From NCBI RefSeq assembly GCF_020905345.1, contig NZ_JAJJMO010000001.1:868001-932000 (forward strand): a stretch of 64,000 nt of DNA, given 5' to 3'. Shown here in pieces: positions 1-64,000 of the stretch; position 1 is the stretch's first letter; every line of letters begins with the position of its first letter. This stretch comes from Flavobacterium pisciphilum. Lineage in GTDB: Bacteria; Bacteroidota; Bacteroidia; Flavobacteriales; Flavobacteriaceae. The notes beneath the pieces are model-generated. The model was not told the origin of the DNA. It saw only the letters and a list, made by a program, of their open reading frames with translations, and searched no databases. A program made the position numbers and the translations under genes.

Positions 1-1
1 A

Positions 2-664
2 TTTCCTGGTCAATTATCCTCAAAAGAACAAATCAGTGATGATTTTGATGGAAAAATGATTCTATTTGATGAAGTATTATTCTGTTCAGATATTTTAAAA
101 AATGAGTTAAGTATTTACAATCACAATATATCCGTTAAGCTAAACCATATTGAATTACCCGTTGCCGAAACAAATGAAGTACAAATGTTATTGGAACAAA
201 TTGAAAAGTTGTATCATGACCTAACCTCTGTCAAAAAAGAGCAAGCACGATTTTTTATCAAGATAACATTGTTGAAATTAGTGGAGTTTGTACATACAAA
301 ATGGGATAAAGATAAAGTAACAAATGAGAATACCAGACTTTATGGAAAATTTCTTGAATTGTTGGAACGCCATTATAAAACGGAACGAATGGTTAGTTGG
401 TACGCTGAAAAACTACTCATTTCACCAAAGAAATTAAATGAAATAACGAAGAAAGTGGCAGGCTTAACTTCTATTGAAACCATTCACGCAAGGATAATGA
501 ACGAGATCAAACAATTGCTGTTACTATCCAGTTATTCTCATAAAGAAATTGCTTTTGAACTTGGATTCAATTCGCCAGCAGCGTTGAATAAATTTGTGCG
601 TGCAAAATTGGATGAAACCCCAACAAATCTGCAACAACAACTGGCACAAATGTATAATACATAG
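2..664 (+). CDS. AraC-family transcriptional regulator, 5' end outside the window
   Basis: The reading frame is open from the window edge, so this is the C-terminal part of a longer protein; the internal ATG at 56 is not needed as a start. The last ~100 residues carry a two-helix-turn-helix AraC DNA-binding domain (motifs SWYAEKLLISPKKLNEI and SHKEIAFELGFNSPAALNKF). The upstream part would be the effector-binding domain. It stands just before pgi and an iron-type alcohol dehydrogenase on the same strand, so it may control one of them; that is inference from position only. The family call is firm, the ligand unknown. Confidence 0.85.
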   Translation, partial: FPGQLSSKEQISDDFDGKMILFDEVLFCSDILKNELSIYNHNISVKLNHIELPVAETNEVQMLLEQIEKLYHDLTSVKKEQARFFIKITLLKLVEFVHTKWDKDKVTNENTRLYGKFLELLERHYKTERMVSWYAEKLLISPKKLNEITKKVAGLTSIETIHARIMNEIKQLLLLSSYSHKEIAFELGFNSPAALNKFVRAKLDETPTNLQQQLAQMYNT

Positions 665-700
665 GCTTAACTTGGTAGCATATACGCCTAAGATTAGAGG

Positions 701-708
701 TAGGTTTG
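701..708 (+). promoter_or_regulatory. Bacteroidota -7 element upstream of pgi
   Basis: TAGGTTTG fits the Bacteroidota consensus TAnnTTTG and lies 20 nt before the pgi ATG. No TTG is found at the ideal 19-nt distance upstream, so the -33 part is weak. Confidence 0.45.
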
Positions 709-727
709 TACTACAAATTAAAAGTAT

Positions 728-2374
728 ATGTTACCATCAGTTCAATTAAAAAATACGCAAGCATTTCAGAAGCTTGCAGCACATTTCGAGGACACAAAAG
801 ATGTGCAGATTAAGGATTTATTTTCAAAAGATCCACAACGATTTTCTTCGTTTTCTATCTTATGGAATGATATTTTGTTCGATTATTCAAAGAACAGAAT
901 CACAAAAGAAACATTTGATTTATTGCTTGAATTAGCAAATGAAGTGAAACTTCAGGAAGCTATTGAAAAGATGTTCGCAGGCGATAAAATTAATGCAACA
1001 GAAGGAAGACCTGTTTTGCATACTGCATTAAGACAACCAAAAGACGCAGTTGTTCTTGTTGATGGAATCAATGTTGTTCCACAAGTTTATGAAGTGCTTG
1101 AACAAATCCAAACTTTTACCGAAGATGTACTTTCAGGCACATGGAAAGGATATACTGGAAAACAAATTACCGATATTGTTAATATCGGTATCGGTGGTTC
1201 TGACCTTGGACCTGTAATGGTTACTGAAGCTTTAAAAGCATACAAAACGCATTTAAACTTGCATTTTGTTTCCAATGTTGATGGTACTCATTTGTCAGAA
1301 GTTTTAAAAAATGTAAATCCTGAAACCACACTTTTCCTTATTGCATCCAAAACATTTATCACACAAGAAACCATGACCAATGGACGTAGTGCACGTACTT
1401 GGTTGATTAATTCTGGTGCTAAAGAAGAAGATGTAGAAAAACACTTCGTCGCGCTAAGTACTAATGAAGCTGAAGTGAAAAAATTCGGAATCAATCCTAA
1501 AAATATGTTTGTTTTCTGGGATTGGGTTGGCGGAAGATATTCATTGTGGTCTGCAATTGGCCTGTCTATCAGTCTTGGAATCGGCTTTAATAATTTCAAA
1601 GCGTTATTAGAAGGTGCTAACGAAACCGATCAACATTTTCAGAACAGTGCGTTAGATCAAAATATCCCTGTTATCATGGCTTTACTTGGTGTATGGTATA
1701 TTAATTTCTATGGTGCTGAAACATTAGGAATATTCCCGTACGACCAATATTTGCATCGCTTTGCTTCTTATTTTCAGCAAGGAGATATGGAAAGTAATGG
1801 AAAATATATTGATCGCAATGGTAAGGTAGTCAACTATCAAACTGGTCCAATAGTTTGGGGCGAACCTGGTACCAACGGACAGCACGCATTTTATCAATTA
1901 CTTCATCAAGGTACAAAACTTATCCCTTCGGATTTCATCGCACCAGCTAAGAGCTTAAATCCACTTGGCGAACACCACAAAATATTACTTTCTAACTTCT
2001 TTGCACAAACTGAAGCCTTAATGAATGGCAAATCAGAAGAAGAAGTAATTGCAGAATTGAAAGCCGCTGGAAAATCAGACGCAGAAGTCAATCAGCAAAA
2101 GAAGTATAAAGTATTTCAAGGAAACCGTCCTACTAATTCATTCTTGTTGGAAAAAATAACACCAAAATCTTTGGGGAAACTTATCGCTTTGTATGAACAT
2201 AAAATTTTTGTTCAGGGTGTGATTTGGAATATTTTCAGCTTCGACCAATGGGGAGTAGAATTAGGTAAACAATTGGCTACCGTAATTCTTTCAGAGCTTG
2301 AAGAAGATGATAAGATTGTAAGTCACGATTCATCCACCAATGGATTGATCGATCAATATAAAACTTGGCGTTAA
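728..2374 (+). CDS. pgi: glucose-6-phosphate isomerase
   Basis: Interconverts glucose-6-phosphate and fructose-6-phosphate in the cytoplasm. The 548-residue length is that of the long bacterial/eukaryotic PGI class. Visible signatures are the sugar-phosphate-binding stretch [11 protein letters not shown] (~residues 151-161), the catalytic glutamate region [11 protein letters not shown], and the C-terminal PGI signature around [13 protein letters not shown]. The gene follows the AraC regulator by 63 nt and is followed by a strong terminator, so it is probably transcribed alone. Because it lies in a stretch that looks like cargo of a conjugative element, it may be a second copy beside a core pgi elsewhere (inference). 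Confidence 0.96.
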
Positions 2375-2398
2375 TCTATAATATTAATACAGTTTTAC

Positions 2399-2430
2399 AA
2401 AAGGCAACGGAGAAATTTCTGTGGCCTTTT
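2399..2430 (+). terminator. Rho-independent terminator after pgi
   Basis: AAAAGGC pairs with GCCTTTT, with a further GAGAAATTTCT self-complementary centre. It starts 25 nt after the pgi stop codon. Confidence 0.75.
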
Positions 2431-2613
2431 ATATGTTTAATCGTGTATAATAAATGTATATCGAAGCGAAACAATTAAAGGAATATGTAGAATCATGATC
2501 CCCTATTGCATATTGTATTGATTAAAAATAAACAATTCAGGCGGTTGGCTCTGAATGGATCAAATGTATATCATATAGTAGGTAATGTATAACAACAGCC
2601 ATGCAAGAGGCAG

Positions 2614-2621
2614 TACTTTTG
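2614..2621 (+). promoter_or_regulatory. -7 element upstream of the alcohol dehydrogenase
   Basis: TACTTTTG matches TAnnTTTG and ends 24 nt before the ATG at 2646. No matching -33 TTG is seen. Confidence 0.45.
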
Positions 2622-2645
2622 TAGAAGAAATTTAAATAATAAAAT

Positions 2646-3797
2646 ATGAGTAAGTTATTTGTTGCCAGCGAAGTATTTCATGGTGCTGGAAGTTTATCAG
2701 AATTGAAAAATCTATCTGGAAAAAAAGCAATCATTGTGACTGGTGGACAATCAATGAAAAAAAGCGGAACGTTAGATCGTGCAAAAGCATTCTTAACAGA
2801 AGCTGGATTGGAAACTATTGTTTTTGATGGTGTTGAAGAAGATCCATCATCAGCGACAAGTCTTAAAGGAGCAGAAATTATGCGTGAGTTCCAACCAGAC
2901 TGGATTGTTGGTCTTGGTGGTTGTTCAGCGATTGATGCCGCTAAAATGATGTGGGTATTCTACGAACATCCAGATGCAGATTTTGAAGCGATGACAAAAC
3001 CTTTCAGTGTTCCAACATTACGTCAAAAGGCAAAATTCGTAGCAATTCCTTCTACAAGTGGTACAGGAACTGAAACAACAGGTTTAGCGGTTATTACCGA
3101 TAAAGAAAAAGGGGTTAAATATCCAATTGTTTCTTATGAACTAACACCAGATATTGCGATTGTTGATGGAGAAATTTGTGCTACTATGCCAGCTCATATC
3201 ACGTCAAACACTGGTTTAGATGCATTAACACATTGTGTTGAAGCATACGTTTCAAATATTGAAGACAATTATGCAGACGTATTAGCTAAAGGTGGTTTAG
3301 AAATCGTATTCGACAATCTTGAAGAAGCTGTAAATAATCCAACAAATATTAAAGCTCGTCAAAATATGCACGACGCTTCATTTATGGGGGGCTTAGCGTT
3401 CAATAACGCTTGGTTAGGAATTGTACACTCATTATCACATCAAGTAGGTGCCCTTTATGGTATTCCACACGGTGCAGCTAATGCGATTTTCCTTCCGAAT
3501 GTTATCCGTTACAATCAAACAGAAACAACAAGATACCCTAATTTGGCAAAAATTGTTGGAAAAGAAACTGCTGAGGAATTAGCACAAGAAATCGAAAAAC
3601 TAAGAGCTTCGGTAAACAATATCGGTTCTTTGAAAGCTTTTGGAATATCTCGTGAAGATTGGGACAAAAACTTGGATTACATTACCAAAAATGCTTTGGA
3701 AGATCCATGTACAGGTTTTAATCCACGTAAACCAAGTCTTCAAGACTTAAAAGATCTTTATAACGCTTGTTATGAAGGTGTGATTTACCAAAATTAA
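2646..3797 (+). CDS. iron-containing (group III) alcohol dehydrogenase
   Basis: A 383-residue NAD(P)-dependent dehydrogenase of the Fe-ADH family, expected to reduce aldehydes or oxidise alcohols in the cytoplasm. The cofactor-binding GGxSxxDxAK motif is present as GGCSAIDAAK (~residues 93-102). The metal site is represented by LDALTHCVEAY and by the histidines of HSLSHQVGALYGIPHGAANA. The whole length matches the family. It is framed by its own promoter-like element and two hairpins downstream. Neighbouring UvrA/UvrB and an antiporter suggest a stress role such as aldehyde detoxification, but the substrate cannot be read from sequence. Confidence 0.93.
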   Translation: MSKLFVASEVFHGAGSLSELKNLSGKKAIIVTGGQSMKKSGTLDRAKAFLTEAGLETIVFDGVEEDPSSATSLKGAEIMREFQPDWIVGLGGCSAIDAAKMMWVFYEHPDADFEAMTKPFSVPTLRQKAKFVAIPSTSGTGTETTGLAVITDKEKGVKYPIVSYELTPDIAIVDGEICATMPAHITSNTGLDALTHCVEAYVSNIEDNYADVLAKGGLEIVFDNLEEAVNNPTNIKARQNMHDASFMGGLAFNNAWLGIVHSLSHQVGALYGIPHGAANAIFLPNVIRYNQTETTRYPNLAKIVGKETAEELAQEIEKLRASVNNIGSLKAFGISREDWDKNLDYITKNALEDPCTGFNPRKPSLQDLKDLYNACYEGVIYQN

Positions 3798-3813
3798 TTA
3801 ATATTGCAAAGTA

Positions 3814-3868
3814 AAGCGGTTAATCATTCTTGAATTAACCGCTTGCTTCGCTAATAAAGTTATTAGCG
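3814..3868 (+). terminator. double hairpin after the alcohol dehydrogenase
   Basis: A perfect 11-bp stem (AAGCGGTTAAT with ATTAACCGCTT, 3814-3844) is followed at once by a second one (CGCTAATA with TATTAGCG, 3849-3868) and AT-rich sequence. Confidence 0.7.
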
Positions 3869-3949
3869 TTATATTTATTAGAGGAAAATGAATCGCATGA
3901 TTTTCGTCTTTCATTGAACCTAAAACTATAATTTAAAATAACAATTGCT

Positions 3950-4849
3950 ATGATTATCAACCGAAAAATTCCATTTAAGTTTCTGTTGAATGAAATTAAA
4001 TTACCGTTGTTTGCTGTTGCTTTATTGGGAACGGCTTTTGGTTTATTACCCCGTTATTATTCGGAATATACGCCAGATGTATCCATTCAGATTGCTTCAA
4101 CTTTGGGTATTGCAATCTCCATTCTCTTATCTTATAAAATCAATCAATCCTACAATCGTTGGTGGGAAGCTCGCACAATTTGGGGATCGATTGTTAATGA
4201 TAGCCGTACATTAATTTTGCGACTGCAACTTTATTTGGGTAATGAAAATGGGCACTTGCAGAAAATTTCATATTATCAGATAGCTTGGAATTATGCGTTG
4301 GAAAAATCGTTGAGAAATCAGGATGCATGGTCCAATTTTGAAGGATTGTTGAACGACGATGACATTGCTGAAATAAAGAGGCATTCCAATATTCCGCTTG
4401 CTATTAGTCATTTGCAGTTAAAAGCTGTAAAAGCGTTATTTGAGAAGAATTTAATTGATGATTTAGGACGTCTTCAGTTAGAAAATACAATTAATAATTT
4501 ATTGGCATCTATGGGGAAAACTGAAAGGATAAAAAATACAATTTTCCCTCCAACCTTTGGGCAAATATTGCATATTGCTATTTACTTGTTTGTTGTACTT
4601 TTAAGTCTTTCTTCTTCATTTCATCAGAATATTGATATTGTACTGCAAGTTTTTATTCTTATTTCAATTTCAATGATGTTCTTTTTTCTGGAAATGTTGG
4701 CACATAGACTTCAAAATCCGTTCAATAATAGCCCTACTGATACACCAATATCAGCACTGTCACGTACAATAGAAATTAATATTCGACAATTATTAAATGA
4801 GACCGAAATCCCTAAGTCTATTGAAGCCCAAGGATTTTATCTTATGTAA
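3950..4849 (+). CDS. bestrophin-family (UPF0187) anion channel
   Basis: A 299-residue membrane protein of the bacterial bestrophin family. The family is known to form pentameric ion channels in the inner membrane. Visible signs are the early basic segment followed by membrane helices, the conserved YNRWWEARTIWGSIVNDSR stretch (~residues 67-85) and a late hydrophobic region (~200-255) followed by a conserved loop ending QNPFNNSPTDTPI. It stands alone between the two hairpins of the dehydrogenase and uvrA (38-nt gap to uvrA), so it may be co-transcribed with uvrA. Its physiological ion is unknown here. Confidence 0.88.
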   Translation: MIINRKIPFKFLLNEIKLPLFAVALLGTAFGLLPRYYSEYTPDVSIQIASTLGIAISILLSYKINQSYNRWWEARTIWGSIVNDSRTLILRLQLYLGNENGHLQKISYYQIAWNYALEKSLRNQDAWSNFEGLLNDDDIAEIKRHSNIPLAISHLQLKAVKALFEKNLIDDLGRLQLENTINNLLASMGKTERIKNTIFPPTFGQILHIAIYLFVVLLSLSSSFHQNIDIVLQVFILISISMMFFFLEMLAHRLQNPFNNSPTDTPISALSRTIEINIRQLLNETEIPKSIEAQGFYLM

Positions 4850-4887
4850 TATTAGGAAATAACGTATAATCTTAAAGTATAGTTATC

Positions 4888-7404
4888 ATGGTTCAAGAAT
4901 TTAATGACGAGAATATAGCTGGTTTTGTTCAGATTCGAGGAGCAAAAGAACACAACCTAAAAAATATAGATGTAGATATTCCAAGAAATAAACTTGTTGT
5001 GTTTACAGGAATATCAGGTTCAGGGAAATCTTCATTGGCCTTTGGTACTATATATGCCGAAGCCCAAAGAAGATATCTGGAATCGGTATCACCTTATGCT
5101 AGAAGATTATTTAATCAGATGTCTGTTCCAGATGTTGAAGCTATTCATGGTCTTCCGCCAGCGGTTGCTCTGCAACAAAGCCGTGGAGGAACAACTGTAC
5201 GTTCTACCGTAGGAAGTGTTACCACCATTTCTAATTTACTACGGATGTTGTATTCCAGAGCTGGAGATTATCCTGCCAACCAGTCTATTATTTATGCGGA
5301 AGGATTTTCTGCAAATACACCTGAAGGAGCTTGTCCAAAATGTCATGGTATTGGTCGTATTTATGATGTTACGGAAAAATCTATGGTGCCGAATGATTCA
5401 TTGACTATACGAGAAAGAGCAGTTGAGGCATGGCCATCAGCATGGCAAGGACAGAATCTTCGTGAAATATTAATGACTTTGGGTTTCGATGTGGATAAAC
5501 CATGGAAAGATCTACCACAAAAAGATCGTGACTGGATTTTATTTACGGATGAAACGCCAACTGTTCCGGTTTATTCAGGGTTATCGGCTCCGGAGGTAAA
5601 AAGAGCTTTGGAATTGAATCTGCCTGCAAGTTATATGGGAACATTCACCGGTGCAAAACGATATGTTCTTCAAACTTTTGCTAATACAAACAGCCAAATG
5701 ATGAAACGAAGAGTTTCACAATATATGCTGAATACAGAATGTCCTGTATGTCATGGAAAAAGACTTAAAAGAGAATCATTATCTGTAAAATTTGATGGAT
5801 ATGATATTATTGATCTGTCCAATCTATCCCTTTCACAATTGATGGATATTTTTACGTCTTATGCCGAAGGACAATTTTTAAATAAAGAAAAAGATAAATT
5901 TCCTGAAAAAGCTATAGTAGCCCAAAATATCGCTATTGATCTTGTCGCAAGATTAAAAATCATGATTGATCTAGGACTTGGATACCTTTCATTAGAACGT
6001 AGTACACCAAGTGTATCTCCTGGAGAATTACAAAGATTGCGATTGGCAACACAGGTGCACTCTAATCTTTTTGGAGTAATTTATGTTTTGGACGAGCCCT
6101 CCGCTGGACTACATCCTGCTGATACCGAAGCGTTATTTACGGTACTTCAAAAACTAAAGGATGTTGGTAATTCCATGTTTATTGTTGAGCACGAAGTGGA
6201 TATCATCAGGCACTGTGATTGGATTGTTGATGTTGGCCCAGAAGCAGGAACCAACGGTGGAGAAATATTGTACAGTGGTACTTTAGAGGGCTTACAATCG
6301 GTCGAAAGATCATTGACCCGTCATTATATCACCCCAAAACCTATAGCTAAAAAGAAGGTTAGAAAAGCAGAGCAATGGTTGCAAGTAAATAATGTTACCC
6401 GAAATAATATTCAGAATCTTGATGTGTCCTTTCCATTAGGAGTTCTTACCAGTATTACCGGAACATCGGGTTCTGGGAAAAGCAGCTTAGTAAGTCAGGC
6501 GTTGGTGGATTTAGTTTCAGATTATTTAGGACAAGAGATAGAAGAAGCTAAAGAAGAACAGTCAGAATTATTACAAGAAAATATTATTCACACCTCAGGT
6601 GTAATAACTGATGGTATGCAAAATATAAAACGATTGGTAAGAGTAGATCAAAAACCAATTGGTAGAACGCCGAGATCAAATCTGGCAACTTATACAGGTT
6701 TGTTTGACAGAATACGACAGCTTTTTGCGGAAACCCCGATGGCTAAAAGTCGCAAATATGATGTAGGTAGATTTTCATTTAATGTAGCCAAAGGTCGTTG
6801 TACACATTGTAAAGGCGAAGGATTTGTTATGGTAGAATTATTATTTCTTCCAAGTGTTTATACACCATGTCCAACTTGCAAAGGAACACGATACAATGAA
6901 AAAACGCTAGAGGTAACGTATAACAACAAAAATATTGCTAAAGTGTTGGATCTGACCGTAGATGAAGCTTGGAATTTCTTTCAGCATGATAAATCATTAC
7001 GCCAAAGTTTAGATGTATTAAAGCAAGTTGGCTTAGGGTATATTCGTTTAGGACAACCAGCAACCGAGTTATCAGGTGGTGAGGCACAACGTATTAAATT
7101 AGCTTCAGAATTACAGCGTACGCAGCGTGGTAAAACATTATATATTTTGGATGAACCAACAACAGGTTTACATCCATCTGATGTTGAAAAACTGATTGGT
7201 CAGCTTAATTTTCTGGTTGATGCAGGAAATACAGTTATCACAATCGAACATGATATGCACGTGGTGGCTTCAAGTGACTGGGTAATCGATATTGGCCCCG
7301 GTGCAGGGAAAGATGGCGGACAAATTGTAGCAGAAGGTACTCCGGTAGAAGTTGCGAAAAACACAAAAAGTAAAACAGCTAAATATTTGGCGGAGTATGT
7401 TTAA
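4888..7404 (+). CDS. uvrA2: class II UvrA (UvrA2-type excinuclease ATPase lacking the UvrB-binding domain)
   Basis: An ABC-type DNA-damage-binding ATPase with two nucleotide-binding halves. Walker A motifs are GISGSGKSS (~41-49) and GTSGSGKSS (~526-534). ABC signatures are SPGELQ (~376, with P replacing the first G) and LSGGEAQ (~728). Zinc-finger cysteine pairs are CPKC (149), CPVC, CTHC and CPTC. Canonical UvrA is ~940 residues; this one is 838 and runs straight from the MLYSRAG segment (~120) into the first zinc module (~149). The ~100 residues that normally hold the UvrB-binding domain are therefore missing, the hallmark of class II UvrA. In known class II proteins this goes with roles in drug or damage tolerance. 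It is followed by uvrB after 161 nt. Confidence 0.92.
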
Positions 7405-7521
7405 ATGATAAAATACCCTGACATGATTGTTGTTGTTAAGTGTTAAGATTTAAACATTTGGTTTGAGGGAAATAATACAAATTATAAGGTATAAAATAAA
7501 AATGAGAAGTAGCTTTTTAAT

Positions 7522-7529
7522 TATTTTTG
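7522..7529 (+). promoter_or_regulatory. -7 promoter element of uvrB that rules out an upstream start
   Basis: TATTTTTG matches TAnnTTTG. It lies exactly over an in-frame TTG at 7527 that would lengthen UvrB by 13 residues. Transcription would begin a few bases downstream, so the ATG at 7566 is the likely start. Confidence 0.55.
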
Positions 7530-7565
7530 TATACAGCTACATTAAAACATCAAAAAACTAAAATT

Positions 7566-9542
7566 ATGTCAAAAGATACTTTTATATTACATTCAAAATA
7601 TATACCGTCAGGAGATCAGCCTGATGCCATTGCACGAATTGTTTCAGGTATTGAATCTGGTGCAACTCATCAAACATTGAAAGGTATTACAGGGTCTGGG
7701 AAGACTTTTACGATGGCTAACATTATTCATCAACTGAATAGACCTACGATGATTCTTGCCCCAAACAAAACACTTACTGCACAACTTTATGATGAAATGA
7801 AGCGGTTCTTTCCCGAAAACGCAGTTGAGTTCTTTGTTTCTTATTACGATTATTTTCAACCCGAAATGTATCTTCCCGGAAGTGACCGTTTTGTAGAGAA
7901 AGATTCTTCAATAAATGAACATTTAGAAAGATTACGTCTTTCAACCACAAAATCACTTATCGAACGTAGAGATACCATTGTGGTAGCTTCTGTGTCTTCT
8001 ATTTATGGACTTGGCGATCCGAAAGATTATAAAGAATTACAAATTCATCTTTCATTAGGACGAGCTATTCAATTGGATAAATTGGAACAAAGCTTGGCTC
8101 ATTTACAATACGATCGTACCGAACGAAAATTGAAGCGCGGTACTTATAGAATTGATGAAGATACTATTGATATTTTTCCTGCTGATTCAGAATCCAACGC
8201 CGTGCAATTAATACTAAGCAATGGTGTAATTGCTACATTGCGATTAATAGACGCTGCAACAGGAAATTTTATTGAAGATTTAGCACAATACGCAGTATCT
8301 CCAAAAACGCTTTTTGCACCATCAAAAGGACAAGCAAAGGCAGCAGCAGAACAAATCTTAATTGAGTTGGAAGAACGTGTAGAACAATTAAATAATGAAA
8401 ATAGATTAGAAGAAGCAGACCGCCTTTATGAAAGAATTACCAATGATGTAGAAATGTTGAGAACTGCTGGATATTGTTCAGGTATGGAAAATTATGCAAG
8501 CTATTTTAGTGGTAGAGATCCAAAATTACCACCAACAACTCTGCTTGATTATTTGCCAAAAGATGGACTTTTGTTCATTGATGAATCCCACGTTATGATT
8601 CCGCAAATCTCAGCAATGTTCAAGGGTGATCAGGCTCGTAAAGATACATTAATTGATTATGGTTTCAGGCTTCCTTCTTCAAAATACAACCATCCTTTGA
8701 GTTTTGAAGAATTTGAAAAAATTAAACCACAAGCAGTTTTTGTTTCGGCTACTCCGGGAAATTATGAATTGAATATTTCTAAAGAGCGGGTTGTTGAGCA
8801 AGTTGTAAGACCAACTGGACTTCTTGACCCAATTGTAGAAGTACGTCCATTAACTGATGCTATTGATGATTTATTGGGCGAAATTAAAACTTGTGTAGAT
8901 GCTGGCAATCGTGTTTTAATTACAACTTTAACAAAAGCATCAGCTGAAAACCTAAACGAATACATCGGAAGCAAAGGTTTTCGTACAAGATATTTGCATT
9001 CAGACTTCAAAACAACAGAAAGAACGGAGATTTTGGACAGTCTGAGAGTTGGTGATTTTGACATTTTGATAGGCATTAGCTTATTGCGTGAAGGCTTAGA
9101 TATCCCAGAGGCTTCATTAATTGCAATTATGGATGCTGATCGTGCAGGATTCTTACGTTCAGCAAGTGCCCTTTTACAGATGATTGGTCGAGTAGCTCGA
9201 AATGTTAATGGAAAGGCAATTATGTACGCAGATAAGATTACACCTGCAATGCAACTTGCTATTGATGAGACAAGAGGCCGTAGAAAACGTCAAATTGCCT
9301 ATAATGAAGAGCATCATGTTTCTCCAGTTTCTTCGATAAGAAGATTAAATTCTGATACCGCTGAAGATAATAAAACAGTTACACATTCTGAACAATTCTG
9401 TGAGAATCTTGAAGAGCTTTGTGATCGTATCACGAACTTGGAACATCAGCTTATTGCTGCATCTGACGAACAGGACGAAAAAGCTATAAAAGAAGTTCGA
9501 CTTCAATTGGATGTTTTATATAGACAGTTTATTTATGTTTGA
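7566..9542 (+). CDS. uvrB: excinuclease ABC subunit UvrB
   Basis: DNA helicase-like subunit of nucleotide excision repair that receives damaged DNA from UvrA and recruits UvrC. From the ATG at 7566 it has 658 residues, normal for UvrB. Visible features are Walker A GITGSGKTF, the damage-probing beta-hairpin region YYDYFQPEMYLPGSD, ASVSSIYGLGDP, the DEAD-box-like FIDESHVMIPQ, and helicase motifs ILIGISLLREGLDIPEASL and QMIGRVARN. The C-terminal ~40 residues are in the place of the UvrC-binding UVR motif but match it loosely. I chose 7566 because the longer TTG start overlaps a promoter element. Being paired with a class II UvrA is unusual. Confidence 0.93.
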   Translation: MSKDTFILHSKYIPSGDQPDAIARIVSGIESGATHQTLKGITGSGKTFTMANIIHQLNRPTMILAPNKTLTAQLYDEMKRFFPENAVEFFVSYYDYFQPEMYLPGSDRFVEKDSSINEHLERLRLSTTKSLIERRDTIVVASVSSIYGLGDPKDYKELQIHLSLGRAIQLDKLEQSLAHLQYDRTERKLKRGTYRIDEDTIDIFPADSESNAVQLILSNGVIATLRLIDAATGNFIEDLAQYAVSPKTLFAPSKGQAKAAAEQILIELEERVEQLNNENRLEEADRLYERITNDVEMLRTAGYCSGMENYASYFSGRDPKLPPTTLLDYLPKDGLLFIDESHVMIPQISAMFKGDQARKDTLIDYGFRLPSSKYNHPLSFEEFEKIKPQAVFVSATPGNYELNISKERVVEQVVRPTGLLDPIVEVRPLTDAIDDLLGEIKTCVDAGNRVLITTLTKASAENLNEYIGSKGFRTRYLHSDFKTTERTEILDSLRVGDFDILIGISLLREGLDIPEASLIAIMDADRAGFLRSASALLQMIGRVARNVNGKAIMYADKITPAMQLAIDETRGRRKRQIAYNEEHHVSPVSSIRRLNSDTAEDNKTVTHSEQFCENLEELCDRITNLEHQLIAASDEQDEKAIKEVRLQLDVLYRQFIYV

Positions 9543-9652
9543 TTTAGTCTTCAACTGAATAAATTATAGTATTATCAAGCTCAAACAAGCGTTGATAACT
9601 CAGGTTTGGGTTTGTTATTTCACTCAATTTAATTTTATTAAAAACTAATAAT

Positions 9653-10465
9653 ATGGAAGAAAAGGTTATCTTTTATATAATCCTTATTGTTGTCATTACT
9701 TTATTGATTATAATGGCAAAAAAGATCAAAGTTGCATATCCCATTCTGTTGGTTTTAGCAGGGCTTGCGATTAGTTTCATTCCACATGTTCCAATGATTA
9801 CGATTGATCCTAAGCTTATTTTTATTATTTTTTTACCACCATTACTTTACGAATCTGCATGGAATATTTCGTGGAAACAACTTTGGAAATGGAGAAGAAT
9901 CATAATCAGCTTTGCCTTTTTAGTTGTTTTCTTTACTGCATTCGCTGTTGGGATAACAGCTTGGTACTTTATACCAGGTTTTACATTAGCTTTAGGATTT
10001 TTGTTAGGAGGAATTGTTTCCCCTCCTGATGCGGTTAGCGCTGGGGCTATTTTAAAAAATGTAAAAATACCAAAGAGTTCATCATCAATTCTTGAGGGAG
10101 AAAGCCTATTAAATGATGCATCATCTTTAATTGTTGTTTTCTTTGCCGTAGCAGCTGTAATGACAGGGAAATTTGTTTGGTATGAAGCTTTAGGAAGCTT
10201 TGTTTGGATGGTTATTGGAGGTATAGGTATTGGTCTTCTGATAGGGAAAATATTTATGGAAGTGCATAAGAAACTAGAAACCGATGCCAATATAGATACT
10301 ATTTTTACATTGGTAGCGCCTTATATTATGTATCTTCTTGCAGAAGAAGTACATGCTTCGGGTGTATTATCGGTAGTTTCTGGTGGACTTTTTCTATCAT
10401 ACAATCAACATAAATTTTTGAGCAGCTCTTCACGTTTACGCGCTATAAGCGTTGGAACTGTTTAG
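9653..10465 (+). pseudogene. CPA1-type Na+/H+ antiporter (NhaP-like), N-terminal part before a frameshift
   Basis: A membrane antiporter of the CPA1 family exchanging Na+ (or K+) for protons. This part holds hydrophobic helices throughout and family motifs such as FLPPLLYESAWNIS, GGIVSPPDAVSAGAI and EGESLLNDASSLIV, which include the expected ND residues of the transport site. The frame stops at 10465 directly after SSRLRAISV. One base appears to be missing at about 10451-10455 (agcgttggaac where agcgtttggaac would continue as SVWNCLGF). The remaining half follows in another frame up to 11232. The joined protein would have about 526 residues, normal for the family. It is either a real pseudogene, phase-variable, or a sequencing error. 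Confidence 0.85.
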
Positions 10466-10485
10466 GCTTTATTTTAAATGGTGCG

Positions 10486-11232
10486 GTGTTTATGATGATT
10501 GGTCTTGACCTTCCTCAAATTATAGCAGAACTTGGAGATATTAGTATTTCTAAAGCAATTGGATATGGTGTTTTAATTACAGGAGTAGTTATATTGGTTA
10601 GATTTATTTCGTCTTACGCTGCCGTGATTGTGACTTTCATTGCAAGGAATTTTGTAACAGTTGCAGCGTCTAAAAATCACGGTTGGGGATTCCCAATTTT
10701 CTTTGGATGGTCTGGAATGCGTGGTGTAATTTCATTAGCAGCAGCTCTTTCAATCCCTGTTTATTTAGATAATGGAGAGCTTTTCCCACAAAGAAGTCTA
10801 ATTCTGTTTATTACATTTATTGTTATTTTATTGACGCTTGTTGTTCAAGGTTTAACCTTGCCGTATCTGATTAAAAAACTGCAACTACCGAGCGATGATG
10901 ACGATACATCTGAAGAACACGTAAGTTCATCTATATTCAGAGAAATGACATCAGAAACACTAGATTATCTAAAAGATAAGCACGGTGATAAGATGAATGA
11001 CTATCCGTATGTAATGACTATGGTCTCCAAATGGGAGAAAAAGTATGATGATGTTGAAAATGTGTGTAGAAATGATTCTTCTAAAAATTTATACATAGAA
11101 CTTTTAGAATTTCAAAGACAGTGGTTATTACGGAAAAATTCGGAATTTAAGGATTTAGATGAAGATGTGATTAAAAAGCATTTGATGCGTTTAGATCTTG
11201 AAGAAGAACGACTTAAATATTCATCTTTCTAA
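10486..11232 (+). pseudogene. CPA1-type Na+/H+ antiporter, C-terminal part after the frameshift
   Basis: This frame supplies the second half of the antiporter: NGAVFMMIGLDLPQI, the conserved GWSGMRGVISLAAALSIP segment (R and G typical of the family), a last membrane helix around LVVQGLTLPYLIKKL, and a ~110-residue charged cytoplasmic tail. The frame is open back through CLGFILNGAVF, upstream of the GTG at 10486, which shows that the true gene continues into the preceding frame and that GTG is only the first possible start after the break. Translated separately, neither half is likely to be active. Confidence 0.82.
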
Positions 11233-11430
11233 AATTGTATTATCAAAGAGAATAAAGTAATGATAATGTAATTGAAATAATCTTTGTAAAGCGAAATTGA
11301 ATAAACTCTTGTTCATAATCCCAAATTAATTCGAGGGATTATGGCAGGAGGAAAAATATTACTGTCCAAACATCACGGATTGGACATCCTTTCCCGCAAT
11401 TGTATAGGATCTAGGTTTCAACCATAGCTC

Positions 11431-12255
11431 ATGGAAAAATACTATAACGAAATATTAAACAAGTTGGAAACTTCAATCATTGAATTAGAAGTCGATACTG
11501 ACTGCTCTTTACACAGGATCGAAACAGTTATAAATATTATTCTTAAATGTTTAGGCGAAGTAAAAAAATATGTCGTTCAAAATGGATTTAATAGTATTGA
11601 TGAGGAAATCTACTTTTTTAAACATCAAAAACCTGCCATTGTTTCAAAGCTTATTTATTACAATGCTGTTTACAAAATAGAAACGAAAAAACCATACGGT
11701 GCAAAGCCAATAAAGAAGTATCTCAATGACGAACTGAAAAAACTAAAACGCTTTTTTGACAACAACCTCGAATTTTACAAGTATTATAGAACTAATAATT
11801 CTTTTATTGATGATAAACTATTTGTGCGTGGAAAGCACGATGTAAAGCTAAGTATAGACACTTATTATTTTGAGGCTGACCATAGTTTTTCAACTTCACA
11901 CGATTACAAAGCTGCAAAAATTATTGCTAATGACTTAATACAAGTTTACCTTGAAGATCAACTTCATAATGTAAATCAGAAAAAGACTTCGGATAATTCT
12001 AATTTGATTTGGACGGGTAGTAAAGCTGCATTGACCGAACTAATATATGCACTACATTCGCAAGGTGTATTTGACAATGGAAATGCAGATATAAAAAATA
12101 TCGCCAAAACCTTTGAACAAGCATTTGATGTTAATTTAGGAGATTTCTACCATACCTATTTGGAACTGAAAAACCGAAAAATGAACAGAGCAAAATTCTT
12201 AGACAGCTTACGTGATTCATTGATTAAAAGAATGGAAGAACATGAGGAGTTGTAA
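11431..12255 (+). CDS. RteC-domain protein (first copy)
   Basis: A 274-residue protein of the RteC family, whose founding member regulates excision and transfer of the Bacteroides element CTnDOT. Recognised from the pattern EIYFFKHQKPAIVSKLIYYNAVYKIET, FYKYYR, the ADHSFSTSHDYKAAKIIANDL core and WTGSKAALTELIYALHSQG, all shared in order with the second RteC protein at 26268-27113. The two are clearly diverged paralogues. It lies 198 nt after the broken antiporter and 63 nt before a nitroreductase gene on the same strand. It marks this stretch as part of a mobile element rather than core chromosome (inference). A regulatory role in transfer is likely but its target is unknown. Confidence 0.88.
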   Translation: MEKYYNEILNKLETSIIELEVDTDCSLHRIETVINIILKCLGEVKKYVVQNGFNSIDEEIYFFKHQKPAIVSKLIYYNAVYKIETKKPYGAKPIKKYLNDELKKLKRFFDNNLEFYKYYRTNNSFIDDKLFVRGKHDVKLSIDTYYFEADHSFSTSHDYKAAKIIANDLIQVYLEDQLHNVNQKKTSDNSNLIWTGSKAALTELIYALHSQGVFDNGNADIKNIAKTFEQAFDVNLGDFYHTYLELKNRKMNRAKFLDSLRDSLIKRMEEHEEL

Positions 12256-12318
12256 ACAATCTTATCATCAGAAGATTAGATATAGAATAATAGATATTAA
12301 TCCTTTAGAAAAACAACA

Positions 12319-13047
12319 ATGAATTTAATAGAATTATTACACTTTCGTCGTGCCGTGCGTGTATATGACAAAGAAAAACCAATTGATACGGAAAAAGTAA
12401 AGCAATTTTTAGAGTTAGCAACTTTAGCACCCAACAGCTCCAATATGCAGGTGTGGGAATTTCATCATATTACAGACCCAAGTCTTATGGCAAAGGTTTC
12501 AAAAGCATGTTTAGATCAAGTAGCGACTTCAACAGCCAACCAAATAGTGGTATTTGTAACCCGACAGGATTTATATCGCAAACGTGCAAAATTTGTTTTA
12601 GATTTTGAAATTGACAATATCACCCGAAACAGTCCAAAAGAAAGACAAGCAAAGCGGATTAAAGACAGAGAGTTGTATTACGGAAAATTGATACCATTAC
12701 TTTATGCCCGTTTTTTCGGATTATTAGGAATGTTCAGAAAAACACTTACAACAGTTACGGGTCTGTTTCGTCCTATAACTCGACAAGTATCTGAAAACGA
12801 TATGCGGGTTGTCGTTCATAAATCCTGTGCTTTGGCTGCACAAACTTTTATGATAGCAATGGCAAATGAAGGATATGATACTTGTCCGTTAGAAGGGTTT
12901 GATAGCAGAAGGTTAAAGAAAGCATTACAGTTGCCTAGTGGAGCCGAAATCACTATGGTTGTTTCTTGTGGTATAAGAAAAGACGATGAGGGCATTTGGG
13001 GTGAACGCTGCCGAGTTCCATTTGAAGAAGTATATGTGAAAAGATAG
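12319..13047 (+). CDS. nitroreductase-family FMN oxidoreductase
   Basis: A 242-residue flavoprotein of the nitroreductase superfamily, probably NAD(P)H-dependent and cytoplasmic. The N-terminal FMN-binding signature RRAVRVYDKEKPI (~10-22), followed by LATLAPNSSNMQVWEFHHI (~34-52), is diagnostic, and the late CALAAQTFMIAMANEGYDTCPLEGFD segment forms the second FMN contact. A ~45-residue inserted region rich in basic residues (~85-130) is longer than in minimal family members. It follows rteC closely and ends in a hairpin terminator, so the two may form one transcript. Possible substrates include quinones, nitroaromatics or enals; none can be chosen from sequence. Confidence 0.9.
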   Translation: MNLIELLHFRRAVRVYDKEKPIDTEKVKQFLELATLAPNSSNMQVWEFHHITDPSLMAKVSKACLDQVATSTANQIVVFVTRQDLYRKRAKFVLDFEIDNITRNSPKERQAKRIKDRELYYGKLIPLLYARFFGLLGMFRKTLTTVTGLFRPITRQVSENDMRVVVHKSCALAAQTFMIAMANEGYDTCPLEGFDSRRLKKALQLPSGAEITMVVSCGIRKDDEGIWGERCRVPFEEVYVKR

Positions 13048-13048
13048 C

Positions 13049-13069
13049 CTATTGTTTTTTGAACAATAG
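13049..13069 (+). terminator. hairpin terminator after the nitroreductase gene
   Basis: CTATTGTT pairs perfectly with AACAATAG around a TTTTG loop, two bases after the stop codon. It separates this transcript from the convergent helicase gene. Confidence 0.65.
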
Positions 13070-13150
13070 AGATATGGAATCTTATTATTAAATAAGAAGT
13101 AAATTTAAAATTGAAAGAAAAAGAAGTACAAAATCAGTCAGAAATTTCAC

Positions 13151-16100
13151 TTACAATATTCCCAGAGATAAGTGGATGCCTTTCGTGCTGACAATATTTT
13201 CAGAAATTTGAGGTACTTCTTTTTGTTTTTTAGCTTGCTTTACTGGTTCTTCTAATTGATTAACAGGCTCAATGGACAATTGTATTTTTCTTTCTACGGC
13301 TGCCAATTCTGTTTTAAGTTCGCCCAATTTAATTTCCTTAGACCATGTACCATTAACCACCTGCTGAAGAACAGGCAGGTCTTTTTGAAACTCGTCTATA
13401 TTTTCCTTTTCTTTCTTGATATAAGAAGGTAATTTTTCCAAAGCTCTTAAAAAATTGAGTGCTGCAGTTTCGGGGTCTTTAGCCATTGCACCGTTGTTGT
13501 GCGTGTATTTAATGTTTCCCTCGCCCTGTACAAAAAAGCGGTTTACCCGAATATCAATCCCTTCTTTTTGAGAAACTTCGGTTTTTACCAACAGCTGAAA
13601 ACCATACAAGCTGCCGATTTCTTCATAATCGCCACCTGTACGGGCTTTGTCCGCCAATTGATTGAGTTTGGCACCGATTTGTTTTACATCTGTATTAGGC
13701 GATAAACCCTCTAACTGAATTGGATTGATAATGAAACCATCTGGACGTTTTTGAATACGTCCTTGCAGATTATTCCAGTCTAAGCTCATGCGGTCATAAC
13801 GAGATTGGGCTTTGTCTAATTCTGCCGTATAGTCTTCCAATTTATACTTTGCACTGTATTTAGAACGGTTAAAAGCCTGCTTTTCGCTCTCTAGTCCAGC
13901 AATCTGTTTTTCCAGTTTGGCTTTGTCCAATAAGTCGGTATTACCTGAAAGAATTGCCACATATTCTGAAAAGTTCATTCCCGATTTTTCGTCCATACTG
14001 CCCTCATCAATTGTTCGTTTACCCAAGTTGTTATTCTTTAATTGGTCAATAAAAAGTTGTTTATTATACAACAGGTTGAACTTATAGCTATCCAACGATT
14101 TTTCAACGGCATAAATCACAACATCTACTTTGTTATCAGCAAAGAATTTGGCTATTTCATTTCCTTTTCGGATTGCCCGACCATCCCGTTGAGCAAGATC
14201 AGACGGTCGCCAAGGTGTATCCAAATGATGAATGGCAACCGCTCTTTTCTGTGCATTTACGCCCGTTCCCAACATACTGGTAGAACCAAACAATACTCGG
14301 ATTTTACCCTCGTTCATTCCCTTAATCAATTCCTTACGCTGTTTGTCGCTTTTTGCTTCTTGAATAAAGCGAACCTCATGAGCTGGTAAACCGTGATCTT
14401 CTACCAACTTGCGTTTAATTTCAGAATAAACGTTCCATTCGCCCGGCTTGTAAGTCCCCAAATCCGAAAAGACAAACTGCGTTCCTTTTTGTGCGTTGTA
14501 TTGATTATAATATTTGGCGATGTTGGCTGCACAATGCGAAGCCTTGCTGTCGGGATGATCGTCATAATCACTGCTTACCATCCGCATATCTAAAGACATT
14601 TTTCTGGCATAATCGGTAGCAATCAGCATCTTTGCTTTTTCTTCGGTTGGCGATAACGGTAATCTTCCCAATAAGGTCGCATCGCCCGATTTGGCAAACT
14701 GCATCAAGCTTTGGATAAATGCTTCCTGATCGGGCGTTGGAGGAATGTTGTACAGAATTTCGTTCTTATTCGGGCGGTCAATGCCGATATCTTTTGCTGT
14801 TCGGTAATCTGTAATTTCTGAATAGAATTGTGCCAGTTCCGGCACTTTGATAAAGTAACGGAAACGCTCTTTCGCCACGATATTATTTGCCACAGAAAAT
14901 TCGTAATCGGTGGTTTTTCGTGCATAGATAGCCGCCCACGCATCAAACGAATGAATGCCTTGTTTTTCCATTGCCCGAGGTCGCAGGTATTTGAATAACA
15001 GGTACAGTTCCGTTAAGGAATTGCTGATGGTAGTTCCTGAAAGAAAGGTCGCACCCATATCCGCATTGGTACGCTCTTGAATGGTGCGAATGGCAAACAG
15101 CAGGTTCATTGCTTTTTGACTTCCGTCCACATTGCCCAATCCCGCAACCCGTGTATGTCTTGTGTTGAACATTAGGTTTTTGAACTGGTGACTTTCGTCC
15201 ACAAACAAATGGTCTATACCCATCATTTTGAAGTCCACCACATCGTCTTTTCGGTTCTCAATATCGTGTTGCAGGGTTTTGAGCTTTACTTCTAAATTTT
15301 CTTTCCGCTTGATTACTCCAGCAAGCATTCCTCTGGTTACCTCTTTGCCTTGGGCTTGTAGTGCATCAAGGTTACGCTCTACACTATCCAGCTCAATTTG
15401 CAATATTTCCTTTTGTATTTCGGGTGATTGTGGTATCATGCCAAATTGATCGTGTGTTAAAATCACACAATCCCAATCGTTGTTTTTAATATCGCCGAAA
15501 ATGCGCAGGCGTTTTTGAGGCGTAAAATCTTCCTTGCCCGGAAACAGAATTTTGGCGTGTGGATAAGCGGTACGGTAGGCTTCGGCAATTTCGTGTACAT
15601 TACTTTTTAATCCGATAATCATTGGTTTATGGGCTAATCCCAAACGCTTCATTTCCTGTGCAGCCGTACACATAACCAACGTTTTCCCAGCACCTACTTC
15701 GTGGTCGCAGATAGCACCGTTGTTCAGTTTTATCATCCAAACGGTGTCTTTTTGGCTATCGTACAAATCTTCGATGCTCAATGCTTTTCGGTCTAAACCC
15801 GGAAAGTTCTGATGGGTTCCGTCATAATTCGGTCGGACAAAACAATTAAAGGTATCATTGTATTGGTCGGTCAGTCTGTTTTTAAACTCATCGCTTTGGG
15901 CATGGAGCCAATCAGTAAAAGCAGTTCGGATTTCGTCAATCTTGGTATTCGCCATTTGGATGGCTTCCATATCACGCACCTTTACTTCCTGATCGCCCAC
16001 CATTATTTTTTTGGTAATGTCCGGAGTGGTATTTACCAAGGCATGTTTGAGCAAGGCAATACCGTCAAAGGTTCTACTTTCTGCTTTTACGGCATATTTA

Positions 16101-18580
16101 TCCCATATATGGACATTCTTACGGTCACACTTTACTGAAAAATCATCGGAACTATCGGAATAATGAACCAGTACATCGGTATCAAACAAATGCGAAGCAA
16201 AACGGGCGTAAATTCCGGTAGGTATCCAGCGTTCGCCTAAGTTGAAATCCAATTCTTCAAACTCAATGCGTCTTGGTCGGGCTTCTTCCAATACGGTAAG
16301 ACTGGCTTTAGCTTCGGTGTTATTGGGATTTTGTTCAACGTAATTTTGGACATTTTGGGCTTTTTCCACTACATTACCAGCAATCCAGCGTTCGGCAATT
16401 TCGTATTCACGCTCTAAAGGATTGTAGAAAATACGACCGTGCAAAGCTTCTTTCAAAGCATCATCGGTCATACCGCTGATTTCGGACATATAATCCAAAT
16501 CCACGCTTCCGTACTTATTCAGCGATGCAGCCAACGCTTCATCAGGATTGTCGGTTGCTATGGTTAGGGTAGAAAAACTTACCGGACGGCTGAATATATC
16601 CGCTTTGTGTACCACACCGCCCACAACACGTTCCAGATAAGGAATTTCTTTACCTGTACTGTCGGTTTTAATCAGTTTGATGTTATCGGCACTGTTGAGG
16701 TTGCCGTACTTTTTGACAAAAGCATCGTACAAACGGTTCAACACTTCTCGTTCTTCTTTATGCTCGGTTTGTTTTTCGGCTTCTTTGGTATAAAGCTGTT
16801 GGTACACATCACGAACTTCAATGTAGGCTTCGGCTCTTGCTTTTTGCAAAGGCGGTAATTGCAACGGATGGAAATCAGCCAAATCATTACGTAAATCTAC
16901 TTCTTGCAAATGACCTACGAAGCCTTTATCCACCACAAGGCAATCGTTTCGGTAAAACGATTGTAACTTGTTACTATACGGAGCACGTTCAGGAATAGTG
17001 GTAATTATAGACGGTATTTCTACTTGATCTTTTGCACTGGTATCCGAAAATAAATCGCCAATAATTCCCTGTTTTTGTTCGGTTGGCGAAGATTTTTCAT
17101 TGTTGATTTGGTGCCTAATTGGTGCTGTGTAAGGCTGTTGCATTGAACTACTGAACAGATTGGTTTGGCGTGCTGTATTTCGTTTGGGTTTGCGAGAGCT
17201 TGGTCGTTTTATTGTCTGAGTTGCCAATTTAGGTGTTGCAACCATAACTGACTCTCCTGCATTTTCAAACAAGTCGAAAATGCTTAGCTGCTTTAATTCC
17301 TGTGGATTTTCTTTTCTTATTGTTTGCTGTATAGATTGTTGTTTTGGAGGTTCAATGATTATTTGTTCAGCGATAGATGGTGTGAAAGTTGGCGTAACAG
17401 GAATTTGTACAATAGGTTCATCATTACGTTCCCCTTTGTATAAAGCTAAATTCAGATTTTTACCAAAATCTTCGGAAAGCATCTGTTTTAAGTCTTTGGC
17501 AATACCCTCTACACCATCCTTATGCGTGTAAATAATGGCTGGCTTTCCGTAGGGATCGGTATCTATTTTACGGTCGGTATGGATAACCCTTGAACCATTC
17601 TGAAAAAAAGCATTGCTTGGCGTATTGTATTTGGTTTGCTTGCTTTGACAAAACAGCTCTTCGGTTTCACTCAAACCTTGTTTTGCAGTATTCTTTTGCA
17701 GGATAATCAAATCACTTCCAACCTCTGTTCCTGCATATTCTGTAAAGAGATTATTGGGCAATCGTACAACCGAAACCAAATTATTGGTTTCCATTAAAGC
17801 CCGGCGGATAGGCTCGTTCTTCGGACTGTTTAAAATGCCTTGTGAAGTAATATAAACCTGCAAACCTCCCTCACGAAGCATATCATTTCCTTTCAAAAAG
17901 AAATAATTGTGAATACTTCGGGCTGCCTGTATTTTTGCGGTGTCTTTACTTCTGGAATACGAAAGATCGAAAATAGCCGTATCGCCAAACGGGATATTGC
18001 TGGCGATAACATCGAAGGTATCTTGTTCTTTTTCGGAAATTTCCTCAAAGCCACTGATACGGATAGTATTGTCGGGATAAAGCTGTTTTAATATCTTTCC
18101 TGTCAGCAAATCCTTTTCATAGGCGGTAACTTTGGCGTTTTGATTTTCCGAAAAGGATTGTATAAACGAGCCGATACCTGCCGATGGTTCAAGAAATTTA
18201 TCAATGTGCAAACCGCTTTCACGCAAACTTTCTGAAAGGACATCTATAACCTGTGGTGGTGTATAAAAAGCTGTAAGCACCGAGCTTCGCATACTGTCCA
18301 CATAATGCTTATACTGCTTTTCATCGGTAGCATTTTCTTTGAGAAGTTGGTGTAATTCCCGAGTAAGTGGAAATAAATCGTGTTCGGTTTTTCTCCAATT
18401 ATTGATGTCAATTTCATTTTCAATGGGGTTCAATACGAATTTTAGACCACCAAATCCGCTGTATTGCATCATGAGCAGTCTTTCGCCTACGGTGGCTTGT
18501 CGTTTCTCCTTTTCCAGTGTAAAAGCAATTCGTAGGGCATCAATGTTCTGTTGGAGATGTTGACGTTTACTGAAGCCCAT
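13151..18580 (-). CDS. large DNA methylase-helicase of a Bacteroidota conjugative element
   Basis: A 1809-residue protein with an N-terminal N6-adenine methylase-like domain and a C-terminal SNF2/superfamily-2 helicase. The methylase part shows a SAM-binding EPSAGIGSF (~131-139) and a catalytic-type motif SNIPFG (~194-199) where NPPY is usual. The helicase part shows a Walker A-like [12 protein letters not shown], the DEAH-like VDESHQFKN and motif [13 protein letters not shown]. Proteins of this build are backbone genes of Bacteroidota ICEs. I prefer the ATG at 18580, which overlaps the upstream DUF1896 gene by 14 nt; a TTG nine bases earlier is possible. It is the last minus-strand gene of the operon. 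The substitution in the methylase motif leaves methyltransferase activity uncertain. Confidence 0.9.
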
Positions 18581-19004
18581 TTTCCTCAATCCAAATAGCG
18601 ATGGTTCCGGTTATTTCGGTATAAAGCAGGTCAAAATCATAACCGTAGGCGAAATCATCGGTTAGCTCATAATTATTAAAAACAGGCTCGCAGATTGGAA
18701 ACATTTTAAGAGCGAATGGTCTTAGCTCCTCGTCAGCCATTACGGTGTCAAACTCGTTACAGACTACCTGAAAAACAGTATCGAATTTGGAGAAGTACAA
18801 GCCTTCAAACAAGATGTAGTTGGCTATTTCATCGCATTGCTCAATAGCGTTTCCAGAGCGAAAAGCCCCGTCATAAGCATTGGCAGCCCACGAAGAACGT
18901 TGCTGTATAAATTTCTCGTCGTTTGCTTTCTCAGGAAAGCTGGTGTTTAATAATTCTTGTAATCGTAATCTGAAATACGATAGGTCTTTTTGCTGTGTAT
19001 CCAT
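18567..19004 (-). CDS. DUF1896-family protein
   Basis: A 145-residue acidic, soluble protein with no signal peptide. It matches the DUF1896 family by its N-terminal [20 protein letters not shown], the [17 protein letters not shown] segment and the closing [13 protein letters not shown]. In Bacteroidota ICEs this family is found directly upstream of the large methylase-helicase, as here, and the two genes overlap by 14 nt, indicating translational coupling. The function of the family is unknown. The tight link suggests that it acts with the helicase in element DNA processing (inference). Confidence 0.85.
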
Positions 19005-19170
19005 GCTCTATTTTGTTTTGAATTTTACTCGAACTCAAAATTATAGCGATAGATAGCAGCCTTTATAATTGTGGTAGTATTTGGCTTTGAGAGGTAGGTT
19101 TTGGCGTAAACATAATAGGCGAGGCAGCCGAATACAGATTGGTTTTGATTAAATTTGACGATTAAACAAT

Positions 19171-20796
19171 ATGGTGCAGAATATGGCTAAAAAGGATTTT
19201 GAGAATAAAAAACCAAACAACATAGTAGAATATATAAGCCTTGCAAATGATATATCTGACTATCAGAACAGATTGAACGCAATAGACTTCCTTTCAAAGT
19301 ATAAATGCTTTGAAAGCAAAAGGGAATTGTATCGTTTGATGAAAACGGATAGGATATTTGAAGTTAAGGAACAAGCCTTTAGAGCATTGCAAAATTTTGG
19401 CGAAGATGTTAGATTGACCAAAAAAAAGAAAGGAAAGCCAGTTAAAACTATAAATGATAAACTTTTGATTTTGCACAATTCGTTTAATGGCGACCCTTAT
19501 ACATTAACAGATTTCAAGATAAAGTTTAAGGATTTATATCCCTACGTTTATGATATTTATAATTATGAAAAGAAATCAAAGTTTGACAGCTTTATAACAA
19601 GCTCCATTAAGACATTCGCAAAAAATAAAATAAAGCACAATTATTCCATCAATATAAGTTTTGATGCTCCTGACATTTCAATTTCTCGGGAAGTATTTGA
19701 AATGGAGTATAGAGGAAGTTCAGATACAAATGACGAATTAGTGATTGAGAATGACACAGTAACTATAAAGTGCAATAGAACTGCAAAAATCAATCTCATA
19801 AATATTGTTTTTTCAGAAAGCAGTTCTATTCATAATCAGATTATAAAATCTCTGATTTACTATTACATTCGAGTAAACCGCTTCGTTCCTATACAGAATA
19901 TCTCCATTAACCGAATAAAGCAAACAGGAGAAGAAACAATTCTTTCTTTGCCAACCACAAAAATTGGTATTGAGCAGATATTGAACGATAAGTTTCATGG
20001 TGTTGATATTCCAATTGCCAATATCAACGACCTATTTAAGGTTAATGATAAATCTAAAGCAATACAATACGCTTTAACCTATCTTTTGAAGTCGAAAATT
20101 ACCAATGAAGAAAGTGAGCGATTTGAAAAGTTATGGAAGTCTTTTAATTCTATTTATTATTACTTTGGAAATGGTGCAAACGAAAATGAATGCCACCGCT
20201 TAATGCGAGATTTTATACTTACCAATCCAACATTATTCTCAAAATCACTGCATAAGGCAAGAACCATTACGGCTAAAGAACTTCGGGAAAAAGTTCGTTT
20301 CTATGAGCTACTTAGTAATGATTACGACACAAAAGAAAAGATTGTTTCTTTTATTGCATTTATCTTTAGGTATCAAAATCAGGTTGTTTGTAAAAACCTA
20401 TTTGATAATATCAGTTATTTTGAAGCTGATTTAAAAGATATTTTCAATCTGGATAAAGTTGAAAGCAAGTTTAATAAGTTCGACTATATCAAAGACCTTT
20501 ATCACAACAATAAGTCTTCAACAGATAGCGAAATAATTTTTAAGAAGATTAAAGATTATTTGGAGGATAAAGTTAAAAAACCCGTAACAAATACCGAACT
20601 GGAAATTATTGTCTTCATCTGCATAAAATACTGTTATTACCTCCGAAACAAGATATTTCACGCAGAAAAACAAGATTTAACTTTTAGGTTCGCTAAAAAC
20701 AACCTGATTTTTGAATTAGAATGGGTAAATGAAATATTGGAAACTCTAATAATCGAATTAATATCTGTAAATTCAAATTGGACAAGGAGAGCTTAA
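19171..20796 (+). CDS. uncharacterised cargo protein with HEAT-like N-terminus and HEPN-like C-terminal motif
   Basis: I do not recognise a named family. The 541-residue protein is soluble and lysine-rich. Residues ~25-90 look like one or two HEAT-like repeats (RNRL..AIDFLSKY and EVKEQAFRALQNFG). A cluster KKKKGKPVK follows. Near the C-terminus (~492-498) LRNKIFHAE contains RX4H, the catalytic signature of HEPN ribonucleases, preceded by a helical ELEIIVFICIKYCYYL stretch, as expected for a HEPN helical bundle. It is alone on the plus strand, inserted between minus-strand ICE backbone genes, and shares a terminator with the ORF6N gene, a position typical for defence or stability cargo. An ATG at 19183 is an alternative start. 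A defence role is inference. Confidence 0.6.
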   Translation: MVQNMAKKDFENKKPNNIVEYISLANDISDYQNRLNAIDFLSKYKCFESKRELYRLMKTDRIFEVKEQAFRALQNFGEDVRLTKKKKGKPVKTINDKLLILHNSFNGDPYTLTDFKIKFKDLYPYVYDIYNYEKKSKFDSFITSSIKTFAKNKIKHNYSINISFDAPDISISREVFEMEYRGSSDTNDELVIENDTVTIKCNRTAKINLINIVFSESSSIHNQIIKSLIYYYIRVNRFVPIQNISINRIKQTGEETILSLPTTKIGIEQILNDKFHGVDIPIANINDLFKVNDKSKAIQYALTYLLKSKITNEESERFEKLWKSFNSIYYYFGNGANENECHRLMRDFILTNPTLFSKSLHKARTITAKELREKVRFYELLSNDYDTKEKIVSFIAFIFRYQNQVVCKNLFDNISYFEADLKDIFNLDKVESKFNKFDYIKDLYHNNKSSTDSEIIFKKIKDYLEDKVKKPVTNTELEIIVFICIKYCYYLRNKIFHAEKQDLTFRFAKNNLIFELEWVNEILETLIIELISVNSNWTRRA

Positions 20797-20833
20797 TTTA
20801 ATCCCTGTCAAAACAAGGATTAAATTAAGCTCT
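20788..20833. terminator. bidirectional terminator with both genes' stop codons in its stem
   Basis: AGAGCTTAATTTAATCC (20788-20804) pairs perfectly over 17 bp with GGATTAAATTAAGCTCT (20817-20833). The stop codon of the plus-strand cargo gene (20794-20796) and that of the minus-strand ORF6N gene (20825-20827) both lie inside the arms. Confidence 0.8.
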
Positions 20834-21706
20834 ATTCAGTATTTGCAGCATCCTACCTACCTCAATATCCATTCTCGAAAAGGCAAACCATTTTTTGCCC
20901 AGATCTTTGAGGGAAGCTCCGATATGATAGAGTTCTGTATCGTCAATAATTAAAAAACGGTCGTGGGCATCTGTAAAATTTTTAACTTCAATGGGAGGAT
21001 ATTGACAGTTGTACCGTTGTAAATCCAGCCGTAGCTGATTACTTATGTTTTTGGTATAGATGATAGCGGTTACTTCAGTAGTTCGTTTTCCCAATAAAGT
21101 CAGCACCGTGTCGTCCACATAATTGTCAAGCAGGATAATGGAATGGTTAGCGCTTCGGATGATATCCGATACAAAAGTGTAAGCATCAAAGATTTGTCCG
21201 TTGTAGAAAATGCCTTTTTCGCTATGGAGCTTATCACTTTCTAAAGCCTTAAAAATCTCTTCAAATTTTTGGTCGGTTTGTAGTTGTTTTAATTCGATAT
21301 TCTCCAAACGCTGAAACAGTGAAGCATTGCTGATAAGGATTTTACGCATTTCTACAAAGGCATTCATTATCTCGATGCTTACCCTTATAGCAACAGTGCT
21401 TTTTAGTACACCGGAAAGCATTGCTATTCCTTGTTCGGCAAATACAAAGGGCAGGTATTTTCGGTGCTGACCTCTACCTGTATTTAAGGTCACAAATTGT
21501 GACCTTAAAACTTCCCACTCCTCGGATGTTAGCTGAAAACAGAAATTTTCGGGGAAACGTTCTGCATTACGCTTTACAGCTTGGTTGAAAACCTTAGTTT
21601 CAACCTGATAAATACTAGCAAGGTCGGTATCCAGCATCACCTGTTTTCCTCTGATGCTGTAAATCCTGTTTTCTATCTCTTTTTGTGGAATGATATTATT
21701 TTCCAT
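20825..21706 (-). CDS. ORF6N (KilA-N type) DNA-binding protein with C-terminal PLD-like domain
   Basis: A 293-residue protein. The first ~115 residues are an ORF6N domain (IYSIRGKQVMLDTDLASIYQVETKVFNQAVKRN, then FPENFCFQL and RKYLPFVFAEQGIAMLSGVL), a DNA-binding fold of phage and element proteins. Residues ~115-160 are a helical linker. The C-terminal ~125 residues (FVSDIIRSANHSIILLDNYVDD..., then DAHDRFLIIDDTELYHIGASLKDLG) resemble a single phospholipase D-like module, with HDR in place of the usual HxK. It is coupled to topB by a TAATG overlap (one base shared). It probably acts in element maintenance or exclusion; catalytic activity is doubtful. Confidence 0.8.
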   Translation of the reverse strand: MENNIIPQKEIENRIYSIRGKQVMLDTDLASIYQVETKVFNQAVKRNAERFPENFCFQLTSEEWEVLRSQFVTLNTGRGQHRKYLPFVFAEQGIAMLSGVLKSTVAIRVSIEIMNAFVEMRKILISNASLFQRLENIELKQLQTDQKFEEIFKALESDKLHSEKGIFYNGQIFDAYTFVSDIIRSANHSIILLDNYVDDTVLTLLGKRTTEVTAIIYTKNISNQLRLDLQRYNCQYPPIEVKNFTDAHDRFLIIDDTELYHIGASLKDLGKKWFAFSRMDIEVGRMLQILNRA

Positions 21707-23793
21707 TATTTCTGTTTGGGTTTATTCTTTTCAAATTCAAATGAAGTACTGCAATCTGCATTCAATACGATAAAAGCATCAAACTTTTTCCCTGCTTTGC
21801 TTTTCATCCCTTTGATAAGATTGGTTTTTCCTTTGTTGACAAGGTTTTCAATCTCAGCTATACTAATTTGCAGCTCACAAACATTCCGGAACTGAATCCA
21901 ATTACAAACCTCATCGGGACATTTCACAATTTTATCACGGATAATCAATTGTTGGCTTTTGCATTTTGGGCAAATCAATTTCGGTAAATTGTTTGTAGCG
22001 ATGGAGGTTTGCAACAATTCATTGGTAATAGATTTTGTATAAACTTCCATTTCCTTGTGAAATGTTTCTGCATCAGCTTCGTTGTTTTCAATTTTCTGCA
22101 ACGCCAATTCCCATTCGGCAGTCATGGCTACATCAGCAATTTTTCGGTCTTTTACCAACTCGTACACTTGCAATCCTTTTTCCGTAGGGATTAGAGATTT
22201 CTTTTCTCGCTGAATATAATTACGGGTAAACAGCGTTTCAATGATGGTGGCTCTTGTTGCCGGAGTACCGATACCGATATTTTGCAAAGCTTTCCGTTCT
22301 TCCTCGTTTTCGATTTCCTTTCCCGCGGTTTCCATTGCCGATAAAAGCCCTGCCTCGGTATAAAGTACAGGCGGTTTGGTTTTCTTTTCCAAAACGATCG
22401 CTTCTTTAATTTTCAGTTCATCACCCTTTTTCAATTCGGGCAAATCTTGTATAGGTTCGGTATCGTCTTCCGTAAAGCTACCCTTAATGGCACGCCAACC
22501 TGCTTCTAAAATTTTACAACCTTTTGCTGTGAAATCATAATGAGCGGTCTGTAATGAAACATCGGTAATCTCTTTGACACAAGCTCCCGAAATAGCTTCG
22601 AGTAAACGAAAGGCAATCATATCGTAAACGGCATTTTCGTCTGCACTCAAAACAGATGGTATTTTGTCCGTAATCAATAATCCGTGATGATCGGTAACTC
22701 GCAAATCGTTTACGATACGTTTATTGAAACGTCCCCATTTAATTTTTGATAAGGCTGTTTTGCAAACTTCTCTGTTTTGTAAGGCTCTTACGAGGTTCGC
22801 AATTTCAGCCCATACATCTTCTGGAATATACTTGCTACCGGTACGTGGATAGGTAATGAATTTCTTTTCGTAGAGGCTTTGGGCAATATTCAGCGTTTTT
22901 TCGGCAGAAAGGTTCAGTTTTTTATTCGCTTCCTTTTGCAAACCGGTAAGGTCAAATAATAAAGGAGGCTGTTCGGTAACAGTTTTACTTTCTACTGAAG
23001 TAATGCTTACTGCATTACCGTTTCTTTCGATAGATTTTAAGGTATCATCTGCCTGCTGTTTATCCTGCCATCTGGTGGTAGAAATACTTTTAAATTCAAT
23101 TTGCTCTTTATGATGCAATAACTGAATCTGCCAGTATTTCAGTATGGAGAAATTTTTGTTATCTAAATAACGTTTACAGATTAAAGCAAGAGTTGGCGTT
23201 TGCACACGTCCAAGAGAATAAATGCCGTTGCTAGCGGTGATACTCAACGCTTGTGTGGCATTGATGCCTACGAGCCAATCGGCACGGCTTCTACCTTGGG
23301 CTGCCTGATACAATCCGTCAAATTCCTTTCCACTTTTCAGGTTGTCAAAACCTTGCTTGATGGCTTTTTCGGTAAGTGAGCTTATCCAAAGGCGCTCAAA
23401 GGGTTTTCTACAATTCAGATATTCATAGATGTAGCGAAAAATAAGTTCGCCCTCACGACCAGCATCGGTAGCAACAATAAGGCTTTCACTTTGGTTGAAC
23501 AGTTTCTCAATGACTTTCAACTGTTTTAAAGCACCTGCATCTGCGGTATAACCTTTGTCTTTTTTTACTTTTCGAACGGTAAGCATAAACGGATTTGGGA
23601 GGATTGGCAAGGCGGTTTTGTCAAATCCCGAAATCCCATAATCTTCGGGCATTCCCAAACCTATCAGGTGTCCGAATGCCCAGGTAACAAAATAGCCGTT
23701 ACCTGTAAGATAGCCATCTTTTTTATCGGATGCTCCTACAATTCCGGCTATTTCTCTTGCTACGCTTGGTTTTTCTGCAATAATTGTCTTCAT
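21706..23793 (-). CDS. topB: type IA DNA topoisomerase (TopB/topoisomerase III-like)
   Basis: A 695-residue topoisomerase that relaxes or decatenates DNA by single-strand passage. The Toprim domain is visible as KTIIAEKPSVAREIA at the start and VATDAGREGELIFRYIYE (~110-127). The active-site tyrosine is Tyr315 in FITYPRTGSKYIPED. A C4 zinc-ribbon-like module (CPKC...CPDEVC) lies near the C-terminus, followed by a basic tail. Copies like this are standard in Bacteroidota ICEs, where a related protein (exc of CTnDOT) assists excision. It starts 3 nt after the upstream DUF3945 gene and overlaps the ORF6N gene by one base, so all belong to one operon. Confidence 0.93.
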   Translation of the reverse strand: MKTIIAEKPSVAREIAGIVGASDKKDGYLTGNGYFVTWAFGHLIGLGMPEDYGISGFDKTALPILPNPFMLTVRKVKKDKGYTADAGALKQLKVIEKLFNQSESLIVATDAGREGELIFRYIYEYLNCRKPFERLWISSLTEKAIKQGFDNLKSGKEFDGLYQAAQGRSRADWLVGINATQALSITASNGIYSLGRVQTPTLALICKRYLDNKNFSILKYWQIQLLHHKEQIEFKSISTTRWQDKQQADDTLKSIERNGNAVSITSVESKTVTEQPPLLFDLTGLQKEANKKLNLSAEKTLNIAQSLYEKKFITYPRTGSKYIPEDVWAEIANLVRALQNREVCKTALSKIKWGRFNKRIVNDLRVTDHHGLLITDKIPSVLSADENAVYDMIAFRLLEAISGACVKEITDVSLQTAHYDFTAKGCKILEAGWRAIKGSFTEDDTEPIQDLPELKKGDELKIKEAIVLEKKTKPPVLYTEAGLLSAMETAGKEIENEEERKALQNIGIGTPATRATIIETLFTRNYIQREKKSLIPTEKGLQVYELVKDRKIADVAMTAEWELALQKIENNEADAETFHKEMEVYTKSITNELLQTSIATNNLPKLICPKCKSQQLIIRDKIVKCPDEVCNWIQFRNVCELQISIAEIENLVNKGKTNLIKGMKSKAGKKFDAFIVLNADCSTSFEFEKNKPKQK

Positions 23794-23796
23794 ATT

Positions 23797-25260
23797 TTAC
23801 ACTTTTCTACCTTTAGATTTTGCAGGTGCTTTTGGTTTTTCCTGTTGATCCTGCTGTTGCTTATTTTTTGGGGTTTGTTGTCCCGTTTTCAAAGGTTCCT
23901 TGATATTCTTGGTTGCTTCGTTGGTTTTGCCCTCCGAATTAACGGCAGTCTGCGTTTTATGAGCTTCGGTAGGTTTTGCCTGTGCTTTGAGTTTATCGGG
24001 ATTTTGAAACGAGAAATCTGTTTTGCCCGTTTCTTTATTGAGTGTGATGTAACCCTGATATTTTTGTCCTTTTTTATCTATCAAACCATCTAAATAAACC
24101 GTTTGCCCTGCTTTGAACTTGTTGTACTGCTCATCATCGAGTTCCTTTCCTCTAAATGTTTTCGGAACTTCTTGCGATTGGCTCTGTTCCTTAGCCTGCC
24201 CAGTATTTTGAGTTTGCTGATTGCTTTTGCTTCGATCAAATAGAAACTCAACATATCTTTTATCGGCATTGAACTGAACCGTTGCACTAAATTCATCGCC
24301 TTTTTTAGAAATCATTCCGTCTAATTTTAAAGGCTTACCTTCCATTAAAGTCTGTTTTTGTTCGTCGTTTAATTTTACTCCTTTAATTTCATTGGGAATT
24401 TTGATGTATTCCGTTTTTAGGGCGATCAATTCGTTTGTTAGCCTGTCCACACTGATAATAGAGGGCATCTGTTCGTTTGTTTTAGTATTGGTCAAATTAA
24501 CCACACGTCCCATGTTACCCGTTTCCAACAAGTTTTTCTTGTCCTCATCGGTAAACTTGTGTCCGAAGAACTCAAAATTGAGGTTAGGTTCTTTTCTGAT
24601 ACCGTGTATCGCTGCCACAACCATTCCGTCTGGTGTGGTCTGTAAAGACAAGCGAGCATCTGTACGAACAATAGCACCGCCAAGATTTACGCTGACAGGT
24701 ACAAGGTCATTGGTTTTGTAGCCTCTTAACAAAGGATCTAAAAGGTTCATTTTTTCAAGACGTTCTTTACCTAATCCAAGATTGCTCATTGTTTCCCAAT
24801 CAATCTGTTCTGGTTTAAAGCGGTATTCGCTGGTTTCCGGTGTTGTCTGTGTTGTTTCCATATTATTTTGATTTTCTTGTTGATTTTCTTTTTCGGGTTC
24901 GATTTTTACTTCGTTCTTTTTCATTTCCTTCTCGCCTTCGGGCGTGGGATGATCGACCTGCTTTTGCATTTCCTTAGCTTTATCTAAAGCCTCATCGGCA
25001 GGGACTTTGAAGAATGAAAAATGGGTAGGATTTTTTAGCTGCCGCAGAAAGTTGGAAAAGAAATTCGAGAACAGATCTCCGTGTTTGTCCACGTGCATAA
25101 ACTGGCTTTGATTTTCCTTTGTAGGATCGGTAGTCTTCAACTTGCCATTTTCGTCAATACCTGTAACTGCTTGTATTTTATTCTTTTGCTTATCCAGTAC
25201 CAATAATATATCCGATAGCTGTTCTGGGGCAGGTTGCTTGTTTTCTGTTTCTTCGCTCAT
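23797..25260 (-). CDS. DUF4099/DUF3945-domain protein of the conjugative element
   Basis: A 487-residue soluble protein of low-complexity, charged, Gln/Lys-rich composition. An N-terminal segment (ILLVLDKQKNKIQAVTGIDENG) is followed by a charged linker, a DUF4099-like middle (~145-300, starting YRFKPEQIDWETMSNLGLG) and two DUF3945-type repeats: KLNDEQKQTLMEGKPLKLDG (~305) and ELDDEQYNKFKAGQTVYLDG (~378), each followed by a short beta-rich unit. The C-terminal ~90 residues are a disordered K/Q/T-rich tail ending in KSKGRKV. These domains are found almost only in Bacteroidota mobile elements. It sits directly upstream of topB. Its molecular role is unknown. Confidence 0.85.
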   Translation of the reverse strand: MSEETENKQPAPEQLSDILLVLDKQKNKIQAVTGIDENGKLKTTDPTKENQSQFMHVDKHGDLFSNFFSNFLRQLKNPTHFSFFKVPADEALDKAKEMQKQVDHPTPEGEKEMKKNEVKIEPEKENQQENQNNMETTQTTPETSEYRFKPEQIDWETMSNLGLGKERLEKMNLLDPLLRGYKTNDLVPVSVNLGGAIVRTDARLSLQTTPDGMVVAAIHGIRKEPNLNFEFFGHKFTDEDKKNLLETGNMGRVVNLTNTKTNEQMPSIISVDRLTNELIALKTEYIKIPNEIKGVKLNDEQKQTLMEGKPLKLDGMISKKGDEFSATVQFNADKRYVEFLFDRSKSNQQTQNTGQAKEQSQSQEVPKTFRGKELDDEQYNKFKAGQTVYLDGLIDKKGQKYQGYITLNKETGKTDFSFQNPDKLKAQAKPTEAHKTQTAVNSEGKTNEATKNIKEPLKTGQQTPKNKQQQDQQEKPKAPAKSKGRKV

Positions 25261-25333
25261 AATCTGAATATTTAAAGTTCAAATACCGAAAGTAGTTGAA
25301 GCCTTTGCTTGATTGCAGGATTTGGCAGTCAAA

Positions 25334-25356
25334 GGCAGTGTTTGTCACCCATTGGC
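25334..25356. repeat. short repeat, copy 1, at the 3' end of an HTH gene
   Basis: GGCAGTGTTTGTC followed directly by ACCCATTGG. The same two blocks recur, 11 nt further apart, at 26060-26092 upstream of the HTH pair. Possibly a binding site for one of the two HTH proteins. Confidence 0.4.
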
Positions 25357-25653
25357 TTTCAGTTTAGGTAAGGGAGGATTAAAACTTTCTCTTATGAATT
25401 GATGCACATCGGATAGTTTGTAGTACAGTTTACCACTGATGGTATAATAAGGCAGCTTGCCAATAGAGCGGTAGCGCTGTAAAGATCGGTTGCTGATTTT
25501 CAGCATTTGTAATAAATCCTGATTGTCCAGTAATTCTTCCCCGTCAATGCTGTTGCGTTTCTTTTGTAAACTGTCAATATTATCGCTCAGCATATCCATT
25601 CGCTCCATGATGCGTTCCATCCACGCCAAAAATTCCATTCTGTCAATATTCAT
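25345..25653 (-). CDS. helix-turn-helix (excisionase-like) DNA-binding protein
   Basis: A 102-residue protein with a helical N-terminus (MEFLAWMERIMERMDMLSDNIDSLQKK, written here in part) and a winged HTH of the MerR/excisionase type at ~40-90: LLDNQDLLQMLKISNRSLQRYR, then GKLPYYTISGKLYYKLSDV. Pairs of such proteins open the ICE backbone operon in Bacteroidota and are thought to act as recombination directionality or regulatory factors. It follows the other HTH gene by 11 nt and precedes the DUF3945 gene by 84 nt. Confidence 0.85.
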   Translation of the reverse strand: MNIDRMEFLAWMERIMERMDMLSDNIDSLQKKRNSIDGEELLDNQDLLQMLKISNRSLQRYRSIGKLPYYTISGKLYYKLSDVHQFIRESFNPPLPKLKANG

Positions 25654-25664
25654 AGCCCTACGTT

Positions 25665-26018
25665 TTACGGTTTTCTCAATTTTAGTTTTCTTCCTTTTTC
25701 GACATAGCTTTTTCCTTTTGCCATAAGTTCTTTTACAAATTCATCACTGCTTTGAATGGCATTTGCATTCAGCATATCCTTGATTGATCCGATGGTATAG
25801 AAATATTGTCCGTAGATTTTTGAGTAAGCTATTTCGCCTTTGGTACGCATTCGCCACAAAGTCTTTTCGCTGATATGCAGGTATTGGCATACCTCGTGAT
25901 TGTTGAGCCAGAGATTATCATAACTTGTATCTTCTAGTCTTTTCAGATAATCGAAAATGGCATTGATACGATTGTCAAGTTGTTGCCAAGCTTCTTCTTC
26001 AATAGTGATTATTTTCAT
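25665..26018 (-). CDS. helix-turn-helix DNA-binding protein
   Basis: A 117-residue relative of the next gene. It has a helical N-terminus (DNRINAIFDYLKRLED) and an HTH at ~38-95: WLNNHEVCQYLHISEKTLWRMR, then KGEIAYSKIYGQYFYTIGSI. The C-terminus is basic (GRKLKLRKP). It is the first gene of the minus-strand backbone operon, with the repeat-bearing 250-nt region 26019-26267 upstream, and is a candidate regulator of element transfer or excision. Confidence 0.85.
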   Translation of the reverse strand: MKIITIEEEAWQQLDNRINAIFDYLKRLEDTSYDNLWLNNHEVCQYLHISEKTLWRMRTKGEIAYSKIYGQYFYTIGSIKDMLNANAIQSSDEFVKELMAKGKSYVEKGRKLKLRKP

Positions 26019-26059
26019 TACACAGCATTTAAAGTTTACTATGCAAAGTTGCTAAGGGT

Positions 26060-26092
26060 GGCAGAGTTTGTCCGCCAATGCTTACCCATTGG
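26060..26092. repeat. short repeat, copy 2, upstream of the HTH operon
   Basis: GGCAGAGTTTGTC and ACCCATTGG, the blocks seen at 25334-25356, here separated by CGCCAATGCTT. A related inverted motif, TTGCCAATTGGCA, is at about 26191-26203. The cluster lies in the promoter region of the HTH operon and could be its operator. Confidence 0.4.
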
Positions 26093-26213
26093 TTTGGCAC
26101 TTTTTTTAAAATTTTTAGAATAGAGAAAATCCCTTACTAGATAAGGTTTTTGAAGAATTGGAGATGTTTTTAGATGGAAATTCGCCAGCGTTTGCCAATT
26201 GGCAGATATGGGC

Positions 26214-26243
26214 AAAAAAAAAGCAGCACACAAAATGTACTGC
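26214..26243 (-). terminator. Rho-independent terminator after the second rteC gene
   Basis: On the minus strand GCAGTACA pairs with TGTGCTGC (one G-T pair) around TTTTG and is followed by nine T. It begins 25 nt after the rteC stop. Confidence 0.8.
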
Positions 26244-26267
26244 CTGTAAATTCTCACTTGAATAAGG

Positions 26268-27113
26268 TTAAAGGTCTTTATCCATGTATTCTTCTAATGA
26301 AGTTTTAAGCTGATCTAAAAATGAAGTTCGGGTGCCGCTTCGGGTTTTCATGCGGTGGAAAGCGTGGTGCACATCATTTAAGGGAGTTCGGAATAATACT
26401 TGGAAAAGCAAAGCTAATTTGCGGATGCCCATTTTTCCGTATGCTATGGAGTTTGAGGCATAAAGGGCGTAAATTAATTCGATAAGTGCATTTTGAGAAT
26501 TTGTCCAGGAAATATCCTTGTTGGTATCGCCATTCAGGAAGATGGTATCGGAATTTTCTTCGGGATTGATTTTGGCGAGCAGATATGTGTAAAGTAATTC
26601 GTTGGCAATAATGTAAGCAATCTTGTTGTCGTAATAAGTGGAGAAACTAAGGTCAATTTCAAACACACCGCTTTTAAGTCCATCGTGATAATTAATTTGC
26701 CCAAGCCTAAAATAACTATGATCACGATCTGTTCTGCCTGCACGATAGTACCTGTAAAAATCCTCATTACAGATACTTTCTTTATATTCTGCTTTGAGAT
26801 TTTTGAGCTGATTTTCGTAAAAACATTGGTGTATTTTTCCGGTGCTAACAGGGCAGGTGGTTTCAATGCGAAACACCTTGTTGTAATAAATGAGTTTGCC
26901 TAAAACTTGCGGTTTGATGTTCTTGAAAAAATCAATTTCCTGTTGCTCATTTTTAAATCCAAATTGGAGGACTTGGTCTTTTATAGAACTCAACATGTCC
27001 TTTAGGAACAAAGTCATTTGATATGTTTCATTTGCTGTCGGCAATACTTCAGAAGTTAGTTTATCTTCCTTATGCCTGATTTGCGCTAATATTTTACTCA
27101 ACACGATTTCCAT
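26268..27113 (-). CDS. RteC-domain protein (second copy)
   Basis: A 281-residue RteC-family protein with the ordered motifs EIDFFKNIKPQVLGKLIYYNKVFRIET, FYRYYRAG, the IDLSFSTYYDNKIAYIIANELL core and SWTNSQNALIELIYALYASN. It is the outermost backbone gene at this side, with its own terminator, and is read in the same direction as the HTH operon. The family founder controls excision and transfer functions of CTnDOT. The other RteC gene is 14 kb away in opposite orientation. No integrase or recognisable attachment site follows at its upstream side. Confidence 0.9.
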   Translation of the reverse strand: MEIVLSKILAQIRHKEDKLTSEVLPTANETYQMTLFLKDMLSSIKDQVLQFGFKNEQQEIDFFKNIKPQVLGKLIYYNKVFRIETTCPVSTGKIHQCFYENQLKNLKAEYKESICNEDFYRYYRAGRTDRDHSYFRLGQINYHDGLKSGVFEIDLSFSTYYDNKIAYIIANELLYTYLLAKINPEENSDTIFLNGDTNKDISWTNSQNALIELIYALYASNSIAYGKMGIRKLALLFQVLFRTPLNDVHHAFHRMKTRSGTRTSFLDQLKTSLEEYMDKDL

Positions 27114-27447
27114 AGCATAGTCTTTTTTAAGGGTTATTACTATTTGTTTCGGAGTTGCAACTATTGTTGATATACCAAAATCAAATTTTGTGAATATTCT
27201 TCAGACCATTTCCACAGATGAACCCAACTTGGGAAAGATTTATTTTCAAGAAACTGTATTTTGGATAAACAAAAAAGGTAAAGTCTTGGTGTACTTTACC
27301 CTTTATTTATTAAATTTGCTGTATTGATTTACAAGGTAATCGAGTGAAAGTAAGCGCAATGAGCACCATTACTAAATCGTTACCGATAGAGTTTTCCACT
27401 CTCGTAAACTACTCTTAATAAGCTGAGTTGGGCTTAATTAATCTTTT
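27114..27447. other. gene-free junction between conjugative-element genes and the NRPS locus
   Basis: No credible reading frame is seen on either strand apart from short fragments. The stretch holds one terminator hairpin (27271-27300). The gene content changes sharply here, from ICE backbone to a secondary-metabolite locus, so an element end may lie in it, but I could not find a matching direct repeat in the window. Confidence 0.5.
27271..27300 (-). terminator. terminator downstream of the EthD-like gene
   Basis: GGTAAAGT and ACTTTACC form an 8-bp stem around an 8-nt loop. On the minus strand it is followed by six T. It is ~150 nt past the stop of the EthD-like gene. Confidence 0.65.
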
Positions 27448-27642
27448 TCAAGAAAAAAGATGCCCAATAATTTTATACGAAATAACCTCATCAGATGCCG
27501 CTGCAGTATTCTCCTCAATAGCAATTCCTTTTAATACCGCTCCAAAAATTGATTTAGATAGTGGCATGTGATTATTTAAATAATAAGGTAAATCAAACCA
27601 ATCATTTTCTTTAACAGGATAAAATACAGTTACTTTAATCAT
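27448..27642 (-). CDS. EthD-family protein, shorter than usual
   Basis: A 64-residue product that matches the N-terminal two thirds of the EthD (dimeric alpha-beta barrel) family: MIKVTVFYP, YYLNNHMPL with the family histidine, and a closing YKIIGHLF. Family members are ~100 residues and continue with a helix of the FDSLEAF type; here the frame stops after HLFS within a run of T, followed by CTTGAAAAAG. It may be truncated or frameshifted. It lies 15 nt after the methyltransferase gene on the same strand and so belongs to the same transcript. EthD-like proteins often accompany oxidative or cyclisation steps in biosynthesis; a role here is inference. Confidence 0.55.
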   Translation of the reverse strand: MIKVTVFYPVKENDWFDLPYYLNNHMPLSKSIFGAVLKGIAIEENTAAASDEVISYKIIGHLFS

Positions 27643-27657
27643 ATCTCTAGTATTTAA

Positions 27658-28683
27658 TTATACTAATTTTTCACATTCGATAATACCCGAAATTTCAGTA
27701 TTGGTCTCAATTAATCTTATAAACGACAATCCTACTTGTTTTAACAGCGATTTAAATTCACTCAGCGTTCGTTCTTTTCCTGTAGTCAATGCCATAAGAT
27801 TTAAATCCAATAACTTTCCTGCATGCGGACCATTTAATTCATCTGAAATAACCGAATCTATAATTAATAATTTCCCTCCAACTGGCATAGCTTTATAACA
27901 AACTTTCAGAATATCAATTGCTTCTTTATCATTCCAATCATGTATTACCCATTTGGTCAGATAAAGATCTGCATTGGCTGGTATTTCATCAAAGAAACTT
28001 CCTCCTGAAACGGAGACTCTGTTTTTTAAATCATCTGGGATTTGTTTAGCAGTAGCTTCTACAACATAAGGTTCATCAAAAATAATCCCTTTACTCGATG
28101 GAGAAGAATAAAGTACTGTAAATAACATTGCTCCATTCCCTCCACCTATATCCACAATGGTTTTGTAAGGAGAAAAATCATACGTATCTATAATTCCTTT
28201 TAATACCGCTCCAGACACACCTGCCATTGCTTTCATTAGATTAGCACCAGCGTCAGGATTATCTTTGTAATATTCCCAAACAGACTTTTCATAAACATCA
28301 TCAAAAGATACTTTCCCAGTTTGTACTCCATAGGTTAAGTTTCCAAAAGCTGGATAATGCTCTCCTAGATTTGCCAAAGCCCAAGGCTTAATAGAACCAG
28401 GAACATCTGTTAATAAGGTTGCTCCCAAATCATTGATTTTAAATTTACCATTAGGTAACTCTTCAAATATACCTACACTTGCCGTAGCACGTAATAATCG
28501 ATATAATGAAGTCTCATCTGATTGAGATTCTTTTGCTAGTTCTGATAAAGATTTGGGTTCATCAACAAGTAAATCTGCAATTTCTAATTTAGCTACGGAG
28601 TGGATTGCACAAGCAACCCAGTATCCACTAATTAATTCATACATCTTAAATGTAAGCTCAGGATTCTTTGGGAGATTTTTCAT
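27658..28683 (-). CDS. SAM-dependent O-methyltransferase (acetylserotonin/hydroxyneurosporene type)
   Basis: A 341-residue methyltransferase of the plant-type/ASMT O-methyltransferase class. The N-terminal winged-helix dimerisation domain (~15-90) contains LAKESQSDETSLYRLLRATASVG, written here in part as ETSLYRLLRA. The SAM-binding motif I is VDIGGGNG (177-184). The catalytic-base region is WVIHDWND with His248. It is divergent from the NRPS gene (115-nt shared upstream region) and followed by the EthD-like gene. It is a good candidate for tailoring a phenolic or enolic oxygen on the NRPS product, for instance a tyrosine-derived ring; the substrate is inferred only from the neighbourhood. Confidence 0.9.
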   Translation of the reverse strand: MKNLPKNPELTFKMYELISGYWVACAIHSVAKLEIADLLVDEPKSLSELAKESQSDETSLYRLLRATASVGIFEELPNGKFKINDLGATLLTDVPGSIKPWALANLGEHYPAFGNLTYGVQTGKVSFDDVYEKSVWEYYKDNPDAGANLMKAMAGVSGAVLKGIIDTYDFSPYKTIVDIGGGNGAMLFTVLYSSPSSKGIIFDEPYVVEATAKQIPDDLKNRVSVSGGSFFDEIPANADLYLTKWVIHDWNDKEAIDILKVCYKAMPVGGKLLIIDSVISDELNGPHAGKLLDLNLMALTTGKERTLSEFKSLLKQVGLSFIRLIETNTEISGIIECEKLV

Positions 28684-28798
28684 ATTAAATAATTGTATAT
28701 TTTTGATTACTAACGATTTAAAATTAAAAAAAAGTTTTTAAATTGCAGTTAATTCCTATTTATTTTTTTATTAATTAATCTTAACCCATATTAATTTT
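28684..28798. promoter_or_regulatory. divergent promoter region between methyltransferase and NRPS genes
   Basis: A 115-nt very AT-rich stretch must hold both promoters. I found no clean TAnnTTTG on either strand, so expression may rely on an activator or an alternative sigma factor. Confidence 0.35.
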
Positions 28799-31700
28799 AT
28801 GAAAAATCCCCCCCATCTACCTACTACAATTCTGACTTTATTGAATCTAATTTCTAGTCAACATCCTCAAAAGACAGCTCTTGTTTTTGAAAATCAGAAT
28901 ATAAATTATGAAGATCTAAACTTACAGTCTAATAAGCTGGCAAATTATTTAAATACGAAAGGTGATTTCTTAGATATTCCTATCTGTTTTTCTTTAGAAC
29001 AGTCTATTGACAAAGTAATTGTTATGCTCGCTATCTGGAAAGCAACAGGAGCTTATGTATCTCTCAATCCTCTATATCCAGAGACAAGACTGAAGTATAT
29101 AATAAATGATACCAACAGCCCTATTTTGATTACGACCAAAGCTTTATCCCCAAAATTTAATTATTTTAATAAAGAAATTATTTTAATTGATGATCTGGAA
29201 GAAGCAAAAAGCATCAAAGAGAACTCGGATGAAGAATTACCCGAAAACGGAATATATGACGGATTAGCTTATCTTACTTATAACTCAGAAACTAGTGATT
29301 CACCCAAAGCTATTATAACTGAACACAGAGGACTTATCAATTTTGTAAAGTATTTTAATGAACTTTTAGACAGCAATCTTGATGATAAAACCTTAAATAT
29401 TTCCTCTTCTAATTTTGATAGCGTTGTTCTTGACCTATGGATTCCTCTTTCACTAGGACTCACTGTGCATTTATACCCTAATAACAATATCGATAATGAT
29501 GTTTTACTGGATTTTAATATCCTCAATAATCAACTTATTCCAGTTCCTAGCGGTGAAATTGGAGAATTACACATTGGTGGAATTCAAGTGCTCCCTGATT
29601 ATTTAAACCAGCCAAAACTTAATACTGAGCGATTTATATATTACACAAATTCATCTGGGCAAAAAAAAAGAGTTTTTAAAACAGGAAACCTTGTTAGGAT
29701 GACTTCCAACGGTAATATTGAATTTATCAGTAAAGCTCCTCCTCCGCAAATTAAAGCTACGAAGTTTAAAGTTGAACTATCTGAAAATCAACATAAATTA
29801 ATAGAAATTTTTGAAAATCAGGCAAAAAAAACTCCCGATAAAGTAGCGCTTAGCTTAATAGGGAATACTATTTCTTATAAAGAACTACACCAAAAATCCA
29901 ATAAAATTGCGAATCAGTTAATCGCAATGGGAATCAAAAATAATGAATTTGTTGCCTGTTATCAAGATCAATCGATAGAAAGAGTTATTAGTTTATTAGG
30001 AATAATAAAAGCTGGAGCTGCATACGTACCTTTAGATACTAGCCATCCCCTTGAACGAATTAATATAATACTCAACGATACCAACCCTTCATTTCTTATT
30101 ACTACCGAAAATCAAATTGACATAAGTAAAAAGGTGCACATTCCTGTGCTACATATTGAGGATATGCTCAGTTATATATCTGATAATGGAAATGAAAAAG
30201 ATAGTTTTACCGATACGCATACTCCATCAGATCTTATGTATGTAATCCATACGTCGGGAACAACAGGAAAGCCAAAAGGAGTATTAATTGAACATAAATC
30301 GGTAAGCAATTTTATTACCGAATACGGAAAATTATTAGAAATAGACGCTACTGATCGTACGCTACAATTCTCCCCTTACAATTTTGACGGATCCATTATT
30401 GATCTTTGGATACCACTAACAAAAGGAGCAACAATACATTTATATCCTAACAATAAATTATTAGGAGACTCACTATCTGACTTTATCTCCTTACATAATC
30501 TTACTGTTATCCCATACATCTCCCCATCAGTACTTTCTACCATTCCACTTTCAATAACGTTTCCTGATTTACGAGTCATCGGCACAGGTGGAGAAGTTTG
30601 TCCTATAGCCATTCGTAATCATTGGATGCATCAGGTTAAACTTGTAAATGGATATGGTCCAACTGAAGCCACAGTTGCTGTCAATAATTATGTGTTTGAT
30701 AATAGCCACCCTGCAAATACAATTGGTAAACCAATTACCAATATGAAATTCTATGTTCTGGATCGTAATATGAAGGAGGTTCCTATTGGAATTACAGGAG
30801 AGCTTTATGTCTCTGGTATACAATTATCAAGAGGCTACCTTAATGAACCTGAACTCACTGCTGAACACTTTATTACAAATCCTTTTATAAAAAAAGAAGA
30901 CAATGAAAGTTCAATTTATAATCGATTATACAAAACAGGAGATTGGGTAAAAATATTGCCTGACGGAATGATTGAATATATTGGTAGAGAGGATCATCAG
31001 ATTAAAATAAGAGGATATCGCATAGAAGTTTCCGAAATAGAAAAAGCACTTCAGCAAATCAAAGGTATAAAAAATGTTGCCATTCAGATGCATAAAGATT
31101 CAGAAGACATCATATCGCTCCGAGCCTTTTTTACTGGGAAAATAAAAACCACAACTATAAGAAATGAACTCAGCAAAAAGCTTCCTGCATATATGATTCC
31201 AAGTGAAATTTTCGCAATAGAGGCTATCCCTGTTACTGCTAATGGAAAATTAGATTTGAATGCCCTTTCTGTATTTGCAGAAAAAAACCTTGAAGAACAG
31301 GAAGGTACTATTGAACAAACAGAATCATTTATAGCTCCCCACACCGAATTACAAAAACAACTAGCTGTATTATGGAAATCTTTTCTAAAAGTAAAAACGG
31401 TAGGAATAGATGATAACTTTTTTCATTTTGGTGGCAACTCTATTTTAGCTTATAAACTGGTTTCTTCTATCCGTAAAGACCTTCATATATTCCTTCAAAT
31501 TTCTGATTTGTTTTTATACCCAACTATTAACGAACTAGAAAATTATATCCGCACTAAAGAAGCTAATACCCTAGAAGAAGATATTAGTGTAAATAGTCTT
31601 GAAGAGCCTATAAAATTATCTTCACAACAACAAAGTTTATGGTTTCTAGACAAACTTCATGGAAGCTTACCCTATCATATAAGTGCATTATATCCTGTAA

Positions 31701-34700
31701 GTAATACTATTTCTGCGCCCACACTTGAGAAAGCATTCCGATTACTAATGCAACGTCACGGTGCACTGAGGACTATTATTTCTGAAGACGAAAATACTGC
31801 TTATCAGTTTTTGATTAGTTCAGATAATTGGATGTTACAACAAATTTATAAATCAGATTCATTGCAAAAATTAATAGATATTCCTTTTGACTTAGAAAGG
31901 GATTATATGTTAAGAGCCTATCTTATTCATGAATCTAACCAGAACATATCGCTATTTGTTGTTATCCATCATATTGCTACAGATGCTTGGTCGATGCCAT
32001 TAATAATTAATGAATTAAATGCTATTTATCTAGAAATTCTAGAAAAGAAAAAACCAGTAATTAACAATTATCCAATACAGTATAGAGATTATGCACATTG
32101 GCAATTTAATAAAACACGACAGAATAAAATAAGCACTAGCACTGACTTTTGGAAAAACTATCTACAAGATGTTCCTGTGTTACAAGTAGCCCATGATTTT
32201 CCAAAACAGCATTTACATTCCATTAGTGGTCAACAATATCACTTTACAATTCACTCCCAATTAGCTTCAGATTTACAAAAATTTTCAAGAGAACAACACG
32301 CCACATTATACATGACTCTTTTATCGGCTTTTGGATTATTGATGCAACATTATAGTGGTCAAAACGATATTTGTATAGGTAGCCCAGCTGCAAACAGAAC
32401 ACCACATACGGTAGATACTACAATTGGCTATTTTGTAAACATGCTCCCTATTCGCATAAAAATTGATGGGAATCCTATTTATACCAACTTCTTAGAAGAA
32501 ATAAAAAAAATGCTGTTAACCGTATTTCAACATCAAGAAGTTCCCTTTGAAACAATTATAAATCATGCCATTAAAGATCGATTTGCTGGTTATAATCCGT
32601 TATTTCAAACTGTATTTATATTGCAGGATGCTCCTGAAGAAAATAGTCAATCAGGACCTATAGATAGTAACAACTTAAAATGGATTTATAACGGAAAATC
32701 AAAATTTGATCTTCAGTTTGAAGTCACTCCATTATTAAATGGTTTAGATGTTACAATTGAATATACCGATGCCTTATTTAAAGAAAGTACCATTCTACAA
32801 ATGGCAAAAGATTTTCAAATCATTCTAGAATCAATCGTTAAGGAGCCTGAAAAAAAAATCGGAGATTTTGAAATTTTACTGGAAACACATGAGCAAAATG
32901 AAATTTCAGAATTGGAAGAAATTCAATCTGAAAAAACTTTGGTAGAAATGTTTGAAGACCAAGTAAAAAGGAATCCTAAAAAAACGGCACTACGCCTAAC
33001 AGGAATGAGCATTACCTACAAGGAATTACATGAAAAATCCAATAAAATAGCAGATCAACTAATCGCAATGGGTATCAAAAAAAATGAGTTTGTTGCCTGT
33101 TATCAAGATCAGTCTATTGAGAGAGTCATTTCATTATTAGGTATTATAAAAGCTGGTGCTGCATATGTCCCTCTAGATACCAGCTACCCTATTGAACGAA
33201 TTAATGTAATAATCAAAGATACGAATCCGCTCTTATTGATTACAACCGAAAAACGAATCGACATAAGCACAAAAGTACACCTGCCTGTATTAGATATTGA
33301 GCACATGATTAATTACATACCCGATACAGAAAACAATAAATACAGCTATATTGATACCCATACTCCATCAGATTTAATATATGTAATTCATACATCGGGA
33401 ACAACTGGAAAACCAAAAGGAGTTTTGATTGAACACAAAGCAGTAAGTAATTTTATTGCCGAATACAGTACGCTGTTAGAAATAAATATTGACGACAGTA
33501 CCTTGCAATTCTCTCCTTACAATTTTGACGGGTCTATCATTGATCTTTGGTTACCGCTAACAAAAGGAGCTACAGTACATTTATATCCAAATAATAAATT
33601 ACTGGGCGAATCGCTCTCTGATTTTATCAGTTTACACAATATTACAGTTGTTCCTTTTGTCTCTCCTTCAGTTCTTTCTACAATTCCACTTTCAGTACAT
33701 TTTCCAAATTTAAGAGTTATTGGTACTGGTGGAGAAGCTTGTCCATCACTAATTAGCAAACATTGGATGCATCAACTCAAACTTGTAAATGTATATGGTC
33801 CAACTGAAACTACTGTTGCTGTAAATGAATATGTATATGATGATAAACATCCTTCTAACACATTAGGTAAACCAATTAAAAACATGAAATTTTATGTTCT
33901 TGATCGGTATATGCGAAAAGTACCTGTTGGAGTTATCGGTGAGCTTTATATCTCTGGCATACAATTATCAAGAGGATATCTCAATGATCCTGAACTTACA
34001 GCTGAGCGTTTTATTACTAACCCATTTATAAAAGCTACTGATAAAAAATCTATTTACAATCGATTATACAAAACTGGAGATCAGGTAAAAGTATTACCCG
34101 ATGGCATGATCGAATACATTGGTAGAGAAGATCATCAGGTCAAAATAAGAGGATATCGCATAGAGATTAGCGAAATCGAAACTGCGCTTCAGCAAGTAAA
34201 TGGTATAAAAAACGTAGCAGTTCAAGTTCATAAAGCATCCCAAGATATACTATCGTTACGTGCTTTTTTTACTGGCGAAATAAAGATTTCGATTATAAAA
34301 AATGAACTCAGTAAAAAGCTTCCAGCGTATATGATTCCAAATGAAATTTTTGCAATAGACGCAATTCCTGTCACCGCTAATGGAAAATTAGATATGGAAG
34401 CGCTTTCATTATTAGCAGAGAAAAACCTTGAAGAGAAAGAGGAAGAAATACCGCTTAACTCCTACGAAGAAATAATCAGGGATATTTGGAGTGACGTTTT
34501 ACAACGCAGGATTACCTCTTTAGAAGATGATTTTTTTCATCTAGGAGGACATTCTTTACTGCTTACTAAGCTTTATAACAGAATATCCAAACATTACCCC
34601 AATAAAATATCTTTAAGCGAATTGTATATAAACAATACCGTCCGAAAACTAGCCTTACTAATCGAAGAAAGGGATTCTGATACCCATGTCGATCAATATG

Positions 34701-35920
34701 GATTAGGAATGGATCCATTAAGTGATGAAATTAAAAAAGATGCCTATCTTGACCCTTCAGAGTTTAATCCTAACCTAGAAAATAAAGGTGACTTTGTGAA
34801 TCCTAAATTCATATTACTAACAGGAGTCACAGGTTTTGTAGGCGCAAATATGCTTGCTGAGTTTTTAAAAACTACTACTGCAATTATTTATTTACTAATT
34901 CGTGCCAACAATGAAAAACATGCCCAAGAACGCTTACTTGAAACGCTAAATGACCAATTACTCCCTCTGAGTTTGTACGATAAAGAACGTGTAAAATTAC
35001 TTCCAGGTGATCTATCAAAACCTCATCTTGGATTGTCTCCTGAAACTTACGATGCCCTTACACAAAACATTGATGTCATTTATCATGCTGGAAGCGCCGT
35101 AAATTTTATTCAGCCTTATTCTTATATGAAAGCTGCAAATGTTGATGCATTACGTACTGTGATTCATTTTGCAACAACTAGCAAACTCAAACAGATTTGT
35201 TTGTTATCTACCATTGGCGTATTCAGCTGGGAACATCATTTTACAAAGCCTGATCTTATTATGGAAAAGCAATCTATAGAATCGGCATTTAAATACCTGA
35301 GCCGTGATATGGGATATGCACAAAGTAAGTGGGTCATGGAAAAAATTGCAATGCAAGCAATAGAACAAGGCATTCCAATTATTATTTTTAGATTGGGTTA
35401 TGCTTTTTGCCACAGTACATCTGGAGCTACAGCCAAATACCAATGGTGGGGTTTATTAGTTAAAACCTGTGTAGAATTAAAAGCCTACCCAATTCTGCTG
35501 GAACAAAAAGAAGAGCTAGTTTCTGTAGATTTTATCAGTAAAGCCATTGCACATATCTCTAAAAATCCAAAAGCTACTGGAGAGATATTCCATTTAAGCC
35601 CTGCTCCAAAAGATAATATTCCTGTGATTAATTTTTTCGAGAAACTTCGATCAGAATTTGATATAGAGCTAACTCCTCTGCCTTATCATGAGTGGATGAA
35701 CCTTTGGGAAAATGATGAGAATAGTCCGTTATATCCGCTCTTGAGCTTGTTTAAATTTAAAGTATATGATAATAAATCGATTATAGAAATTCATCAGAAC
35801 ACGCCTGAATTTGATATCACTAATACACTAGATTTTATAAAAGATAGTGGCATCGAAACTACAGTTGTTAACCGAGAGATTCTTGAAGCTTATTGTATTT
35901 ATTTGGGTATTCTAAAATAA
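28799..35920 (+). CDS. two-module NRPS with terminal reductase: (A remnant)-A-T-C-A-T-R
   Basis: A 2373-residue cytoplasmic nonribosomal peptide synthetase. Residues ~10-330 are a degenerate adenylation (A) domain. A1 is ~335-830 (HTSGTTGKPKG, NGYGPTE, YKTGD, GREDHQIKIRGYRIE, NGK). T1 carries Ser881 in FFHFGGNSI. The condensation domain is ~935-1365 with active-site HHIATDAW (1057-1064). A2 is ~1378-1880 with the same motifs. T2 carries Ser1919 in FFHLGGHSL. The thioester reductase is ~2003-2373, with NADPH-binding GVTGFVG (2009-2015) and the triad Thr2138, Tyr2173, Lys2177. This order should join two amino acids and release a dipeptide aldehyde or alcohol. The staphylococcal AusA synthetase has the same A-T-C-A-T-R order and gives pyrazinones. 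A1 and A2 are very alike, suggesting duplication. No PPTase is in the window. Confidence 0.92.
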   Translation: MKNPPHLPTTILTLLNLISSQHPQKTALVFENQNINYEDLNLQSNKLANYLNTKGDFLDIPICFSLEQSIDKVIVMLAIWKATGAYVSLNPLYPETRLKYIINDTNSPILITTKALSPKFNYFNKEIILIDDLEEAKSIKENSDEELPENGIYDGLAYLTYNSETSDSPKAIITEHRGLINFVKYFNELLDSNLDDKTLNISSSNFDSVVLDLWIPLSLGLTVHLYPNNNIDNDVLLDFNILNNQLIPVPSGEIGELHIGGIQVLPDYLNQPKLNTERFIYYTNSSGQKKRVFKTGNLVRMTSNGNIEFISKAPPPQIKATKFKVELSENQHKLIEIFENQAKKTPDKVALSLIGNTISYKELHQKSNKIANQLIAMGIKNNEFVACYQDQSIERVISLLGIIKAGAAYVPLDTSHPLERINIILNDTNPSFLITTENQIDISKKVHIPVLHIEDMLSYISDNGNEKDSFTDTHTPSDLMYVIHTSGTTGKPKGVLIEHKSVSNFITEYGKLLEIDATDRTLQFSPYNFDGSIIDLWIPLTKGATIHLYPNNKLLGDSLSDFISLHNLTVIPYISPSVLSTIPLSITFPDLRVIGTGGEVCPIAIRNHWMHQVKLVNGYGPTEATVAVNNYVFDNSHPANTIGKPITNMKFYVLDRNMKEVPIGITGELYVSGIQLSRGYLNEPELTAEHFITNPFIKKEDNESSIYNRLYKTGDWVKILPDGMIEYIGREDHQIKIRGYRIEVSEIEKALQQIKGIKNVAIQMHKDSEDIISLRAFFTGKIKTTTIRNELSKKLPAYMIPSEIFAIEAIPVTANGKLDLNALSVFAEKNLEEQEGTIEQTESFIAPHTELQKQLAVLWKSFLKVKTVGIDDNFFHFGGNSILAYKLVSSIRKDLHIFLQISDLFLYPTINELENYIRTKEANTLEEDISVNSLEEPIKLSSQQQSLWFLDKLHGSLPYHISALYPVSNTISAPTLEKAFRLLMQRHGALRTIISEDENTAYQFLISSDNWMLQQIYKSDSLQKLIDIPFDLERDYMLRAYLIHESNQNISLFVVIHHIATDAWSMPLIINELNAIYLEILEKKKPVINNYPIQYRDYAHWQFNKTRQNKISTSTDFWKNYLQDVPVLQVAHDFPKQHLHSISGQQYHFTIHSQLASDLQKFSREQHATLYMTLLSAFGLLMQHYSGQNDICIGSPAANRTPHTVDTTIGYFVNMLPIRIKIDGNPIYTNFLEEIKKMLLTVFQHQEVPFETIINHAIKDRFAGYNPLFQTVFILQDAPEENSQSGPIDSNNLKWIYNGKSKFDLQFEVTPLLNGLDVTIEYTDALFKESTILQMAKDFQIILESIVKEPEKKIGDFEILLETHEQNEISELEEIQSEKTLVEMFEDQVKRNPKKTALRLTGMSITYKELHEKSNKIADQLIAMGIKKNEFVACYQDQSIERVISLLGIIKAGAAYVPLDTSYPIERINVIIKDTNPLLLITTEKRIDISTKVHLPVLDIEHMINYIPDTENNKYSYIDTHTPSDLIYVIHTSGTTGKPKGVLIEHKAVSNFIAEYSTLLEINIDDSTLQFSPYNFDGSIIDLWLPLTKGATVHLYPNNKLLGESLSDFISLHNITVVPFVSPSVLSTIPLSVHFPNLRVIGTGGEACPSLISKHWMHQLKLVNVYGPTETTVAVNEYVYDDKHPSNTLGKPIKNMKFYVLDRYMRKVPVGVIGELYISGIQLSRGYLNDPELTAERFITNPFIKATDKKSIYNRLYKTGDQVKVLPDGMIEYIGREDHQVKIRGYRIEISEIETALQQVNGIKNVAVQVHKASQDILSLRAFFTGEIKISIIKNELSKKLPAYMIPNEIFAIDAIPVTANGKLDMEALSLLAEKNLEEKEEEIPLNSYEEIIRDIWSDVLQRRITSLEDDFFHLGGHSLLLTKLYNRISKHYPNKISLSELYINNTVRKLALLIEERDSDTHVDQYGLGMDPLSDEIKKDAYLDPSEFNPNLENKGDFVNPKFILLTGVTGFVGANMLAEFLKTTTAIIYLLIRANNEKHAQERLLETLNDQLLPLSLYDKERVKLLPGDLSKPHLGLSPETYDALTQNIDVIYHAGSAVNFIQPYSYMKAANVDALRTVIHFATTSKLKQICLLSTIGVFSWEHHFTKPDLIMEKQSIESAFKYLSRDMGYAQSKWVMEKIAMQAIEQGIPIIIFRLGYAFCHSTSGATAKYQWWGLLVKTCVELKAYPILLEQKEELVSVDFISKAIAHISKNPKATGEIFHLSPAPKDNIPVINFFEKLRSEFDIELTPLPYHEWMNLWENDENSPLYPLLSLFKFKVYDNKSIIEIHQNTPEFDITNTLDFIKDSGIETTVVNREILEAYCIYLGILK

Positions 35921-35975
35921 TTACAATACTAGATTTAATAGCAACGAACCTGTTCTATTCCAAATTAAATCCCCA

Positions 35976-36014
35976 AAACAAGGCAGCTATTTACGATAAA
36001 TGGCTGCCTTGTTT
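35976..36014. terminator. strong terminator after the NRPS gene
   Basis: AAACAAGGCAGC pairs with GCTGCCTTGTTT, and the pairing extends inward through TATTTA/TAAATG with one G-T pair. The hairpin begins 55 nt after the NRPS stop codon. Confidence 0.8.
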
Positions 36015-36100
36015 ACTTAATTAATTGAGAGTTAAAATTTTTAATTGCATAGATTTTTTTATCTTTTCCTTTTATTTACAACCTTTAACTTCATAGTATA

Positions 36101-36742
36101 ATGAAAAAAAATATTCCTCTTGATATTCTAGAAAAATGGCTTAAGGGTTGGGCGCTATCAAGAGAATTGCCTCTGCCTATTAAATATAAATCTGGTTATA
36201 TGATAGATGTAGGCTACGAAAATCAGAAAAAGCGATATGTTTTTACAGAACCTAACAATGATTATATTCAGTTATCAAAATCTATTGATGAACCTTGGGT
36301 ATATTTAAAGGCTTGTACCGCACCTGATAAATTAAAAAGCATGCTATCCAAAAAATGGGTAATTGAGCCTCAAGGTTATATGATGTCATGCTCTACACAA
36401 ATGAGTTTTTCAAATCGTAACCTATCAGATGATTATAAGTTTGAATTTGATAACTATAATTCAACTTTTGTAATCCGAATTGTTACCAAAAATGGCGAAC
36501 TAACTTCTATCGGTCGTGTTGTACTCGTTGATGATTTGGCCATTTATGATAGAATCTCTACCGAAGAAAATCACAGAAGAAAAGGGCTTGGTACTATATT
36601 GATGAAAGAACTTGAAAAAATTGCATTAGCCAATAATGTTTCTAATAATTTTCTCGTTGCTACAGAAGAAGGTAAATCACTTTATCTGTCTTTAGGATGG
36701 GAAATTTATAGCCTTTATTCCTCAGCGGTTATCATTGATTAA
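36101..36742 (+). CDS. GNAT-family N-acetyltransferase
   Basis: A 213-residue protein whose C-terminal ~90 residues are a GNAT acetyl-CoA-binding fold: GRVVLVDDLAIYDRISTEENHRRKGLGTILMKELE contains the RRKGLG (Q/RxxGxG/A-like) pyrophosphate loop at ~162-167, followed by a helix and YLSLGWEIYS. The N-terminal ~110 residues (WALSRELPLPIKYKSGYMIDVGY) form an extra domain of unknown role seen in some Bacteroidota GNATs. It is separated from the NRPS by a strong terminator, so it is probably not part of that transcript. It could serve resistance or tailoring, but nothing in the sequence shows it. Confidence 0.85.
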   Translation: MKKNIPLDILEKWLKGWALSRELPLPIKYKSGYMIDVGYENQKKRYVFTEPNNDYIQLSKSIDEPWVYLKACTAPDKLKSMLSKKWVIEPQGYMMSCSTQMSFSNRNLSDDYKFEFDNYNSTFVIRIVTKNGELTSIGRVVLVDDLAIYDRISTEENHRRKGLGTILMKELEKIALANNVSNNFLVATEEGKSLYLSLGWEIYSLYSSAVIID

Positions 36743-36773
36743 TGATTTCTATTTACTTTTTAATGAAACAATG

Positions 36774-36803
36774 TTGCAATTGTAAATAAGATTTTTATAT
36801 TTG
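36774..36803 (+). promoter_or_regulatory. consensus Bacteroidota promoter of the metal-uptake locus
   Basis: TTG at 36774-36776, exactly 19 nt, then TATATTTG at 36796-36803: a complete TTG-N19-TAnnTTTG match, the best promoter in the window. Confidence 0.7.
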
Positions 36804-36815
36804 CAACACTATTGC
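36803..36815. promoter_or_regulatory. putative repressor operator overlapping the promoter
   Basis: GCAACACTATTGC is a near-perfect palindrome (GCAAyA-n-TrTTGC, one mismatched pair) starting in the last base of the -7 element. A site here would block initiation. Given the metal-related genes that follow, a Zur/Fur-type repressor is a reasonable candidate (inference). Confidence 0.45.
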
Positions 36816-36898
36816 GTTAATAAAAGGGTTTGAACTGAAAATTATATATTTTCTATTGCTTTTATTCGCTATACTTTATTGAATATTGATTCATTGGA

Positions 36899-37246
36899 AT
36901 GAAAAAGAAATTTAAAATTATTAATCTTCTTATGCCGCTGGTAGTAGTATTTGCAATACTATTTCCGGTAGTCCATTCGTATGAACACATTCAAAGTCAT
37001 GCTTCTTCTCATGAACATACACAACATTACAGCGAAAGTAAAAGCGAGCTTATAACACATAATCATTCTTCTGAAGAATGTGCTATATGCCATTTTAAAT
37101 TTACTCCTGTAAGCACTTTTTCTTTTGTGTCTTTTGATTTTTATAAAAATAGCAACATAACTTCTTATGTTACTTTTTATTTCAAAGCATATTCTAATTT
37201 CTTTAAGGGGTCCTTATTTGCCCTTCGAGCCCCTCCCACTGTTTAA
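36899..37246 (+). CDS. small His-rich exported protein (DUF2946-like, metal-associated)
   Basis: A 115-residue protein with an N-terminal signal or membrane segment (KIINLLMPLVVVFAILFPVV), then a histidine-rich stretch (HSYEHIQSHASSHEHTQHY) and a possible metal site HNHSSEECAICHFKF. The C-terminus ends LFALRAPPTV; an RAPP-type ending is characteristic of small DUF2946-like proteins found beside metal-uptake TonB receptors. It follows the consensus promoter and the palindrome and precedes the lipoprotein/TonB receptor genes by 522 nt. A role in periplasmic zinc or copper handling is inferred from composition and context. Confidence 0.7.
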   Translation: MKKKFKIINLLMPLVVVFAILFPVVHSYEHIQSHASSHEHTQHYSESKSELITHNHSSEECAICHFKFTPVSTFSFVSFDFYKNSNITSYVTFYFKAYSNFFKGSLFALRAPPTV

Positions 37247-37768
37247 AGCACAAAAGCAATCATTTCTGATTCAGAATGAGATGCATTTGTATCTATTTTA
37301 AATTCTACTACTGTCGAAAACAATATTGTTTTGTAATTCTTCTGTAATTGTGCATGATTATATTCTTGCATCATTCCATAAGTAAAACATGCTTTCTTGA
37401 ACTAAATACTCCTGATTGTGCTATAGCTGCATCCTAATGATACGGCTAATCATTAATCTTTCATGAGTCAAAATTCTGAAAATAAGACCATTCAACAGTA
37501 AACCATTTTTTTAATAGTTGCTAAAAACTGTTTTGAAACATACCCAAAAACTAGTCTGCAAACTAAATCTGATAGTATCAAATTAATACTACTCAGGAAT
37601 GCCATTTTGTACAATAATCAAATTTAATCTCTAAAAAGCAACCTGTTCTTTAGTAGTATAGCTGTGATGTTTATTAGTACAAGCAACCTGTTTTATTGGT
37701 GATGCTTTCTACACTGTTACGTCTTTAAACACCCCACTTCATTACCCTGTAACCCAAAATTAATACAT
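37247..37768. other. 522-nt non-coding stretch with a perfect palindrome and a direct repeat
   Basis: No reading frame of note. It contains AAAACAATATTGTTTT at 37317-37332 (perfect 16-bp palindrome) and the 12-bp direct repeat AAGCAACCTGTT at 37637-37648 and 37682-37693. No clear TAnnTTTG precedes the lipoprotein gene, so the locus may be read through from the upstream promoter. Confidence 0.5.
37317..37332. promoter_or_regulatory. perfect 16-bp palindrome, possible operator
   Basis: AAAACAATATTGTTTT, 71 nt after the His-rich gene. Its core CAATATTG resembles the half sites of the operator-like palindrome at 36803-36815. Confidence 0.35.
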
Positions 37769-38275
37769 ATGAACAAAGTAAAATTCAATCAAAACAAATC
37801 AAAAACAGCAAGATTCATGCTGGCAACATTTGTGTTAGCAGGTTTCTTTACAGCCTGTAGTGGCAGTGATGACGACAAAATTGACACCGAATATCCAGTA
37901 ATTGATATATCGGCAACAAATGCATTTCCGATACAGTGTAGCGAAGTTACTCGTGGACAAAAATTCACCTTTAAAGCAAAATTTACCGACAATGCCGCAT
38001 TAGGCTCTTATAGTTTGGATATTCATCATAATTTTGACCACCATAATCATAGTACTGAGGTCAATGACTGCACTGTTGAACCTATCAAAAAACCAGTAAA
38101 GCCACTACTTTATATCAATTCAGTGAGCATTCCTGATGGGCCAAAAAGTTATGATGCAACTCAAGAAATCAATATTCCTGAAGACATTGATCCCGGAGAT
38201 TACCATTTTCTTATTCGCTTGACGGATAAAGAAGGCTGGCAGACAATTAAAGGTTTAAGCATTAAGATTAAATAA
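37769..38275 (+). CDS. DUF4625-family lipoprotein with His-rich loop
   Basis: A 168-residue outer-surface or periplasmic lipoprotein. A signal peptide ends in a lipobox (VLAGFFTACSGSDDD; Cys ~30), and the run of Asp after Cys is typical of Bacteroidota lipoproteins. The rest is a beta-sandwich-like DUF4625 domain with a histidine-rich insert DIHHNFDHHNHS (~88-99) and the closing PGDYHFLIRLTDKEGW. The stop codon abuts the receptor gene, so the two are co-transcribed. The His cluster suggests metal capture for the receptor (inference). Confidence 0.85.
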   Translation: MNKVKFNQNKSKTARFMLATFVLAGFFTACSGSDDDKIDTEYPVIDISATNAFPIQCSEVTRGQKFTFKAKFTDNAALGSYSLDIHHNFDHHNHSTEVNDCTVEPIKKPVKPLLYINSVSIPDGPKSYDATQEINIPEDIDPGDYHFLIRLTDKEGWQTIKGLSIKIK

Positions 38276-38284
38276 GTGATTTTG

Positions 38285-40717
38285 ATGAACCAAAATAAAT
38301 CAAATCGATTACGGAACCTTTATCTGTTGCTATTTTGTGTTGCTCTATTTACAGAAGTAACTGCACAAACTGTTAGCATATCAGGTAAAATATTCTCCAA
38401 TACCCACAAACCATTGGAGGGTGCTACTGTGACGATTCATCCTTCTTCTCAAACGATTATAACAAATAAAGAGGGGTACTTTTATTTTCCACAACAGTCT
38501 AAAACTGCTACGAAATTAACGGTACGATATTCAGGTTATACTCCATTTGAAATTGAACTTTCATTAGATAAAACCATAAATGTACTAGCCGATATTACCT
38601 TAAAACAAGAAGTTAAAGAACTACAAGAAGTTATAATAAAAGATACTTATGAAATACGTCAAAAAAAAGAAAAATCACTTAATGTAGACATCGTAAGCAG
38701 TAGTTTTATCCAACGTAATCTTGGAGGAAGTTTGATGCAATCACTTCAGAGGTTGCCCGGCATTAAAACCATTTCTATTGGCTCTGGTGGATCAAAACCT
38801 CTTATTCGTGGACTCAGTTTCAATCAGGTTATTGTTGTCGAAAATGGACTTAAACATGAGGGACAACAATGGGGTGCCGATCATGGTCTCGAAATTGATC
38901 AATACGCTGTAAACCGTGTAGAAATAACCAAGGGACCGTCCTCATTCATTTATGGATCAGATGCCATTGGTGGTGCTATCAATATAAAACCTTTACCATT
39001 TCCTGCTAAACATGTTTTGGGTGGAAGTGCTACTCTTACAGGTAAAACTAATAATGAGCAATACGGAAGTTCTATCAATTTGTTTGGACGTAATGACAAC
39101 TGGTTTTTTGATACCCGAATCACATCAATGGATTATGGAGACTATCGTGTTCCTACCGATGTTGTTCATGTTTATAATTATGCCGTTCCCCTCTATAAAA
39201 ATCATTTGCGTAATACAGCAGGACGCGAACTCGATTTACATGCGAGTACTGGATATATAAGTTCTAAGTTTAAATCTGTTTTATATCTAAGCAATGTTTA
39301 TAATAAAACAGGTTTTTTTGCCAACGCACACGGACTTGAACCTCGCAATGTCGATCTTGAACTTCATGACAAATCCAGCAGGGATATACAAATGCCTTAT
39401 CAGGAAGTAAACCATACCAAAATAAGCAATACCACTTCTTTTCAATTGGGTCAACATCAATTGGAAACGCAACTGGGATTTCAGAGAAATTTTCGTCGAG
39501 AATGGAGTCATTATGTAAATCATGGTTTTATGCCACCGATATATCCTACTGATATGTATGCGCCTCAGGATCTCGAACGTCAATACGACAAAGAAGTTTT
39601 TTCGGTAGCCCTAAAAGATGAATTTTCACTAGGTGACCATCAACTAACTGTAGGGGTAAATACCGAATTGCAACAAAATAAGATTGGTGGTTGGAGTTTC
39701 TTGATTCCTGCATTTACACAAGTAAATATGGGGGCATTTGCCTACGATAAATTGCAACTAAATGAAAAATGGTTACTTCATGCTGCAGTACGAATGGATC
39801 GAGGCAGAATCGAAATGGAGCAATATATTGACTGGTTTGAAAGTGAAACAACAAGCAATGGACAACCCAATTTTGAATACTTAAAACGCTCTGAAGAACT
39901 AACAAGAACATTCAATAGTTTTACTTGGTCGGCAGGAGTAAATTACAACCTCGAAAAGTTTTCTTTAAAAGCTAATGCTGGTACTAGTTTCAGAATGCCT
40001 ATTGCCAAAGAACTGGCTTCAAATGGTGTTAATTACCATTATTTTAGATTTGAAAAAGGAGATCCAAACTTAAATGCAGAACAATCGTATCAGTTAGACC
40101 TTGGTCTTGAATGGCAGGATACTAAATGGTCTATACAACTAAGTCCCTTTTTTAATTATTTCCCCAATTACATCTACCTCAACCCTACTTCTAAACATGA
40201 TATTTATTACGGGGCAGGCAATCAGGTTTTTGAATATTCGCAAAGCAAAGTCATGCGCTATGGTGGAGAATTACAAACTCGTTACCAGATCTTACACAAT
40301 CTAAGTACTGAAGTTCTTGTAGAATATCTCTATTCCGAACAGCTATCAGGCAGTAAGAAAGGATACACACTTCCTTTCTCTCCTCCTGCATCAGTTTTAT
40401 TTGGTCTTACATACAGTCCAGAAATCAAGTCACTCAGAGATACTTATTTCTCTCTTGATTATCGTTTTACTGCTAAGCAAAATCTAATTGTTCCTCCTGA
40501 AAGAAAAACAGCCAGTAGTCAGGTTTTCAATCTGGCATTAGGAACAAAAGTAAAATCAGGACAACAGGATTTAGATATTTCGCTGCAAGTTCAAAACTTG
40601 TTTAACACAAAATACCTCAATCATACCAGCTTTTACAGGTTAATTGAACTTCCAGAGGCTAGCAGAAATATTATTCTGTCCCTCAAAATTCCTTTTTTAA
40701 TACTTAAACAAAAATAA
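38285..40717 (+). CDS. TonB-dependent outer-membrane receptor, probably for zinc
   Basis: About 810 residues. Signal peptide NLYLLLFCVALFTEVTAQ, a carboxypeptidase-like regulatory domain (~25-110), the plug (~125-235, with GSLMQSLQRLPGIKTIS, PLIRGLSFNQVIVVENG and VEITKGPSSFIYGSDAIGG) and a 22-strand barrel ending in NIILSLKIPF. I prefer the ATG at 38285; an in-frame GTG at 38276 touches the upstream stop codon. The plug segment GQQWGADHGLEID and several His-containing extracellular loops (YVNHGF, NYHYFRFEKG) resemble zinc receptors. It is flanked by His-rich and DUF4625 lipoproteins and an AztD-like protein, which supports metal rather than sugar or haem uptake (inference). Confidence 0.9.
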   Translation: MNQNKSNRLRNLYLLLFCVALFTEVTAQTVSISGKIFSNTHKPLEGATVTIHPSSQTIITNKEGYFYFPQQSKTATKLTVRYSGYTPFEIELSLDKTINVLADITLKQEVKELQEVIIKDTYEIRQKKEKSLNVDIVSSSFIQRNLGGSLMQSLQRLPGIKTISIGSGGSKPLIRGLSFNQVIVVENGLKHEGQQWGADHGLEIDQYAVNRVEITKGPSSFIYGSDAIGGAINIKPLPFPAKHVLGGSATLTGKTNNEQYGSSINLFGRNDNWFFDTRITSMDYGDYRVPTDVVHVYNYAVPLYKNHLRNTAGRELDLHASTGYISSKFKSVLYLSNVYNKTGFFANAHGLEPRNVDLELHDKSSRDIQMPYQEVNHTKISNTTSFQLGQHQLETQLGFQRNFRREWSHYVNHGFMPPIYPTDMYAPQDLERQYDKEVFSVALKDEFSLGDHQLTVGVNTELQQNKIGGWSFLIPAFTQVNMGAFAYDKLQLNEKWLLHAAVRMDRGRIEMEQYIDWFESETTSNGQPNFEYLKRSEELTRTFNSFTWSAGVNYNLEKFSLKANAGTSFRMPIAKELASNGVNYHYFRFEKGDPNLNAEQSYQLDLGLEWQDTKWSIQLSPFFNYFPNYIYLNPTSKHDIYYGAGNQVFEYSQSKVMRYGGELQTRYQILHNLSTEVLVEYLYSEQLSGSKKGYTLPFSPPASVLFGLTYSPEIKSLRDTYFSLDYRFTAKQNLIVPPERKTASSQVFNLALGTKVKSGQQDLDISLQVQNLFNTKYLNHTSFYRLIELPEASRNIILSLKIPFLILKQK

Positions 40718-40747
40718 TATGAACCCTTTTAAACAAAACCCCCTTTT

Positions 40748-41668
40748 ATGAAAAAAGTAAAATTCTTTTCAATGTTTTTACTATTTGCTACAGCTTTTAC
40801 AGCTTGTAATAGTGATGATGATACTACTCCTGAAGTTATAAAACCAACTGCCAAAAATATAGAGATTGGTTCTGCCAATAATAAACAAGGCATAATTGGT
40901 CGTGATTTTCACTTTAATGCTGATGTTACTGCTGGTGATAAAATTGCTGCTGTACAACTTAAAATACTTCCTAAAAAAGGCGAAAAGTATACTGCCGATT
41001 GGAAACTGGAACTAAGCTGGCCTGAATATGTTGGAACTAAAAATACTACTGTACACAAACACTTTGATATACCTAAAGATGCCCCAGAAGGTAAATATGA
41101 TTTTTATTTTATTGTACTAGACAATAACGGATCTAAGCTAGAAATTAAAGAAGATTTAACCATTGTTGACGCTGCAAATTTACCTACTGATCCAATAATT
41201 GGGCGAGACATGATTTCTAGAAATGAAACCTTAATTTATCATATGGGAACTTGGGTAGAACCAGAACTAATCTTCAAAAAAGATGATGAACTTACAGCTC
41301 ATGCGCAAGTAAGCCAAATTAAAGGTGATGGAATATTATATTCAGTTCTTATCAAAAAAAGCGCTAATTATCATCCCGAAAACATCGACAATCTTGATTT
41401 AAAAAAGGTAATCGTAATTTCAAAAGTTGAGCACAAAGACCTTGCTGCTGCATCAAAAATCACAACATTACAAAAGATAAATGATGTTTGGGGTGGTGAA
41501 AAAATTATTATCGGTGCTTTAAATGACGCAAATAAGCCTGTTGCAAATCCAATAACTGGCGAAAAAGCATGGGGATCTGGTGTATACAATTGGGTCGTAT
41601 TGTATAAAAATACAACCTACAATCTCAATGTCTATAAATCAATGCCTATCACAATTAATTTTAACTAA
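40748..41668 (+). CDS. DUF4625-family lipoprotein (second copy)
   Basis: A 306-residue lipoprotein: KKVKFFSMFLLFATAFTACNSDDD gives signal peptide and lipobox (Cys ~20). A DUF4625-like domain follows (NAD..AVQLKILPKKGEKY, then PEGKYDFYFIVLDNNGSKLE), and a C-terminal extra domain of ~150 residues starts at NLPTDPIIGRDM and includes the His-bearing LIYHMGTWVEPEL. It lies 30 nt after the receptor gene and 32 nt before the next lipoprotein gene, in one operon. It is likely a surface partner of the receptor. Its ligand is not shown by sequence. Confidence 0.82.
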   Translation: MKKVKFFSMFLLFATAFTACNSDDDTTPEVIKPTAKNIEIGSANNKQGIIGRDFHFNADVTAGDKIAAVQLKILPKKGEKYTADWKLELSWPEYVGTKNTTVHKHFDIPKDAPEGKYDFYFIVLDNNGSKLEIKEDLTIVDAANLPTDPIIGRDMISRNETLIYHMGTWVEPELIFKKDDELTAHAQVSQIKGDGILYSVLIKKSANYHPENIDNLDLKKVIVISKVEHKDLAAASKITTLQKINDVWGGEKIIIGALNDANKPVANPITGEKAWGSGVYNWVVLYKNTTYNLNVYKSMPITINFN

Positions 41669-41700
41669 AACATAAACAGTAACTTAAATACACATATAAT

Positions 41701-42918
41701 ATGAAAACCAATTATTACAAACTAATTTTCCTATTTGCTTTATCCACTTTTGCAATCTCTTGTAGCAATGACGACGACAACAATACGAATGAAACTCCAA
41801 AAGAAACTTTGGCTGAATATAAGTATTTGAGAATATTACTTTCTGATGAAAAAACAACAGAAATTACACTCGTAAATCCAGTGGATGGTACGTCAAGTTT
41901 TTTTAATGCAAAATTTGCCAAATCAACTATTTATACCACTGAATCTGGTAGATATGCAGGTATTATCCATAGAGTTGACAATACTGTAGAAACTTTTGAC
42001 AGCGGATTTGAAAGTCATGGTGACCATGTTGATGTAGATGGAATTCCAAAATTTGGTGCATTAACAGGTCAATCACCTATGCCAACACATTTTAAAAGTA
42101 AAATTGGTGAATTATTAACTTTTAATGATGGAGATGGAACATTATCTGTAGCTAAAGAATCTGAAGTCAATACAGCAGGAGCTAAATTTAAAGTAATTAA
42201 TGCTGGCTTATTGGCACATCATGGTGCTATGGCGACTTTTACTAATGGAACTTATGCCATTACTCAAAAGGACAATTCGGTTGCAGGGACACTACCTGAA
42301 AAAGTAAAAATTATAGATAATACAGGTAAAACTCTTTTTGAAGCTACAATTGCTACAAAAGGAATTCACGGAAATGCTTCAGATGGAACGTATGCCGTTT
42401 TCGGTTCAGCAAGTGGTGTACTTGTGGTTGAAAGCTCAGGAAAACAAAAGCTTATTGCACTTCCTGAAGGTTTTGGTACATCATGGTTTGGAAGTATTTT
42501 AGAAACAAAAGCTCAAGGAAAATTTATCGGCTTTACTGCTGAGAAAGGAGCTTACTTAATTGATGTTATAAACGGAACAATTAAACCAATTTTACAAAGT
42601 ACCGATATCTCACAATGCAAAGTAAGCTACAACATGAGCAAACTAGGAATTTTACTTAATAATGGTGATTTTAAATTATTCAATTTAACTACACTGCAAG
42701 TTGAGAAACAAGCAAAAGTTATTAATGAAATTGCAAAAGATGCGACTATGAAACCTCAAATTCAACTGACAGAAAGCTTTGCTTATATTACTTCTCCAAC
42801 TACAGGAGAGCTATTGCAATTGAGCTTACCAACTATGACAATTGTAAAGAAAATAAAAGTTTCTAATACGCCATATAGAATTACAATTCTTGGTTTTGAA
42901 AATAATAAAAGTCACTAA
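41701..42918 (+). CDS. AztD-like beta-propeller lipoprotein, possible zinc metallochaperone
   Basis: A 405-residue lipoprotein (LIFLFALSTFAISCSNDDDN, Cys ~21) made of repeated short beta-strand units such as FGSASGVLVVESSG and FIGFTAEKGAYLIDV, as in a seven-bladed propeller. The histidine motif FESHGDHVDVDG (~101-112) and LLAHHGAMATF (~169-179) recall the zinc-binding histidines of AztD, a periplasmic zinc chaperone of Paracoccus-type systems. As the last gene of the operon with a His-rich protein, DUF4625 lipoproteins and a TonB receptor, a zinc-delivery role is plausible. The AztD match is by motif memory only and is moderate. Confidence 0.7.
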   Translation: MKTNYYKLIFLFALSTFAISCSNDDDNNTNETPKETLAEYKYLRILLSDEKTTEITLVNPVDGTSSFFNAKFAKSTIYTTESGRYAGIIHRVDNTVETFDSGFESHGDHVDVDGIPKFGALTGQSPMPTHFKSKIGELLTFNDGDGTLSVAKESEVNTAGAKFKVINAGLLAHHGAMATFTNGTYAITQKDNSVAGTLPEKVKIIDNTGKTLFEATIATKGIHGNASDGTYAVFGSASGVLVVESSGKQKLIALPEGFGTSWFGSILETKAQGKFIGFTAEKGAYLIDVINGTIKPILQSTDISQCKVSYNMSKLGILLNNGDFKLFNLTTLQVEKQAKVINEIAKDATMKPQIQLTESFAYITSPTTGELLQLSLPTMTIVKKIKVSNTPYRITILGFENNKSH

Positions 42919-42955
42919 ACTTAATTTTCTCAAACCCATTAAATAAGTATTAATT

Positions 42956-42998
42956 AATACCTGAAGATGCTAAATTATTTTGACATCTTCGGGTATTT
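42956..42998. terminator. bidirectional terminator between convergent operons
   Basis: AATACCTGAAGATG pairs with CATCTTCGGGTATT over 14 bp with one G-T pair. It serves both the AztD-like gene and the convergent response-regulator gene. Confidence 0.8.
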
Positions 42999-43708
42999 TA
43001 CTTTATGCCTAATAAGGTAAAAAGCTCTTCTTTTTTGTTTAAAGCTATTGAGATTGATTTACCATTAGTCAATTCTACTGTATTCCCATTAATGCTTCTT
43101 ACAGCTTCTAAATTGAGAATAAAAGAACGCTGCACACGGAAAAAATTCGGAAGATTAAGAATTTCTTCCATTGCTTTAAGAGTCACCTGTGTGGTAAAAG
43201 TTCCTGAAGGAATAATAATTTTAAGATAATCACCTTGGGCTTCTATGTATAAGATTTCGTCAAATAAAATCTTAACCAGCTTTCCTTCTGATTTTATAAA
43301 TATTCTGTCTGTATGAATCTGTTGCTGAATTGCTGCCACCTGACTTAGTGAAATTTTTTCCTTCGCCCTATTAACCGCCTTTAAAAAACGATCAAATCGA
43401 ACTGGTTTTACTAAATAATCTGTTACTCCTGCCTCAAAGCCATCCAAAGCAAAATCACGATGTGCTGTAATAAAAATCACTACTGGCGGATATACTAACG
43501 AACGTAACAATTCCATTCCGCTAATCTTAGGCATTTGGATATCACTAAAAACAATATCTACAGCATTGTTGTGCAAATATGCCAATGCCTCAATAGGATC
43601 TTCAAACGAAGCAACAAGTTCTAGATAAGGAATTTCTTTTACGAATGTTTCTATAACTGATCTCCCTAATGGCTCATCATCTATTACGATGCAAATTAAT
43701 TTATTCAT
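42998..43708 (-). CDS. LytTR-family response regulator
   Basis: A 236-residue two-component regulator. The receiver domain (~1-120) has the acidic pocket IVIDDE, the phosphorylatable Asp in IVFSDIQMPKISG (~55) and the conserved Lys in DYLVKPV. The LytTR DNA-binding domain (~135-236) shows IFIKSEGKLVKILFDEILYIEAQGDY and FFRVQRSFILNL. It overlaps the kinase gene by one base (TAATG), so the pair is translationally coupled. The kinase is its partner. Targets are unknown; this pair type often controls nearby genes. Confidence 0.93.
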   Translation of the reverse strand: MNKLICIVIDDEPLGRSVIETFVKEIPYLELVASFEDPIEALAYLHNNAVDIVFSDIQMPKISGMELLRSLVYPPVVIFITAHRDFALDGFEAGVTDYLVKPVRFDRFLKAVNRAKEKISLSQVAAIQQQIHTDRIFIKSEGKLVKILFDEILYIEAQGDYLKIIIPSGTFTTQVTLKAMEEILNLPNFFRVQRSFILNLEAVRSINGNTVELTNGKSISIALNKKEELFTLLGIK

Positions 43709-44883
43709 TAGTCTAAATCTATTATTAAATTGACTTTAAATTTTGTTTCCAGATTTTCAATATCCAATTGGTATTTATTAGGATACAATAGCTGCAATCG
43801 TTTACGAGCATTTGTAATTCCTATACCGCCAAATTCGTTGTTCTTCATTCCTTGCTCTACATCATTTTCAAGTTGGAAACTGAACTTTTTATCTTGAACT
43901 TTTATTTCTAAGTATATAAACTGTTCCTTATTTCCTTTTAGTCCATATTTAAATGCGTTTTCTATAAATGTAAAAGTCAATAAAGGCGCTATGTACAATC
44001 CCAATACATCTTCCTCGTTTGGAATGTGAAATTGAATGTTTTTATCTGCAGAATACCTCATTTTCTCCAATTCGAAATAATTTTTTATAAAACCCAATTC
44101 CTTTTCTAATGCTACTTTTTCAGTATTAGATTCATAAAGGGTATAGCTCATAATATCAGAAAGATTCAGAATAACTTCTGGTGTACTATCATCTTTTTTA
44201 ATAGAAAGACCATAAAGATTATTTAATGTATTAAAAAGAAAATGCGGATTGAGCTGGGCTTTCAGAAAGTTCTTTTCAATATTGATATTTTGAATTTCTA
44301 AGTCCGCTTTCTGATTCTGAATATTTAAAGTTTTACTATAAAGCTTAGAGATTTCAAAAAGAATTTTCACGAAAAAGAAAGGAGATAAAATTGTAATAAT
44401 AATGAATGCTTGTGAAACCATTCTTCTTACTGAAATTGCTTCCAAAAAAGTTTGGCTTGCTGCCATTTTTATCGCTCCTTTAAGCTCCCCTTTATCAATT
44501 TCAAATCCAAGTGAATGATATAGCAACGAAAAAAAATAAGTTCCCGCCATCCAAATAAAAACTGATACAATAAAAGTAATCAGCAGCAAAAACAGCACTC
44601 TAACCTTACCTCCCGAAAAAATTATAGGCAACAACAAATAAAAGAATATGTAAAACACTATCATATTTACAGTTGTCATTCTAACTGCAAGAATAAAAGC
44701 ATTGAAATAAGACAGTTGATATGCCAGCACATAACTTAAAATCAATAGTATTGAGAAACTCAACCACATAAAGACATGAAGCAGAATCCGATTTCTCTTA
44801 GTGTAAAATTCATCAAAATTAAATTCAGCTATTTTACTTGCTAAGTAATTTGAGAAAATCTTTTTGTCTTGCATTAAATACAT
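43708..44883 (-). CDS. LytS-type membrane sensor histidine kinase
   Basis: A 391-residue inner-membrane kinase. Four hydrophobic segments lie in ~30-185 with a 7TM/5TM-like sensing arrangement. A coiled-coil linker QNQKADLEIQNINIEKNFLKAQ leads into the His_kinase signature LNPHFLFNTLNNLYGLS with the phospho-acceptor His (~218). The ATPase part shows LLTFTFIENAFKYGL (N box) and GGIGITNARKRLQLLYP (G box). It pairs with the LytTR regulator downstream. The CPBP gene lies 47 nt upstream on the same strand and may be co-transcribed. Confidence 0.92.
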   Translation of the reverse strand: MYLMQDKKIFSNYLASKIAEFNFDEFYTKRNRILLHVFMWLSFSILLILSYVLAYQLSYFNAFILAVRMTTVNMIVFYIFFYLLLPIIFSGGKVRVLFLLLITFIVSVFIWMAGTYFFSLLYHSLGFEIDKGELKGAIKMAASQTFLEAISVRRMVSQAFIIITILSPFFFVKILFEISKLYSKTLNIQNQKADLEIQNINIEKNFLKAQLNPHFLFNTLNNLYGLSIKKDDSTPEVILNLSDIMSYTLYESNTEKVALEKELGFIKNYFELEKMRYSADKNIQFHIPNEEDVLGLYIAPLLTFTFIENAFKYGLKGNKEQFIYLEIKVQDKKFSFQLENDVEQGMKNNEFGGIGITNARKRLQLLYPNKYQLDIENLETKFKVNLIIDLD

Positions 44884-44930
44884 TTTATATGAAGCAAATT
44901 TAAATATAGTTTTTGAAGTTGTTCCCTTAA

Positions 44931-45668
44931 TTATAATATTCTGATAATAGCATTTATTAAATTAACAGCATTATGCCCTAAAATTGAATAAACAAGATTA
45001 CCTGAGAATTTACGAAGTACTCCAAGACTTAAAGATGAAATTAAAGTGAGGTAAACTATTGTAATAATATCAAACTTAAATTGGTAGTCTTCTGTTAAGA
45101 ACACTCCGTGACCAATACCAAATAATAGGGTAACAATCAAGAATCCCCAACCAAATTTAATTCCTTTGAAATCCCATTTTGGCAAAAAGGCTTTATCTAG
45201 TAGCCACAAACTGATTCCTCTAAATACAATTTCTTCTGTTAAGCCAGGCATTGTCGCCTGAAATGCAAAAGTTTCAAAATCAAATGTTCCTCCTTTTGGA
45301 AACAAAATCAACTTAAAGACCACATCAAAAAACAAGAAGCCAAGGAAAAGTAAAACACCAAATTTCAATTGTCTTCCTGAATTAGTTTTGGTTGTAAATC
45401 CAATTTGTTCACGGTCTTCTTTACTAACCGAAAAAATAATTCCCAATGCTAAAACCAAGCTGAGAATTTTCCCAATCCATGTAAATTTCAATCCTAGAAA
45501 TTCAAGACTAAGATACCTTTGACTAAACTGTTGCAGATAACAATCTGCTAAAAAATACAGTATAAAAAATAAGAGAAACTTCAGATTTACTTTTTTAACA
45601 TTGATAAAAGCAAAAATGAAAAGTGGCAGAATAACTAAAAGCCAGATAAGCGGTGTAAGTGGTGACAT
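44931..45668 (-). CDS. CPBP-family intramembrane metalloprotease
   Basis: A 245-residue multi-span membrane protein of the CAAX-protease/bacteriocin-processing (Abi) family. The catalytic motifs are EEIVFRG (~143-149, EExxxR) and FGIGHGVFL with the metal-binding His, followed by a third His-containing segment SILGHNAVNLI. About eight hydrophobic stretches are visible. Family members cleave in the membrane or protect from peptides. It precedes the LytS/LytTR genes on the same strand. Its substrate is unknown. Confidence 0.88.
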   Translation of the reverse strand: MSPLTPLIWLLVILPLFIFAFINVKKVNLKFLLFFILYFLADCYLQQFSQRYLSLEFLGLKFTWIGKILSLVLALGIIFSVSKEDREQIGFTTKTNSGRQLKFGVLLFLGFLFFDVVFKLILFPKGGTFDFETFAFQATMPGLTEEIVFRGISLWLLDKAFLPKWDFKGIKFGWGFLIVTLLFGIGHGVFLTEDYQFKFDIITIVYLTLISSLSLGVLRKFSGNLVYSILGHNAVNLINAIIRIL

Positions 45669-45825
45669 AGGTTAGATTTTTTCTTCAAAAGTATTAGTAC
45701 AATACATTGATTAAAAAACCTACCGACGAAAGAGCTTCTCCAACCGACAAAAATTATTTATTAGTCGATAATCTTATTTCTCTCTCTTTAATATCCCACT
45801 ACTGACACTATTTTATAAAATTGAA

Positions 45826-46647
45826 TTATAAATTTTTCAAATCATCAACAGTATAAAACTTAAGATCATTATCTATGGCATATTTGCATAATTCTTCTAA
45901 AGCAGCAAGGGGCGTTTCTAACCTTTCATCAGCATTATCTACTGTTTTATGACCATAGAAAATAACAATCTTGTTGTGCTTTTTGGCATAATCCATTAAG
46001 GTTTTATAATAGTTTACATTAAACTGTTTATAATCATCGTCGATACCCAAACCATAAATTACCCTATTCCCCTCATAATAACAATACTGAGATTCGGGAG
46101 GCAACATACCATAGGTAGTTCCTCTTATGATATCAAAATATTTCAATAATTTCTTATCAAGTGCAGCATCACGTGCTCCATCAGGATAAGCAAATGAACG
46201 AATATTAAATCCGTCTTTATTCATGGCAGTTTTTAAAGGAATTATTTCATTTTTAATGTATTTATTAAGTCCATAAGCAGCCGAATATTTAAGTGCATTC
46301 TCATGATTATACCCATGTCCTGCTATATCATGCCCCATATCTTGCAAGTAGTGTAGTTTTTTCTTTTGTATGGCGGTCAACGAATCATATTTACATATAA
46401 AAAAAGTTGCCTTCCACCCTAGGTGATGCAATCTTTTTTCAGCATTATACCAATCTTCAACATAATTATCATCAAACGACAACAATATTCCTGGCTTATA
46501 TTCTTTTGCTATAGGCGCAACAACTTTCGGTTTCTCCTCTTCTGAATAAATACGCGCTGTAATAAATAAAATGCCTACAGTAAGAAGACCGATAAGTGCA
46601 TATGTAATTTTATTCATAATAGAGATTTTGTTATCGAATTTAGTCAA
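45826..46647 (-). CDS. polysaccharide deacetylase (NodB-type) family protein
   Basis: A 273-residue exported or membrane-anchored enzyme. One hydrophobic segment near the N-terminus (ITYALIGLLTVGILFITARIY) is followed by a NodB homology domain: ILLSFDDNYVEDW holds the metal-binding DD pair, AGHGYNHENA the HxxxH-type site, SFAYPDGARDAAL the next motif and VIFYGHKTVD the last. It likely removes N-acetyl groups from a polysaccharide in the periplasm or at the surface. The ATG at 46617 (MNKITYALIG, residue 11) is an alternative start. A GT2 synthase is 1.5 kb away on the same strand. Confidence 0.87.
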   Translation of the reverse strand: MTKFDNKISIMNKITYALIGLLTVGILFITARIYSEEEKPKVVAPIAKEYKPGILLSFDDNYVEDWYNAEKRLHHLGWKATFFICKYDSLTAIQKKKLHYLQDMGHDIAGHGYNHENALKYSAAYGLNKYIKNEIIPLKTAMNKDGFNIRSFAYPDGARDAALDKKLLKYFDIIRGTTYGMLPPESQYCYYEGNRVIYGLGIDDDYKQFNVNYYKTLMDYAKKHNKIVIFYGHKTVDNADERLETPLAALEELCKYAIDNDLKFYTVDDLKNL

Positions 46648-46739
46648 ATCCTTGATTAAAACCTAAGAATAAAAAGCTACTTTAGAGGCGACAGAATAAA
46701 ACCTCTTTCTGTTTAAATTTACAACTCAATAATTACCTC

Positions 46740-47735
46740 ATGGATTCTTTTACTCAGATTGTGCTAGGAATTGCAACTGCCGAATTATGTGCAGGCGAGA
46801 AACTACATCGCAAAACGATTTTATATGGTGCCATTCTAGGAACCATTCCTGATCTAGATGTCGTTTTGGGGCAATTTTTAAATCCTGTTGATGGCGTAGC
46901 AATACATCGAGGACTAAGTCATTCCTTATTATTTTTCGGATTACTTTCCCCTATTTTAGGTTTGGCTATTACCAAAATAGAACGGGAAAAAATTAATTTC
47001 CGTACAGCTTCTTTGATGGTGTTCTGGTGTTTGTTTACCCATGTTCTTTTAGATATGTTTACCTCTTGGGGAACACAAATCTTTTGGCCTCTGCCTGATC
47101 GCATCGCCTTAAAAACTATTTTTGTAATTGATCCTCTCTATACACTTCCACTACTTATTTGCTTGATTTTAGCTTGGCGAAAACCTACTTTCTCTCTGCG
47201 AAAAAAATATGTTCTACGAGGTATATACATCAGTTCATTCTATTTACTGTTAACTTGTGGATTGAAACTATACGCTTTACATCAATTTAAAAATGCATTG
47301 CAAGAACAGCATATAACCTACGATGACCTTATCGTAAAACCTACTGCCTTTAATTGTATTTTATGGAATGCTAATGTAGCCACAAAAGAGGCTTACTTAT
47401 TGGGTGATTATTCGCTATTTGATAGCCAGCCAATAACTTTTGAACGTTATGAAAAAAACAATAACTTATCACAACAGCTTGCTGGCAATCCCGACTTTGA
47501 GACCTTAAAAAAAGTAAGCGAAGGATGGTATATAGTAACCCAAAAAGAGAATGAATATCACTTTAATGATTTACGTTTTGGTTTACTTACTAAAGATCCT
47601 AAACAACCACAATTTGCTTTTAGCTATGTTTTTAAAGATGAAAACGGAAAACTAAGAGCACAAGAAGTACCTAAAGAAAAACGTGATGGAAAAGCCTTAA
47701 TGAAAGGAATCCTAAATAGGATTAAAGGAAATTAA
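46740..47735 (+). CDS. YdjM-like membrane-bound metal-dependent hydrolase
   Basis: A 331-residue membrane protein of the YdjM/DUF457 family. The N-terminal signature DSFTQIVLGIATAEL is followed by the conserved GTIPDLDVVLG (acidic metal ligands) and AIHRGLSHSLLFF (His residues), then several membrane helices up to ~185. The C-terminal ~130 residues are soluble and probably extracytoplasmic (VKPTAFNCILWNANVATKEAY). Known relatives act on membrane-near substrates, but activity is unproven for most. It stands divergent from the NodB-type gene. Confidence 0.87.
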   Translation: MDSFTQIVLGIATAELCAGEKLHRKTILYGAILGTIPDLDVVLGQFLNPVDGVAIHRGLSHSLLFFGLLSPILGLAITKIEREKINFRTASLMVFWCLFTHVLLDMFTSWGTQIFWPLPDRIALKTIFVIDPLYTLPLLICLILAWRKPTFSLRKKYVLRGIYISSFYLLLTCGLKLYALHQFKNALQEQHITYDDLIVKPTAFNCILWNANVATKEAYLLGDYSLFDSQPITFERYEKNNNLSQQLAGNPDFETLKKVSEGWYIVTQKENEYHFNDLRFGLLTKDPKQPQFAFSYVFKDENGKLRAQEVPKEKRDGKALMKGILNRIKGN

Positions 47736-47928
47736 AAATGCTTGCCAGCAATATTGCTTTAAAACCCTACTGAGTACTTCATTTTGAGAAATACCATATC
47801 ATTTTGATAGTGTTTATTTTATACTAACAACACCAAACTAAACACAACTAATTAAATACCAATAAACTAAATAAAAACAATAAATAGAGGTACCATGTTT
47901 GCAACCATAATGAAAAACCCTAATCATT

Positions 47929-48093
47929 ATGACACTCCCAAACCAAAAAAAAATCCGAAACAGCTCCCTACATCGCCATAAATTAAAAAAATTAACTCAA
48001 GTCAGGGAAAGACTCACACCAGGTCAATTACTGTTTATTACCTATGCAATTGTATTCTTATTTGCTGCAATACTAAAAATTACAACTATGTAG
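47929..48093 (+). CDS. small 54-residue protein with one C-terminal membrane helix (candidate)
   Basis: An ATG-initiated frame of 54 codons. The first ~30 residues are strongly basic (KKIRNSSLHRHKLKKL), then QLLFITYAIVFLFAAILKI gives a clean hydrophobic helix close to the C-terminus. This is the build of a small tail-anchored membrane peptide, which random AT-rich DNA seldom gives. It is followed by a good hairpin terminator. No family is recognised, and no convincing -7 element is seen. Confidence 0.4.
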   Translation: MTLPNQKKIRNSSLHRHKLKKLTQVRERLTPGQLLFITYAIVFLFAAILKITTM

Positions 48094-48118
48094 TAGGAAG
48101 AAACACCATAATAAAAAA

Positions 48119-48153
48119 ATGCTCGAATATACAGCTTATGTACATTCGAGCAT
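48119..48153. terminator. bidirectional terminator between the small ORF and the GT2 gene
   Basis: ATGCTCGAAT pairs perfectly with ATTCGAGCAT, with an inner TACA/TGTA pairing, flanked by A-rich and T-rich runs. Confidence 0.75.
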
Positions 48154-48176
48154 ATTTATTTATAACTCTTTTTTAT

Positions 48177-49634
48177 CTATTTCCCTTGAGCTAAACCACG
48201 TGTTAACCAACCGCTTTTATTAGCAGTAGCAATTGCATAAGGAGTAATCCAAAACAATCCAAAGGTGAAAAGAATACTATATGAATAAGCCCAAAATGAC
48301 TCAGAGATACTATGTCTTTTAGCATAAAATAAAGCTGAAAAACTAGATACAATCATGATGCTTAAAAGTGTAGATCCGAAAAACAATATTGGATGTACTG
48401 CTATAAAAAACAACATAAATAAGACAAATGGATAGGCCATAACAATCTTCAATGATTGATCTAAAAATAAAATTCTTGTACCTAATTTAGATCCTTTTCT
48501 AAAATCTTTAAAAACATATTTTGCCATCATTAGATTCTCACGTACATTACTTCTACCCCATCTGATAAACATTTTATACAATCCTGTATAACTTTCAGGT
48601 ACATTAGTTAACACGTATGAATTTCTTTGAAACAATACTTGACGTCCTTGTTTTAAAATCATATTAGTCATTGCACGGTCTTCACCAATATCTGATGGTT
48701 GTCCCATAAAAGTTTGGTTAATCCATTCTGGAAGACACTCATATACTGCCTCACTACGGTAAGCAGCTAAAGCTCCTGGAGTACAAAGTACTGATCCCAA
48801 AACACTTTCGGCAGAACGTGCAAACTCAAAACTCATTACAAAACTTACATTTAGCATTTTAGGAAGTATCGCTTTTTTATTATTTAAAACGAGAACATTT
48901 CCTGCAACAGCACCACAATTTTCATTAGTTATAAAAGGACTAACTAAATTTCGTACTGTATCTTTTTTCACAACTGAATCACTATCAACAGTAACAAAAA
49001 TTTCTCCAGTTCCTAATTCAAATCCACGGTAAAGTGCGTGACGTTTTCCTTGATTTTTAGGTTGCTGATAAATTGACAATCTATCTCCTAATTTTATTTT
49101 TGCTTGTTGCATCCAGTACCAAGTATCATCCTTACTTCCATCATCAATAGCAAGGATTTGCATTTTTTGCTCTGGAAAATCACTCTCAGCTAAACTTATT
49201 AAAGTATCCAAAACCAATTTCCCTTCATTGTATGCTGGAACAATTATTGTACAAGTAGGCAATAACTCATCTGAAACAGATTCGATAGGTTTGTAACGGA
49301 AATAAAGGAATAAATTATATAGAAAAACTCCTGTCTTAAATAAAAAAAAGACTGTCGTTATTACCAAAAATGGATAACCCCATGTTGAGTTTATTCTCTC
49401 TATATGAAATTGATCAAAGTCTGATTGGAATTTATAAACTAAGAAAGCGCCTGCCAGCATTAATACAAAACTGCTTATAAGTACAATAAAACCTAAAGGA
49501 CTTGAGTTTACTTTAATTGCTTTCTTTAATGATTTGGCGTTAATGTTAAAAATAGAACTTGCTAAAGAATGTTCATTGCTATTTGTAGTACTATTTGCTG
49601 CGTATAATTGTTTTGAAATTGTTTCAGTTTTCAT
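48177..49634 (-). CDS. membrane glycosyltransferase family 2 (NodC/hyaluronan/PNAG synthase-like)
   Basis: A 485-residue processive beta-glycosyltransferase. Two N-terminal membrane helices (~50-110) precede the catalytic domain: CTIIVPAYNEGKL, AIDDGSKDDTW, VTVDSDSVVKKD (DxD), GEDRAMTN (acceptor Asp region) and FIRWGRSNVREN, which corresponds to the QxxRW motif. Three or four helices follow (~385-475). Such enzymes polymerise and export a beta-linked sugar chain. The nearby NodB-type deacetylase on the same strand suggests that the polymer contains N-acetylated hexosamine (inference). Confidence 0.9.
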   Translation of the reverse strand: MKTETISKQLYAANSTTNSNEHSLASSIFNINAKSLKKAIKVNSSPLGFIVLISSFVLMLAGAFLVYKFQSDFDQFHIERINSTWGYPFLVITTVFFLFKTGVFLYNLFLYFRYKPIESVSDELLPTCTIIVPAYNEGKLVLDTLISLAESDFPEQKMQILAIDDGSKDDTWYWMQQAKIKLGDRLSIYQQPKNQGKRHALYRGFELGTGEIFVTVDSDSVVKKDTVRNLVSPFITNENCGAVAGNVLVLNNKKAILPKMLNVSFVMSFEFARSAESVLGSVLCTPGALAAYRSEAVYECLPEWINQTFMGQPSDIGEDRAMTNMILKQGRQVLFQRNSYVLTNVPESYTGLYKMFIRWGRSNVRENLMMAKYVFKDFRKGSKLGTRILFLDQSLKIVMAYPFVLFMLFFIAVHPILFFGSTLLSIMIVSSFSALFYAKRHSISESFWAYSYSILFTFGLFWITPYAIATANKSGWLTRGLAQGK

Positions 49635-50078
49635 GCTTGTATTCTTATATTACTATATTAGGCTCTTATTTAAATGCCACCTCCTTTTTCATTTGTTTTT
49701 GATGTCGATTATGAAATTCAACGACCAAATTAAATGGTATACAGGAATAGACAATTCATATTTAGCAAGCCTTGTGCCATTATAGTTTTTAATAGAAAAT
49801 GAGGCAATTACAATAGTATTTGCTCATTTATTGTGTATACCTGTTACCCAAATTGGGTAAAAATTACACACATTGTATCTTTTTATAGAATAAGCAGAAT
49901 CAGTATAACATGCTATAATTTATACTTTATACAATAACTTTATAGTGGTGATTAATCCCAGTTTTAATTCTTTGCAGGCATGAGATAGCAGCCCCAACAA
50001 ATCATACTTTACAAACAGTTTAAAACATAGCTGTAATTGTAAGTTGTCAGGAAAAATTGAAGCAAGAAAAAGAAAAGA
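49635..50078. other. 444-nt non-coding stretch with a palindrome
   Basis: No supported gene. It holds TTACCCAAATTGGGTAA at 49844-49860, an inverted repeat with 8-base arms, which could be an operator for the GT2 gene or a structured leader. Otherwise AT-rich. Confidence 0.45.
49844..49860. promoter_or_regulatory. 17-bp inverted repeat, possible operator
   Basis: TTACCCAAATTGGGTAA has perfect 8-base arms around one base, 210 nt upstream of the GT2 start. No T-run follows immediately, so an operator is likelier than a terminator. Confidence 0.35.
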
Positions 50079-50573
50079 TTATTTATCGGCAGTCAATGCT
50101 TTGATTAATTCATCTAATTTGTTTCCATGAATATTCTTGGCGAGGATAATTCCGTTTTTATCAATTAGAGCATTAAAAGGAATTGATTGAATTTTATAAT
50201 TTAATACAGCCGGAGAATTCCATAGTTTTAAATCACTCACTTGAGTCCATGGTTGTTTTAATTTTGCCATAGCTCCTAACCAAGCTGGTTTCTTTGAATC
50301 TAAAGAAACACCATAAATCATAAACTTATTAGGGTACTTTTGGTACAATTTCAATAATTCAGGTTGCTCTTTAACACAAGGTCCGCACCATGATGCCCAA
50401 AAATCAACTAATACTAATGCCCCTCTCATAGAAGAAAGCGAGATCACATTTCCTTTAGCATCTGGAAGATCCAGATCTGGAATTATATCTCCTATTTCAA
50501 GACCTTCAGTTTGTGCATTAGCACTAGTAAATGAGCAAATTAAAAATGTAAGCGTAAAAAATAAATTCTTCAT
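50079..50573 (-). CDS. TlpA-family thioredoxin-like protein
   Basis: A 164-residue exported redox protein. Signal peptide LFFTLTFLICSFTSANAQ is followed by the AhpC-TSA/TlpA fold: IGDIIPDLDLPDAKGN, the active site WASWCGPC (~74-81), and the cis-Pro region SIPFNALIDKNGIIL. It probably acts as a periplasmic thiol reductase or oxidant-defence protein. It is monocistronic. Confidence 0.92.
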   Translation of the reverse strand: MKNLFFTLTFLICSFTSANAQTEGLEIGDIIPDLDLPDAKGNVISLSSMRGALVLVDFWASWCGPCVKEQPELLKLYQKYPNKFMIYGVSLDSKKPAWLGAMAKLKQPWTQVSDLKLWNSPAVLNYKIQSIPFNALIDKNGIILAKNIHGNKLDELIKALTADK

Positions 50574-50749
50574 AGGTTCGTGTTAATTTACAAGTATTTG
50601 GGAATGCTTGATTATACTGTTTAAGAAGAAGAAATAGAATAAACAACAATTGGTATCTCTCCAATTTCTCCCATGCGAATTTAAAAATATTTTTCACTAA
50701 TTAAGAATAGTTTTTCTTTGACACAAATTATAACTCTTTAAAATTATAC

Positions 50750-50757
50750 TAAGTTTG
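50750..50757 (+). promoter_or_regulatory. -7 element upstream of nagA
   Basis: TAAGTTTG matches TAnnTTTG. It lies 117 nt before the nagA ATG, leaving a long leader. No TTG at 19 nt. Confidence 0.45.
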
Positions 50758-50873
50758 TAGTACAGCCTTGAAAATAAAAATTACTACAATGAATTTAAGG
50801 AACTTAGTTAGTCATTAGCAAAGTAAAAACACGATAGAAGGCAGTAAACCAATAAAGAAATAAAACTATAAAA

Positions 50874-51998
50874 ATGAAGCAAGCAATTATCAATACAACT
50901 ATACACACTGGTGAAGAAATAATTAATAACGGAGTCATTATTATCGAGAACGGAACGATACTTTCTGTTCAAAAAGAAATTCCAAATGATATTAAGACAA
51001 TTGATCTAAAAGGAAATCATATCGCAGCTGGATTTATAGATATTCAAATAAACGGTGGTGAAAAACTTTATTTTAGCCAAACACCTACCGAGGAAACCAT
51101 TCAAGATATATACGAATCAAGTCTTAAATACAGCACAACACATGTACTTCCGTGCTTAATATCCTCATCTAAGGAAACAATTCTCCAAGGAATAGAAGCA
51201 GTACGTAATTATAAAGAAAAATATAACAATGGTGTAATCGGAATGCATTTGGAAGGACCTTTTTTAAATCCTTTAAAACGTGGAGCACATAGTATCGACC
51301 AAGTTCGTAAACCAACCAATTCAGAGCTAGAGGAAATTATTCGTCACGGGAAAGATGTCATAAAAGTAATCACGATTGCTCCTGAATGTTTTACTGATGA
51401 ACAACTAAATATGTTATTAGAAAGTGGTATTACAATTTCGATAGGACATTCGACCATTACACATAAAGAAGCCCAAGTTTATTTCTCTAAAGGCATAAAA
51501 CTCGTAACCCATTTATTTAATGCTATGACGCAATTTGGTCATCGAGAACCAGGTTTAGTTGGTGCAACTCTAGAAAATGAAAATGTATATGCTCCAGTAA
51601 TTTTAGATGGTGCACATTGTGATTATGCTGCAGCAAAATTGGCATATAAACTAAAACAGGATAAATTTTTCTTAATTAGCGATGCAACATTTTTAGGACG
51701 TAAAATAGCCGATTTTAAGTGGGGAAATTTTGATGCACACTTAGAAAATGGTTTCTATAGAAACAACGAAGGCAATCTAGCAGGCGCAACAATATCTATG
51801 CAAGAAGCAGTACAAAACGCTTATAATCATTTAAACGTATCAGCAGACGAAGCTGTAAAAATGGCTTCTACTCATGTAGCAAATGCTATAGGTATGGGAA
51901 ATAAATTAGGAAAAATAAAAACTGGATTTCCTGCAAGCTTTGTCAAATTCAACGCTGATTTAACGACAATAGAAACATTGAATTTCAATACTATTTAA
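50874..51998 (+). CDS. nagA: N-acetylglucosamine-6-phosphate deacetylase
   Basis: A 374-residue amidohydrolase that converts GlcNAc-6-P to GlcN-6-P in amino-sugar recycling. Visible motifs are AAGFIDIQINGG (~55-66), GMHLEGPFLNPLKRGAH (metal-binding Glu), SIGHSTITHKEA and VTHLFNAMTQFGHREPG (metal-binding His), DGAHCDY and LISDATFLG with the catalytic Asp. Length and motif order are complete. It is transcribed alone. Amino-sugar use fits the GT2/NodB genes nearby only loosely. Confidence 0.95.
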   Translation: MKQAIINTTIHTGEEIINNGVIIIENGTILSVQKEIPNDIKTIDLKGNHIAAGFIDIQINGGEKLYFSQTPTEETIQDIYESSLKYSTTHVLPCLISSSKETILQGIEAVRNYKEKYNNGVIGMHLEGPFLNPLKRGAHSIDQVRKPTNSELEEIIRHGKDVIKVITIAPECFTDEQLNMLLESGITISIGHSTITHKEAQVYFSKGIKLVTHLFNAMTQFGHREPGLVGATLENENVYAPVILDGAHCDYAAAKLAYKLKQDKFFLISDATFLGRKIADFKWGNFDAHLENGFYRNNEGNLAGATISMQEAVQNAYNHLNVSADEAVKMASTHVANAIGMGNKLGKIKTGFPASFVKFNADLTTIETLNFNTI

Positions 51999-52062
51999 GC
52001 AGTTGTTTCAGAGGCTAACCAAATAACTAAGCCCGCATGGGGATTATTTAGTAATTAACACC

Positions 52063-52090
52063 GATTAAAATCATTACCCACATTTTAATC
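52063..52090. terminator. hairpin between nagA and the HxlR gene
   Basis: GATTAAAAT pairs with ATTTTAATC (9 bp) in the gap between the two convergent genes. GC-poor, so only moderate. Confidence 0.5.
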
Positions 52091-52102
52091 TGTGCTAAAA
52101 TT

Positions 52103-52471
52103 CTAAAGCGCTATTGCTTCACTTTCTTTTTTTAATATCGTTTTTAGCTGAGGAGCAAAATCTATTCCCCACTTATCAAGAGCAACAATTAAAGGCAAAA
52201 GCGATTCACCAGTTTCAGTAAGATAATATTCTACTCGTAAGGGAACTTCTGTATAAATTGTTTTTGCCAAAAGCCCATGCGATTCCAGTTCTCTTAATTG
52301 GTTTTGCAATACTCGCTTGCTAATACCATTAATAGCTAGAACCAAATCTTTAGGTCTTTTAATTCCTTTATAGATTTCATCTAGTAAACAAAATTTCCAT
52401 TTAGAACCTACCACTTCCATTGCAACAGTAAGACCACAATTATAATCTATCGGAATTTTTCGTTGGTACAT
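52103..52471 (-). CDS. HxlR-family winged-helix regulator
   Basis: A 122-residue HxlR-type transcription factor: CGLTVAMEVVGSKWKFCLLDEI (with the family's single conserved Cys ~12), the recognition helix region ISKRVLQNQLRELESHGLL and the wing EVPLRVEYYLTETGESL. It is divergent from a flavodoxin-like NAD(P)H oxidoreductase gene, a classic arrangement for an electrophile- or redox-responsive regulator and its target. A perfect palindrome in the shared region is the likely operator. Confidence 0.92.
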   Translation of the reverse strand: MYQRKIPIDYNCGLTVAMEVVGSKWKFCLLDEIYKGIKRPKDLVLAINGISKRVLQNQLRELESHGLLAKTIYTEVPLRVEYYLTETGESLLPLIVALDKWGIDFAPQLKTILKKESEAIAL

Positions 52472-52538
52472 AGTTTTAGTTTCATTTGTTGATTTACAAA
52501 AGTAACCATAAATGAAGAATTTGCCTTAATTATCAATG

Positions 52539-52554
52539 GTGATTAATTAATCAC
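52539..52554. promoter_or_regulatory. perfect 16-bp palindrome, likely HxlR operator
   Basis: GTGATTAATTAATCAC is fully self-complementary. Further TGATTAAT half sites stand at about 52559 and 52578, close to the promoter of the oxidoreductase gene. Confidence 0.6.
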
Positions 52555-52576
52555 TAAATGATTAATTTGCCCCTTA

Positions 52577-52607
52577 TTGATTAATCCTTCAATGCGCTTC
52601 ATATTTG
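52577..52607 (+). promoter_or_regulatory. promoter of the flavodoxin-like oxidoreductase gene
   Basis: TTG at 52577-52579, a 20-nt spacer, then CATATTTG at 52600-52607, one mismatch from TAnnTTTG. A TGATTAAT half site overlaps the -33 part, which would allow repression. Confidence 0.45.
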
Positions 52608-52633
52608 CATAAGCAAATTTTAAAATTAAAAGC

Positions 52634-53164
52634 ATGAAAACTCTAGTGATTATCATACATCCCGATTTAAAAAATTCAATAATAAACAAACGCTGGATTG
52701 AAGAATTAAAAAAGTATCCTGAAAAATATCATATACACGATTTACATAGTTTATATCCAGACGAGAATATTGATGTTGAGAAAGAAAAACAACTCGTAGA
52801 AGCACACGATACAATTATATTTCAATTCCCTTTCTATTGGTTTAACTGCCCTCCACTTTACAAAAAATGGCTGGATGAAGTATTAACTTACGGATGGGCT
52901 TATGGCTCTAAAAGTGGCTATAAGCTGAGTAATAAGAAAATTGCATTGGGCATAACAGTTGGTATCAATGAAGAAGATTATACTACGGCAGGCAAATACA
53001 AATACACCCTAAAACAGTTAACAGCTCCTTTCGAAATTACTTTTAATTATATCAAAGCCGATTATAAATCTCTCTTTGCATTTTATGGTGCCGAGCACAA
53101 TGCTACTTCTGAAAGAATTGAGAAAAGCACTCAAGATTATATTTCTTTCATCGCCAATTTATAA
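52634..53164 (+). CDS. NAD(P)H-dependent oxidoreductase of the flavodoxin-like fold (KefF/MdaB type)
   Basis: A 176-residue FMN or FAD quinone-reductase-like protein. The opening KTLVIIIHPDLKNSIINKRW is the phosphate-binding beta-strand and loop. IIFQFPFYWFNCPPLYKKWLDEVLTYGWAYG is the strongly conserved flavin and dimer segment (given here in shortened form as FPFYWFNCPPLYKKWLDEV). The late YKSLFAFYGA is typical too. It is probably induced through the divergent HxlR regulator. Substrates may be quinones or other electrophiles. Confidence 0.92.
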   Translation: MKTLVIIIHPDLKNSIINKRWIEELKKYPEKYHIHDLHSLYPDENIDVEKEKQLVEAHDTIIFQFPFYWFNCPPLYKKWLDEVLTYGWAYGSKSGYKLSNKKIALGITVGINEEDYTTAGKYKYTLKQLTAPFEITFNYIKADYKSLFAFYGAEHNATSERIEKSTQDYISFIANL

Positions 53165-53178
53165 AATAACAAACCATA

Positions 53179-53204
53179 AAAAAACCGCTATATAGCGGTT
53201 TTTT
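53179..53204. terminator. perfectly symmetrical bidirectional terminator
   Basis: AAAAAACCGCTA and TAGCGGTTTTTT surround a TA centre: a 26-bp perfect palindrome between the convergent oxidoreductase and MarR genes. Confidence 0.85.
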
Positions 53205-53213
53205 AAATTCTGA

Positions 53214-53699
53214 TTACGATTTACTATTTTTTAATTGTAACGCCCTTTGCAAAAAGCTCTGATTGGCAATTTTACTTTCAGCTTCATTTATAGCTTTCAA
53301 TAAATTATTCTCATTATCAGTAATTTCATTAAGTACTTCAGAGATAATATCCCATACAGGTTTCATCTCTAAAATAAGATCCTGTCCTTTTGCAGTAAGC
53401 ACAATTAAACGTTTACGCTCATCTTCTTTATCTTTTTTCGAACGAATAAGTTTTTGTCTTTCTAATTCTTTTAGCAAACTAATTGTAGATGGATGCGTAT
53501 AACCAATCTCATTAGCGATTTCTACAATACTTAATACTCCTTTATTATAAAGAGTGTAAATTACTGGAAACCATTTGGGTTCAAACTCAATGTCAAATGA
53601 TTTGTAGAGCATCGCACCGTCTTTACGCAATTGTTCACTAAGCCGTTGCAATCTTGTCGATAAAGCCAAAATACCTGATTCATCTATAATATTCATCAT
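53214..53699 (-). CDS. MarR-family transcriptional regulator
   Basis: About 162 residues from the ATG at 53699, two bases after the upstream GNAT stop codon; an in-frame ATG at 53723 would overlap that gene by 22 nt and is less likely. The winged helix is visible as GVLSIVEIANEIGYTHPSTISLLKELERQKLI and the wing KDKEDERKRLIVLTAKGQDL (motif given in part: SKKDKEDERKRL). The operon partner GNAT gene precedes it. It probably regulates the pair or nearby genes; no ligand can be read. Confidence 0.9.
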   Translation of the reverse strand: MMNIIDESGILALSTRLQRLSEQLRKDGAMLYKSFDIEFEPKWFPVIYTLYNKGVLSIVEIANEIGYTHPSTISLLKELERQKLIRSKKDKEDERKRLIVLTAKGQDLILEMKPVWDIISEVLNEITDNENNLLKAINEAESKIANQSFLQRALQLKNSKS

Positions 53700-53701
53700 G
53701 T

Positions 53702-54193
53702 CTAATTTAATTTTAAATGACAAAACACATTATCAGCACCCATTATTGGAAATGCAACTGGAAGCGTTTCTTTCTCAATTCGCACAAAATCATTTCTTTC
53801 ATAAAAACGTAAAGCAGCTTCTAGTACAGATACCGTTCCCAAATACAAATCAAGTACATTATTTTGCTTGCTAAAAGCAATTAATGTATCCAGAAGTTGC
53901 TGGGCAATAAACAACTCTTTACCTCTGAACTCTTTTTTTACAAACATCTTTCGTATGGCTCCTTCCCCACTATCATCATATTTTACCAATGCTATAGTGC
54001 CAACTAATTCTTCATCAATAAAGGCTCCCCAAAAACAGCCACCTCTTTTATGATAATAATTATTTATTTCTAAAAGATCAGGCTGATCTTCTAAAGTTAT
54101 AGGAACATTAAACTCTTTCTGCTGGATATTTAAAATTAAATCAACTACAACAGCTGAATGATTATCTGCAATAGGAACAATTGATATATTCAT
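53702..54193 (-). CDS. GNAT-family N-acetyltransferase
   Basis: A 163-residue GNAT. ELVGTIALVKYDDSGEGAIRKMFVKKEFRGKELFIAQQLL shows the beta4 strand, the acceptor contact and a pyrophosphate loop EFRGKEL in place of QxxGxG (~94-100), then a helix, and LRFYERNDFVRI near the C-terminus. It starts a two-gene operon with the MarR regulator. Substrate unknown. Confidence 0.87.
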   Translation of the reverse strand: MNISIVPIADNHSAVVVDLILNIQQKEFNVPITLEDQPDLLEINNYYHKRGGCFWGAFIDEELVGTIALVKYDDSGEGAIRKMFVKKEFRGKELFIAQQLLDTLIAFSKQNNVLDLYLGTVSVLEAALRFYERNDFVRIEKETLPVAFPIMGADNVFCHLKLN

Positions 54194-54409
54194 AGTTTAC
54201 AACATTTACAATGTAAAACTACGTAGTTAAATACATAAAACAAAATTATTTAATTAAAAACTAACATTCTACAAATAACCAATACCTATCTAATTGCCTA
54301 ATTTTTATTCCAAAACGACTTCTGAAAACATTACAATTCATTTAACTTTTGAGTCCAAATTATACATTAAATTTTTTGTAATTTCGCGCCCTCATATTTT
54401 GAACCCTTC

Positions 54410-55273
54410 ATGAAAAACAAATTAATAAATATACCACCACTTCCAGCAGTAATTTTAGCAATCATAAGCGTGCAATTCGGCGCTGCCATTGCAAAAAGTC
54501 TCTTTCCAGCTATTGGAGCAGCAGGAACAGCATCATTACGAATAGGAATTTCTGCAATAATATTATTATTGGTTTACAGACCAAACTTGCTTGCAATTAC
54601 ACCCAAACAATGGAAGCTTGTAATTCCTTACGGGTTGTCTTTAGGATTAATGAACTTAATCTTTTACCTCGCAATAGAGCGAATTCCTGTTGGTTTAGGA
54701 GTTACATTAGAATTTATAGGACCACTGTTACTAGCCGTTTTGGGATCAAAACGTTTGGTAGATTATCTATGGGTATTACTTGCTGCAATAGGAATAGCAC
54801 TTATTGCACCTTGGTCAGGTAACGGAATCGATATTGTTGGAGTTTTATTTGCATTATTAGCAGGTGTCTTCTGGGCTACTTATATTGTATTAGGCGGAAA
54901 AGTTTCAAAAGTAATGAAAGATGGTGATGCAGTATCAACCGGAATGTTGTTTGCTTCTATGCTTATTGTTCCTTTTGGAATTATGGAAAATGGATTAAGT
55001 AACCTAACACCAACTTATTTAGGAATGGGAATCGCACTTGCTCTATTGTCAAGCGCAATACCGTTTACATTAGAAATGAAAGCACTAGGACAACTTCCTC
55101 CACGCACCTTCAGTATTTTAATGAGTTTAGAACCTGCAGCAGCTTCAATTTGTGCTTTTCTATTTTTACAAGAACATCTAAAATTTAGCGAAATAATTGC
55201 CGTTGTTTTTGTCGTAATAGCATCAGCTGGATCAACAATGACCGCTAAGAAAGCAATTCAAATCAAGGACTAG
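54410..55273 (+). CDS. EamA-family (RhtA-like) inner-membrane exporter
   Basis: A 287-residue transporter of the drug/metabolite superfamily with about ten hydrophobic helices in two EamA repeats. Motifs such as AAIAKSLFPAIGAAGTASLRI, FYLAIERIPVGLGVTLEFIGPL and SLEPAAASICAFLFLQEHL match the RhtA branch (amino-acid efflux). It is monocistronic, with TAATTTCG just upstream as an imperfect -7 element. Threonine/homoserine export is the family's known role; the substrate here is not certain. Confidence 0.9.
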   Translation: MKNKLINIPPLPAVILAIISVQFGAAIAKSLFPAIGAAGTASLRIGISAIILLLVYRPNLLAITPKQWKLVIPYGLSLGLMNLIFYLAIERIPVGLGVTLEFIGPLLLAVLGSKRLVDYLWVLLAAIGIALIAPWSGNGIDIVGVLFALLAGVFWATYIVLGGKVSKVMKDGDAVSTGMLFASMLIVPFGIMENGLSNLTPTYLGMGIALALLSSAIPFTLEMKALGQLPPRTFSILMSLEPAAASICAFLFLQEHLKFSEIIAVVFVVIASAGSTMTAKKAIQIKD

Positions 55274-55811
55274 AAATCTTCACTACACGTTTTTGAAGCA
55301 TTCTCCAGCTATTCACTATATCTTTTCTTTGTTAAAGAAACAAACAAAAGGATGCCGTTTCTATCTGGGCTAGACTTAAGAATAACATTCAGGTTTTATG
55401 AGACACTTCCTTCGTCAGTGAGACAAGATTGGGGTTGTTTTGTGTAAACGAGTCCTTTGAGCCTTTGCAACTTTGTTCCTTTGAGCCTTTGTTCCTTTGC
55501 AACTTAGAACCTTCAAATCTGTATCGAATTACTTTATGAGACACTTCCTTCGTCAGCGAGACAAGATTGTGTTTGCTTTCTGTAAACAAGTCTTTTGTTC
55601 CTTTGAGCCTTTGCAACTTTGTTCCTTTGAACCTTTGTTCCTTTGAACCTTTGCAACTTAGACCCTTTGCAACTTAGACCCTTTACAACTTAGAACCTCA
55701 GCACCTCAGTAACTTAGAACCTTTGCTACTTAAAACCTTATTTCTTCAAAAAACAAAAAAGCAGCGATTCATAAGAGTCGCTGCTTTTTTACTTTTTTTT
55801 AGGAAAGATTC
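55274..55811. repeat. low-complexity repeat tract with a duplicated 37-bp unit
   Basis: From ~55440 to ~55740 the DNA consists of irregular repeats of CCTTTG, CAACTT and TTAGAACC units. A 37-bp unit beginning TTTATGAGACACTTCCTTCG and ending GACAAGATTG occurs at 55395-55431 and 55533-55569 with one mismatch. A frame of 75 codons across it is a by-product of the repeats. The unit shares CGTC-G-GACAAGATTG with the right arm of the hairpin element at 61790-61916. Confidence 0.7.
55755..55790. terminator. strong terminator downstream of the DUF4374 gene
   Basis: AAAAAAGCAGCGA and TCGCTGCTTTTTT form a perfect 13-bp stem, 22 nt past the stop codon of the minus-strand gene. Confidence 0.85.
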
Positions 55812-57128
55812 CTAGAATATTCCAATATAATATTGATCTGCACCAGCAGTTACTTTTGCACCTACAGTACCATTAGGGCTTGTAGAATTTACATCATATA
55901 TATAGATGTTACCTTGTACTCCAACTGGAGTTAATGCAATATAGAATTTTCCGTCTCTTACAACTGAATTTTGGTATTGTTGCAACCATAATCCTTTAGG
56001 CACATTTAAATCAACAATTGTGTTTGTTTTAAAGTCTACTCTTGCTAATCCCCATGCAGCAGAATAAGTAGGCTCTCCACTTGGATTAACACCAATCTGA
56101 ATTTTATCTTCACCTATTTTCTCATAAGGAATATAACCAATTCCGTTACCAGCATAAAACCAACCATTACTAGAAGCATCTCTACCTAATAATCCGCTTA
56201 CACTATATTTATACGTTTCATTATATTTACCATCTTTAATTTTTACAATGTTTAACTCTTTTCCGTTACTTACCATTTGCATGATTTCACCCTCTTCGTT
56301 AAAGTGTTGCGTAGGAGTACGGTAACCATTTGTAGCTCCCTTAACATGTGAAGTACTAATTACAGTAGCGTTAGTTAAACTTGGATAATCAAGGACAAGG
56401 GTAAAAGTCTTATCTGTTTCCCCTGCTTTACCAGTTGCAGCATTAAACTTGCTAACAGATGCTCCATAATACAATTTATTTCCAGAAATAACAGGACAGT
56501 CAATACGAGAAATGTAATATCCTTCGCTAGCCAAAGTTCCAGGAAGAACTAAATCAATATCTTTTTTAAAGTTAGTACCAAAATTCATTGCTTCTAAGTC
56601 AAGAATACCGATAGCAACAGTCATTTTGTGTTTTAAATAATCTTTTTTATCAGCTCCACCATATTCAGCAACAGCAGCGATATTATGTACAGATCCTACT
56701 TTATCATTCATTTTTGTAAAACGAACAGCCTTTACTCCTAATGGAATAGAAGAATCAAAAGTAGTTATTTTTGTATAATTATCTCCACCAGTGTACGTTA
56801 ACTTATCGATAGTACCAATTGTATAATTAAGACTATAAACGATAGAACCATCTGTAGATGTAAATACTCTAGCTGTACGAGATGAAGTCATCGAATATCC
56901 TTTTCCTGAATATGAAATTTCACCTTGAGAAAGATCAGTAATACCTTGAAGATAAGTACCCGATATACTACCTGAACCACTAGCAAATGCCAATTGGAAA
57001 TCTTTTTTTACTCCAGTTGTTGGAGCAACATCCCCATCATTATCGTTATTACTACATGAGCTCAGTAATGCTATAGCAAAAGCTCCTGTTAGTAATGTGC
57101 TTTTTAAATTTCTAAATTTGATTTTCAT
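55812..57128 (-). CDS. DUF4374-domain lipoprotein
   Basis: A 438-residue lipoprotein with signal peptide TGAFAIALLSSCSNNDNDG (Cys ~25). The rest is repetitive beta structure, a propeller-like fold with strands such as KLYYGASVSKFNAATG and GWFYAGNGIGYIPYE. DUF4374 proteins accompany siderophore or haem-type TonB receptors in Bacteroidota. It starts 9 nt after the receptor gene and is its operon partner, probably binding the same substrate at the cell surface. Confidence 0.87.
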   Translation of the reverse strand: MKIKFRNLKSTLLTGAFAIALLSSCSNNDNDGDVAPTTGVKKDFQLAFASGSGSISGTYLQGITDLSQGEISYSGKGYSMTSSRTARVFTSTDGSIVYSLNYTIGTIDKLTYTGGDNYTKITTFDSSIPLGVKAVRFTKMNDKVGSVHNIAAVAEYGGADKKDYLKHKMTVAIGILDLEAMNFGTNFKKDIDLVLPGTLASEGYYISRIDCPVISGNKLYYGASVSKFNAATGKAGETDKTFTLVLDYPSLTNATVISTSHVKGATNGYRTPTQHFNEEGEIMQMVSNGKELNIVKIKDGKYNETYKYSVSGLLGRDASSNGWFYAGNGIGYIPYEKIGEDKIQIGVNPSGEPTYSAAWGLARVDFKTNTIVDLNVPKGLWLQQYQNSVVRDGKFYIALTPVGVQGNIYIYDVNSTSPNGTVGAKVTAGADQYYIGIF

Positions 57129-57137
57129 TGCAATTAT

Positions 57138-59723
57138 TTATTTTGAAGTTAATGAATATGTTAATTTGGCATAAAATGCCCTACCTGGTTTTTGCAAACC
57201 AAAATTGTCAAATATTTGTTGATCGAATATGTTTTTTGCATCCACACTAATTGTGAATTTATTAGAAGGAAAAGTATATGCAACCCCTATGCTATTAGAA
57301 AATTGTGTCGGAATATAGTCTAAGTTCTTACCACCCACATTGGCCCAATTCCTAAGAAATTCATCGACATAACTGATGTTATAATAAATAGAAGCTTTTG
57401 ATTTTTTTGCAAATAAATCATCCTGATAATAAACTGCATTAATATTGAATTTAAACGAAGGCTCGTTTCTTATTTGCATACGATAAAATAAATATGGAGC
57501 ACCATTAACATCATACTTCGTATTAAACAAAGCATCAAACTTTGAGACATTAAAAGAAAGATTAAACTTCTTCGCATAATCATAAATAATCTCAGCATCT
57601 ATACCACGAGACATTACATTCTCAAGATTTTCAAATTGCGAATAAGTAAAACTTCCCGCTCTTATCGACTCTCTAATCATTCCTCTTGTATCTCTATAAA
57701 AAAGAGATGCATTTAATCGAATTGAATGCTCATTAAATCTTAATCCACTCCAGTTTACCCCAATATTTGCATTATAACTTGTCTCTGGTTTTAATTCACC
57801 AGCGGGAGCAAGTAAATTATCATTAACATTACCAAATAACTCGTTAGGACTAGGTAAGCGCATTGCTTTCTCAGCAGATCCTAACAAAAATAAATTAGGG
57901 TTTAACTCATAAGACAAAGTAATACCGTAACCGCTAAAATCAGATTTTTTAGTAAATACCCTCATTTCGTAATTAGGAACACCTGGAGTAATATCTTTTC
58001 TATAAGGCTCGTTTGAAGTAGCTTTTTGGAAATAATGTTTGTAAAAAATATTCGTTCTCAATTTTTGAGAAAAAGCGAGATTCTCATAAGTAAACGAAAC
58101 GATATTTTTTTGTAGATCTCTTGTATTAGTTAATAATTGCATCCCCAAAGGCTCCAATTCATCCGATATACCACGTATAAAATTATTATACATATAATTA
58201 GCATATACTGTATTGTTGCTATTGATTTCATACCCAAAATTTGTACGAACGAACAACGTCTTATCAGTATTAATACCTAGTGTTTTAGCACTTGCTACCT
58301 CAGCACCACTAGTATACTTTACATAAGTTCCGTCAGGGTACATCAATGGTTTCCCCCTCCAATCATACATAACACCTACCGTATCAATTGCTTGTCTTTT
58401 TAAATAAGAATAACTACCATCTAACTTAAACGATAATCCTTTAGTAAATAAATCACTCTTACTATATGTTAATGTTGCTATATTAGAATTACGTCTGGTA
58501 TGACGATCCCCATACACATTATCCATAGTAATACCATGTTGAACTTCTTTATAATCTCTTGATAAAATACCACCAATCATGAATCTATCAGCCCATTTAA
58601 CATCAGTAAAACCAACTTCTACCTTAGTACCGTATGACTTATAGGCATCATGAAAACGCTTTGCACGTTGATCGGTTGTCGTCTTACCAGTATAATCCTT
58701 GAAAGCAATACTTTTACCCCAAACTTCATAATTGTTATCACTATAATTATAAAAAGCAGAAGCGTCAACTGTAAAACCATTCTCTTTTCTGTAATTACTT
58801 GCAATATTCCATTGATGCGTATTAAATGAACCAAGAGAATAAGATGTTACAAGAGAGTTTCTAGTTTTTTTCTTTAAAATAATATTTATCGCCCCACCCA
58901 ATGCATCTTCAGAAAGATTAGCAGGAACTACTCCTTTATAAACTTCAATACGATCAATTAAAGCTGGTGGAATACTATTTAAAGAATATGAAGAACCAAA
59001 ATTTGAAGCAGGAATACCATCAATAAAAACCTTTACTGCATTACCTGATAAACCATTAATATTATAATCAATTTTAGATCCTAATCCCCCATCTTGCCTG
59101 ATACGAACCCCTGCTGAACGATCCAGTAATTCATTGGTTTGTATGGATTGCAAAGCCATCTTTTGAGTCTCGATAACATTTACAGCAAATCCCTTAGTCT
59201 CAACCTCTTTTTTCTCAGTCTTAACATTAATTATAACTTCCTTTAAGCCTAAACTTGCTGAAGGCTCAACGATTAGCAAAATCCTTTCGCTACTCCCTTT
59301 AAAATGTACATTAATGCTTTTTCTGGTAATTTCGATAGAACTTACTTCAATTTCATAATGTCCATGTGCAAGACCTTTAAACTCAAATTTTCCTTCATCA
59401 TCAGTAATCATCTGATGATTGGTATTTTTAACAGCAACCGCTGCATAAGTAATTGGAGTTCCGTTTTCTAATTTTAAGATTCCAGAAAGAGTTCCATTTT
59501 GTGCTAATAATCCTGATGGTAAAAAAAACAGGCAAAGAAATAATAAACCAAATTTTAGAGATTGTGATAATGTACAATTCTTTTTAAAAACTAATATATT
59601 TTCATTAACCGAAGAATTAGTTCTTGTATTTAACCTAAAAACAAAAGCACAACTATTTATTATACAGATGGTTATTATATTTTTGATTGCTATAAAACAA
59701 TCTATGTAGTTTTTGGAACCCAT
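57138..59723 (-). CDS. TonB-dependent receptor, siderophore/iron-type
   Basis: An 861-residue outer-membrane receptor. A hydrophobic signal segment (FGLLFLCLFFLPSGLLAQ) appears only at ~57-74; no ATG lies closer to it than the one at 59723, so either the signal peptide has a long n-region or translation starts at a non-standard codon. Then come a carboxypeptidase-like domain (~77-160), the plug (~175-285: LDRSAGVRIRQDGGLG, VKVFIDGIPASNFGSSYSL, VYKGVVPANLSEDALGGAINI) and a barrel ending KLTYSLTSK. With DUF4374 downstream and a divergent AraC regulator, a xenosiderophore or iron-complex substrate is likely. Confidence 0.9.
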   Translation of the reverse strand: MGSKNYIDCFIAIKNIITICIINSCAFVFRLNTRTNSSVNENILVFKKNCTLSQSLKFGLLFLCLFFLPSGLLAQNGTLSGILKLENGTPITYAAVAVKNTNHQMITDDEGKFEFKGLAHGHYEIEVSSIEITRKSINVHFKGSSERILLIVEPSASLGLKEVIINVKTEKKEVETKGFAVNVIETQKMALQSIQTNELLDRSAGVRIRQDGGLGSKIDYNINGLSGNAVKVFIDGIPASNFGSSYSLNSIPPALIDRIEVYKGVVPANLSEDALGGAINIILKKKTRNSLVTSYSLGSFNTHQWNIASNYRKENGFTVDASAFYNYSDNNYEVWGKSIAFKDYTGKTTTDQRAKRFHDAYKSYGTKVEVGFTDVKWADRFMIGGILSRDYKEVQHGITMDNVYGDRHTRRNSNIATLTYSKSDLFTKGLSFKLDGSYSYLKRQAIDTVGVMYDWRGKPLMYPDGTYVKYTSGAEVASAKTLGINTDKTLFVRTNFGYEINSNNTVYANYMYNNFIRGISDELEPLGMQLLTNTRDLQKNIVSFTYENLAFSQKLRTNIFYKHYFQKATSNEPYRKDITPGVPNYEMRVFTKKSDFSGYGITLSYELNPNLFLLGSAEKAMRLPSPNELFGNVNDNLLAPAGELKPETSYNANIGVNWSGLRFNEHSIRLNASLFYRDTRGMIRESIRAGSFTYSQFENLENVMSRGIDAEIIYDYAKKFNLSFNVSKFDALFNTKYDVNGAPYLFYRMQIRNEPSFKFNINAVYYQDDLFAKKSKASIYYNISYVDEFLRNWANVGGKNLDYIPTQFSNSIGVAYTFPSNKFTISVDAKNIFDQQIFDNFGLQKPGRAFYAKLTYSLTSK

Positions 59724-59756
59724 TACAAAGTAAAATTGGTATTATTAATTCAAGTG

Positions 59757-59764
59757 CAAACTTA
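59757..59764 (-). promoter_or_regulatory. -7 element of the TonB receptor operon
   Basis: On the minus strand TAAGTTTG matches TAnnTTTG. Initiation near 59750 would give a ~25-nt leader before the ATG at 59723 and so supports that long start. Confidence 0.45.
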
Positions 59765-59863
59765 CCCCTAGTCAGTCAGGATAAGGGTTTCAAATACGGA
59801 TTATAACTTACACAAAAAGGATTGTTTTTATTTAGACTCAATACATATATGAAATATATAGCG

Positions 59864-59871
59864 TATATTTG
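59864..59871 (+). promoter_or_regulatory. -7 element of the AraC regulator gene
   Basis: TATATTTG matches TAnnTTTG, 24 nt before the ATG at 59895. No -33 TTG at 19 nt. Confidence 0.45.
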
Positions 59872-59894
59872 CACATAATAAAGTAAGAATTTCC

Positions 59895-60947
59895 ATGCAA
59901 CTTAAAACCACGATAAAAGATAAAAATTATAAACTCTGTGACCAGATGTTTTTTGGAGAAGAAAACCAGACTTATGATCTTATCGAAGAAATCAATACCT
60001 ATAATGACCCTGAATATGGTACTATAAAAGACAGCCATACATTAGCTGGGCCATTTTTCATAAATTATATTGAGTTAGATTTACTTAAGCCTATCAAAAT
60101 TGAATATTATACAGATGAACCTGTCATACAAATGTTCTTTTTTATGAAAGGGTGTTCTAATCTCATGCATCATCAAATACACCACTTACCTGCTGGAACA
60201 AAACTGGCAAAACTTCCTGCTACTACAGCAGTACTAGAATATCTTTCGATATTAATCCCGCAAGATGCCTATACCACACTTGTTGATTCATTAGATTTAG
60301 ATTTCGAATTCATCTCGACTTGCTCTAATGAAAATCCTGCAAAGCAAATAAAATATAGCGAAATCATGTCGCCAGAAATTTTAACTGCTGTAAGAGATAT
60401 TGTTTCTTGCGAAAGAACAGGGCATTTTCGTAGAATGTACATGGAAACAAAAGTTACAGAGTTAGTGTTACTACAACTAGAACAGTTAACGCAAACACTA
60501 AATACTTCTATTAACATTCCAAAAATTGACATAGAAAGAATGCATCATGCTAGAGAATTGGTTACACAAAATATTGTTACACCTTGCTCTCTAATTGACC
60601 TTGCTCGTAAAGTGGGAACCAATGAATTTAAGTTGAAGAAATACTTTAAAGAACTATTTGGTACAACCGTTTTTGGATACTTAAACGAACTAAAAATGAA
60701 CGAGGCCAAACAAAAATTATTAAAGGAAGAACTTAATATATATCAAGTAGCCGAATCACTGGGATATAAAACTCCTAATCATTTTAGTACAGCATTCCGT
60801 AAATATTTTGGTTATTCGCCTAGTCAAATCAAGAGTCAGGCTAATCAAATAGGCACCAGCTTTGCAAAAGCAAAAGAAGTAATAATTGGTATCTTCTGCC
60901 CGCTTTTCACAGAAGTATCAGCCTTAGATGTATTACTTATTTATTAA
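59895..60947 (+). CDS. AraC-family regulator (PchR-like)
   Basis: A 350-residue regulator. The N-terminal ~200 residues form a ligand-binding region with the family pattern QMFFFMKGCSNLMHHQ. The C-terminal two-HTH DNA-binding domain (~215-320) shows SLIDLARKVGTNEFKLKKYFKELFG and IYQVAESLGYKTPNHFSTAFRKYFGYSPSQ (each motif is longer than quoted in core form: LARKVGTNEFKLKKYF and VAESLGYKTPNHFSTAF). Such PchR-like proteins activate siderophore-receptor genes when the iron-loaded siderophore is bound. It lies divergent from the receptor/DUF4374 operon, with a 171-nt shared region. Confidence 0.9.
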   Translation: MQLKTTIKDKNYKLCDQMFFGEENQTYDLIEEINTYNDPEYGTIKDSHTLAGPFFINYIELDLLKPIKIEYYTDEPVIQMFFFMKGCSNLMHHQIHHLPAGTKLAKLPATTAVLEYLSILIPQDAYTTLVDSLDLDFEFISTCSNENPAKQIKYSEIMSPEILTAVRDIVSCERTGHFRRMYMETKVTELVLLQLEQLTQTLNTSINIPKIDIERMHHARELVTQNIVTPCSLIDLARKVGTNEFKLKKYFKELFGTTVFGYLNELKMNEAKQKLLKEELNIYQVAESLGYKTPNHFSTAFRKYFGYSPSQIKSQANQIGTSFAKAKEVIIGIFCPLFTEVSALDVLLIY

Positions 60948-61111
60948 AAAAACACCAACTCATTCATTTCAATCAAGTTGCATTTCTGAGTTATCTGCTA
61001 TCTCTTTTCTTTATTTTATTAACAAAGAAAAGGATGTCACTATTATATATAGTAAGTTAGAAATTTAGCAACCAAACCTTTCTATCCTGATTTTTGCCTT
61101 TTAGAAAACCC

Positions 61112-61582
61112 TTACCCTTTTTTAGTAGAAAATAAATTTTCTACTACCCAAGCAGGGCCAATCATTAAAAACTGAAGGTCTTTTAAGAAAGATGGTTTTT
61201 TACCTTCAATATTATGTCCATAAAATTGACCAATCCATGCGATAACAAAAACACCAATAGAAAAAATCCATAATGGGAAAACCTGCCCGATATAATAATT
61301 CACAACTAGACAAATTGCAGATAAAATAGCAATCTTAAAAGCCATTGCAACTGACAATCGGATATAAAAAACAAGAACAAAAAGCAACACCACCGCAGCC
61401 CAATTCTCGATTATTGGAGCATTCAGTTTTAAAGTATTGGCAATAAAACCACTCGGAATACACATCAATAAACCTACAATCGAAAAGTAAATAGCCGGAA
61501 CACATACATAATGTATTGCTTTGTTCTTCGGATTCTGATGACTTACTGCATATTCTTCAAACCATTGTTCTAACGTTCTCAT
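61112..61582 (-). CDS. DUF962 (Mpo1-like) membrane protein
   Basis: A 156-residue membrane protein of the Mpo1/DUF962 family. The diagnostic start RTLEQWFEEYAVSHQNPKN and IHYVCVPAIYFSIVG (conserved His) is followed by four hydrophobic segments and the closing AWIGQFYGHNIEGKKPSFL with the second conserved His, then IGPAWVVENL. In yeast, Mpo1 is an iron-dependent dioxygenase of 2-hydroxy fatty acids. The bacterial role is unproven. Length and motifs are complete. Confidence 0.9.
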   Translation of the reverse strand: MRTLEQWFEEYAVSHQNPKNKAIHYVCVPAIYFSIVGLLMCIPSGFIANTLKLNAPIIENWAAVVLLFVLVFYIRLSVAMAFKIAILSAICLVVNYYIGQVFPLWIFSIGVFVIAWIGQFYGHNIEGKKPSFLKDLQFLMIGPAWVVENLFSTKKG

Positions 61583-61739
61583 ATTTCAGGCTTTAGGCAT
61601 ACGTAAATCTAATAAAATTTCTTTTTAGTTTATCGATTTAGGAAATTTTATTCAGAAAGGTATTGTTCAGGGAGATTCAAAGAGACTAAGGCTATAAGTT
61701 ATATAGTAACAAAGACTACTGTTTGTGTGTGAAATAATT

Positions 61740-61757
61740 ACAATTACACCCAATACA
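61740..61757. repeat. 18-bp direct repeat, left copy, flanking the GIY-YIG region
   Basis: ACAATTACACCCAATACA is identical to 62335-62352. The two copies bracket the hairpin element and the GIY-YIG gene. Confidence 0.75.
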
Positions 61758-61780
61758 ATACAATACAATACAATACAATC
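61751..61780. repeat. pentanucleotide microsatellite (CAATA)n
   Basis: Five CAATA units and a closing CAATC in tandem, extending out of the left direct repeat. A slippage-prone tract. Confidence 0.9.
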
Positions 61781-61789
61781 TCAATCTTG

Positions 61790-61916
61790 TCTCTGCACAA
61801 TCTTGTCATTCTGAGGAACGAAGAATCTCTACAATCTATTCCACACAAAGAAAATTATATTGGAGAGTTTCTCGTGGAGATTCCTCCTACGTCGGAAAGA
61901 CAAGATTGTGCAGAGA
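61790..61916. repeat. 127-bp hairpin element with 18-bp perfect terminal inverted repeats
   Basis: Arms TCTCTGCACAATCTTGTC (61790-61807) and GACAAGATTGTGCAGAGA (61899-61916) are perfect complements. Inside lie CATTCTGAGGAACGAAGAATCTC and a partly matching GAGATTCCTCCTACGTCGG (first motif quoted in part: GAGGAACGAAGAATCTC). The build is MITE- or REP-like; related sequence is at 55395 and 55533. It is 94 nt upstream of the GIY-YIG gene. Confidence 0.8.
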
Positions 61917-62010
61917 AAGACTATACAAACCTAGTTTATGAAAAGTTAACAATTAAATAAATTGTAAGTTTTAACTTTCTTTATTTAAAATATCATATTA
62001 ACTTAGCCTA

Positions 62011-62325
62011 ATGCAAATACATGAAGGATATCACACATATTATATTTATATAATCACAAATAAAGCAAAAACAGTTTTATATATTGGTGTAACCAATAAC
62101 TTAAAAATAAGACTAGGACAACATAAAAAAAACATATTAGTCGGTAATAAAACTTTTGCCTCAAAGTATAATGTCCAATTTTTGCTTTACTTCGAAAAAT
62201 TCACATGGATTCAACTAGCTATTGCAAGAGAAAAAGAAATAAAAGGATGGAAAAGAGATAAAAAAATACAACTTATAAAATCAATCAACCCCGATCTAAA
62301 TTTCTTAGATTTTCTATTTGAATAA
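62011..62325 (+). CDS. single-domain GIY-YIG nuclease family protein
   Basis: A 104-residue protein made of one GIY-YIG nuclease domain: YYIYIITN supplies the first motif strand and LYIGVTNNLKIRLGQH the YIG strand with the catalytic Arg (~41) and His. A closing REKEIKGWKRDKKIQLI carries the conserved Glu. It has no extra DNA-binding domain, so targeting would need a partner or DNA structure. The gene lies between identical 18-bp repeats, just after a 127-bp hairpin element. Relatives of the YhbQ type are common but of unknown function. Association with the repeats is the point of interest. Confidence 0.9.
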   Translation: MQIHEGYHTYYIYIITNKAKTVLYIGVTNNLKIRLGQHKKNILVGNKTFASKYNVQFLLYFEKFTWIQLAIAREKEIKGWKRDKKIQLIKSINPDLNFLDFLFE

Positions 62326-62334
62326 TCCAAAAAA

Positions 62335-62352
62335 ACAATTACACCCAATACA
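62335..62352. repeat. 18-bp direct repeat, right copy
   Basis: ACAATTACACCCAATACA, 10 nt after the GIY-YIG stop codon, identical to 61740-61757. The 18-bp length is longer than expected by chance over 600 bp, even in AT-rich DNA. Confidence 0.75.
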
Positions 62353-62393
62353 TTCTCAAACTTACTTCCCTATAAATACAAATTATCAATCAC

Positions 62394-63644
62394 TTAACCA
62401 ATAGAAACCTCAGCACCTTTCTGATTGTAGTCAAAAATAGTATCCCATAATTCATCAATTGTAACAAGAGCTTTCTCTAATGAGATGACTTCCCATTTTC
62501 CGTTTTTTTCTATACCTAGCCCAATACTTTTTAATTTCAACAAAGCATCATTTACATCAAAATCCAGTTCTGTATCTAACTTTGTTTTAAACCAAGATTC
62601 AATCTGATTATCGAGTTCTTCAGCTGTCAAAGGATTTTTACTTCTATTCAAAAATACATAAGCTAGAATAGTCTCCTTTAATATTTCTTCTTCTGAAGAG
62701 TTCAATAAAGAATAAAACACACCACTATTATTTCCTACATTCTTAAAATAAAGACTATCTGAAAGCATCTTAGAATACTTAATCTTTTTATTTACAAAAT
62801 TACTGTACTGACGAAATAAGTAAGCAGACAATACTCCTAATGCAATTAAACCTTGATTAAGCGATGTTTTGCTATTTAATAAATCTATCGCTTCTCCCGA
62901 TTGGTATGCTCCATACATACCTATTAATGCAGGAATAACAGTTGTACTCAATAACGAAACACCTCCAAAAATACCTGGAACCCATAATAATAATTTATCA
63001 CTAGTCGACATCATAGGAATCGCATTAGGAAAAATCGTTTCGAGGTCATTTTTAGGAACACGCTTAAATATTTTTAAAACTACTGTTCCGGGATCAATAG
63101 GTCCTTTTCCTAATTTTACTTTTTTCTCACTAAGATAATCCGCATCATTATAATTTAGATAAATCATAACACGATCATAGTATTCTATCTCTATTTCTTT
63201 CTTCCAGAAAATAAATTTAGTTACCGTTTCTTTTGCCTTGTGATGTCCTCTAACATACAATTCATAATCTTTAAAAGCATTAAAATCTATAGCAAGATTC
63301 AAACCTATTAAATCCGATTCTTTAAAAGCTTCATCTAAAGTTTCCTTATCAATACGAGTATAATTACCATCGGCTAAAACTGTTTTAAGTGTTTCTTTAA
63401 AAACACCAAAGTCACTTTTACCGATAAATCCTTCTCGCTCTTTTGAGCTTAAATCAGGATCAAATAAAGCATAGTTTTGTTTTAGATTACGATTAAGATT
63501 AAAAGCTTCATAATGGTAATAATGTTCGATGATATCGAAGAGCTTATTAAAATCATTAACTCTTTTTTTGTCTTCTGGGAAAGAGTTTATTTGTTGCTCG
63601 AGTAAGAACTCCTTATTAAAAGGAATATAATGTTCTTGCTTCAT
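62394..63644 (-). CDS. TMEM143/DUF3754-family membrane protein
   Basis: A 416-residue protein of the TMEM143 (DUF3754) family. The N-terminus EHYIPFNKEFLLEQQI, the repeated soluble part with YDRVMIYLNYND, KLGKGPIDPGTVVLKIFKRVPKNDLE (core GPIDPGTVVLKIFKRVP), and two hydrophobic segments at ~220-275 (GVSLLSTTVIPALIGMYGAY, NQGLIALGVLSAYLFRQY) are characteristic. The C-terminal ~120 residues are cytoplasmic, with a small winged-helix-like end. Function is unknown in the whole family. It has its own -7 element and appears to be monocistronic. Confidence 0.87.
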   Translation of the reverse strand: MKQEHYIPFNKEFLLEQQINSFPEDKKRVNDFNKLFDIIEHYYHYEAFNLNRNLKQNYALFDPDLSSKEREGFIGKSDFGVFKETLKTVLADGNYTRIDKETLDEAFKESDLIGLNLAIDFNAFKDYELYVRGHHKAKETVTKFIFWKKEIEIEYYDRVMIYLNYNDADYLSEKKVKLGKGPIDPGTVVLKIFKRVPKNDLETIFPNAIPMMSTSDKLLLWVPGIFGGVSLLSTTVIPALIGMYGAYQSGEAIDLLNSKTSLNQGLIALGVLSAYLFRQYSNFVNKKIKYSKMLSDSLYFKNVGNNSGVFYSLLNSSEEEILKETILAYVFLNRSKNPLTAEELDNQIESWFKTKLDTELDFDVNDALLKLKSIGLGIEKNGKWEVISLEKALVTIDELWDTIFDYNQKGAEVSIG

Positions 63645-63693
63645 ATTGTATTCTGGGGGCTAAAATTTATTGATACTTTTGATTCTAAGGCAC

Positions 63694-63701
63694 CAAAGAT
63701 A
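63694..63701 (-). promoter_or_regulatory. -7 element of the TMEM143-like gene
   Basis: On the minus strand TATCTTTG, followed by GTGCC, is a textbook flavobacterial -7 element, 50 nt before the ATG at 63644. Confidence 0.55.
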
Positions 63702-63835
63702 CAAGGCTTTTATTTAACCTAAAAGATTAGTAAGACAAAGGTTTAAAAGAATTTTGTTCACATAAAAACAATCATACTATTCTCTTTATAACACTAAAAA
63801 AGCAACCGTTATCTGATTTTAATGTCAAAAAATAA

Positions 63836-63871
63836 AAAATGCGCAAAAGTCAAAAGACTATTACGCATTAC
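63836..63871. terminator. hairpin downstream of the partial gene at the window end
   Basis: AATGCG and CGCATT pair, and inside them AGTC and GACT pair around AAAA, with a small internal loop. It lies ~45 nt past the stop of the partial minus-strand gene. Confidence 0.45.
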
Positions 63872-63913
63872 AAAACAATTAACTCATTACAAGTTAACTA
63901 AATAAAATCTTGC

Positions 63914-64000
63914 TTACTTCAAGAAGTAATCAGCATCAATTAAACGATTTCCTGTATCGTCATAAACTGCATAATTAAAACCACCCTGAATACAGTAAGA
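63914..64000 (-). CDS. C-terminal end of an unidentified protein
   Basis: The minus-strand frame enters from the window edge and stops at 63914-63916. The visible 28 residues end YAVYDDTGNRLIDADYFLK and include CIQGGFNY. Too short to identify; a secreted or surface protein is possible. Confidence 0.6.
   Translation of the reverse strand, partial: SYCIQGGFNYAVYDDTGNRLIDADYFLK

Follow-up and report, generated by a model that had tools for sequence, protein, structure and literature searches.

A Flavobacterium pisciphilum peptide synthetase with module 1 apparently taken over by a copy of its second adenylation domain

The Flavobacterium pisciphilum DNA analysed here, a stretch of 64,000 nucleotides that we call the window, contains an AusA-like NRPS gene in which a copy of the adenylation (A) domain of module 2 (A2) appears to have taken over module 1, leaving the old module 1 domain (A1) as a fossil. 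Both modules would then use the same residue, and the product would be a pyrazinone, probably O-methylated; we give this reading as a whole a probability of about 0.6. Replacement of A domains is one route by which natural peptides diversify, and one that engineers seek to imitate; finished swaps conceal the steps by which they arose. Here the donor, the copy and the superseded domain all lie within one gene, with intact relatives available for comparison, and one junction lies close to the A8 hinge, the other within the A-T linker.

Layout of the synthetase gene and its relatives

The NRPS gene (28799..35920, forward strand) is an open reading frame with no internal stops across 2373 codons, and its 2373-aa product has the layout (dead A1)-A(copy of A2)-T-C-A2-T-R. 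Pfam finds three AMP-binding stretches, a Condensation domain (residues 938-1366), two PP-binding domains and an NAD_binding_4 domain (2007-2250), and no starter C domain. All of the domains are on the forward strand, with the fossil A1 at 28799..29779 (residues 1 to about 327), the working module 1 A domain at 29789..31294 (about residues 331-832), the native T1 carrier at 31346..31558 (Ser881), the C domain at 31610..32896, the A2 domain at 32924..34423, the T2 carrier at 34451..34678 (Ser1919), and the thioester reductase (R) domain at 34811..35905. The A-domain motifs TSGTTGKPK (at 485 and 1532) and YGPTE (619 and 1666) and the carrier motifs FGGNSI (877) and LGGHSL (1915) are present, and the R domain has both the TGxxGxxG and YxxxK signatures (TGVTGFVG at 2008; YAQSK at 2173, with Tyr2173 and Lys2177). 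It scores 294 bits against TIGR01746, above the cut-off of 213.35, and is the only one of six TIGR01746 matches in the host genome (5.46 Mb in two contigs) to do so. The reading frame, Pfam, TIGR01746 and the motifs all bear out the original prediction of an A-T-C-A-T-R NRPS preceded by an A-domain remnant.

Full-length relatives were drawn from the best 120 of 7992 candidates scored in a homologue search, with a size filter of 1900-2100 aa. Thirty-nine of these 120 (the protein itself set apart) are 1952-2086 aa long, each with one A1 and one A2; they are 47-65% identical to the window protein over 83-86% of its length and have the same domain order, and their named sources include Flavobacterium, Chryseobacterium, Pedobacter and Sphingobacterium. 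Across T1, C, A2, T2 and R, one of the 266 family-invariant residues is changed in the window protein, the glycine of the condensation motif HHxxxDG, which here reads HHIATDA (residues 1057-1063). All 39 relatives have HHxxxDG and none has HHxxxDA, which we count against the main reading, and of the prediction that all catalytic motifs are intact, the carrier serines and R-domain motifs stand, whereas the HHIATDAW that it cited is unlike the motif of the relatives. We considered the G to A change as an inactivation and dropped the idea, because HHxxxDA accounts for 18 of 282 motif matches across 80 other NRPS proteins.

The comparison with AusA, the aureusimine NRPS of Staphylococcus, fits in anatomy and in the published route: the A-T-C-A-T-R order with intact working motifs (the C motif being the HHxxxDA variant) and reductive release are alike, and a two-residue product is expected. 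However, the AusA equivalog NF047350, although the top NCBIfam match, gives 1281.7 bits against a cut-off of 2500, and we therefore regard the protein as apparently AusA-like in its working and do not file it as AusA. It also differs from AusA in its extra dead A1, its A2-derived module 1 A domain and the O-methyltransferase alongside, and in place of an intact adjacent PPTase, which for AusA we take to be AusB, there is a stub of 22 aa only.

Replacement of the module 1 adenylation domain

The fossil is 64.3% identical to the A1 of the relative P0002 (P0002_A1) as against 35.6% to its own A2, and a tree of A domains places it in the A1 group with P0002-P0005 (support 0.997). It has an 89-residue internal gap and no C-subdomain, and in the alignment its P-loop and motifs A5, A7 and A8 are altered or gone. 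It keeps 25 of the 66 residues that are invariant in the A1 of the 39 relatives, with 14 substituted and 27 deleted; with P0006 and P0007 (which have an A2-type core) excluded, the remaining 37 relatives have 91 A1-invariant residues, 36 of which are kept, 19 substituted and 36 deleted. By region, the fossil has lost 27 of 49 invariants in the A1 core and 15 of 17 in the A1 C-subdomain; twelve relatives handled likewise as a control have lost 0-3 and 0-1, respectively. We read the remnant as the original A1, now a fossil without its active site that remains, in frame, as the N-terminal part of the protein.

The working A domain of module 1 is 77.7% identical to the A2 of the same protein, where A1 and A2 of the relatives are 34.9-55.5% identical (median 38.5%), and in the tree the two are sisters (0.944), nested in the A2 group of Flavobacterium (0.999). 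The working domain keeps 99 of 100 A2-invariant residues (A2 itself keeps all 100), and its C-subdomain is 77.7% identical to that of its own A2 and 37.3% to that of P0002_A1. Because the fossil groups with A1 and the working domain is a copy of A2, it is A2 that has taken over module 1. The original prediction had noted the remnant without recognising in it the old A1, or in the working A1 a copy of A2, and the expected product changes as a result.

As read from the alignments, a whole A2 is flanked by the A8 hinge of the old A1 and by the native A-T linker, an arrangement that may have come about by one insertion, or by an insertion and a later deletion. In the proposed order of events the copy would have been inserted before T1, taking over module 1, and the original A1 would then have lost its active site while staying attached at the N terminus in frame. 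Twenty-three derived residues are common to both A copies and absent from P0002-P0005, dating the copying to this lineage. Between the copy and A2, dN is 0.134 and dS 1.08 (Nei-Gojobori; with dS near 1 these values are approximate), and the resulting dN/dS of about 0.12 indicates that purifying selection has acted on both working A domains from the copying onward. The new A1 has accumulated 36 changes since then and A2 17.

The relatives include a second, independent case in which A1 has been replaced. Module 1 is served by an A1-clade A domain in 37 of the 39, and not in the window NRPS; in P0006 and P0007 the module 1 core is 62.3 and 60.1% identical to P0002_A2 and 36.8 and 37.6% to P0002_A1, and the C-subdomain is 59.8% identical to that of P0002_A1 in each and 32.5 and 37.3% to that of P0002_A2, the A2-type core meeting the A1-type C-subdomain at the A8 hinge. 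Taken with the window copy, this hybrid structure means that A1 has been replaced on at least two occasions in the compared set of 40 proteins.

Recombination by which a whole adenylation domain, or the portion of it that sets specificity, comes to occupy the place of another module's domain and changes the residue is described for microcystin synthetase in the available portions of PMC2174460 and PMC3640908, and for the wollamide NRPS in that of PMC9205934. These portions describe completed replacements, and none of the three texts mentions a remnant, whereas the window keeps the eroded old domain and has the donor within the same gene. PMC8097286 makes no mention of a remnant, vestigial, relic or duplicated domain, and a narrow search of the open-licence literature found no description of an attached superseded A domain. 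What is new here is a domain takeover in which the displaced domain has stayed attached.

Uneven decay of the old domain

The two parts of the fossil have evolved differently. The N-terminal 155 residues (28799..29263, forward strand) have evolved at a normal rate; the part from residue 156 onward (29264..29779, forward strand) is the catalytic part with the lost or altered motifs. In a branch test with a fixed topology and 16 sequences (the window NRPS and 15 of the 39 relatives, P0006 left out), we divided the window branch by the remainder of the tree. Residues 1-155 give a ratio of 0.0321, the stretch from 156 onward 0.1975 and the other domains 0.0136-0.0664, the fossil from residue 156 thus being about 3-15 times faster than these. 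Lineage-only changes in the window and in P0005 number 11 and 15 in the first half, 41 and 6 in the second, and 113 and 83 in the remaining protein (Fisher p 9.6e-5 between the halves, 9.0e-5 for the second half against the rest, and 0.15 for the first half against the rest). Of the invariant positions that are not deleted, the first half has 7, with 1 changed, and the second half has 48, with 18 changed. By these comparisons the catalytic half has decayed and the first half little or not at all. When P0006 is included, whose A2-type A1 stretches the A1 trees, the branch ratios are 0.0215, 0.1455 and 0.0106-0.0616.

The first half may have kept a structural role, or recombination may account for the pattern. 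The former would mean that the fossil is not merely decaying and that its first half now serves the synthetase structurally, without a catalytic function; the evidence for this is the low ratio and modest number of changes in residues 1-155 (11 against 15 in P0005), the high values from 156 onward (41 against 6), the Fisher p between the halves and the single changed invariant. The basis is small, however, at 155 residues and 7 invariant positions, and recombination with another strain would give the same pattern, so we consider a structural role possible but somewhat unlikely. In the window lineage the R domain, too, has evolved somewhat fast, with 29 lineage-only changes against 9, which we count against the main reading. 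We note that its rate and the asymmetry between the new A1 and A2 argue against a simple clock.

Neighbouring genes and the predicted product

An O-methyltransferase gene (27658..28683, reverse strand; PF08100 and PF00891) lies divergent to the NRPS and is its conserved partner, adjoining it in the window and in all three Chryseobacterium-like loci examined (L057-L059). Judged by equal length of the longest contig, 15 of the 39 NRPS relatives lie on the same contig as one of 43 close relatives of the methyltransferase, and P0017 would be the sixteenth provided that its contig (117384 bases) is that of L057. This synteny strengthens the methyltransferase link in the original prediction. Counting against the main reading are the 24 of 39 relatives that this criterion does not match to a methyltransferase; three of the four closest relatives (P0002, P0003 and P0005) are among the unmatched. 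P0004 and its methyltransferase have the adjacent F. aquidurense locus tags B0A67_15855 and B0A67_15850. Set beside the Bacteroidota clusters that combine an ATCATR synthetase with a methyltransferase, the window has the divergent PF00891 neighbour but lacks the A1-clade A domain in module 1.

The window methyltransferase is 82% identical to its F. aquidurense relative and has both the SAM motif, found in 43 of the 44 methyltransferases listed (its own included), and IHDW, found in 28 of 44. Its best solved relative is 6C5B (E 6.1e-75), the phenazine O-methyltransferase LaPhzM, which methylates iodinin, an aromatic N-heterocycle, twice according to the available part of PMC10784701; the window enzyme, whose function is a prediction from sequence, would differ from LaPhzM in substrate and pathway.

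Two ancestral cluster genes are broken, which counts against the main reading, and the whole locus could therefore be declining. The first (27448..27642, reverse strand) retains 64 aa of a small protein that has 109 and 118 aa where it lies behind the methyltransferase in two of the three loci, and its missing half has no significant match elsewhere in the window. It had been named EthD-like, a name without support since no Pfam family matches the 64-aa remainder or the L057 copy at E 0.1, or the L058 copy at E 0.01; we have rejected the proposed action of this protein on the product, which is unlikely here because the gene is truncated. The second is a PPTase, now a 22-aa stub (35950..36015, forward strand) whose counterpart follows the NRPS in L058 and L059 (E 0.053 and 0.001, respectively, with their PPTases), an intact Sfp-type PPTase lying 3′ of the NRPS in these two of the three loci. 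The predicted lack of a PPTase holds for an intact gene beside the NRPS but overlooks the stub and five ACPS-family matches elsewhere in the host genome, one of them 38.7% identical to the L058 PPTase; such ACPS-family proteins could prime the carriers.

A fragment of an integrative element (11431-27113) adjoins the cluster. We find no support for the cluster as its cargo, and the presence of the methyltransferase and NRPS together in the three Chryseobacterium-like loci speaks against it. No integrative-element genes were recognised among the ORFs listed for these loci, a minority of which were scanned, and no 12-14-base words, direct or inverted, are common to 10901-13200 and 26901-27660.

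The truncated accessory gene, the PPTase stub, the HHxxxDA motif and the adjacent mobile-element fragment could all be taken to indicate a dying cluster, its NRPS minus a domain, PPTase and small accessory gene, that makes nothing now. We consider this unlikely, given that all of the NRPS codons stay open, that a single invariant of 266 is changed in T1, C, A2, T2 and R, that the A1 copy and A2 show the low dN/dS noted above, that PPTase candidates of the ACPS family exist elsewhere in the genome, and that the methyltransferase is so similar to its F. aquidurense relative.

With positions mapped on GrsA and the mapping checked against 1amu, the specificity code of the new A1 is DGIPGGGVAK, identical to that of P0002_A2, and A2 has DGIPGGVVAK; the A1 codes of relatives are DGLPFGMVVK (P0002 and P0004) and DGLPFGIVVK (P0005). 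The A1 and A2 codes agree at 9 of 10 positions in the window NRPS as against 5-8 of 10 in the 39 relatives, so a homodipeptide is expected, with both modules predicted to load a single amino acid or two very similar ones, and a switch from hetero- to homo-dipeptide is suggested. Against the main reading we count that neither code found a labelled match and that the two A copies differ at code position 322 (G/V). All of the alignments examined for substrate prediction were to LgrA.

In the pathway that we propose for the takeover enzyme, the R domain would free the dipeptidyl thioester as an aldehyde, which would cyclise and oxidise to a 3,6-disubstituted 2(1H)-pyrazinone, by analogy with AusA, whose dipeptide aldehyde is released, cyclises and oxidises to a pyrazinone according to the available part of PMC10512218. 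The COMT-type methyltransferase would probably then O-methylate the pyrazinone, either as its hydroxypyrazine tautomer or at a side-chain hydroxyl. Plant enzymes O-methylate hydroxypyrazines, and by analogy with these we infer that the hydroxypyrazine form may be methylated here. The likely product is a pyrazinone built from two like residues, which may be O-methylated, and one NRPS with one methyltransferase makes a small, testable cluster for an O-methylated pyrazinone or methoxypyrazine.

Cyclisation of a dipeptide aldehyde requires a free amine, and a GNAT-family gene (Pfam; 36101-36742), 180 bases behind the NRPS, could cap it, which counts against the main reading. With the amine capped, for instance, the product would stay a reactive dipeptide aldehyde, a protease inhibitor, and the methyltransferase would act elsewhere. 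NRPSs with R domains do release aldehydes, as the available part of PMC10512218 describes, but this NRPS has no starter C domain, a free amine should allow cyclisation as in AusA (same source and part), and no GNAT match occurs among the 8 proteins scanned from L057-L059, and the GNAT gene is therefore not among the known partners. We regard a lasting aldehyde as quite improbable.

A bolder version of the takeover reading holds that the first 155 fossil residues have been selected as a non-catalytic part and that the switched enzyme and methyltransferase make a symmetric 3,6-disubstituted 2-methoxypyrazine. We think it rather improbable; if true, it would provide an NRPS route to methoxypyrazines in bacteria. 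A narrow search of the open-licence literature for methoxypyrazines in these bacteria led to plants, wine and food.

The ATCATR form is rare. Within the genus of the window, 11 of 398 genomes match a T-R query at E 1e-40, and only that of the window does so at full size, since the frames in the other ten run to 1022-1070 aa. The Chryseobacterium-like family has matches in 66 of 296 genomes, three of them with frames of 2037-2046 aa. Of 395 genomes drawn from the class, the window's alone matches at 1e-60, and a scan of genome contigs returned one distant locus in the Acidobacteria.

Surroundings of the synthetase gene

Upstream of the NRPS locus, the segment at 11431-27113 is a fragment of a Bacteroidota integrative element; it carries two rteC genes, an N6-methylase/helicase gene, topB, genes for DUF3945, DUF1896 and ORF6N proteins, and two HTH_17 genes, and we recognised no integrase or transfer genes in the window's ORF lists, of which a part was scanned. 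On the other side, shortly behind the NRPS stop codon and within the PPTase stub, lies an inverted repeat, AAGGCAGC...GCTGCCTT (35980-36010), which could serve as a transcription terminator; it is not among the matches listed by a separate scan. A gene for a GNAT-family acetyltransferase follows at 36101-36742, 180 bases behind the NRPS gene and on the same strand, and no GNAT match is present among the eight scanned proteins of the three Chryseobacterium-like loci (L057-L059).

Short reductase-ended proteins

Many shorter reductase-ended proteins are encoded at loci L017-L026 and L030-L056, mostly of 1021-1089 aa with one frame of 764, and their T-R (carrier plus thioester reductase) part is 36-44% identical. 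Their size suggests that these are A-T-R enzymes like PvfC/AsaC, for which pyrazinones are possible products. Within the Chryseobacterium-like family, 63 of the 296 genomes contain the short form alone, as do 10 of 398 in the window's genus.

Variation among the synthetases and methyltransferases

Two ATCATR relatives, P0002 and P0005 (2043 aa each), are probably paralogues in one Flavobacterium, because they have in common a longest contig of 1,078,725 bases; none of the 43 close methyltransferases is listed with that contig. A second methyltransferase form, about 55% identical, is present in four genomes (G1394, G1354, G1463 and G1365), where it does not share a contig with the reductase-ended genes or is separated from them by hundreds of kilobases. 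In the relatives P0006 and P0007, the A8 hinge is the junction at which the module-1 A domain passes from an A2-type core to a C-subdomain of A1 type, and both proteins have about 40 additional N-terminal residues without a match to A1.
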